Shown here one piece after another: positions 1 through 34,539 of a stretch of 34,539 nucleotides of DNA. This DNA comes from Pirellulaceae bacterium (lineage in GTDB: Bacteria; Planctomycetota; Planctomycetia; Pirellulales; Thermoguttaceae), in assembly GCA_012744395.1 (NCBI GenBank), contig JAAYCB010000389.1, positions 1 through 34,539 on the forward strand, written 5' to 3'. The notes beneath the pieces were generated by a model, which did not search any database, was not told where the DNA came from, and worked only from the letters and a program-made list of their open reading frames with translations. The position numbers were made by a program, and so were the translations under genes. Within the stretch, counting starts at the first letter, position 1, and each line of letters starts with the position of its first letter.

Positions 1-67
1 CCAGGGCGAGTGCCATCCCGGCGAGAATCGCGGCGCCAGCCAGCTCCGTGCCCATCGGTGAGAACAT
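1..67 (-). CDS. N-terminal fragment of a probable membrane protein, cut by the window edge
   Basis: The minus strand opens an ATG at 67-65 that stays open to the window edge for 22 codons. The peptide begins MFSPMGTELAGAAILAGMAL and continues AL, an uncharged stretch that looks like the start of a transmembrane helix or signal anchor. A strong Shine-Dalgarno sequence, GGAGGG, lies 9 nt upstream of this ATG, which is the main reason to believe it. The gene follows the efflux operon in the same direction and is separated from it by about 360 nt that hold a long hairpin, so it is probably a separate transcription unit. The family cannot be named from 22 residues. A chance ORF is possible. Confidence 0.45.
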   Translation of the reverse strand, partial: MFSPMGTELAGAAILAGMALAL

Positions 68-430
68 CAATCGCAGCCCTCCAGCCGTCCTCCTGCCACG
101 CATGTTCCATGATACATGCTGCGGCGGCTTGCGGCCAGCCGCGCGGGGCCAGCCGCCGCCGGTCGGGCAAGCGCGGAATCTGAATTCCGCGCTTGCCCGA
201 CACGTCCCACGGACTCCGCCCGAGCAAGGATGGCGCGTGTTCGTAAACCGCAGGCGGACTGTCCATCCGGCGGGCCGAGGATCTCCGATCGCAGCCAACA
301 GGCGAAGGAACATTGGATCGGGTGCCCGGGGGCAAGTCACGCGCGGTTCGCCAATCGATGGAACCGCGGGCATCGGTTCACGGGCTCGGTTCGTACGGCC
401 AAGGGTCCAAGCCGCATGGAATCCCGCCTG
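68..430. other. Intergenic region downstream of the efflux operon
   Basis: This 363-nt stretch separates the end of the outer-membrane factor gene from the partial membrane-protein gene. The only clear structure is the long perfect inverted repeat at 162-201. The plus-strand reading frames crossing it are the antisense of the efflux gene and are arginine- and proline-rich, as expected for shadow frames. I see no other gene in it. Confidence 0.6.
162..201. repeat. Long perfect inverted repeat (18-bp arms, 4-nt loop)
   Basis: The arms 162-179 and 184-201 are perfectly complementary around the loop CTGA. The inner arm reads CAAGCGCGGAAT and its complement. There is no T-tract on either side, so it is not a textbook intrinsic terminator. 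It could still act as a 3'-end stabiliser or terminator for the efflux transcript that ends at 431, or be one copy of a dispersed palindromic repeat. Confidence 0.8.
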
Positions 431-2059
431 CTAGGCCCGCGGAGGCAACGGCGGCTGCGGCGCGGGCGCGGGCGGGGGAGCGGGAGCGGGCGCGGGCGCG
501 GGCGCCTCCTGCGGACCGGCCGCCGGCAGGGGCTGCGGGGCGTTGTTGCCCAGGCGGATTTGCCATCCGCCGCCCAAGGCTCGATAGAGCTGGATCAGGT
601 TCTGGGCGACCGAGCCCTCGGCAATCGCCAATTGGTCCTCCTGCTGGGTGAGGAATTGCTGCACGTTGAACACGCGGTTGAAGTCGACGCGCCCTTCGCG
701 GTACTGCGAGGAAACCAGCTCGACCGACTCGCGGGCGGCGTCGGCGCTCTGCGCCAACGATCGGACCTGCTGCTGCGACTTGAGGAAGCTGACGATCGCG
801 TTCTCCGCCTCGGCGTTGGCTTGGAGGACAACGTTCTGGTACTGCACCGCCAGTTGCTGGAACCGCGATTCCTGGACGTGGATGTTGTTGGCCAGGCGGC
901 CGTAATTGAGGATATCCCAACGGAACGCCGGGCCGATCGTGCCCGCAAAGGAGTTCGCGTCGAACAGGTCCTCAAAGCTCATCGCGTCGAAGTACATCGT
1001 GCCGTTGATGGTGAAGTGGGGATACAGTTCGGAGGTGGCCACGCCGATCATCGCACTCTGGGCCGCGACTTCGCGTTCCGCGCGGCGGACGTCGGGGCGG
1101 CGGCGGAGCAGTTCCGCGGGAATCCCCACGGCGACCTGCGGCGGGGCGCTGGGAATGCCCCGCTGACCGTTGAGCATCTGATCCAGGTCTTGGGGCGGCA
1201 TCCCCAGGAGAATGCAGAGCCGGTTGACCGCCTGCCTGCGGCTGGATTCGAGCGGGCGGATGCTGGCCTCGGTCTGAGCCAGGTTCGACAGGCCCTGGGT
1301 CACGTCAAGCCGCGTCACGACGCCGTTGCGGAAACGCTCCTCGGCCAGGTGCAGACTCCCCTGTTGAATCTCGATGTTTTGCTGGGCGTAGGCCAACCGC
1401 TGCTCGGCGATTCGCACGTCCGTGTAGTTGCGGGCGACATCGGCCACGAGCAGGACGAGGACGTCGTCGTAGTTCTCCACCGAGGCGTCCAGGTTGGCGT
1501 CGGCGGCTTCGATCGCGCGGCGAAACCGGCCCCAGAAGTCGAGTTCCCAGGCCAGGCTGGCGCCCAGGTTCCACGTGCTGTAGGGCTGGGCGAAGATCCC
1601 GCCGATGCGGCTGTTCTGGCTGACTTCGGTGCGGGTGTAGTCGCCGAAGGCCTGTTGCCCCTGGGGAAACAGGTTGCCCGCGGCGATCGCCCGCTGGGCA
1701 CGGGCCTCGATGATCCGCAATCCGGCGACGCGGAGCGAGAGGTTCTGGCGGTAGGCCGTGGCGACCAGCTGATCGAGGATCGGGTCGTTGAACGTCCGCC
1801 ACCAGGCCGCGTCGTCGACCGGCCCGACGTTCAAGGCCGGCTCGTCCACGTCGATCCAGTGGTCCGCAACGGAAGCCGCCGGCTTGCAGTAGTTCGGCCC
1901 GACCTTGAAGCCGTTGGCGATATATTCGCGCGTTCCCGTGCAACCGGTGAAAAGCATCAGAACGGCAGCGGCCAAAACGGACGACGCGGGGCAACTCTTT
2001 CGTGGGGGTGCGGGGCTGGCTGGCAACACATCCTGCGACGTTTGATGGCTGAATTTCAT
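431..2059 (-). CDS. RND efflux outer-membrane factor, NodT/OprM-type lipoprotein
   Basis: This encodes 542 residues forming the outer-membrane channel of a tripartite efflux pump. I chose the ATG at 2059-2057 over a longer in-frame extension because GGAG lies 9 nt upstream and it gives a lipoprotein signal with lipobox FTGC and the acylated Cys at residue 40. After it comes the NodT-family pattern around FKVGPNYCKP, followed by the two repeated helical-hairpin halves typical of TolC-like factors, ending near the ALGGGWQ motif. The C-terminus carries an odd extension of about 25 residues made almost only of Ala and Pro (codons within about 434-511), which the family does not need. It is the third gene of the operon after the adaptor and permease; a 318-nt spacer with a strong hairpin separates it from the permease gene. 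The substrate cannot be told from the sequence. Confidence 0.93.
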   Translation of the reverse strand: MKFSHQTSQDVLPASPAPPRKSCPASSVLAAAVLMLFTGCTGTREYIANGFKVGPNYCKPAASVADHWIDVDEPALNVGPVDDAAWWRTFNDPILDQLVATAYRQNLSLRVAGLRIIEARAQRAIAAGNLFPQGQQAFGDYTRTEVSQNSRIGGIFAQPYSTWNLGASLAWELDFWGRFRRAIEAADANLDASVENYDDVLVLLVADVARNYTDVRIAEQRLAYAQQNIEIQQGSLHLAEERFRNGVVTRLDVTQGLSNLAQTEASIRPLESSRRQAVNRLCILLGMPPQDLDQMLNGQRGIPSAPPQVAVGIPAELLRRRPDVRRAEREVAAQSAMIGVATSELYPHFTINGTMYFDAMSFEDLFDANSFAGTIGPAFRWDILNYGRLANNIHVQESRFQQLAVQYQNVVLQANAEAENAIVSFLKSQQQVRSLAQSADAARESVELVSSQYREGRVDFNRVFNVQQFLTQQEDQLAIAEGSVAQNLIQLYRALGGGWQIRLGNNAPQPLPAAGPQEAPAPAPAPAPPPAPAPQPPLPPRA

Positions 2060-2377
2060 GGCATTTTCTCCGCGACAATCGGAATACGACGCTTTGTCGG
2101 TATGATCGTCCTGGCGCATTCGATTCGCGTAGCATTTGCAGCAACGGCCGCAAAATCGTTGTGACCGGAAGACGCGGCGGAAGAACCGGGACAAGCGCGC
2201 CAAGAAGGCAAGGCGGCAAAGTCCGCCCGATCGGAATCCGCAGCGGCGGAGGAGGTCAAGAAATGCATCCGGGCAAAGGCCGCCTGGCGGCCCTTGCCCG
2301 GATGCGTTTGCCCACCTTGCCCGGCCGGCACGCGCCTGACCGGCAGTCAACCGATTGTCCCCGTCCGTCCGAGCAGT
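2060..2377. other. Spacer between permease and outer-membrane factor genes
   Basis: This 318-nt stretch lies inside the efflux operon. Minus-strand translation stays open through much of it, but the peptide is rich in Arg, Cys and Phe without a recognisable fold and has no Shine-Dalgarno-supported start, so I do not call a gene. The main feature is the hairpin at 2265-2305. Confidence 0.6.
2265..2305. repeat. Near-perfect intergenic hairpin inside the efflux operon
   Basis: The outer arms GCATCCGGGCAA and TTGCCCGGATGC pair perfectly. After one A-C mismatch the pairing continues with GGCCGCC and GGCGGCC almost to the centre, about 20 bp in all. No T-tract follows. In an operon spacer such a stem could partially terminate transcription, protect the upstream mRNA from 3' exonucleases, or lower expression of the outer-membrane factor relative to the pump. 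Confidence 0.75.
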
Positions 2378-5300
2378 CTACGCGCGCGGCGCGGCGGGGG
2401 CGGCCTGCCGCCCGTTGCCGGAGAACAGCCGGTAGATCAGCACGTAGAACAGCGGCGCGAAGAGCGTCACGAGGAACGTCGAGGTCACCACGCCCCCGAG
2501 GACACCGATGCCGATCGCGTTTTGCGCCCCGGCGCCCGCCCCGCCGGCAATCGCCAGGGGGAGCACGCCGAAGCCGAACGCCAGCGAGGTCATGAGGATC
2601 GGGCGGAGCCGCAGCTTGGAGGCCTCGAGGGTCGCCGGGATCAGTCCCATTCCCTGTTCGACGCGATTCTTGGCGAACTGCACGATGAGGATCGCGTTCT
2701 TGGTCGTCAGCCCGAGCGTCGTCAGGATCGCGATCTGGAAGTAGACGTCGTTGGGCAATCCCATCGCGCTGGAGCTGATCACGCCGCCGATCGCCCCGAG
2801 GGGCAACGCCAGCAGAATCGAGATCGGCACGGGCCAGCTCTCGTAGAGGGCCGCCAGGCAGAGGAAGATCACGAGCACCGAGAAGGCATACAGCACGCCG
2901 GTCTGCGAGCTGGCCATTCGTTCCTGGTAGGAGAGCCCCGTCCAGTCGAAGCCGATCCCCTGGGGGAGTTTCGCCGTCAACTCTTCCATCGCCTGCATGG
3001 CCTCGCCGGAGCTCCTCCCCGGGGCGGCCTCGCCCTGGATATTGATCGAAGGGAACGCGTTGTAGCGTTCGAGCTTCGGCGACCCGGTCGTCCAGTAGCC
3101 GGTGGCGAAGGAGGAGAAGGGGACCATCTTGCCCGTTTCGTTGCGGACGTAGAGCCTGTTGATGTCGTCCGGGAGCATGCGGAACGGGGCGTCGGCCTGG
3201 ACGTAGACGCGTTTGACGCGCCCGCCCTGGATGAAGTCGTTGACGTAGGCGCTGCCGAAGGCCGCGCTGACGGTGTTGTGGATCGCCGAGAGGGGCACTC
3301 CCTGCGCGCCGGCCTTCTCCCAGTCGATGTCGAGCCGGTATTCGGGCACGTCCTCCATGCCGTTGGGCCGGACATTCGCCAGCCTCGGGTCCTGGGCCGC
3401 CATGCCCAGCAGCTGGTTGCGGGCGGCCATCAAGGCGTCGTGCCCCAGACCGCTGCGGTCCTGCAACTGGAAGTCAAACCCCTTGGCCGTGCCCAGCTCC
3501 ACGACGGCCGGGGGCGCGAAGGCAAAGACCATCGCCTCGCGAAACTGCGAAAACTTGGCCATCGCCCTGCCGGCCACGGCGGTGACCTTCAGGTCCGGCC
3601 GGTCGCGGAGCTTCCAGTCCCGCAACTTGACGAACGCCATGCCCATGTTCTGGCCTCGGCCCGCGAAGCTCGCGCCGGAGATGACCATGCATGATTCGAT
3701 CGCCTCCTTCTGTTCGATCAGCAGATGATCCCGGACCTTGACCATCACCTCCCGGGTCATGTCAACCGTCGCATTGGCGGGCAGGATCGCCTGGACCATG
3801 AGCATTCCTTGGTCCTCGTCCGGCAGGTAGGCCGTCGGCATCCGCCGGAAGAGGAAAACGAAGCCCGCCACGATCAGGCCGAAGATCACCAGATAGCGGA
3901 AGACATGGGTCAGGGCCCGGTTGACCTGCTTCACGTACAGGTCGCGGCTGCGGAAAAACATGCGGTCGAACCAGCGGAAGAACGGGCGCAGGAACCAGAC
4001 GCTGGCTTCGGCCGGCTCGTGGCCCTTCGGCACCGGTTTGAGCAGCGAGACGCAGAGGACCGGCGTGAGGATCAACGCCACCAGCACGGAGAGCATCATC
4101 GAGGCGATGATCGTCACGGAGAACTGGCGGTAGATCACGCCCGTCGAGCCGCCCATGAACGCCATCGGGCCGAACACGGCCGAGAGCACCAGGCCGATGC
4201 CGATCAACGCGCTGGTGATCTGGTCCATCGACCGGCCCGTCGCCTCGCGGGGTGAAATGCCTTCTTCGCTCATGATCCGCTCGACGTTTTCGACGACGAC
4301 AATCGCGTCGTCGACGAGCAGGCCGATCGCCAGCACCATGCCGAACATCGTGAGCATGTTGATCGAGAATCCGAACATCCCGAGAATCCCGAACGTGCCC
4401 AGGATCACCACGGGCACGGCGACCGTCGGAATCAGCGTCGCCCGCATGTTCCCCATGAACAGGTACATGACGAGGAACACCAGCAAGATCGCCTCGAACA
4501 GGGTCCGCACGACGTCGGCGATGGCGACCTCGACGAAGGGCGTCGTCTCATAGGGGTAAACGACCTTCATGCCCGGCGGGAAATAGTGGCTCAGCTCTTC
4601 CATCGTGGCCTTGACGGCGTCGGCCGTCTTCAGCGCGTTGGCGCCGGGCGCCTGGCGGATCGCCAACATGGCGGACTGCTTGTCGTTGTAGAACGCCTCG
4701 ACATCGTAGAACTCGGTCCCGAGTTCCGTGCGGCCGACATCCGCGATGCGGACGATCGAACCGTCGGAATTCGTCCGCACGGGGATGGCGGCGAATTCCT
4801 CGGGCGTCTTCAGCAGGTTCTGGACGATGATCGAAGCATTCAACCGCTGGCCCTCGACCGCCGGCATGCCGCCAAACTGGCCGGCCGAGATTTCGACGTT
4901 GTACGTGCGGAGGGCGGCGACGACATCCGCCACGGTCAGGCCGTAGTCGGTCAGCTTGTCGGGGTTGAGCCAGACGCGCATCGCGTATTGCGAGCCGAAG
5001 GCCTCGACCTCGCCCACGCCGGGAACCCGCGCCAACACCTTCTCGACGTTGGAAACGGCGTAATCGCGGAGGTCCGTCCCGTCCATGCTGCCGTCTTCCG
5101 AGATGAGGGCGACCATGATCAAGTAGTTTCTGGTGGACTTGCTGACCTTGACTCCCTGCCGCTGGATGACCTCCGGGAGGCTCGCCGTGGCGAGTTGCAG
5201 CTTGTTCTGCACCTGGGACCAGGCCAGGTCCGGGTCCGTGCCCGGGGCAAACGTCAACTCGATTCGACTAGCGCCGGCAGAGTTGCTGGTGGCGGACATG

Positions 5301-5533
5301 TAGAGCAGCCTGTCGAAGCCGGTCATCTTCTGCTCGATGATCTGCGTCACGCTGTCTTCGACCGTCTTGGCCGATGCCCCGGGATAGAACGCGTCGATGG
5401 CGATCGACGGCGGGGCGATGGGGGGATACTGCGAAATCGGCAGATTGTAGATTGCCAGGCCGCCTGCCACCATCATGATGATCGCGATGACCCAGGCAAA
5501 AACGGGACGATCCAGAAAGAACTTCGATAGCAC
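2378..5533 (-). CDS. RND multidrug efflux permease, HAE1 (AcrB-like) family
   Basis: This encodes 1051 residues, matching the roughly 1050 of AcrB-type proton-driven inner-membrane pumps. The GTG at 5533-5531 is the start: GGAGG lies 7 nt upstream and the protein then begins with the classic permease N-terminus KFFLDRPVFAWV. Hallmarks include TM1, two large periplasmic loops, and the paired aspartates of the proton relay in GLLVDDAIVVVENVER at about residues 407-408, the same numbering as AcrB. It also has the PTAYLPDEDQG motif and the conserved Lys in TTKNAILIVQFAK in the C-terminal half. The pump takes drugs or lipophilic compounds from the periplasm and passes them to the outer-membrane channel. 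It follows the adaptor gene with a 55-nt gap. No disruption is visible. Confidence 0.97.
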   Translation of the reverse strand: MLSKFFLDRPVFAWVIAIIMMVAGGLAIYNLPISQYPPIAPPSIAIDAFYPGASAKTVEDSVTQIIEQKMTGFDRLLYMSATSNSAGASRIELTFAPGTDPDLAWSQVQNKLQLATASLPEVIQRQGVKVSKSTRNYLIMVALISEDGSMDGTDLRDYAVSNVEKVLARVPGVGEVEAFGSQYAMRVWLNPDKLTDYGLTVADVVAALRTYNVEISAGQFGGMPAVEGQRLNASIIVQNLLKTPEEFAAIPVRTNSDGSIVRIADVGRTELGTEFYDVEAFYNDKQSAMLAIRQAPGANALKTADAVKATMEELSHYFPPGMKVVYPYETTPFVEVAIADVVRTLFEAILLVFLVMYLFMGNMRATLIPTVAVPVVILGTFGILGMFGFSINMLTMFGMVLAIGLLVDDAIVVVENVERIMSEEGISPREATGRSMDQITSALIGIGLVLSAVFGPMAFMGGSTGVIYRQFSVTIIASMMLSVLVALILTPVLCVSLLKPVPKGHEPAEASVWFLRPFFRWFDRMFFRSRDLYVKQVNRALTHVFRYLVIFGLIVAGFVFLFRRMPTAYLPDEDQGMLMVQAILPANATVDMTREVMVKVRDHLLIEQKEAIESCMVISGASFAGRGQNMGMAFVKLRDWKLRDRPDLKVTAVAGRAMAKFSQFREAMVFAFAPPAVVELGTAKGFDFQLQDRSGLGHDALMAARNQLLGMAAQDPRLANVRPNGMEDVPEYRLDIDWEKAGAQGVPLSAIHNTVSAAFGSAYVNDFIQGGRVKRVYVQADAPFRMLPDDINRLYVRNETGKMVPFSSFATGYWTTGSPKLERYNAFPSINIQGEAAPGRSSGEAMQAMEELTAKLPQGIGFDWTGLSYQERMASSQTGVLYAFSVLVIFLCLAALYESWPVPISILLALPLGAIGGVISSSAMGLPNDVYFQIAILTTLGLTTKNAILIVQFAKNRVEQGMGLIPATLEASKLRLRPILMTSLAFGFGVLPLAIAGGAGAGAQNAIGIGVLGGVVTSTFLVTLFAPLFYVLIYRLFSGNGRQAAPAAPRA

Positions 5534-5588
5534 CGCACGCCTCCGTTGGTTGATCCGTCTAGCAAGCCCGCTCGTTGGTCCGCCCGGT

Positions 5589-6890
5589 TTACGTCGCCGG
5601 CTGGGTCGCCGTCTGAGTCTTGGCGGCGGTGGCCCGGTCGGGCTCGAAGGGGACCGCATTGACGGTCGCCCCGGGGCGGACTCTCTGCATGCCCTCGATG
5701 ATCACCCGATCGCCGTCGGAGAGCCCCGAGGAGACGAGCCACTTGTCGCCGACGGCGCGGTCGGTCGAGAGGCCGCGCTGCTGAACCTTCCCCTCGCTGT
5801 CCACGATCAGGGCGATCGGGTTGCCCTTGGGATCGCGCGACACGGCCTGCTGGGGGACGAGGATCGCCTTGTCGTTGACGCCTTCGTCGATCATCGCCCG
5901 CACGAACATGCCGGGCAGGAGCACTCCCTCGGGATTGGGAACGACGATCCGCAGGATCACCGACCCGGTCGTCGGATCGACCGTGACATCGCGAAACTTG
6001 AGCGTCCCCTCCAGCGGGTACGCCGTGCCGTCCTCGAGGACAATCTTCACGCGGTCGGTGCCGTTGTCCTTGAGGCGGCCGTTCGCCAGGCTGCGTTTCA
6101 ACCGATTCAACTCCGCGGTGGATTGCGGCACATCGATGTAGATCGGGTCGAGTTCCTGGATCGTGGCCAGGGCGACGGACTGATAGGCGGTTGCGATCGC
6201 GCCTTCGGTCACGTTCGACCGGCCGATGCGGCCGGAGATCGGCGCGGTGATCTTCGTGTAGCCGAGATTGATCCGGGCGGTCTCCAAGGCGGCCTCCGCC
6301 TGCTTGATCGCGGCGTCGGCGGCGGAGACCGCTTTCTGGTCGCTTTCGACCTGCGCTTCGGCGGCTCGCAGCGAGGCCTTGCCCCACTCGACCTCGGTCG
6401 CGGCCTGGTCGCGTTCCATCGCCGAGGCGGCACTCGTCTTCAGCAGATTCTCGTACCGCTGGCTATTGACCGTGGCGAGCTTCAACGTGGCTTGATGCCG
6501 GCTGATCGCCGCCTCGCTGGCGGCCAACGCGGCCCGGGCCCTCTCGGCCGCCGCCTTCGCGGCCGTGAGGCTTGCCGTCACATTGTCGAATGCCGCTTGA
6601 AACGGAGCCGGATCGATCTGGTACAGAACCTGGCCGGCCTTCACATCGGAACCTTCGGTGAACAGCCGCTTAAGAATCAGGCCGCTGACCTGGGGCCTGA
6701 TCTCGGCGACACGGTAGGCCGATGTCCGCCCGGGGAGTTCCGAAGTCAGCACAACACGCTCCGGCGCGACCGTCATCACGCCGACTTCCGGCGGCGGCGG
6801 CGGAGGAGCCTCCTGCTCGCCGTTGCAGCCCAGGATGGCGAGACCCAGCACCAACGCCGGAATGATCGGCTGTAAGGTTCGTTGACTCAT
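5589..6890 (-). CDS. RND efflux periplasmic adaptor (membrane fusion protein), lipoprotein
   Basis: This encodes 433 residues bridging permease and outer-membrane channel. The ATG at 6890-6888 gives a short lipoprotein signal ending ILGC with Cys22, followed by a proline-rich linker of about seven prolines. Then come the biotinyl-lipoyl half-motif (PGRTSAYRVAEIRPQVSG), a long alternating Ala/Glu/Lys coiled coil at about residues 90-175, the returning lipoyl half (INLGYTKITAPISGRIGRS), and the beta-barrel and membrane-proximal domains (around LLPGMFVRAMI). The Shine-Dalgarno is weak (GAGTGG), and the start overlaps the stop of an upstream leader ORF as TGATG. It is first in the efflux operon, controlled from the promoter at 7276-7304 about 390 nt upstream. 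Confidence 0.95.
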   Translation of the reverse strand: MSQRTLQPIIPALVLGLAILGCNGEQEAPPPPPPEVGVMTVAPERVVLTSELPGRTSAYRVAEIRPQVSGLILKRLFTEGSDVKAGQVLYQIDPAPFQAAFDNVTASLTAAKAAAERARAALAASEAAISRHQATLKLATVNSQRYENLLKTSAASAMERDQAATEVEWGKASLRAAEAQVESDQKAVSAADAAIKQAEAALETARINLGYTKITAPISGRIGRSNVTEGAIATAYQSVALATIQELDPIYIDVPQSTAELNRLKRSLANGRLKDNGTDRVKIVLEDGTAYPLEGTLKFRDVTVDPTTGSVILRIVVPNPEGVLLPGMFVRAMIDEGVNDKAILVPQQAVSRDPKGNPIALIVDSEGKVQQRGLSTDRAVGDKWLVSSGLSDGDRVIIEGMQRVRPGATVNAVPFEPDRATAAKTQTATQPAT

Positions 6891-7252
6891 CAATCCACTC
6901 CAGTGTCTAGGACCGTTGGCCACAGCGAAGCAGCTGAAAGCGAGAGGAAAAGGAGCAGTCTCCTGGACCGCTTTTCCGAAGTCAATCGATTCGTCCCTTT
7001 TCCGTCGCGGTTCCGTTCGAGAAGGTGCGGAGGATCAACCCGTGAAGCCGCCCGCGCTCGATCGGGTCTCCCCAGCTTGGGCTCGCCTTTGAATGCGACG
7101 AGGCGGAGATCGACCAACATGTCTGCCCGCAGCAGGGGATCGGCAGGCGGGGAGGCACCCTCCGTGATCCCCTGGCGAAAGCGCTCCGCCAGTCGCCGAC
7201 TGGCTCTCTCACGGCTACTGCGTTCCGACAGAGTCCGTCTAGGCAGATACAC
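6890..7252 (-). CDS. Doubtful leader ORF ahead of the efflux adaptor
   Basis: The roughly 380-nt leader of the efflux transcript holds one open frame whose TGA (6892-6890) overlaps the adaptor ATG as TGATG, the geometry of translational coupling. The frame can be extended to a TTG at 7276, but that lies inside the -10 box. The first usable start after the predicted transcription start is a GTG at 7252, with no properly spaced Shine-Dalgarno. The peptide, up to 120 residues, is very rich in Arg and Ser, has no recognised domain, and ends in a short hydrophobic patch (LLLFLSLSAASLW). It may be a real small coupled ORF, a remnant, or chance. The arginine-rich composition argues for chance. Confidence 0.2.
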   Translation of the reverse strand: MYLPRRTLSERSSRERASRRLAERFRQGITEGASPPADPLLRADMLVDLRLVAFKGEPKLGRPDRARAASRVDPPHLLERNRDGKGTNRLTSEKRSRRLLLFLSLSAASLWPTVLDTGVD

Positions 7253-7480
7253 CTCTTTTTGACCCAATTTGTGCAATTATAACGACCGTCCAGTCAGATA
7301 TCAAGACCCATCGTATCAAAAAATGACGCGTTCGTCCATTTTCCCTTGCCCGTGAGTCAAAAAACGCAGACTACCGGACGCGGCTCCAACCGGGCAGCGG
7401 TCCGATTGACAAATGCCGAACGGGTGAGGTTCGCGGCCCCCGCCCCAATGGCTCGATGCCGCCAAGCCGATCCCCTGCCT
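6893..7480. other. Control region between the efflux operon and the DUF1207 gene
   Basis: These nearly 590 nt hold no convincing gene. Reading the minus strand from the right, they contain the efflux promoter with embedded operator (7276-7304) and then the long untranslated or leader-ORF stretch down to the adaptor start. The part from about 7260 to 7345 is distinctly AT-richer than the rest of the window, fitting a promoter. Nothing recognisable lies at 7305-7480. Confidence 0.6.
7276..7304 (-). promoter_or_regulatory. Efflux operon promoter with embedded TetR-type operator
   Basis: On the minus strand TTGATA (7304-7299) and a perfect TATAAT (7281-7276) are separated by exactly 17 nt. The spacer is filled by an imperfect palindrome at 7282-7297 (plus strand ACGACCGTCCAGTCAG). 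It matches the perfect palindrome in the tetR promoter at 11 of 16 positions and keeps the GACyG-CAGTC half-sites. Repressor bound there would block RNA polymerase directly. Confidence 0.8.
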
Positions 7481-8422
7481 TCAGTAGTCATACCACAGCC
7501 CCCAGCCGAGTTGCCGTTCGTGTTCCGCATAGAAGGAGAAGTGGGGGCTCCCCCCTTCGTAGAAGTAAAGTCCGGTTCGCAAGAGCCCGTCGAGCGGATC
7601 GTCGCCGCGCCAAGCCCAACCCGCCTGGACGGCGAGATTGCCGCCGAAGTCGAGCTCTTCACGAAGGTGAACGTTGGCGGCGAAAAACGGCGCGCCGTGG
7701 AGTCCCGTGGGTTGGCGCGGGCCGCAGTCGATGCCGAATTGGAAGTGCCACGGCTGGGAGACGTCGTGGTCAAAGGCCCAGCCCATTTCCGCATACAGCC
7801 GGACACAGGGGAGGGGGTAATACGAATATCCGGCCACGAGTGTGTCGCGGGAGTAATTCAGCCGTTGAAACTGGCGATTTCTCAGCAGAAACTCGTCGCC
7901 CACATGCGAGCTGATGTGGTAGAAGCCGAACTTCCAGCGGTGCGGCCCAGCGCCATAGGTTCCGAGGATGTCGTAGCGGTAGTCCGTCGCCAGGACGTCG
8001 AGATTTCCATCCCAATCCTGCCGCAACTTCGCGCCGCCGAGGACATCGACCTGGAATCCCTCCGGCCGATCCGCGGGACCGTAGCGGAGCATCCCCACGC
8101 GGCCGCCGACCTGGGAATCCAGGAATGGGCCGCCATCGGACTCGTCAACGAGCTGCGTCCCCAGCCGCGGCTCCGCAGCGCCCGCCCAGTAGGTGTCGTA
8201 GACAAACCCGCGGGGGCGAATCTGCCAACTCCAGGGCGCGATGGCGTCGGCGGATGAGGTCTGTGCCATTTCGAGGCCGCGCGGGGCGACGAACGACACC
8301 TCCGGCGGAGCCGAGGCCAGGCCGGCTCCGGCGTCGGCGGCAGAGGCGGTCGCGGCCTGGACGGTCCAAGAGACGACTGCCAGGTAGATCAGGCCCAGAG
8401 GGCGGTTGTGATTTGGGCACAT
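7481..8422 (-). CDS. Exported DUF1207-type protein, probable outer-membrane or envelope protein
   Basis: This encodes 313 residues from the ATG at 8422; a GTG at 8452 would add ten. The N-terminus is a Sec-type signal with the hydrophobic core LGLIYLAVVSW and a likely cleavage after ATASA. The mature part is rich in aromatic residues and alternating beta-like segments (for example GGRVGMLRYG, WKFGFYHISSHVGDEF, YSYYPLPCVRLYAEMGW) and ends in aromatic WGLWYDY. This resembles beta-barrel proteins and, from memory, the DUF1207 family frequent in planctomycetes. Its biochemical role is unknown. It starts 45 nt after the tetR stop on the same strand, so it is probably co-transcribed with the repressor and may share its regulation. 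Confidence 0.8.
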   Translation of the reverse strand: MCPNHNRPLGLIYLAVVSWTVQAATASAADAGAGLASAPPEVSFVAPRGLEMAQTSSADAIAPWSWQIRPRGFVYDTYWAGAAEPRLGTQLVDESDGGPFLDSQVGGRVGMLRYGPADRPEGFQVDVLGGAKLRQDWDGNLDVLATDYRYDILGTYGAGPHRWKFGFYHISSHVGDEFLLRNRQFQRLNYSRDTLVAGYSYYPLPCVRLYAEMGWAFDHDVSQPWHFQFGIDCGPRQPTGLHGAPFFAANVHLREELDFGGNLAVQAGWAWRGDDPLDGLLRTGLYFYEGGSPHFSFYAEHERQLGWGLWYDY

Positions 8423-8467
8423 GGCTGTTCGATGATTCCTCACCCATCGCACGTTGCAGTCCCGCCT

Positions 8468-9106
8468 TCACCGAGCCGTTCGAGCAGCCTCTCGGGATGC
8501 CCGATTCGCGCACAGGCCATGGACGAAGACGGCGACCAGCGTGTCTACCGTTTCCTCGTCGGTTGGCGGGTCTCCGTCCTTCAGCTGTTGGCTGAGCATC
8601 TTCTTGGTCGCGACGAGCAACATCTCGGCGACGAAATGGGCCTTGACCGGCCGAAACTCGCCCGCCTCAATGCCCTTGGTGATCAGCCCCGCGATCAACT
8701 GGACGGCGGCCGATTCGCTCTCGGTCATCGCCTGCTTCAAGCCTCCTTCCACGTTGCTGTAGTTGGCGAAGATCTGGAAGGTCGCCCGGTGCTCGCCAAC
8801 GTAGCGCTGCCAATTCCGGATCATCGCCTCAATCTTGTCCGCAGCCGTCCGATCGGTCGCCGCGATCTGCTCGGTTGACTCCAGCAGCGGTCGGATCGTC
8901 CGCTCATGGACGAACTCGAGCAGGTCGTCCTTGCCGCGGAAGTGGTTGTAAAGGCTCCCCTTGGCGATCCCCACGGTCGCGGCAATCCGGTCCATCGTCG
9001 CGCCCGCCAGGCCGTGCTCGCCCAGAACCTCCATGACCCCGTCATAGATGGCATTCCGCATGATCGAGTCGGCCAATCGTTTTCGTTGCGCTGCGAGGCT
9101 CGTCAT
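8468..9106 (-). CDS. TetR/AcrR-family transcriptional repressor
   Basis: This encodes 212 residues. The ATG at 9106-9104 is supported by GGAGG 7 nt upstream; a 31-residue in-frame extension has no such site. Residues about 10-60 form the TetR DNA-binding domain, with the signature AGATMDRIAATVGIAKGSLY followed by NHFRGKDDLL. The rest is the helical ligand-binding and dimerisation domain, whose ligand cannot be predicted. Its own promoter at 9171-9199 carries a perfect 16-bp palindrome in the spacer, and a variant of it sits at the same place in the efflux promoter. It therefore most likely represses itself and the adjacent pump and is released by a pump substrate, like AcrR or TtgR. This regulatory link is inference from the two matching sites. 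Confidence 0.93.
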   Translation of the reverse strand: MTSLAAQRKRLADSIMRNAIYDGVMEVLGEHGLAGATMDRIAATVGIAKGSLYNHFRGKDDLLEFVHERTIRPLLESTEQIAATDRTAADKIEAMIRNWQRYVGEHRATFQIFANYSNVEGGLKQAMTESESAAVQLIAGLITKGIEAGEFRPVKAHFVAEMLLVATKKMLSQQLKDGDPPTDEETVDTLVAVFVHGLCANRASREAARTAR

Positions 9107-9170
9107 GTTCCGCCTCCAAAACGTGCCAGCTCTGAAGTTGACCAGAAGTACCGCCGTGTGACTAAACGAT

Positions 9171-9199
9171 ACAATACATGACTGCTCAGTCATTGTCAA
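9171..9199 (-). promoter_or_regulatory. tetR promoter with perfect palindromic operator in the spacer
   Basis: On the minus strand a consensus TTGACA (9199-9194) and TATTGT (9176-9171) are spaced by 17 nt. The spacer contains the perfect palindrome ATGACTG-CT-CAGTCAT at 9178-9193 (plus-strand reading). The predicted transcript starts about 60 nt before the tetR ATG. The layout is the same as at the efflux promoter. Confidence 0.85.
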
Positions 9200-9399
9200 G
9201 ATCAGTTGGTCATTTCCCGATTCGAGGGGTGGGCAATGGCACGGAAATGTCAGGAGGTGTGCCTCGTCAGAGGGGTAAAGCGGCCCAACGTACGCATGGC
9301 CGCATCGGTTGCACGAGCCGGTTCAAGACGCCGATCCGCCTTACTTCCGCGATCCGCCCGTCTTTCCATCCTTCGCCTTCCCCCTGTGGATTCCAACCG

Positions 9400-11115
9400 A
9401 TGAAACGTCGCCAATTTCTCGAAGCCTGCGGCTTGTCCGCAGCCGCTTGTTGGTACCCTGCGCTTGTCTCCGCGGCCGAGCCTCGATCAGGGCAGATCGC
9501 GCCTGGCCGGTCGGTCAAGGCCGACGTGCTGATCGTGGGCGGCGGCCTGGGCGGATGCGCGGCCGCCTTGGCGGCAACGGAAGCAGGGCGAAGCGTTCTG
9601 CTCACGGAGCCGACCGATTGGATCGGCGGCCAGCTTACCCAGCAGGCCGTCCCCCCGGACGAGCATCGCTGGATCGAGCGTTGCGGCGCGCCTCGATCGT
9701 ATCGCGCCCTGCGGGACCACATCCGCGCCCACTATGCCCGCTATTACCCGCTCAGCGACCGGGCCAAGGCGCAGGAGTATCTGAATCCCGGCTCGGGGTC
9801 TGTTTCGAGGCTCTGCCATGAACCGCGGGCAGGGCTGGCCGCACTCGATGGGCTACTCGCTCCCGCGATGGGCAGCGGCCGTCTGACCCTGCTGTTGGAG
9901 ACCCGTCCGGTCCGGGCCGACGTCGAAGGCGACCGCATCCGCGCGGTCGAACTGGCGACGCCGGACGGCGCGATGGTCGTCGAGGCGGAATACTTCATCG
10001 ACGCCAGCGAAACGGGCGAGCTGCTGCCGCTGACCGGAACCGAATACGTGACCGGCTCCGAGTCGCGGGCCGAGACCGGCGAGGAGTCGGCCTCTCCCGA
10101 GGCTCGGCCGGGCAACATGCAGGCGATCACGTGGTGTTTCGCCCTGGACTACTGCGAAGGGGAAGACCACACGCTCGATCGGCCCGCCGAGTACGATTTC
10201 TGGCGAAGCTACCGGCCGCAGCTGACGCCGCCGTGGCCCGAGCAGCCGCTGCTGTCGCTCTGGTACAGCAACCCGCACACTTGCGAGCCGAAGGAACTGG
10301 CGTTCCTGCCGCCCGATTCCGCCTTTGCCGGCCAGCAGACCAAGGCCCTGAATCTCTGGGTCTACCGGCGGATCATCGCTGGCGCGAATTTCGCGCCGGG
10401 AGTGTTCGACCACGACATCACGATCGTCAACTGGCCGCAAAACGATTACATGCTCGGCAACATCTTCGCAGTTAGTCCCGAGGAAAAGCAGCGGCACCTG
10501 GCCGGCGCGGCCCAACTCAGCTTGTCGCTGGCCTACTGGCTGCAAACGGAAGCGCCGCGGCCGGACGGCGGCCAGGGTTGGAGGGGGCTCCGCCTCCGCC
10601 GCGATGTCGTCGGGACCAGCACGGGGTTGGCCAAATACCCGTACATCCGCGAGTCGCGGCGAATCAAGGCGGAGCGGACGATTTTCGAACAGGACCTTCG
10701 CGGCGGCGCCGGCCGGACGATCGGCGGCCAACGAGTTGCCCCCCGGCTGGCCGATTCGGTTGGCGTGGGCAGCTACGGGCTCGACACGCATCCGACGACC
10801 GGCGGCGACAACTACTACCATGTCGGATGCCCGCCGTTTCAGATTCCGCTCGGCGCGCTGATTCCTCGCCGCATGGAGAACTTGATCGCCGGCTGCAAGA
10901 ACATCGGCACGACCCACCGCAGCAACGGCGCTTATCGCCTGCACCCGGTCGAATGGAATATCGGCGAGGCCGCCGGCGGACTGGCGGCGTTCTGCCTTGC
11001 CGATCGTGAGCCTCCGCGGCAGGTCCGCCGCGAATCGAAGCGGCTGGAGCGTTACCAGGCGATGCTCGTGGCGCGCGGCGTCGAGCTGGATTGGGACCGC
11101 CTGGCCGAATTGTGA
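9400..11115 (+). CDS. Tat-exported FAD-dependent oxidoreductase
   Basis: This encodes 571 residues. The ATG at 9400 gives a twin-arginine-type signal (MKRRQFLEACGLSAAAC), so the folded flavoprotein is probably exported to the periplasm or envelope. Residues about 42-70 form the FAD-binding Rossmann fold, ADVLIVGGGLGGCAAALAAT, followed by the conserved TDWIGGQLTQQ. Later conserved blocks include MQAITWCFALDYCEG, YPYIRESRR and the C-terminal flavin-contact region ENLIAGCKNIGTTH. This fits the FAD-dependent oxidoreductase family (PF12831 type) that is abundant in planctomycetes and often annotated from carbohydrate loci. The substrate is unknown. No close Shine-Dalgarno is visible. It converges on the sulfatase gene to its right, separated by 80 nt that hold a small hairpin. 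Confidence 0.9.
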   Translation: MKRRQFLEACGLSAAACWYPALVSAAEPRSGQIAPGRSVKADVLIVGGGLGGCAAALAATEAGRSVLLTEPTDWIGGQLTQQAVPPDEHRWIERCGAPRSYRALRDHIRAHYARYYPLSDRAKAQEYLNPGSGSVSRLCHEPRAGLAALDGLLAPAMGSGRLTLLLETRPVRADVEGDRIRAVELATPDGAMVVEAEYFIDASETGELLPLTGTEYVTGSESRAETGEESASPEARPGNMQAITWCFALDYCEGEDHTLDRPAEYDFWRSYRPQLTPPWPEQPLLSLWYSNPHTCEPKELAFLPPDSAFAGQQTKALNLWVYRRIIAGANFAPGVFDHDITIVNWPQNDYMLGNIFAVSPEEKQRHLAGAAQLSLSLAYWLQTEAPRPDGGQGWRGLRLRRDVVGTSTGLAKYPYIRESRRIKAERTIFEQDLRGGAGRTIGGQRVAPRLADSVGVGSYGLDTHPTTGGDNYYHVGCPPFQIPLGALIPRRMENLIAGCKNIGTTHRSNGAYRLHPVEWNIGEAAGGLAAFCLADREPPRQVRRESKRLERYQAMLVARGVELDWDRLAEL

Positions 11116-11133
11116 CCGGACGCGGCGGTGCCC

Positions 11134-11159
11134 GCCCGGCCGCCTGCTCGCCGCCGGGC
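11134..11159. terminator. Weak hairpin between convergent genes
   Basis: The arms GCCCGGC (11134-11140) and GCCGGGC (11153-11159) flank a 12-nt loop in the 80-nt gap between convergent genes. There is no T-tract. A bidirectional terminator role is only suggested by position. Confidence 0.3.
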
Positions 11160-11195
11160 GCAAGCGGCTCGGCCGGTCTCCGGGCGGGGAATCGC

Positions 11196-12605
11196 TCACC
11201 GCTTGCGCCACCGCGGCTCCCAGTCCGGAAGCTCGGTCCGAGCGGTTTGTAGGTAGCCGCTGATCGTCTCGGCAATCTCGGGGTGCTGGGCTGCGACGTC
11301 GGTGTTTTCGGCGATCTCGCTGTCCAGGTCGTAGAGCGTGATCGGCGCGTCGGGGCTGCCGGAGCGGATTCCCTTCCAGCGGCCCCGATACAACGCGGCT
11401 TGCTTGAAACCGCCCTCGTGGAACTCCCAGTAGAGCCATTCGTGCCGCGCCTGTCTGTGGGTCTGGCCGAGGAGCGTTGGCGCGAAGCTGAGCGAATCGA
11501 TGTTCTCGGGCGCTTCCGCGTTGGCCAACTCGGCGGCCGTGGCCATCCAGTCGCCGAAGTAGCCGACGTGCGGGCTCTCAACACCCGGCGCTACCTTGCC
11601 CGGCCACCAGGCGATCAGCGGCACGCGGATGCCGCCGTCGGTGAGGCTGCGTTTGATGCCGCGCAACGGGCCGGAAGGGTTGAAGCGGCCGAGGTCGTGT
11701 TTGCTCTCATTGTGCGGCCCGTTGTCGCTGGTGAAGACAACCAGCGTCCGTCGGGCGAGCCCGTGCTCCCGGAGCGCGTCGAGCAGGCGGCCCACGTGGC
11801 CGTCCAGCCGGGTGATCATCGCGGCCTGACCCTTGTCCTGCGCCGGCCAGTCGCGATCGGCGTAAGGGCCGTAGTCGGGCACGTGCGCGCCGTCGCCGAG
11901 AATCCGCGCCCGCTCGTTGTTGGCGTGCGGGACGACCATGCTCCAATAGAGAAAGAAGGGTCTGTCCTTGTTCTCGGCGACGAACTGGAGGGCCTCCTCG
12001 GCGAACAGGTCGTCGGCATAAACGCGCGCTTCGGTGGCGTATCCAGCGCCGCCGTCGCCCACGCGGGTGACGCGGTTGGGCAACGCGACGCGCTGTTCGT
12101 TCCTCCAGAGAAAATCGGGGAAATGGTTGTGCGCATGGCGCTGATTCAGGTAGCCGAAGAAGTCGTTGAAGCCGTGCTTACGCGGCAACCCGCTCTCCGC
12201 CGCGCCGATGTCGCCGAGGCCCCACTTGCCGACCAGCGCGGTCCGATATCCGGCCTTCTGGAGCATTGAGGCCACGGTGACGTCGCCGGGCCTGAGCGCC
12301 TGGGCCGCGGGGTTGGCCTTGCCGGCGTTGCCGCGGACGCGGGTGTGGCCGTGGTGCTGGCCGGTCATCAGCACGCTCCGCGACGGAGCGCAGACGGTGG
12401 CGCCGGCGTAGAACTGCGCAAATCGCATCCCCTCGGCGGCCATCCGATCCAGCCGCGGCGTCCGGATGACCTTCTGGCCGTAGCTGCCAAGTTCGCCGTA
12501 GCCGAGATCGTCGGCCATGATCCAGATGAGATTCGGCTTGTCGGCTCCCAGCGCGTGCGCAACCAGGAGGGACAAGGATGCAACCAGGGCAAGTGGGATC
12601 TTCAT
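11196..12605 (-). CDS. Secreted type I sulfatase (arylsulfatase-like)
   Basis: This encodes 469 residues. The ATG at 12605-12603 has GAGG 10 nt upstream and opens a Sec signal peptide, MKIPLALVASLSLLVAHALG. The catalytic signature is CAPSRSVLMTG with Cys72, the cysteine a formylglycine-generating enzyme converts to the active aldehyde hydrate. The N-terminal metal-site motif IWIMADDLGYG (with the Asp pair) and the later TSDNGPHNESK supply the calcium ligands. The protein hydrolyses sulfate esters in the periplasm or outside; in planctomycetes such enzymes usually act on sulfated polysaccharides. The exact substrate and S1 subfamily cannot be read by eye. It lies 115 nt downstream of a second sulfatase in the same direction, so the two are likely co-expressed. 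Confidence 0.95.
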   Translation of the reverse strand: MKIPLALVASLSLLVAHALGADKPNLIWIMADDLGYGELGSYGQKVIRTPRLDRMAAEGMRFAQFYAGATVCAPSRSVLMTGQHHGHTRVRGNAGKANPAAQALRPGDVTVASMLQKAGYRTALVGKWGLGDIGAAESGLPRKHGFNDFFGYLNQRHAHNHFPDFLWRNEQRVALPNRVTRVGDGGAGYATEARVYADDLFAEEALQFVAENKDRPFFLYWSMVVPHANNERARILGDGAHVPDYGPYADRDWPAQDKGQAAMITRLDGHVGRLLDALREHGLARRTLVVFTSDNGPHNESKHDLGRFNPSGPLRGIKRSLTDGGIRVPLIAWWPGKVAPGVESPHVGYFGDWMATAAELANAEAPENIDSLSFAPTLLGQTHRQARHEWLYWEFHEGGFKQAALYRGRWKGIRSGSPDAPITLYDLDSEIAENTDVAAQHPEIAETISGYLQTARTELPDWEPRWRKR

Positions 12606-12720
12606 GAAAGCGTGCCTCGCAGAAGGGGAAACTGTCGGCAGACGACCGCCGCGGGGAGCCCGCCGAGATCGAACCGCGTGAGGTGTGGCGTTTTCGTTGA
12701 GCGTCTCATGAGGGGGACCG

Positions 12721-14346
12721 TCAAACGTCGTCGCCCTGAATCGCCTTGAGCAACTCCCCGAGGCGCTCGACAACGTCGGGGTGCTCGGCGTAGACGTTGC
12801 GGGTCTCCGAGGGGTCGGATTCGAGGTGGTAGAGCTGGCCGGCCGGGCCGCCGTCCTTCGCCGGGTCGAGGGTGCGGGGTTGGGTGAACCCGCCCGAGCC
12901 GCGTGCGGGGATCAGCTTCCAGGGGCCCTGCCGGATCGCAAACACCCCCGTGTAGGAATGGTGCACGGCATACTCGCGGACAGGCCGGTCAGGCCTGGCA
13001 TTCAGCAGGGCCGGCAGGATGTTTCGGCTGTCGGGCCCGTCGCCCGGCGGCAGCTTGGCGCCGACGATCGCGGCGGCGGTGGCCAGGAGGTCGGTCAACT
13101 CGATCAGTTCTCCGCTGTGCGTGCCGACCGGAGTCCTGCCCGGCCAGCGGACAATGAACGGCACGCGGTGGCCGCCTTCCCAGATGTCGGCCTTGGTGCC
13201 GCGGAGATGAGCGTTTCCCTGGTGCCCGAACTCGCGGATGTGCGCGCCGCGGCCGCTGATCCTGTAATGTTTGACGTCGTCGGCCTCCCGGGCTTCCCAG
13301 TAGTGGTAGAGGCCGCCATTGTCGGACGTGAACACGACCAGCGTGTTGCCTGCCAGGCCGGTGCGGTCGAGCGCGTCGAGAACCGCTCCCAAAAACGCGT
13401 CTGTTTCCACGACGAAATCGCCATACGCGCCCGCCTGGCTCCTGCCGCGATATTCGGCGTTGACAACCACGGGTAGATGCGGCGACGTGAGCGGAGCATA
13501 GAGGAAGAAAGGCCGCTTGGGCGATCTCGAGGCGTGATTCTCGATGAACGACATGGCTTCTCCCGCAAGCCGCGGCAGGACGCCGTGGATCGTGAAATCC
13601 GGCGATCGCACCCCTTCGTCGACGGCCATGAAATTCGCGTCGCGGACTGTCTCTTGAGGCAGGAGGGGAAGCTGCAACACGCGGTCGTCCTGGAGAAAGC
13701 AGAAGGGCGACATGTTGAGCGAGGCGGCGATGCCGAAGTAATGATCGAACCCGACCGCCGTGGGGCCGCCCGTGAACGGTCTGGTAAAGTCCACGTCGCG
13801 ACCCGGGCGCGGCCCAGTGCGATCGAGCGGAACGGCGTTCGTTTCGCCATCCCGCTTGCTCGTCCACTGAAGGCCAAGGTGCCATTTGCCGATCGCCGCG
13901 GTGGCGTAGCCCCGCTGCCTGAGCAACGAGGGGACGGTGAGGCGGCCGGGCCCGATCAGGGGCGGGTCGAAGCCGTCCAACACCCCGCGTTTCAGCCGCG
14001 TCCGCCAGCAGTAACGTCCCGTGAGCAGGCCATAGCGGGTGGGCGTGCAGACGGACGAGGGCGTGTGCGCGTCGGTGAACCTCATGCCTTCAGCCGCCAG
14101 GCGGTCGACGTGCGGCGTGGGAATCTTGGACTGCGGGTTGTAGCAGGAGACATCGCCGTAGCCGAGATCGTCGGCAAGGACAAGAACGATGTTTGGCGCA
14201 CGCGGCTTCTCTGGGCCATCGGCGCTGGCCAGAGGGCAGAGTGACAAGCAAGCCAAGAGGCCGAGGATCGGTGTGGCGACTTCGTGCGGCATATCGCGGC
14301 GGATTGTTCGCCCGACCGCCAAGATGCTCCCCGTGTTTTCAGACAT
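12721..14346 (-). CDS. Second secreted type I sulfatase
   Basis: This encodes 541 residues from the ATG at 14346-14344, chosen because GGAG lies 9 nt upstream; an ATG at 14292 would give a shorter signal peptide without a ribosome site. The hydrophobic core ILGLLACLSLCPLASA marks export. The active site is CTPTRYGLLTG with Cys100, the C-x-P-x-R form with Thr in place of the more usual Ser or Ala. Metal ligands are in LVLADDLGYGDVSCYNP and in FTSDNGGLYHY. The C-terminal region (RQGPWKLIP, LYHLESDPSETRNV) is typical of arylsulfatase A-like proteins. It is only distantly similar to the downstream sulfatase, so this is not a recent duplication and the pair may remove different sulfate groups. Confidence 0.95.
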   Translation of the reverse strand: MSENTGSILAVGRTIRRDMPHEVATPILGLLACLSLCPLASADGPEKPRAPNIVLVLADDLGYGDVSCYNPQSKIPTPHVDRLAAEGMRFTDAHTPSSVCTPTRYGLLTGRYCWRTRLKRGVLDGFDPPLIGPGRLTVPSLLRQRGYATAAIGKWHLGLQWTSKRDGETNAVPLDRTGPRPGRDVDFTRPFTGGPTAVGFDHYFGIAASLNMSPFCFLQDDRVLQLPLLPQETVRDANFMAVDEGVRSPDFTIHGVLPRLAGEAMSFIENHASRSPKRPFFLYAPLTSPHLPVVVNAEYRGRSQAGAYGDFVVETDAFLGAVLDALDRTGLAGNTLVVFTSDNGGLYHYWEAREADDVKHYRISGRGAHIREFGHQGNAHLRGTKADIWEGGHRVPFIVRWPGRTPVGTHSGELIELTDLLATAAAIVGAKLPPGDGPDSRNILPALLNARPDRPVREYAVHHSYTGVFAIRQGPWKLIPARGSGGFTQPRTLDPAKDGGPAGQLYHLESDPSETRNVYAEHPDVVERLGELLKAIQGDDV

Positions 14347-14445
14347 CGTGCGGATCTCCATCAGGCCCCGAGAGGCTGCCGGTTCGGATGACTTTTCTGC
14401 GCGTGCCCTGGCCCGCGGCGTTATCGCCCGCGATCCGCCGTCTGT

Positions 14446-15698
14446 TCATCGGTAGCGCAACTCCACCCGATCGACTTCGGCCGGACCGTTCCAGCGCAAT
14501 CTCAGGAAGTGATTTTCCGCGGGCACGGTCGCCTCATACTCGACCATCGTCCGGCGCTGTCTGCCGGCGGCGCCGCCCGGCGGCGACGGCAACCGGCGTT
14601 GCCTGCGCGTTGGTTCGAGTTCGCGGAATGTCCGACCGTCCCGCGATACCTCCAGGGTCAAGTCGGAGAGGTCCTCGGCGCAGAACGCCACCACGCCAGC
14701 ACGCTGGATTGCCCCGGGCACGTCCTAGGTCATCCAGTCGCCCTCGGCTCCCTTGACCCGGAAGAGGTATTCCGCATAGAGCCCGTTATAGTCGTTGTTC
14801 AGCGCGAGACCGTCGGATTTCTCGTGAGCGCGAGAGAAATCCTGCAACTCGTCGATTAGGCAGACCTCCTTTTGGCATACAAGTGCCGCGTCGGCAAGTC
14901 GATGTTCGGGTCCACCAACAAGGGTTGACCGGGCCGGTGGCGCGTTTCGGACACCAGGTGGTTGGCGTCCAGGCCCTTGATGAAGGCCGCCATCTCGCTC
15001 AGCCACGCGTCCGGCGCGCTGCGCATTTCATTGCCGAATTGCCAGGCCAGAATCGCCTTGTCTTCTCGATAGGGCACGCCGGTGATCTTGTTGGTTCGCG
15101 TGAGCACGTAGCGGAGAGTCGCTCGGTAGTCTTCCTTCAACTGGGAATCCGTGTAGAATTCCGCCCGCTTCTTGCCGCGATGGGCCGCGTACGTGCCGAT
15201 GCCGCCGAGGTAGTCTCCCGACTCCGCGGTCAGGTCGAGAAGGGCGCGAACACGGTACTTGTTCGCCAACGCCAGCAGGTTGTCAATGACCTTGAACGAT
15301 TTCTCGTTGAACCGCCCCGGTCCCTGGACGTAATGCCACGTCATGCGGCCGTCGGGGAGGCTTTCCTGCGGGTCGCGGATCGGCAGGTTCCAGAGCCGCA
15401 CTACCCGCAGGTTCATCTGGTCCAACGTCTTGAAGGCATCCTCCTGCTCCCACGGCGTGGGCAGCTGCAGCCGCTCGGGCAGATAGCGCGTCCAGTCGTA
15501 GGGCAGCACCAGCCCCGGCATGTTGACCCCGAGGAAGCGGAACGCGCGCTCGCCGTCCATCAACCGCCCGCCTTGGCGGGTGATGAAGTGATCGAATCCC
15601 TGCCGCTCGTCTTGGGCTACCGCCTCCGGCGAGGCCGCCGCAAGGAAACAGCAGAGCAACGGACCGGCCGGCAATCGTCGTGCGTTCATCGCGTTCAT
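14446..15698 (-). pseudogene. Broken secreted glycoside hydrolase (GH5-like), barrel truncated
   Basis: The start is sound: ATG at 15698 with AGGAG 8 nt upstream and a signal peptide ending near AVA. The first 280 residues look like the N-terminal half of a TIM-barrel glycosidase related to GH5 mannanases/cellulases, including AILAWQFGNEM with the probable acid/base Glu224. After DPNIDLPTRHLY the frame stops at 14858-14856. In a different frame the sequence continues as the C-terminal domain (LIDELQDFSRAHEKSDGLAL and onward to DRVELRYR, ending at 14446), itself interrupted by an in-frame TAG at 14727-14725. The second barrel half, which should carry the nucleophile Glu, is missing. An internal deletion, a frameshift and an amber codon together make this a pseudogene unless the assembly is wrong. 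It lies in the same direction as the flanking hydrolase genes. Confidence 0.8.
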
Positions 15699-15811
15699 CG
15701 GCAAGCTCCTGGGAGGTTTGCGTGGGATCAAGCCCCAGATGGGGCGTCCTGTTGGACGAGCCTGTCTGCGGTTGCCGCCGGTCCGCATCGTCAACTGCCG
15801 GGCCGCGCTGC

Positions 15812-17698
15812 TTATCGAGGAATCACCGGGAGCAGGATATGCGAGGGGCGCTGGCGGTCGTGGTGCACGGTATTCACGGCCGTCTGCACGCGGCGGTTGT
15901 CGTTGAGCGGCTCGCCCGTATTCGGGTTCAGGTCGAACCGTGGAAAATTGCTGCTGGAGACATCGAGGCGAATCCGGTGCCCTTTCTTGAAGATGTTCGA
16001 CGTCGGGTAGAGCTTGATCGTCACCGGGTAGACCTCGCCCGGCTGCATGAGCTTTTCGGTCGACAGCGACTCGCGGAACCGAGCCCGGATGATGCCGTCG
16101 CCAATCAGCAGGTCGAACCCGCCGGGGAAGTCCGCGCTGGCCGGATAGACGTCGATCAGCTTTGCCGTGAAGTCGGTGTCGGGGGCCGAGGATGAGATCC
16201 AAAGCTTCACCGTGATCTCGCCGGTCACCTCGATGTCTTCCTCCAGGGGCTCGGTCTGGAACACGAGGATGTCGTTCCGGGCGCTGAGGGGGATCGGCTC
16301 CGGGAAGTTCCAGATATGGGGGCCGCCGCGCTGGTCCCACGCGCCGGCCAGGAGGATATCGTTTCCGGAGGAGATGCAACCGCCGATCGTCGGCACGGGA
16401 TTGCGCGGATCGAACTGGAAGCGGGTCGAGGCCTGGTCCGCCGCGGAGGCGGCCGCCGCCAGCTTGCCGTTCGGCTGGAGGTAGAGCTCGGTGTAGCGGG
16501 TTCGGGCCAGCGGCCATTCCTTTTCCTCGCGCCAGGCGCCGCCATGAAACAGCTTGCCCTCGTCGGTCTTGTGCCCATCGCCGGAACCCATCACGAAGAT
16601 GCGAACGGGCGTGGCGAACGGCGCGTCGCGGCCGACGGCGTTGTCGCGCCCTTTCAGCCAGTGGTCGAACCACTCCAGGCGCCAACCCAGGTGGTCGGAA
16701 ATCGCCGCGTCTTTGCCGAAGCTCACCTGCCCGTGCGCCGAGCCGCTCTGCGCGCCGTGAATCCAGGGGCCCATGATCAGGTACACCGGGCCGTTGATCG
16801 TCTTGGAGAGAACCATGTAGTTGGCCGTCGTGTTGCCGCCCCACGAATCGTACCAGCCGCCGACCAGGTAGACCGGGATGTCCTTGTACAGCTCCGGGTA
16901 ATCGAGAATGCTGTTGACCTTCCAGAACTCGCCGTTGGCGCCGTGCTTCATGCCCGCGACGAGCCACTGCTCATATTCGGGCGCGAACTTCAGCGGGGTC
17001 ATTCCGGGCCGCAGGGGCAGATTCGCGAGGTACGCCTTCCGCTGGTCGGACATCTGCCGCAGCATCGCCGCCGTGGCCGGCTCGCGGGACTGCCGGCTGC
17101 CGCGGCCCGCGTTGAGCATGATCCAGTTCCAGAAACGCAGTTCGAAGGCCCCAGCATTCCGCATGCTCTGGTAGCCCAGGTTCGACATTGCGTCGACGGG
17201 AATCACGGTGGCCAGCCCCGGCGCCTTGGCCATCGCCATGGCGTGCTGCGTGCCGCCGAAGTACGAGGTTCCCATCATGCCGAATTTGCCGTCCGACCAG
17301 GGTTGCTCGATCAGCCAGGCAGCCGTGTCGCAGCCGTCCGGGCCGTCGTCGCTGAGCATGTGCCAGACGCCCTCCGACTTGTATCTTCCCCGCGTGTCCT
17401 GCGCCACGAACACGTATCCGCGCGCCGCGTAATAACGGCCGATGCTCTTCTGCCCGTCCTTGTTGTAGGGCAACCGGGCCAGGATCGCCGGCAGTCTCCC
17501 GGCGATCGGCGCGCCGTCCTTGGCCGGCCGGTAGATATCCGTGGCGAGCCGCACGCCATCGCGCATCGGCACCATCACTTCCGTCTCCACCGCGACTTCG
17601 TACTCGGCTTCCCGGCCAAGCCCGGCAGCCGGCAGCAACATCAACAACGCGCCCAACGCGGCGATCCGCCTTGCGCAAGAGACCCAGTGATAGCGCAT
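15812..17698 (-). CDS. Exported CocE/NonD-type serine hydrolase (peptidase S15-like)
   Basis: This encodes 628 residues. The ATG at 17698-17696 has AAGGAG 9 nt upstream and a signal peptide of about 28 residues (LGALLMLLPAAGLG). The alpha/beta-hydrolase domain starts with MVPMRDGVRLATDIYRP. The triad can be read: Ser145 in MMGTSYFGG, Asp284 in GGWYDSWGG and His314 in GPWIHG. A C-terminal jelly-roll domain (PTSNIFKKGHRIRLDVSSSN) matches the CocE and X-Pro dipeptidyl-peptidase layout. Family members cleave esters such as cocaine and antibiotic esters or acyl amides; the natural substrate here is unknown. It is preceded by the RarD-like gene by 239 nt and followed by the broken glycosidase by 113 nt. 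Confidence 0.93.
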   Translation of the reverse strand: MRYHWVSCARRIAALGALLMLLPAAGLGREAEYEVAVETEVMVPMRDGVRLATDIYRPAKDGAPIAGRLPAILARLPYNKDGQKSIGRYYAARGYVFVAQDTRGRYKSEGVWHMLSDDGPDGCDTAAWLIEQPWSDGKFGMMGTSYFGGTQHAMAMAKAPGLATVIPVDAMSNLGYQSMRNAGAFELRFWNWIMLNAGRGSRQSREPATAAMLRQMSDQRKAYLANLPLRPGMTPLKFAPEYEQWLVAGMKHGANGEFWKVNSILDYPELYKDIPVYLVGGWYDSWGGNTTANYMVLSKTINGPVYLIMGPWIHGAQSGSAHGQVSFGKDAAISDHLGWRLEWFDHWLKGRDNAVGRDAPFATPVRIFVMGSGDGHKTDEGKLFHGGAWREEKEWPLARTRYTELYLQPNGKLAAAASAADQASTRFQFDPRNPVPTIGGCISSGNDILLAGAWDQRGGPHIWNFPEPIPLSARNDILVFQTEPLEEDIEVTGEITVKLWISSSAPDTDFTAKLIDVYPASADFPGGFDLLIGDGIIRARFRESLSTEKLMQPGEVYPVTIKLYPTSNIFKKGHRIRLDVSSSNFPRFDLNPNTGEPLNDNRRVQTAVNTVHHDRQRPSHILLPVIPR

Positions 17699-17937
17699 GG
17701 TGACTTTCTCCTTCGATTCCGAGGTCTGTCTGCGGGGGCTGCCTTCGTTGCGTTGACTTTGCCCGGGGCAACTTCGCGAAGCCAAGTGTAACGGATCGCC
17801 GCAAGCATCGCCACCCGGCGGACCTTCGGGGAAATGGGGGCCGCCGCGCGCCGCCCGCGAGCGCGGAATCGCCCGGCGATCGCTGCGCTGCGGGAGCCGG
17901 CCACCGATCCGGCCGGAGTGTGCCCGCTGCGAGCGGT

Positions 17938-18879
17938 TCAGTCCGGTTCCAGCAGGTCGATCCAGCCGGTCCGGGAGGCGGCCAGGCTGTCGGCGGCGTA
18001 GAGCCCGACTGCCGCCCAAATGCAGAAGAAGCTGGAGAGCTGGGCCCCGGAGAACGGCTCGTGGAACACGAAGACCGCGACGAGGAAGTGCATCGTCGGC
18101 GCGAGATATTGGAGGATCCCCAACGTCGAGAGTTGCAGGCGCCGCGCCGCGCCGACAAACAGCAAGAGGGGCACCGAGGTGACCACGCCGCTCAGCGCCA
18201 GCAGGCACCAGGTGCCCGCGTCTTTTTCCGTCGCCACGGCCGCGTGTTCGGCGTAGGCGAGGTAGAGAATCGCCGGCGGGGTCATGGCCAGGGTCTCGAT
18301 GAGAACGCCGACCAGGCCGGAGGTGGGCATCGTCTTCCGCAGCAGGCCGTAGAGGGAGAACGACGCGGCGAGCACCAGGGCGATCCACGGCAGGACGCCG
18401 GCTGCCAGGGCGAGGACGCCGACGCCCGCCGCGGCCAGCCCGATGCTGATCTTCTGATTGAGGCGGAGCCGCTCGCCGAGCACGAGAACGCCCAAGAGGA
18501 CATTGACCAGCGGCGTGATGAAATAGCCGAGGCTGGCCTGGAGCACCTGGGCGGTGGCCACCGCGTAGATGAAGGTCAACCAGTTGACGCTGAGCATCGC
18601 GGTGCTCAGCCCCAGCATGAGGACCGCCTTGGGGCCCCTCAAGCCGTCCCGGACCTTGCGCCACTGGCCGGAAATGCCCGCCACAACCGCCAGCAGGGCG
18701 AGCGACCAGGCGGCTCGATGGGCCAGCATCTCCAGGGGCGGAACGTGGCGGACCGCCCGGAAGTAGAGCGGGATCAAGCCCCAGAGCCCGTAGGCGGCCA
18801 GGCCGCAGGCCAGTCCCTGCAACGATCGGCCCGCCTGGCTGCGGCCGGCTCCGGCCTCTCCTCCTTCGCCTGCTGTCAT
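17938..18879 (-). CDS. rarD: RarD-type EamA-family permease
   Basis: This encodes 313 residues, close to the roughly 300 of E. coli RarD, with a Ser/Gly-rich N-terminus ahead of the first helix. The ATG at 18879-18877 has TGGAG 7 nt upstream. About ten hydrophobic helices are visible. RarD-like motifs include GLAAYGLWGLIPLYFRAV in helix 1, the HRAAWSL motif, NWLTFIYAV, QASLGYFITPLVNVLLGV, and in the second repeat LQYLAPTMHFLVAVFVFHEP. It is an inner-membrane drug/metabolite transporter whose substrate is not established for the family. The start ATG overlaps the TGA of a decayed upstream frame as ATGA. Confidence 0.93.
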   Translation of the reverse strand: MTAGEGGEAGAGRSQAGRSLQGLACGLAAYGLWGLIPLYFRAVRHVPPLEMLAHRAAWSLALLAVVAGISGQWRKVRDGLRGPKAVLMLGLSTAMLSVNWLTFIYAVATAQVLQASLGYFITPLVNVLLGVLVLGERLRLNQKISIGLAAAGVGVLALAAGVLPWIALVLAASFSLYGLLRKTMPTSGLVGVLIETLAMTPPAILYLAYAEHAAVATEKDAGTWCLLALSGVVTSVPLLLFVGAARRLQLSTLGILQYLAPTMHFLVAVFVFHEPFSGAQLSSFFCIWAAVGLYAADSLAASRTGWIDLLEPD

Positions 18880-19215
18880 TCGATCTCCAGGATGCCTGTC
18901 CTCGCGCCGAGCGCGACCTGGCGCGGGCCCCGCTTGGCCGGCGCGCTGTGAAACGAGCGCGGGTCTGACCGTTCTCCCCGCGCCCATGCCGATTGACTGC
19001 CAGCCGGCGCGCCGTCGACCAACAGGGTCAAGCGGCTCCGCCGAGAAACGTCTCGGCGATCGTGGCAGAGACGGCCGCGGGCTGCCCGACCCGGAAGGGC
19101 CCTTCCGCAGGGTGACGTCCCAAACCGCGGCAGTCGGTAGCGGTGGTCCAGTGCCCACCGGCGGCCGGGGGCGGGACATGTGGAGCCGCCATAGAACCGT
19201 AAAGCATAGCCGATC
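18876..19215 (-). pseudogene. Possible frameshifted remnant of a beta-sandwich domain upstream of rarD
   Basis: Read on the minus strand, three frames in succession give plausible protein: AVWDVTLRKGP, then after a shift near 19100 FRVGQPAAVSATIAETFLGG, then after a shift near 19032 LTLLVDGAPAGSQSAWARGE and onward to VALGARTGILEIE with a TGA overlapping the rarD ATG. The pieces look like consecutive strands of an Ig-like or carbohydrate-binding domain and have coding-like third positions. No intact start can be found. Chance is possible, and so is a gene broken by sequencing errors. Confidence 0.3.
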
Positions 19216-19362
19216 CGGTCGAGCCGGTAAACGGCCGGCAGACCGACCGGAGCGACGGAGCGACAGGGTTCTTCGCGGCGGTGATCGCGGAGGGGGGCGG
19301 CCACCCGCCTTGCCGGAAGCGGCGGCTTCCGCCCGACGGGAGCGCTGGGCGGCTTCCGCGGG
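19216..19362. other. Spacer with no recognisable content
   Basis: Together with the possible remnant to its left this forms a stretch of nearly 480 nt without an intact gene. I see no promoter, repeat or RNA gene in it. Confidence 0.5.
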
Positions 19363-20061
19363 TTATCGTGGCAGGTCTTCGCGGCCGAGGGCGATTTCGG
19401 CCTCGAGTCGGGCGGCCTTGGCCCACAGCAGGTCGGCGAGTGTGCAGCTGCCGGCCTGTTGCTGCGCGGCGGCGGTCTCTTCGAGCCTCTTCAGGTTTTC
19501 GACATGTTTGCCCAGCAGGGGGATCCGGTCGGCCCTTCGCGTCGCCGATTCGAGTTCGGCCGCGATCAAGGCATTCTGGGCCTCGATTACCGACGGGCAG
19601 CCGGCGCTGCCGGACCGGAACGCCTCCTCGGCGAAACCGACGAGCTGGCGGAGCGTCGCGAGCCGCTCCTGGACAAGGGCGTCGAGGCCTGCCGAGAGCC
19701 TTGGCGCGGGCCGTTCGAGGCGGCCGAGGAGTTGGGCGATTCGCTGGGTCTTCGTGCGGTCGCCGCGCAGAACGACCAGCCCCAGTTCATCGAGCATTTC
19801 GATCTGCACGCCGGAGCCCGAGATCGCCCTGGCGGCGACCGGTTTGCGCGTGAAGATCGCCGCGCCCTCGGCAATGCTCTCGAGCTGCCAGCCCTCGCCG
19901 CCGAGCTTCTGGAGCTGGTCCGCCGGCAGGTTCCCATCAGGGATGGAGATGAGCCGCCGTTCCGGGGCCGAAGCTTGCGGCTGGGCCGGCGCGGCGGTCT
20001 GCAATGCCCAGCCGGAGAACAGGGCGGCGGCCAGCGCCGCAAGGAAACGTGGACGTGTCAT
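19363..20061 (-). CDS. Exported protein of unknown function with secretin-like segment and coiled coil
   Basis: This encodes 232 residues from the ATG at 20061-20059, with AAGGGG 8 nt upstream. The N-terminus (MTRPRFLAALAAALFSGWAL, cleavage near APA) is a Sec signal. Residues about 45-120 include VQIEMLDELGLVVLRGDRTK followed by TQRIAQLLGRLE, which resembles the short ring-building repeats at the N-terminus of secretins. The second half is helical with regular Leu/Ala/Glu spacing, and ENLKRLEETAAAQQQAGSCT then LADLLWAKAARLEAEIAL resembles the coiled-coil end of TolC-like factors. I do not recognise a named family. It may be a periplasmic assembly or scaffold protein. It is divergent from the helicase gene and has no operon partner on its strand. 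Confidence 0.75.
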   Translation of the reverse strand: MTRPRFLAALAAALFSGWALQTAAPAQPQASAPERRLISIPDGNLPADQLQKLGGEGWQLESIAEGAAIFTRKPVAARAISGSGVQIEMLDELGLVVLRGDRTKTQRIAQLLGRLERPAPRLSAGLDALVQERLATLRQLVGFAEEAFRSGSAGCPSVIEAQNALIAAELESATRRADRIPLLGKHVENLKRLEETAAAQQQAGSCTLADLLWAKAARLEAEIALGREDLPR

Positions 20062-20413
20062 GGCAGGATCCCCTTGACCGAAGAGAAACGCGCATCCCTT
20101 CGACGGCCTTGCGGCAGGGCCCGCGAAGGTGCGGCCTGCCGGGCTCCTGACCATTATTCTACAGCCTCGGCCGGCAAAAGCACGGGGCGCTCCGCGCCCC
20201 GGCCCCGCGCCCCGGCCCCGCGCCGGCAGGGCTTGCCGCCGGGAGGCGGCGGCCGGCCGCTCGCCGGGCATCGGACGCATCGGCCCGGCGCGGGGCGGCG
20301 CCCGCGAGGCCGTTAGGCGCGGCCCGCTTGGCGATCCCTTCCCCTTCGCCCGGACTTCCCTTAGGATACTTGGGGAATGGGGGGGAGCAGCGCGTCGCCG
20401 GTAACGGAGTCTC
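20062..20413. other. Divergent intergenic region with GC-rich repeats
   Basis: These 352 nt separate the exported-protein gene from the helicase gene. They contain a small perfect hairpin at 20184-20200 (GGGGCGC-TCC-GCGCCCC), immediately followed by two tandem copies of a 13-nt GGCCCCGCGCCCC unit (the second incomplete) at 20201-20224. A weak minus-strand -10 box TAGAAT at 20161-20156 could serve the exported-protein gene. No convincing plus-strand promoter is seen. Confidence 0.55.
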
Positions 20414-22471
20414 ATGAGCCAGTTGGAAGCCGAGGACGATATCCTCTCAGGGCTCAATCCCCAGCAGCGCGAGGCCGCCAGCCACGGGGAGGGGCCGCTG
20501 TTGATTGTGGCGGGGGCGGGGACCGGCAAGACGGCCACGCTCGTTCACCGCGTCGCCTGGCTGATCGGCCAGGGAATCGATCCGCGGCGGATTCTCCTGC
20601 TGACGTTCACGCGCCGCGCCGCCGGCGAGATGCTCCGCAGGGTCGACCGGATCCTCGCCCGGCAGGCCGGAGGGGGCTCTTTGGTGAGGGACGCCCGCGT
20701 CTGGGGAGGCACTTTCCATGCAATCGCCACGCGCTTGCTGCGGCTTTACGGCAAGTCGATCGGGCTGGCGGCGGGGTTCACGATCCACGACCGGAGCGAC
20801 TCGGAGGACCTGCTCAACGTCGTCCGCACGGAACTCGGGCTGGCCAAGACCGACAAGCGGTTCCCCAAAAAGGGAACCTGCATGAGCATCTACAGCCGCT
20901 GCGTCAACGCCCGGCAGCGGCTGGCCCCGGTCCTCAAACGGCATTTCCCCTGGTGCGAGGATTGGGAAGACGAATTGAAGCGGCTCTTCGACGCCTATCT
21001 CGACCGCAAGGAAGCGGCGGCCGTGCTCGATTACGACGACCTGCTGCTCTACTGGGACGCCCTGCTCGCCGATGAAGAGGCGGGGGAGCGTGTGCGGGCG
21101 CGATTTGACTGCGTGCTCGTCGACGAATACCAGGACACCAACTCCCTGCAGGCATCGATCCTTGCCCGGCTCTGCCCGACCGGCAGAGGGCTGACCGTCG
21201 TCGGCGACGACGCCCAGTCGATCTACGGATTCCGCGCGGCGACGGTCCGCAACATTCTCGATTTCCCCAAGCAGTACCCGGCCGCCACGATCGTCCACCT
21301 CGAACAGAACTACCGCAGCACCCAGCCGATCCTCGCGGCGGCCAACGCCGTGATCGGGCAGGCCCGGGAACGGTACCAGAAGCAGCTCTGGTCGGATCGG
21401 AGCGGGGGCGACAAACCTCTGCTGGTGACCTGCGAGAACGAGCAGGATCAGACGGAGTCCGTGATTCGCCGGATTCTCCAGCGCCGCGAGGAGGGAATCG
21501 ATCTGCGCCGGCAGGCGGTGCTGTTTCGGGCCTCGCACCATAGCATCATGCTGGAAGCGGAATTGACCGGCCGCAACATCCCGTTTCACAAGTACGGCGG
21601 GCTGAAGTTCGTCGAGACCGCCCACGTCAAGGACCTGATGGCCTTCCTCCGGTTGGCGGAAAACCCGCGCGACCTGGTGGCCGGCAGCCGCGTGCTCGTG
21701 CTCCTGCCGGGGATCGGGCCAAAGCGGTCGCGGGCGCTGATGCAGTTGCTCGTCGAGTCGGGGGGCAGCCTCGAGCCGTGGCGCTCGTGGACGCCGCCGT
21801 TGGCCGCCGCCAGCGAGTGGCCCCGGCTGGTCGAACTGCTCGAAGAGCTGCGCGGCGGGGAGCAGGGGCTGCCCGCACAAATCCACGCCGTGAGGGCGTT
21901 TTACGAGCCGATCCTGCTGGAAAAATACGACAATCCGGCGCCCCGGAGCCGCGACTTGGAGCAGGTCGAGCAGCTCTCCTCCCGGTATGCGGACCGCCAG
22001 GCGATGCTCGTGGAATTGACGCTCGACCCCCCCTCATCGACCCAGGACCTGGCCGGCCCGCCGCAGCTCGACGAAGACTATCTCGTGCTCAGCACGATCC
22101 ACTCGGCGAAGGGGCTCGAATGGGACTCGGTCTTCGTAATCCACGCCGTGGATGGGAACATCCCGTCCGACATGGCAACCGGCTCGCCGGAGGAGATCGA
22201 GGAGGAGCTGCGGCTGCTCTACGTGGCCTTGAGCCGCGCGGAGAATTTCCTCTGCGTGACCTGCCCCTTGAGTTATTATTACAGTCCGGGACGGTGGAGC
22301 GACGCCCACGGCTTCGCCCAGATGACGCGTTTCCTGCCGCCGCACGTGCGGAAATTGTTCCGCGAGTGCGTCTCTTGGATCGGCGGCGACGGCGCTGGGG
22401 AGGAGGCGGAGATCGTCACGGGGCTTTCCAGCGAGGCGATCCGGCGGCAGACGAAGGACCTCTGGTCATGA
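20414..22471 (+). CDS. UvrD/PcrA/Rep-type superfamily 1 DNA helicase
   Basis: This encodes 685 residues. The ATG at 20414 has GGAG only 4 nt upstream, slightly close. The SF1A motifs appear in order: Q motif LNPQQREA (about 14-21), Walker A GAGTGKT (34-40), motif Ia LTFTRRAAGEM, Walker B VDEYQDTN (about 236), motif III GDDAQSIYGFRAA, motif IV EQNYRSTQPIL, motif V STIHSAKGLEWDSVF and motif VI LLYVALSRAENFL. It should be an ATP-driven 3'-5' translocase acting in repair or replication restart. The C-terminus after motif VI is short, about 75 residues, lacking the longer tail of PcrA. Its gene stands alone on the plus strand with no partner nuclease, so an AddA role is unlikely. Whether it is the main UvrD or a paralogue cannot be told. 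Confidence 0.95.
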   Translation: MSQLEAEDDILSGLNPQQREAASHGEGPLLIVAGAGTGKTATLVHRVAWLIGQGIDPRRILLLTFTRRAAGEMLRRVDRILARQAGGGSLVRDARVWGGTFHAIATRLLRLYGKSIGLAAGFTIHDRSDSEDLLNVVRTELGLAKTDKRFPKKGTCMSIYSRCVNARQRLAPVLKRHFPWCEDWEDELKRLFDAYLDRKEAAAVLDYDDLLLYWDALLADEEAGERVRARFDCVLVDEYQDTNSLQASILARLCPTGRGLTVVGDDAQSIYGFRAATVRNILDFPKQYPAATIVHLEQNYRSTQPILAAANAVIGQARERYQKQLWSDRSGGDKPLLVTCENEQDQTESVIRRILQRREEGIDLRRQAVLFRASHHSIMLEAELTGRNIPFHKYGGLKFVETAHVKDLMAFLRLAENPRDLVAGSRVLVLLPGIGPKRSRALMQLLVESGGSLEPWRSWTPPLAAASEWPRLVELLEELRGGEQGLPAQIHAVRAFYEPILLEKYDNPAPRSRDLEQVEQLSSRYADRQAMLVELTLDPPSSTQDLAGPPQLDEDYLVLSTIHSAKGLEWDSVFVIHAVDGNIPSDMATGSPEEIEEELRLLYVALSRAENFLCVTCPLSYYYSPGRWSDAHGFAQMTRFLPPHVRKLFRECVSWIGGDGAGEEAEIVTGLSSEAIRRQTKDLWS

Positions 22472-22583
22472 GCGACCCGGCAGCGGGCGGGTCGCGCCCC
22501 CGCCAAACGTGCAGCCGGTTGTGGCGGGCGGTGGCCCTCGACCAGCGCGAGGGGAGGCCTGCCGTTTCTTCTGCCCGACCCAT

Positions 22584-22612
22584 TTGAAATCGGCCGCGGC
22601 AGGGGATATGCT
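22584..22612 (+). promoter_or_regulatory. Probable sigma-70-type promoter of the Gfo/Idh/MocA gene
   Basis: TTGAAA (22584-22589) and TATGCT (22607-22612) are separated by 17 nt, in the 259-nt gap after the helicase gene. The start codon lies about 118 nt downstream of the -10 box. No operator-like palindrome is seen. Confidence 0.5.
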
Positions 22613-22730
22613 TACGGTTTTGGCGGCGTGCTTGCCAGAACGGCCAGGCAGCGGCCGCTGCGAGCATTTTTCCGTCCGTCGGGTTGCCCGTCAGGTGCAG
22701 CCGGGCGGGGACACCTTCAGGGGAATCAGC

Positions 22731-24239
22731 ATGTCGAGAATCACACGACGTCGTTTTGTGGGGCGATCGCTTGCGGCCAGCGCCGCCGTGATGGCCGTTC
22801 CTTACATCGGCCGGGCGCAGAACCCCAATGGCAAGCTCGGCGTGGCCGTGGTCGGCGTCAAGGGCCGCGGCGGCAGCCACCTGAGCGCGTTCAGCGGCGA
22901 CAGCCGGACCCATGTGGTGTTTGTCGCCGATGTCGACGAGTACGTGGCGAAATCCCGCGCCGAGTCGGTTGCCAAAAAGCAGGGCTTCGCGCCGAAGATT
23001 GTCCGCGATATGCGCGAGGCGTTCGAGGCGCCGGGCGTCGACATCGTCAGCACGGCGACGCCCAATCACTGGCACGCGCTGTGCGGCATTTGGGCGATGC
23101 AGGCCGGCAAGGACGTGTACATCGAGAAGCCCGTCTGCCACAACATCGCCGAGGGCTCGGCCCTGATCGCGGCGGCGCGGAAGTACAAGAAGATGTGCCA
23201 GGTGGGCACCCAATGCCGCTCCAGCAAGGCGATCATCGAGGCGGTCCAGTTCATCAAGGAAGGCGGCATCGGCGAGGTGAATTTCGCCCGCGGACTGTGC
23301 TACAAGCGCCGCAAGTCGATTGGCCCGCTGGGCGACTATCCCGTGCCGGCGGAAGTCGACTTCAACCTCTGGAGCGGCCCCGCGCCGTACACGACCCCCA
23401 AGGTCACCCGCTCGCAGTTCCACTACGACTGGCACTGGCAGCGGCATTACGGCAACGGCGACCTCGGCAACCAGGGCCCGCACCAGACGGACATCGCCCG
23501 CTGGGGCCTGGGCATCGACCAGCACCCGCTGAGCGTGATCAGCTATGGCGGCCGCCTGGGCTACCAGGCCGAGCGGAAAGACGACAACTACGTGGATGCC
23601 GGCGACACGGCGAACACGGAAGTCTCGATCTACGATTACGGCGACAAGTGCATCGTCTTCGAAACCCGCGGGCTGTCCGTGAAGGACTCGGCCGACGAGG
23701 AGCTGAACAAGCTCTTCCAGAGCACGGGTGAGAACAAGATCGGCGTGGTGTTCTACGGGTCGGACGGCTACCTGGTCCAGGCCACCTACGCGCACGCGAT
23801 CGCCTACGACAAGCAGATGAAGGTCATCAAGGAGTTCAAGGGGGGGGAAGACCACTTCCGCAACTTCCTCGATGCCTGCATCAGCCGCAAGGTGGAAGAC
23901 CTCCGCGCGGAGGCCCGCGAGGGGCACCTGTCCGCCGCGATCAGCCACCTGGGGAACATCTCGTATTATCTGGGGCAGGAGAACAAAGTCTCGGCGGACG
24001 AGGCCCGCAAGGTCTTGTCGGGGATCGAGAGCCTCGACGACAACCTGGCAACACTGGACCGCACGCTGAAGCACCTGACGGACAACGGCGTCGACTTGCA
24101 GAAGTACCCGATCTCGATGGGCCCGCTGCTCGCCTTCGATCCGGAGAAGGAGGTCTTTCCCGAGTCGCAGGAGGCAACCGCGCTGGTCTCGCGGACGTAC
24201 CGGGAGGGATTTGTCTGCCCGAAGGCCGCCGAGGTCTGA
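22731..24239 (+). CDS. Tat-exported Gfo/Idh/MocA-family oxidoreductase
   Basis: This encodes 502 residues from the ATG at 22731, with AGGGGA 7 nt upstream. The N-terminus MSRITRRRFVGRSLAASAAV is a twin-arginine signal, usual for the planctomycete branch of this family. The Rossmann fold starts at KLGVAVVGVKGRGG (about 35-48), and the nicotinamide-site motif GKDVYIEKPVCHN holds Glu132-Lys133-Pro134. The catalytic-site region NQGPHQTDIARWGLG is also present. Family members oxidise or reduce sugars and inositols with tightly bound or free NAD(P). Export by Tat suggests a protein carrying its cofactor. The substrate is unknown. The long C-terminal part after residue 400 (IAYDKQMKVIKEFKGGEDHF and onward) is family-typical. 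Confidence 0.92.
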   Translation: MSRITRRRFVGRSLAASAAVMAVPYIGRAQNPNGKLGVAVVGVKGRGGSHLSAFSGDSRTHVVFVADVDEYVAKSRAESVAKKQGFAPKIVRDMREAFEAPGVDIVSTATPNHWHALCGIWAMQAGKDVYIEKPVCHNIAEGSALIAAARKYKKMCQVGTQCRSSKAIIEAVQFIKEGGIGEVNFARGLCYKRRKSIGPLGDYPVPAEVDFNLWSGPAPYTTPKVTRSQFHYDWHWQRHYGNGDLGNQGPHQTDIARWGLGIDQHPLSVISYGGRLGYQAERKDDNYVDAGDTANTEVSIYDYGDKCIVFETRGLSVKDSADEELNKLFQSTGENKIGVVFYGSDGYLVQATYAHAIAYDKQMKVIKEFKGGEDHFRNFLDACISRKVEDLRAEAREGHLSAAISHLGNISYYLGQENKVSADEARKVLSGIESLDDNLATLDRTLKHLTDNGVDLQKYPISMGPLLAFDPEKEVFPESQEATALVSRTYREGFVCPKAAEV

Positions 24240-24292
24240 ACGAGGCGGCTACGGAGCGCGCCTGGAACAACGCCTCTTGATCCTCTGCCCAG

Positions 24293-24326
24293 CCGGGGCG
24301 CGGAGCGGCCCGCCGCCGCGCCCCGG
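24293..24326 (+). terminator. Probable 3'-end hairpin after the Gfo/Idh/MocA gene
   Basis: The arms CCGGGGCGCGG (24293-24303) and CCGCGCCCCGG (24316-24326) are perfectly complementary around a 12-nt loop, 54 nt after the stop codon. There is no T-tract, so strict intrinsic termination is uncertain. Confidence 0.45.
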
Positions 24327-24512
24327 GATTCTGCCTTGCGGTTGTCCGCGGTCGCCGGTCGTGGCCTGTCGCGGGGCGGGTGGAACCTCTGCGCGGAGGG
24401 CGGCGTTCGTACTGCGACAATTTCCCGCAATCCGCGCATTTTGTGGAGCGATCCCGCCGCCGGAGAGGCCCGGAAGGCGAACGGACCAATCGCGACTACT
24501 GCCCAGGTTGGG

Positions 24513-24542
24513 TTGACGAACCGCCGGTCAAACTGCTACGCT
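24513..24542 (+). promoter_or_regulatory. Possible promoter of the hydrogenase cluster
   Basis: TTGACG (24513-24518) and TACGCT (24537-24542, preceded by TGC) are separated by 18 nt. This is the best sigma-70-like match in the gap and lies about 215 nt before the hydC start. The -10 is a weak match. Confidence 0.4.
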
Positions 24543-24756
24543 CAACGGATTAGGAAGACTCCAGAATGCGGCAGCCGAAGGGCGACGACGCCCAAGCCTC
24601 GCTGGTTCTTCAGCCGCTTGGATTGCGAGGCAATTCTTCGAGCCGATCCATTGGTCGCGAAGCGGGCCCTTCCCCCAAGCGCGGGGCTGTCTTGGATGCT
24701 CCCGTTCCACGCGGAACTTGCCGAGTTGATCCCCTTTTTGGAAGGGTCCGGTCCCA

Positions 24757-25296
24757 ATGTCCATCGGTGACAACTGCTGTAGCACCTGCAAACAGGCCAC
24801 GGAAGAGGAATTGCTTGCGCAGCTCGATGACGTGCTCGCCGGTTACGCGGAGGTGCCAGGGGCGCTGATTCCGGTGCTGCAAATCACCCAGGCGATGTTC
24901 GGCTACCTGCCGGAGACCGCCTTGCGGAAGATCAGCGCCCGGTTGAACAAACCGTACAGCGAAGTGGCTGGGGTCGTCGGTTTCTATTCGTTCTTCAACA
25001 CGGTGCCCCGCGGGCGCCACGTTGTCCGTGTCTGCCTGGGGACGGCCTGCTATGTCCGCGGCGGCAAGGCGGTTCTGGCAGCGCTCAAGGCAGCGCTCCG
25101 CGTGGAGGTCGGCGAGACCACGGCGGACCGGGTGTTCTCGCTCGACGTGGGCCGTTGCTTCGGCGCCTGCGGCCTGGCGCCGGTGATCATGATCGACGAC
25201 GACGTCCACCAGAGAGTGCGGCCTTCGCGGGTCGTGCAGATTCTCGATCCGTACCGCCGGGAAGCGAAAGCAGTCGAGCAGGGAGACGGCAAATGA
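24757..25296 (+). CDS. hydC: HydC / NuoE-like [2Fe-2S] subunit of an electron-bifurcating hydrogenase
   Basis: This encodes 179 residues, the thioredoxin-like [2Fe-2S] subunit related to the 24-kDa subunit of complex I. The helical N-terminal part (IPVLQITQAMFGYLPE, then VAGVVGFYSFFNT) is typical. The cluster ligands are Cys93 and Cys98 in CLGTACYVRGG and Cys134 and Cys138 in GRCFGACGLAP. Unusually, the N-terminus carries three additional cysteines (Cys7, Cys8, Cys11) with no obvious family role. The protein should pass electrons between the HydB flavin and the other clusters of the cytoplasmic complex. GGAAGGG lies about 10 nt before the start. Its stop overlaps the hydB start as ATGA, so the two are translationally coupled. 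Confidence 0.93.
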   Translation: MSIGDNCCSTCKQATEEELLAQLDDVLAGYAEVPGALIPVLQITQAMFGYLPETALRKISARLNKPYSEVAGVVGFYSFFNTVPRGRHVVRVCLGTACYVRGGKAVLAALKAALRVEVGETTADRVFSLDVGRCFGACGLAPVIMIDDDVHQRVRPSRVVQILDPYRREAKAVEQGDGK

Positions 25297-28200
25297 GCGG
25301 GCGACTGGCCAGTCTGGAGGAACTCGCGGCACTCCGGGAACAGCTCCGCAACGAGCAGGCGGCAGCCCCGTCGGCCGGCCGGATCCCGGTCCGCATCTGC
25401 ATGGGGGCAAGCTGCATCGCCTCCGGCGCGGTGGCGGTCCGACAATCGCTGGAAGAGGAACTGGCGGCCGCCGGCCTGGAGGGCCGGGTGGCCCTGAAGG
25501 ACGTCGGTTGCCTCGGTCCTTGTTCCGGAGGCCCGGTGGCGGTGGTCGGCGACGTCTTTTACGAGCATCTCCAGCCCGAACACTGCGCCGAAATCGTCCG
25601 CGCCCACCTCGGCAAGGGGCAGATCGTCGAACGCCTGGCCCACCGGCGTCCCGACGGGCGGATCGTCTCGCGGATGGAGGACATGGAGTTCTTCCGCCGG
25701 CAGACGAAGATCGTCCTCGGCCGCTGCGGCCGCATCGATCCGCAGCGGATCGACGACACGCTGATCGAAGGCGGCTACCAGGCCCTGGCCGGCGTGCTGG
25801 ACGCGCACGACCCGGAAGCGGTGCTCCGGGAGATGGAGGTTTCCGGGCTCCGCGGCCGCGGCGGGGCCGGGTTTCCCACCTGGCGGAAATGGTCGTTCGC
25901 CCGAAACGCCCCGGGGCGACAGAAGTTCGTCGTCTGCAATGCCGACGAGGGCGATCCCGGCGCGTTCATGGACCGCAGCATCGTCGAGGGCGACCCCCAC
26001 GCGGTGATCGAGGGCATGGCGATTGCCGCGTTCACGATCGGCGCAGCGCAAGGCTATGTCTACATCCGCGCCGAGTATCCGCTGGCCGTCGAGCGGCTCC
26101 AGGTGGCCCTTGCCCAGGCGCGGCAGCGCGGGCTGCTGGGCAAGAACATTCTCGGCGCCGGTTTCGATTTCGAGCTGGAGATTCGCATGGGCGCCGGGGC
26201 CTTCGTCTGCGGCGAGGAGACCGCCCTGTTGACCTCGATCGAGGGCAATCGGGGGGAACCCCGCCCGCGGCCCCCCTTCCCCGCGCTGTCGGGTCTCTGG
26301 GGAAAGCCGACCTTGCTGAACAACGTGGAGACGTACGCCAACGTGCCGGCGATCCTGCTCCGCGGCGGCCAGTGGTATGCCTCCCACGGCGCCGGCAAGA
26401 GCAATGGGACCAAGGTCTTCGCGCTGGCCGGCACGATCAAGAACTCCGGGCTGGTCGAAGTGCCGATTGGAATGCCCCTGGGCGACTTGATCTACGATAT
26501 CGGCGGCGGGACCTCGTCGGCCAAGGAATTCAAGGCGGCGCAGATCGGCGGCCCCTCCGGCGGCTGCATCCCCAAGCAGCACCTGAACGTCCCCCTGGAC
26601 TACGAATCGCTCTCCGAGCTGGGCGCGATCATGGGCTCCGGCGGCCTGATCGTGATGGACGAGGATAGCTGCATGGTCGACGTGGCGCGGTTCTTCCTGG
26701 AATTTGTCCAGGAGGAATCGTGCGGCAAGTGCGTCCCCTGCCGCGTCGGCACGAAGCGGATGCTGGAGATTCTCAATCGCATCTGCGAGGGCCAGGGACA
26801 GGAATCGGACGTCGAACATCTGATCGAACTGGGCGAAATGATCAAGGAGACGTCGCTCTGCGGCCTTGGGCAGACCGCGCCCAACCCGGTGCTGTCCACG
26901 ATTCGCCACTTCGGCAACGAATACATCGAGCACATTCGCGACAAGCACTGCCGCGCCGGCGTCTGCCCGTCGCTCGTCTACGCGCCCTGTTCGAGCGCCT
27001 GCCCGGCCGGAGTCGACATCCCCGGCTATGTTTCGCTGGTGGCCGAGAAGCGCTACGCCGAGGCCCTCCGCCTGCACCGCGAGAAGAATCCGTTTCCCGC
27101 TATCTGTTCGCGGGTCTGCTTCCACACGTGCGAGGACAAGTGCCGCAGGTCGACGCTCGACGAGCCGGTTTCGATCCGCGGCATCAAGCGGTTCATGGTC
27201 GACCAGGAGGTGACGATCCAGCTACCGGAAGTCCGCGACAGCCTGGAAAACGCCAAGCGGAAGATCGCCATTGTCGGGGCCGGCCCGGCGGGGCTCTCCT
27301 GCGCTTACTTCCTCGCTCGGCTCGGCTACCAGCCGCTGGTTTACGAATCGGAGCCGCGGCCCGGAGGGATGCTCGTGCAGGCGATTCCGTCCTACCGGCT
27401 GCCGAGGGAGATCGTCGCCCGCGAGGTCCGGATGGTCGAGAACATGGGCGTGGAGATCCTCACCGAGACCGCTCTGGGGCGCGATTTCACGCTCAAATCG
27501 CTTCGCGGCAAGGGGGTCGAGGCCGTGTTCCTCGCCGTCGGGGCCCCACTCGGCGTGGGCTTGGGCATCCCCGGCGAAACCGCCGAAGGGATCATCGACG
27601 CACTCGGGTTCCTGCGGACCTACAATCTCCGCGGTTCGGTCAAGGTCGCCAAGAACGTCGTGGTCATCGGCGGCGGCAATTCGGCAATCGACGCCGCGCG
27701 GACCGCCGTGCGGCTCGGGGCCGAGTCGGTGACGGTCGTTTACCGGCGGAGCCGCGAGGTGATGCCGGCCTACAAGGAGGAGATTGAAGAAGCGCTTCAC
27801 GAGGGCGTCAAGTTGCAGCTTCTCACGGCCCCGGTCGACGTCGTGGCCGAAGGGGGGCGCGTCGTGGCGATCCGCTGCCGGCCGATGCGGCTCGGCGAGT
27901 TCGACGGCTCCGGCCGGCGTCGCCCCGAGGAGAGCGGCGACGTGTTCACCCTGCCGGCGGACCAGATTCTCGTGGCCATCGGCCAGGCCCTCTCGACGCA
28001 GGGATTCTGCGACGATATCGGGCTGGAGACCAACCGCAGCGGGTTCCTCCAGGCCGATCCGGTCACCGGCCAGACTTCGCAGAAATGGATCTTCGCCGGC
28101 GGCGACGCGGTCACTGGCCCGGCGTCGGTCGTCGAGGCCGTGGCCGCGGGCGAGCGGGTGGCCGTCGGCATCGACCGCTACCTGAGCGGCAGCGAGCACG

Positions 28201-28418
28201 CCTTCTGGCGCGAGACCAAGGAGGTCGACACCTTCTTCGATCCGGAGAAAGACCCGATCGACGCCCCCCGCGAGCGGCTGCCGCTGATCCCGGTCGAGCG
28301 CCGCTCCAACAACTTTGATGAAGTCGAACAGCCCTGGCGCGAATCCGTCGCCGTGCGGCAGGCCCAACGCTGCCTCCGCTGCGACTACGGCCGCCGTCCC
28401 GCAGGCAACGGCGACTAG
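25293..28418 (+). CDS. hydB: HydB (NuoF-like) fused to a GltD/NfnB-like FAD-NAD(P)H module
   Basis: This encodes 1041 residues from the ATG at 25293, with AGGGAG 8 nt upstream. Residues 31-85 are a thioredoxin-like [2Fe-2S] domain (Cys36, 41, 73, 77). About 130-540 is the NuoF core: the FMN/NADH loop GLRGRGGAGFPTWRKW (186-200), NADEGDPGAFMDRS, an SLBB-like segment, and a [4Fe-4S] site with Cys477, 480, 483 and 523. Cys553 and Cys558 follow. Where HydB normally ends in ferredoxin clusters, this protein has a GltD-type module. It starts with a cysteine-rich helical domain (Cys566, 570, 605, 609, 613, 617), followed by the FAD fold VGAGPAG (661-667) and the second nucleotide fold GGGNSAIDAARTAVRLGA with YRRSRE. 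The YRR arginines suggest NADPH, as in GltD and NfnB. The subunit would carry the NADH site plus a second NAD(P)H site in one chain. From memory, Sporomusa-type Nfn (Stn) complexes combine related HydB/HydC-like and GltD-like subunits without a hydrogenase. No frameshift is seen. Confidence 0.95.
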   Translation: MSGRLASLEELAALREQLRNEQAAAPSAGRIPVRICMGASCIASGAVAVRQSLEEELAAAGLEGRVALKDVGCLGPCSGGPVAVVGDVFYEHLQPEHCAEIVRAHLGKGQIVERLAHRRPDGRIVSRMEDMEFFRRQTKIVLGRCGRIDPQRIDDTLIEGGYQALAGVLDAHDPEAVLREMEVSGLRGRGGAGFPTWRKWSFARNAPGRQKFVVCNADEGDPGAFMDRSIVEGDPHAVIEGMAIAAFTIGAAQGYVYIRAEYPLAVERLQVALAQARQRGLLGKNILGAGFDFELEIRMGAGAFVCGEETALLTSIEGNRGEPRPRPPFPALSGLWGKPTLLNNVETYANVPAILLRGGQWYASHGAGKSNGTKVFALAGTIKNSGLVEVPIGMPLGDLIYDIGGGTSSAKEFKAAQIGGPSGGCIPKQHLNVPLDYESLSELGAIMGSGGLIVMDEDSCMVDVARFFLEFVQEESCGKCVPCRVGTKRMLEILNRICEGQGQESDVEHLIELGEMIKETSLCGLGQTAPNPVLSTIRHFGNEYIEHIRDKHCRAGVCPSLVYAPCSSACPAGVDIPGYVSLVAEKRYAEALRLHREKNPFPAICSRVCFHTCEDKCRRSTLDEPVSIRGIKRFMVDQEVTIQLPEVRDSLENAKRKIAIVGAGPAGLSCAYFLARLGYQPLVYESEPRPGGMLVQAIPSYRLPREIVAREVRMVENMGVEILTETALGRDFTLKSLRGKGVEAVFLAVGAPLGVGLGIPGETAEGIIDALGFLRTYNLRGSVKVAKNVVVIGGGNSAIDAARTAVRLGAESVTVVYRRSREVMPAYKEEIEEALHEGVKLQLLTAPVDVVAEGGRVVAIRCRPMRLGEFDGSGRRRPEESGDVFTLPADQILVAIGQALSTQGFCDDIGLETNRSGFLQADPVTGQTSQKWIFAGGDAVTGPASVVEAVAAGERVAVGIDRYLSGSEHAFWRETKEVDTFFDPEKDPIDAPRERLPLIPVERRSNNFDEVEQPWRESVAVRQAQRCLRCDYGRRPAGNGD

Positions 28419-28443
28419 CGAGAATGATAGCTGAGAAGAAAGG

Positions 28444-28473
28444 AATGGCCAAGGTCCAAGTCTCAATGGCCAA
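28444..28473 (+). repeat. Short direct repeat in the hydB-hydA spacer
   Basis: The 9-mer AATGGCCAA occurs at 28444-28452 and again at 28465-28473. It lies just before the two palindromes and may belong to the same inserted or repeat-derived segment. Confidence 0.5.
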
Positions 28474-28486
28474 CGAAGAGTCGGCT

Positions 28487-28512
28487 GGTTCCCAAGCTGC
28501 AGCTTGGGAACC
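28487..28512. repeat. Perfect 26-bp palindrome (REP-like), copy 1
   Basis: The two 13-bp halves, GGTTCCCAAGCTG and its exact reverse complement, abut without a spacer. It shares the core GTTCCCAAGC...GCTTGGGAAC with a second copy 100 bp downstream, which marks it as a repeat family, not a chance stem. Confidence 0.85.
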
Positions 28513-28586
28513 GACCGGGACCGAAGACCACGATATTCATTTCACGATTTGCGGCGCCGCTTGGCGGTGTCCCAGACGGAATCGAG

Positions 28587-28612
28587 CGTTCCCAAGCGGG
28601 AGCTTGGGAACG
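28587..28612. repeat. REP-like palindrome, copy 2
   Basis: The arms CGTTCCCAAGC (28587-28597) and GCTTGGGAACG (28602-28612) flank the loop GGGA. It has the same core and the same total length as the copy at 28487-28512 but a different centre, suggesting a repeat family with conserved arms and variable middle. Confidence 0.85.
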
Positions 28613-28661
28613 AGGTAGAGACTGAACCCCGAACCCCGACCCCGAATCCCGCTTCCCCGCC

Positions 28662-30434
28662 ATGATCAACCTGACCATCAACAACGTTCCCGTCGCGGTG
28701 CCGGACGGCACGACGATCCTGGCGGCGGCGCGCCAGGCGGGCGTGCGGATTCCGACGCTCTGCTATGTCGAGGGTTTGCAGGCGATCGGGGCCTGCCGCG
28801 TTTGCATCGTTGAGATCGAGGGCGTCCAGGCGCTGGCTGCGTCGTGCTCGATGCCCGCCGCCGAGGGCATGAAGGTCCACACCAACACGCGGCGTGTCCG
28901 CGAAGCGCGGCGGATGGTGGTCGAACTGCTCTTGTCGGAGCACAACGGCGAGTGCCAGACCTGCGACCGGCGGGAAGACTGCGAGCTTCAGTCGCTGGCG
29001 GCCGAGTTGGGCATCCGGATGATCTCCTTCCAGGGGGAGAAGACGCGCGCCGGGCTCGACTCCTCGACTCCGGCGCTGTTGCGCGACCATGGCAAGTGCA
29101 TCAAGTGCCGCCGTTGCGTGAGCGTCTGCAACGAAATCCAGCACGTCGGCGCGCTCTGGCCGCAGAGCCGGGGGTTTGAGACCTCGATCGGGCCGGCCTT
29201 CAATCGCGACCTGAACACGGTCGCCTGCGTCCAGTGCGGCCAGTGCGCGGCGGTCTGCCCGGTCGGCGCGATCACCGAGCGCGACCAGATCGACGAGGTC
29301 TGGGCGGCGTTGGACGATGCGGACAAGCACGTCGTCGTGCAGACCGCGCCGGCAATCCGCGCGGCGCTGGGGGAGTGCTTCGGATATCCGCCGGGCACGC
29401 TGGTCACGGGCAGGATGACCGCCGCGCTCCGCCGGCTGGGTTTCAACGCCGTTTTCGACACGAACTTCGCCGCCGACCTGACGATCATGGAAGAGGGGAG
29501 CGAGCTGCTGGCGCGGCTCAAGGCGGTGCTTGCCGAGGGGCGCGAAGCCGCCCTGCCCTTGATGACGAGCTGCTCGCCCGGCTGGATCAAGTTCGCCGAG
29601 CATTTCTTTCCCGAAATGCTTCCCCATTTGTCAACCTGCAAGTCGCCGCAGCAGATGTTCGGCGCCGTGGCGAAGACATACTACGCGGAAAAGCTCAAGC
29701 TGCGTCCCGAACAGATCTTCGTCGTCTCGATCATGCCCTGCACGGCGAAGAAATACGAGTGCGGCCGCCCGGAGATGAACGCCAGCGGGACCCGCGACGT
29801 CGACGTGGTGCTCACCACCCGCGAGCTCGGCAAGATGATCCGCGCCGCGGGGATCGATTTCCCGAGCCTGCCGGAGGAGGAGATGGACGCGCCGCTGGGG
29901 CTGTCGAGCGGCGCGGCCGACATTTTCGCCAATACCGGCGGCGTGATGGAGGCGGCGCTGCGGACCGCCTACGAGTTGGTCACCGGGCGGGCGCTGCCAA
30001 CGGCGAACCTGCACATCGCGCCGGTGGCCGGGCTGGAGGGATTGAAAGAGGCGTCGCTGACCGTCGACGGCACGCTGGCCGGCTGGGAGTTCCTTGAAGG
30101 GGTGACGCTCAACGTGGCGGTGGCCCACGGCCTGGGCAACGCCGAGCGGCTGATGCAGCGAATCCTCGCCGGGGAGAAGACGTACCATTTTATCGAAGTC
30201 ATGACCTGCCCGGGGGGATGCATCGGGGGCGGCGGTCAGCCGCGCTTCACGACCAACGCGGTCCGCGAGGCGCGGATCGCGGCGATCTACCGCGAGGACG
30301 AGGGGAAGCAGCTGCGCAAGTCGCACGAGAATCCGGAAATCGCCGCGCTGTACAGAGAATTCCTCGGCAAGCCGCTGGGCGAACGATCCCACAGGCTGCT
30401 GCACACGAAATACACGCCGCGAGGCGCTGTTTGA
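28662..30434 (+). CDS. hydA: HydA, catalytic [FeFe]-hydrogenase subunit
   Basis: This encodes 590 residues. In order: a plant-type [2Fe-2S] domain (Cys34, 45, 48, 62), the His-ligated [4Fe-4S] segment HNGECQTCDRREDC (His94, Cys98, 101, 107), two [4Fe-4S] ferredoxin motifs (Cys146, 149, 152, 156 and 189, 192, 195, 199), and the H-cluster domain. L2 is MPCTAKKYE (358-366) and L3 is EVMTCPGGCIGG (512-523), both canonical. L1 is TSCSPGW (302-308) where TSCCPxW is expected; an additional Cys326 occurs in LSTCKSPQ. The small C-terminal region ends LLHTKYTPRGAV. With HydB and HydC it should form a cytoplasmic NAD(P)- and ferredoxin-linked hydrogenase (group A3 type). No Shine-Dalgarno precedes the ATG, only a pyrimidine-rich CCCCGAA-type stretch, and 243 nt with palindromes separate it from hydB. 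The maturases HydEFG are not in the window. Confidence 0.95.
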   Translation: MINLTINNVPVAVPDGTTILAAARQAGVRIPTLCYVEGLQAIGACRVCIVEIEGVQALAASCSMPAAEGMKVHTNTRRVREARRMVVELLLSEHNGECQTCDRREDCELQSLAAELGIRMISFQGEKTRAGLDSSTPALLRDHGKCIKCRRCVSVCNEIQHVGALWPQSRGFETSIGPAFNRDLNTVACVQCGQCAAVCPVGAITERDQIDEVWAALDDADKHVVVQTAPAIRAALGECFGYPPGTLVTGRMTAALRRLGFNAVFDTNFAADLTIMEEGSELLARLKAVLAEGREAALPLMTSCSPGWIKFAEHFFPEMLPHLSTCKSPQQMFGAVAKTYYAEKLKLRPEQIFVVSIMPCTAKKYECGRPEMNASGTRDVDVVLTTRELGKMIRAAGIDFPSLPEEEMDAPLGLSSGAADIFANTGGVMEAALRTAYELVTGRALPTANLHIAPVAGLEGLKEASLTVDGTLAGWEFLEGVTLNVAVAHGLGNAERLMQRILAGEKTYHFIEVMTCPGGCIGGGGQPRFTTNAVREARIAAIYREDEGKQLRKSHENPEIAALYREFLGKPLGERSHRLLHTKYTPRGAV

Positions 30435-30486
30435 GGCCCGTTCCACTACAAACTCCTTTGGCAAACCAGAGAAAGCCTTGCCCATC

Positions 30487-32586
30487 ATGCTCGAAAAACT
30501 GCTCAGCCCCGACACGATCGCCGTCATCGGCGCGTCGCGCACGCCGGGCAAAGTCGGACACGAGATCGTGGCCAATCTTGTCAACCAGGGATTCGAAGGC
30601 TCGATCATTCCGATCAACCCGACGACCGACGAAATCCTCGGCCTGAAGTGCTATCCATCGCTCAAGGAGAGCGGCGCGACGATCGACTTGAGCGTGATCG
30701 CCGTCGCGCAACCGCGCGTCGCCGATGCGATCCGCGACTCGCTCGCGGCCGGCGCCCAGGCGATCTGCGTGATCACCGCCGGCTTCAAGGAGACGGGCCG
30801 CGAAGGCGCGGAACTGGAGAAGCAGATCGCCCAGCAGGTCCGCGACGGCGGCGCGCGGCTGCTCGGGCCGAACTGCCTCGGCTTGCTCAACACGCACCGG
30901 CGGATGAATGCGTCGTTCGCCAAGGAAATGCCCCCGCCGGGCGGAATCTCCGTAATCTCCCAGTCGGGCGCGCTGTGCACCGCGATCCTCGACCTGGCGA
31001 TCGCCCGCAACATGGGCCTCTCCAAGCTGATCAGCATCGGCAACAAGGCCGACCTCGACGAGCGCGACCTCGTCGAGGCGCTTGCCGACGATCCGCAGAC
31101 GCGCGTCATCGTGGCCTACCTGGAGAGCATCGAGTCGGGCAAGGACTTCGTCCGGACCGCCGCGGAGACCGCCCGCACCAAGCCGGTCGTGGTCTTCAAA
31201 TCGGGCACGAGTTCCGCGGGCGCCAAGGCGGCCTCGTCGCACACCGGCAGCCTGGCCGGCGCGGACATCGCTTACGGGGCGGCCTTCAAGCGTTCGGGGA
31301 TTCTCCGCGCGCCGACGTTCGAATCACTCTTCGACTACGCCACGGCCCTGGCGATGCAGCCGCTGCCGCGGGGCAAGCGGGTGGCGATCATCACCAACGC
31401 CGGCGGGCCGGGAATCATGGCCGCCGACGCCGTGGAACACTCCGGGCTCGCCGTCGCCGCGCTCGACCAGACGATTGCTGGCGAACTGGCCAAGATGCTG
31501 CCGGCGGCGGCCAGCGTCCACAATCCGATCGACGTACTCGGCGACGCCGACGCCCAGCGCTACGGCGCCGCGGTCGCCGCGGCCCAGCAGGATCCGGGCG
31601 TCGACGCGATCGTCGTGATTCTCACCCCGCAAGCCATGACCCAGTGCGTCGACACGGCCCGTGCAATCTCCGAGAATCGCGGCAGCAAGCCGGTCCTGGT
31701 GTCTTTCATGGGCGGCAAGGTCGTCCTGCCGGGCCGGGAGGAACTGCTCGAATTGGGCATTCCCGAGTATCCTTCGCCGGAGCGCGCCGTCGCGGCCCTC
31801 AAGGCAATGTGCGATTATGCCGAGTGGAAGGAGACGCCGCCGCGAATGGTCGCCCGATTCCCCGTCAACCGCCGCCGGGCCGAACGCGTCCTGCACCGCT
31901 GCCTCCGCACCGGCCAACTCCAGGTCGGCGAAGCGGCCGCGAAGGACGTGATGCGGGCATACAACTTCAACGTGCCGGCCGGCCGGATCGCGGCGACCGC
32001 CGACGACGCCGCCGAACTGGCCGTGAAGATCGGGCTGCCCGTGGCGATGAAGATCCTCTCCCCGGATATCGTTCACAAGTCGGACCTCGGCGGCGTCAAG
32101 TTGAACCTCGCCACGCCCGACGAAGTCCGCGACGCCTTCGACCTGATGATGCTGCGGATCGGCAAGAAGATGCCCGACGCGCGGCTCAGCGGGGTCTACT
32201 TGGAGAAGATGTGTCCCCGCGGGCGCGAAGTCATCCTGGGGATGACGCGCGATCCGCAATTCGGCCCGATGCTGATGTTCGGCCTCGGCGGGATCTTCGT
32301 GGAGATCATGAAGGACGTGACGTTCCACCTGGCCCCGATCACGGCGCAGGAGGCGCTCGAAATGCTCCGCTCGACGAAATCCTACGCGTTGCTCGAAGGC
32401 GCTCGGGGCCGCGGCCGCGTGGATATCGACGCGATCGCCAATTGCCTCCAGCGGCTCAGTCAGCTGGTCACCGATTTCCCCCAAATTACCGAAATGGACA
32501 TCAACCCGCTGATCGTCGGTGAGGTCGGAACGGACCCCGTCGTTGCGGATGCCCGAATCACCCTTTCCGATGCGAGGAGCGAGTAA
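30487..32586 (+). CDS. ADP-forming acetyl/acyl-CoA synthetase, fused alpha and beta subunits
   Basis: This encodes 699 residues from the ATG at 30487 (a TTG at 30478 is an alternative; neither has a strong ribosome site). The N-terminal CoA-binding Rossmann domain starts IAVIGASRTPGKVGHEI. The ligase domain includes SVISQSGALCTAI and SSHTGSLAG with His252, the expected phosphohistidine. From about residue 475 an ATP-grasp domain follows, with AMKILSPDIVHKSDLGGVKL and MLMFGLGGIFVEIMKDV. The enzyme converts acyl-CoA, ADP and phosphate to acid, CoA and ATP, reversibly, in the cytoplasm. It begins 52 nt after hydA and ends one base before the next gene, fitting a fermentative role where acetyl-CoA oxidation products are cashed in as ATP. 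Acetyl-CoA is the likely but unproven substrate. Confidence 0.93.
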   Translation: MLEKLLSPDTIAVIGASRTPGKVGHEIVANLVNQGFEGSIIPINPTTDEILGLKCYPSLKESGATIDLSVIAVAQPRVADAIRDSLAAGAQAICVITAGFKETGREGAELEKQIAQQVRDGGARLLGPNCLGLLNTHRRMNASFAKEMPPPGGISVISQSGALCTAILDLAIARNMGLSKLISIGNKADLDERDLVEALADDPQTRVIVAYLESIESGKDFVRTAAETARTKPVVVFKSGTSSAGAKAASSHTGSLAGADIAYGAAFKRSGILRAPTFESLFDYATALAMQPLPRGKRVAIITNAGGPGIMAADAVEHSGLAVAALDQTIAGELAKMLPAAASVHNPIDVLGDADAQRYGAAVAAAQQDPGVDAIVVILTPQAMTQCVDTARAISENRGSKPVLVSFMGGKVVLPGREELLELGIPEYPSPERAVAALKAMCDYAEWKETPPRMVARFPVNRRRAERVLHRCLRTGQLQVGEAAAKDVMRAYNFNVPAGRIAATADDAAELAVKIGLPVAMKILSPDIVHKSDLGGVKLNLATPDEVRDAFDLMMLRIGKKMPDARLSGVYLEKMCPRGREVILGMTRDPQFGPMLMFGLGGIFVEIMKDVTFHLAPITAQEALEMLRSTKSYALLEGARGRGRVDIDAIANCLQRLSQLVTDFPQITEMDINPLIVGEVGTDPVVADARITLSDARSE

Positions 32587-32587
32587 C

Positions 32588-34462
32588 ATGGCCGAGTCGA
32601 CTGTCAAATACGATCTGAACTGGCAGACGGAATACCAGGAAATGGTGATGAGTCCGGAAGAGGCCGTGGCCGAGATCCATCCCGGCAAGCGCGTGTTCAT
32701 CGGCACCGGCTGCGCTCAGCCGGTCCAGCTTGTCAAAGCGCTGACAGCCAGGGCGAACAAGCTGCCGGATACGGAAATCGTCCACCTGCTCACGCACGGG
32801 GAAGCGCCCTACGCCGACAAAGCGCTGGCGGCCTCGTTCCGGATCAACAGCTTCTTCATCGCCGAGAATGTCCGCGACATCATCCAGGAGGGGCTCGGCG
32901 ATTACACGCCGCTGTTCCTGTCGGACATTCCGCGGCTGTTCTCCACGGGGCAGCTGCCGCTGGACGTGGCCTTGATCCAGGTCACCCCGCCCGATGAGCG
33001 GGGGATGTGTAGCCTGGGCGTTTCGGTCGACGTCGTCAAGAGCGCGGCGGAGAACGCCGTCCTGGTGATCGCCCAGGTCAACCCGCGGATGCCCCGCACG
33101 ATGGGCGACTCCTGCCTCCACGTGCACGACCTGGACATCCTCGTGCCGGTCGACGAGCCGATCCTTGAGTTCCAGGCGCCGGAGCCCGACGAGGTCACGC
33201 GGCAGATCGGCGAGAACATCGCCGCCCTGATCGACGACGGCTCGACGGTTGAATTTGGCATTGGGCGAATCCCCCAGGCCGTCGCGGAGTTCCTCAAGCA
33301 CAAGCGCGACCTGGGCATCCACACCGAAATGTTCAGCGACACGATGGTCGACCTGGTCGAGTCAGGGGCGGTCACCGGGCGCCGCAAGGCCGTGGACCGC
33401 GGCCGGGTCACCGCCAGCTTCTGCATGGGGACCCGCCGGCTCTACGATTACATCGACGGCAACGAGACGTTCACGTTTTTCCCGACCGAGTACGTCAACG
33501 ACCCGTTCGTGATCAGCAAGCATCCCAAGATGGTGGCGATCAACGTCGCCCTCGAGGTCGACCTGACCGGGCAGGTCTGCTCCGACTCGCTGGGGACGCG
33601 GTTCTATTCCGGGATCGGCGGCCAGGTGGATTTCAATCGCGGGGCGTCGCGTTCGCAGAACGGCCGGGCGATCATCGCGCTGCCGTCAACGACCCACGAC
33701 GGCAAGTCCCGCATCTCCGCGCAGCTCAGCCCCGGCGCGGGCGTGGTCACCACGCGCGGCGACGTGCATTACGTGGTCACCGAATACGGCGTCGCCTACC
33801 TGCACGGCAAAAGCGTCCAGGAGCGCGCCGTCGCGCTGATCGCGATCTCCCACCCCGACCACCGCGAACACCTCCTCCGCGAGGCGATCGCCGCCAAGTA
33901 CGTCCGCCCGGAAATGCAGGAGGTCGGCGGCAAGGTCAGCGTCGGTCCGCCCGAACTGAAGACCAGCCTGCTGCTCAGCGACGGCACGCAGATCAACTTC
34001 CGCCCCGTCCATCCGACGGACATGCCGGGCATGAAGGATCTGCTCTATACACTCTCGCAGGAGACGATCTACTACCGGTTCATGGCGCCGATGAAACAGT
34101 TCCCGCAGGAGAAGATCCAGAACTTCGTGTACATCGACCACCGCAGCGAGGTGGCGATCGTCGGCACGCTGCCCGAGGCGCACGGCGAACAGATCATCGC
34201 CGTCGGCCGCTACTTCCTCAACCCCAAGACGAACCGCGCGGAAGTCGCCTTTGTCGTCCGCGACGTTTGGCAAAACCGGGGCATCGGCACCTTCCTGCTG
34301 AAATACCTCAGCGGAATCGCCAAGCGCCACGGGATCAGCGGTTTCACCGCCGAGGTGCTTCGCGAGAACAAGGCAATGCAGGCGGTCTTCAACCGCGCCA
34401 GTTGCGAGGTCTCCAGCAAGCTCCGCGAGAACGTCTACAGCTACACGCTCAATTTCGCGTGA
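32588..34462 (+). CDS. Acetyl-CoA hydrolase/CoA-transferase fused to a GNAT acetyltransferase domain
   Basis: This encodes 624 residues from the ATG at 32588, with GAGGAG about 9 nt upstream and a one-base gap after the acyl-CoA synthetase gene. Residues about 15-455 form a family I CoA-transferase like acetyl-CoA hydrolase or 4-hydroxybutyrate CoA-transferase. GIHTEMFSD contains Glu247, which I take as the likely glutamate forming the CoA-thioester intermediate. GTRFYSGIGGQVDF and VVTEYGVAYLHGKS are other conserved blocks. Residues about 465-620 are a GNAT domain, with the acetyl-CoA-binding motif WQNRGIGTFLLKYL. The first part would exchange CoA between acetyl-CoA and other acids or hydrolyse it; the second may acetylate a protein or small molecule. 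I recall this fusion from other planctomycetes and deltaproteobacteria but cannot check it here. Confidence 0.93.
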   Translation: MAESTVKYDLNWQTEYQEMVMSPEEAVAEIHPGKRVFIGTGCAQPVQLVKALTARANKLPDTEIVHLLTHGEAPYADKALAASFRINSFFIAENVRDIIQEGLGDYTPLFLSDIPRLFSTGQLPLDVALIQVTPPDERGMCSLGVSVDVVKSAAENAVLVIAQVNPRMPRTMGDSCLHVHDLDILVPVDEPILEFQAPEPDEVTRQIGENIAALIDDGSTVEFGIGRIPQAVAEFLKHKRDLGIHTEMFSDTMVDLVESGAVTGRRKAVDRGRVTASFCMGTRRLYDYIDGNETFTFFPTEYVNDPFVISKHPKMVAINVALEVDLTGQVCSDSLGTRFYSGIGGQVDFNRGASRSQNGRAIIALPSTTHDGKSRISAQLSPGAGVVTTRGDVHYVVTEYGVAYLHGKSVQERAVALIAISHPDHREHLLREAIAAKYVRPEMQEVGGKVSVGPPELKTSLLLSDGTQINFRPVHPTDMPGMKDLLYTLSQETIYYRFMAPMKQFPQEKIQNFVYIDHRSEVAIVGTLPEAHGEQIIAVGRYFLNPKTNRAEVAFVVRDVWQNRGIGTFLLKYLSGIAKRHGISGFTAEVLRENKAMQAVFNRASCEVSSKLRENVYSYTLNFA

Positions 34463-34469
34463 CGGCCGG

Positions 34470-34488
34470 CGTCGCCCCGCGGGCGACG
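34470..34488 (+). terminator. Hairpin after the CoA-transferase gene
   Basis: The arms CGTCGCCC (34470-34477) and GGGCGACG (34481-34488) enclose a 3-nt loop, starting 7 nt after the stop codon. There is no T-tract but the stem is strong and well placed for the 3' end of the cluster transcript. The remaining 50 nt to the window end show nothing recognisable. Confidence 0.5.
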
Positions 34489-34539
34489 GTTGCTGGTTGA
34501 CCGGTGGGCGCGCGTCTGGGTTCCACCCCGCAGGGGGCA

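Follow-up and report, generated by a model that had tools for sequence, protein, structure and literature searches.

Spacer operators of two TetR repressors, one of them dead, at a planctomycete RND efflux locus, and a proposed repressor takeover

The window, a stretch of 34,539 nucleotides from a Pirellulaceae bacterium (assembly GCA_012744395.1, contig JAAYCB010000389.1), carries a TetR-family repressor gene, tetR1, and an RND efflux pump operon, and a first-pass annotation of the sequence described a palindrome in the -35/-10 spacer of the promoter in front of each. This raises the question of which repressor each palindrome belongs to, and which repressor acts at the pump. All of the genes concerned are encoded co-directionally on the minus strand, and the features discussed are collected in Table 1.

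Table 1. Genes, promoters and operator-like dyads at the efflux locus, in window positions.
Feature	Position	Strand	Remarks
Outer-membrane efflux channel (OMF)	431..2056	minus	OEP, TIGR01845
RND permease	2378..5530	minus	ACR_tran, TIGR00915
RND periplasmic adaptor (MFP)	5589..6890	minus	RND_mfp/MexA-type; start ATG 6890
tetR2 remnant	6982..7246	minus	tblastn match to C-terminus of intact TetR2, in two frames
Pump promoter TTGATA-17-TATAAT	7276..7304	minus	11/12 to consensus; former tetR2 promoter
Pump primary operator TGACTGGACGGTCG	7283..7296	minus	Putative 14-bp TetR-type dyad in the former tetR2 promoter; register 2+14+1
Distal dyad GGACGAACGCGTCA	7324..7337	minus	7/10; 41 bp upstream of pump operator
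DUF1207 protein	7481..8422	minus	PF06727, E=3e-20; leading hydrophobic signal-like segment
tetR1, TetR-family repressor	8468..9106	minus	212 aa; ATG 9106 behind GGAGG
Weak secondary dyad or half site GTATCGTTTAGTCA	9159..9172	minus	20 bp downstream of primary operator; 7/10 to consensus
tetR1 promoter TTGACA-17-TATTGT	9171..9199	minus	10/12 to consensus; same hexamer/dyad layout in the G162 and G221 orthologues
TetR1 primary operator TGACTGAGCAGTCA	9179..9192	minus	Putative; fills spacer; register 1+14+2
Secondary dyad TGACCAACTGATCT	9199..9212	minus	20 bp upstream of primary operator, touching -35 box; 8/10 to consensus

The pump genes form a HAE1-type tripartite RND efflux operon, with MFP, permease and OMF in a row and matches to RND_mfp, TIGR00915 and TIGR01845 above cut-off; the nearest named records carrying this pump are metagenome-assembled genomes of Pirellulales and Planctomycetaceae. 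The RND-OMF intergenic region contains a strong terminator-like stem (minus strand, 2265-2305; 19 pairs, 14 of them GC), so that the OMF might be expressed less than MFP-RND. TetR1 combines an N-terminal helix-turn-helix (HTH; TetR_N, E=2e-13, 50.2 bits against a cut-off of 24) with a C-terminal ligand-binding domain (TetR_C_24, 33.8 bits against 26.4), and a putative palindromic operator, identified from sequence and orthologue conservation, overlaps its own promoter. When TetR1 was compared with the NCBIfam equivalogs AcrR, MtrR, FadR, BetI, RutR and FasR, the best scores reached no more than about 51 bits, where the cut-offs are at least 118. The DUF1207 gene lies directly behind tetR1 and probably shares its transcript. 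Elsewhere in the window, translations read by eye at 24757-30434 show NuoE/NuoF-type-like subunits and a ferredoxin/[FeFe]-hydrogenase-like subunit, then an acyl-CoA synthetase (ADP-forming)-like gene; the NuoF-like subunit is fused to a glutamate-synthase-like oxidoreductase. Together these genes look like an electron-bifurcating hydrogenase cluster.

Both promoters were located where the first-pass annotation had placed them. The tetR1 spacer, ATGACTGAGCAGTCATG, reads A-TGACTGAGCAGTCA-TG, and the pump spacer, TCTGACTGGACGGTCGT, reads TC-TGACTGGACGGTCG-T. The tetR1 16-mer equals the pump spacer at 11 of 16 positions, as claimed, and a random 17-bp spacer reaches 11/16 or better with P ~0.00035. 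The tetR1 palindrome had been called perfect; its 7-bp arms are, but they flank a central AG that is not palindromic. TTG 9199 was rejected as a tetR1 start, being inside the -35 box, and the ribosome-binding site and relatives favour ATG 9106. The dyad TGACCAACTGATCT upstream of the TetR1 primary operator (background P ~0.0009 for 8/10) has a counterpart at -20 in both TetR1 orthologues, and the downstream site GTATCGTTTAGTCA (P ~0.008 for 7/10) has similar ones at +20/+21.

Between the pump promoter and the MFP gene lies what is left of a second repressor gene, tetR2. The TetRs encoded directly upstream of the orthologous MFP in genomes G064 and G098 match the open frame 7276-6890 with their C-terminus, at 48% and 42% identity, respectively; a reading of this frame as a novel coupled upstream gene was rejected on the C-terminal TetR2 match. 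In seven genomes (G162, G221, G280, G395, G382, G064 and G098) an intact TetR2 of ~206 amino acids heads the orthologous pump operon. The window remnant of ~265 nucleotides has its GTG start changed to CTG, has lost ~120 codons including the whole HTH, and has a frameshift before the old stop, and neither the window nor sister species G348 retains the HTH and open frame of ~206 codons of an intact tetR2. G348, which belongs to the same genus and has an MFP 94% identical, has in common with the window the tetR2 deletion, the promoter and the tetR1-DUF1207-pump order, with a further 4-nucleotide indel in its remnant. Because two assemblies agree, the decay is not an assembly artefact.

The promoters of the intact tetR2 genes indicate where the pump promoter came from. 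They read TTGATA-aaTGACTGGCCGGTCGg-TACAAT in G162, TTGATA-aaTGACTTACCGGTCGa-TAAGAT in G221, TTGATA-agTGACTGGTCAGTCTg-TATTAT in G395, TTGATT-aaTGACTGGCTGGTCAa-TAAAAT in G382, TTTATA-gaTGACCGTTCGGTCGt-TAAGAT in G064 and TTGAAA-aaTGACCGGACGGTTGa-TAAACT in G098, with dyads that include TGACTGGCCGGTCG, TGACTTACCGGTCG and TGACTGGTCAGTCT in one register. That register, 2+14+1, occurs in all of the orthologous tetR2 promoters and in the window pump promoter. In G280 (L067), tetR2 is intact and the spacer dyad is degenerate (TGCCCTACAAGTCC), with the 2+14+1 register and hexamers kept. Since the pump promoter has tetR2-type sequence and the 2+14+1 register, and the decayed tetR2 lies directly downstream, it is the old tetR2 promoter. 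The proposal that the two promoters are simple twin targets of one TetR does not fit this tetR2 sequence and register.

TetR1 has a different origin. In the tree its clade, supported at 100/100, also contains proteins of two other genera, G221_t1 (G221:C422) and G162_t1 (G162:C331), and is separate from the TetR2 clade (100/99). These orthologues head a different RND operon, in which an OMF gene diverges from tetR1-MFP-RND, and in G221 a DUF1207 gene comes after tetR1-MFP-RND. Their promoters are TTGACG-aTGACTGCTCAGTCAcg-TAATTT (G221:C422) and TTGACG-aTGACTAATCGGTCAtg-TATTGT (G162:C331), with TGACTGCTCAGTCA and TGACTAATCGGTCA at the place of the primary operator. Both have the 1+14+2 register of the window tetR1 promoter, which is clear in G162; in G221 the -10 is weak and is readable one base further. 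We take the register, 1+14+2 or 2+14+1, to identify promoter ancestry. No counterpart of the pump in these orthologous operons was found in the window's genome (G000) or in G348, where the best permease hits were only 25-31% identical. With its MFP and RND genes apparently lost from the window genus, tetR1-DUF1207 is the remainder of one pump operon and now adjoins another that is without its own repressor.

The two repressor clades use one class of operator. The first-pass annotation gave the consensus as GACyG-N2-CAGTC; within this order, TetR1-like and TetR2 promoters together give TGACY-N4-RGTCA. TGAC[TC]-type half sites are common to both clades, the TetR1 clade using TGACT and TGACC. The recognition helices are not the same, KGSLYNHF in TetR1 versus KGSLYRYF/HYF in TetR2, which counts against TetR1 acting at the pump operator. 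Twelve of the 14 TetR1-like promoters have, on one or both sides, a secondary dyad of at least 7/10 whose distance is exactly 20 or 21 bp (background P 0.008 for at least 7, 0.0009 for at least 8); these frequencies are not independent because some of the promoters are related, although the spacing recurs in several lineages. In the TetR2 promoters a further dyad lies distally, at -42, and scores 8/10 in three of them. With dyads phased about two helical turns apart, several dimers may sit on the same face of the DNA, possibly binding cooperatively. A scan of genome contigs with the MFP alignment showed that the TetR preceding the pump in distant phyla is mostly a different one, and these promoters were left unpooled because their operators differ (TGAAT/TGACG-N4-ATTCA).

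The pump operator could be a relic, in which case TetR1 would control only tetR1-DUF1207 and the pump would be constitutive, or transcribed only by read-through that starts at the tetR1 promoter. Read-through into the pump is possible because all genes point the same way, and in sequence the operator at the pump is typical of tetR2 and has not shifted toward the TetR1 consensus. The comparison with G348, whose pump promoter is TTGATG-17-TATAAT, speaks against this reading. A block of operator plus -10, specified beforehand, is identical at 22 of 22 positions, while the other aligned sites of the region, in the dead tetR2 and its flanks, differ at 94 of 522 (Fisher p=0.014 against the 22/22 block), a rate similar to the 18.8% at MFP third codon positions. 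Only this pre-specified test counts, because, by a scan statistic, chance alone would be expected to leave 22 identical bp in a row at some point in the region (P=0.79). The distal dyad, GGACGAAyGCGTCA at -41 in both window and G348, lies in a 34-bp block, picked after the fact, that differs at only one of its 34 positions. The use of TGAC[TC]-type half sites by both clades also counts against a relic. With p at only 0.014, the comparison gives modest evidence for selection on the pump operator, and we regard the relic as unlikely.

Another repressor might bind the pump operator in trans. A stand-alone TetR elsewhere in the window's genome (L027, G000:C231, 7121-7771) groups at 99/98 with its closest relative, the G313 TetR, which heads the same pump operon, and its own promoter has the same class of operator; two dyads, TGACCAAGAAGTGG and TGACCTCATGGTCA, lie there 21 bp apart. 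However, the gene is not beside a pump, and no orthologue of it was found in G348 (~91% complete), where the pump operator is kept. Control of the pump by C231 therefore seems to us improbable. Among the candidates for binding the pump operator, TetR1 is the strongest: it is adjacent, has the same operator class and belongs to a clade that uses both TGACT and TGACC, and C231, the one other close TetR of the genome, was not found in G348.

The genome-wide frequency of such sites bears on whether they are mere coincidence. The dyad alone is not rare and is uninformative: TGACTGNNCAGTCA with up to two mismatches occurs at 69 places in the genome versus 52 for the control, and TGACYN4RGTCA at 12 versus 14. 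One site with a single mismatch, at C412 (TGACGGTCCAGTCA), was set aside; it is inside an open frame and has no promoter hexamers at promoter spacing. Hexamers matching at least 10/12 at promoter spacing surround only ~0.05% of window positions. A composite pattern of both hexamers and the dyad, TTGANNN{1,3}TGACN6GTCN{1,4}TANNNT, has exactly two matches in the 6,173,447-bp genome (551 contigs), the pump and tetR1 promoters, and one match in G348; the reversed pattern, used as control, has none. A genome-wide search for further targets, the DUF1207 gene among them, had been suggested; the composite scan returned only the two known promoters and no operator with promoter hexamers for DUF1207 alone. 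The comment that such clean promoters are unusual holds for promoter plus dyad but not for the hexamers alone, which occur at three sites in 1-20000 against 1.7 +/- 1.3 in shuffled sequence. It is thus highly improbable that two intergenic stretches, richer in AT, just happen to contain palindrome-like spacers with no regulatory role. Mismatched dyads are common and promoter-like hexamers no more frequent than in shuffles, but the composite is unique to these two sites genome-wide, and its recurrence in many genera, ahead of orthologous genes and with the register exactly kept, refutes chance. This conserved architecture confirms that both are real promoters with putative TetR operators in their spacers.

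In TetR-type repression, a dimer on a spacer-filling dyad excludes RNA polymerase. Starting from the operator sequences, the conservation of both architectures, the death of tetR2 and the separate origins of the two promoters, we consider it quite likely that the two spacer operators serve steric TetR repression and that TetR1 has inherited control of the pump through the retained tetR2 operator. Each would be a sigma-70-type promoter with a TGACY-N4-RGTCA operator set into its -35/-10 spacer, where a bound repressor dimer would block RNA polymerase until a pump substrate or other ligand released it. The tetR1 promoter would be TetR1's own autoregulated promoter, driving tetR1-DUF1207. The pump promoter would be the ancestral autoregulated promoter of tetR2, a gene that has lost its DNA-binding half and is now a leader of ~370 nucleotides ahead of MFP-RND-OMF. 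TetR1, its original pump genes gone, would bind both sites and repress the pump through the tetR2 operator. Weaker TetR1 binding at the pump than at its own site, proposed in the first-pass annotation along with earlier induction of the pump, is plausible as a prediction, because the pump site ends in G and the operators of the TetR1 clade end in A.

The whole would then be a natural repressor takeover, in which an orphaned TetR that had lost its pump and an orphaned pump whose TetR had died were joined through the retained operator, a history that we think on balance probable. Takeover is possible because the TetRs of this planctomycete clade share TGACY-N4-RGTCA in arrays phased at ~20/21 bp. 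Different TetRs stand ahead of the MFP-RND-OMF operon in several lineages (L065 in G313, L068 in G225, L071 in G079, and L105-L184), so the pump seems to have exchanged its repressor repeatedly. Relative to the first-pass annotation, the analysis adds two repressors of origin, one of them dead, a family-wide operator class with 20/21-bp phasing, and a register that marks ancestry. It offers an apparent family-wide operator code for planctomycete efflux repressors, a group on whose operators our literature searches returned no study. It also provides a clear case of a pump that has survived the loss of its repressor, with the operator retained and a neighbouring paralogue positioned to use it. 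The pump and tetR1 promoters, natural sequences set apart by a one-base shift in register and a few changes in the operator, make a clean pair for studying the strength of spacer-operator repression.

Known systems offer parts of this arrangement. The mtrR promoter of Neisseria gonorrhoeae has an inverted repeat between the -10 and -35 hexamers (PMC6692510), and the likeness extends to an RND pump locus with a TetR-family regulator whose own promoter spacer holds the repeat. There, however, the repeat is 13 bp (AAAAAGACTTTTT) and the promoters are divergent and overlap, whereas here the genes are co-directional and two separate promoters carry TGAC-type dyads, one of them from a lost repressor. 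The engineered EilR/Jungle Express promoters place a TetR-family operator in a 17-bp spacer for tight repression (PMC6127294); theirs is another operator sequence, and the layout at this locus arose naturally and is shared by several planctomycete genera in which it has been conserved. QacR binds as two dimers on overlapping palindromes within ~28 bp (PMC6018408). More than one dimer per control region is also suggested here by dyads recurring at ~20/21 bp, but these lie about two helical turns apart and do not overlap. As in AcrR/MtrR-type systems, a local TetR gene accompanies MFP-RND-OMF and its own operator implies autoregulation; here, however, the cognate repressor gene, tetR2, has died, and the TetR next to the pump originated in a different operon. 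The architecture is of a known regulatory kind, real and conserved, with an unusual history.
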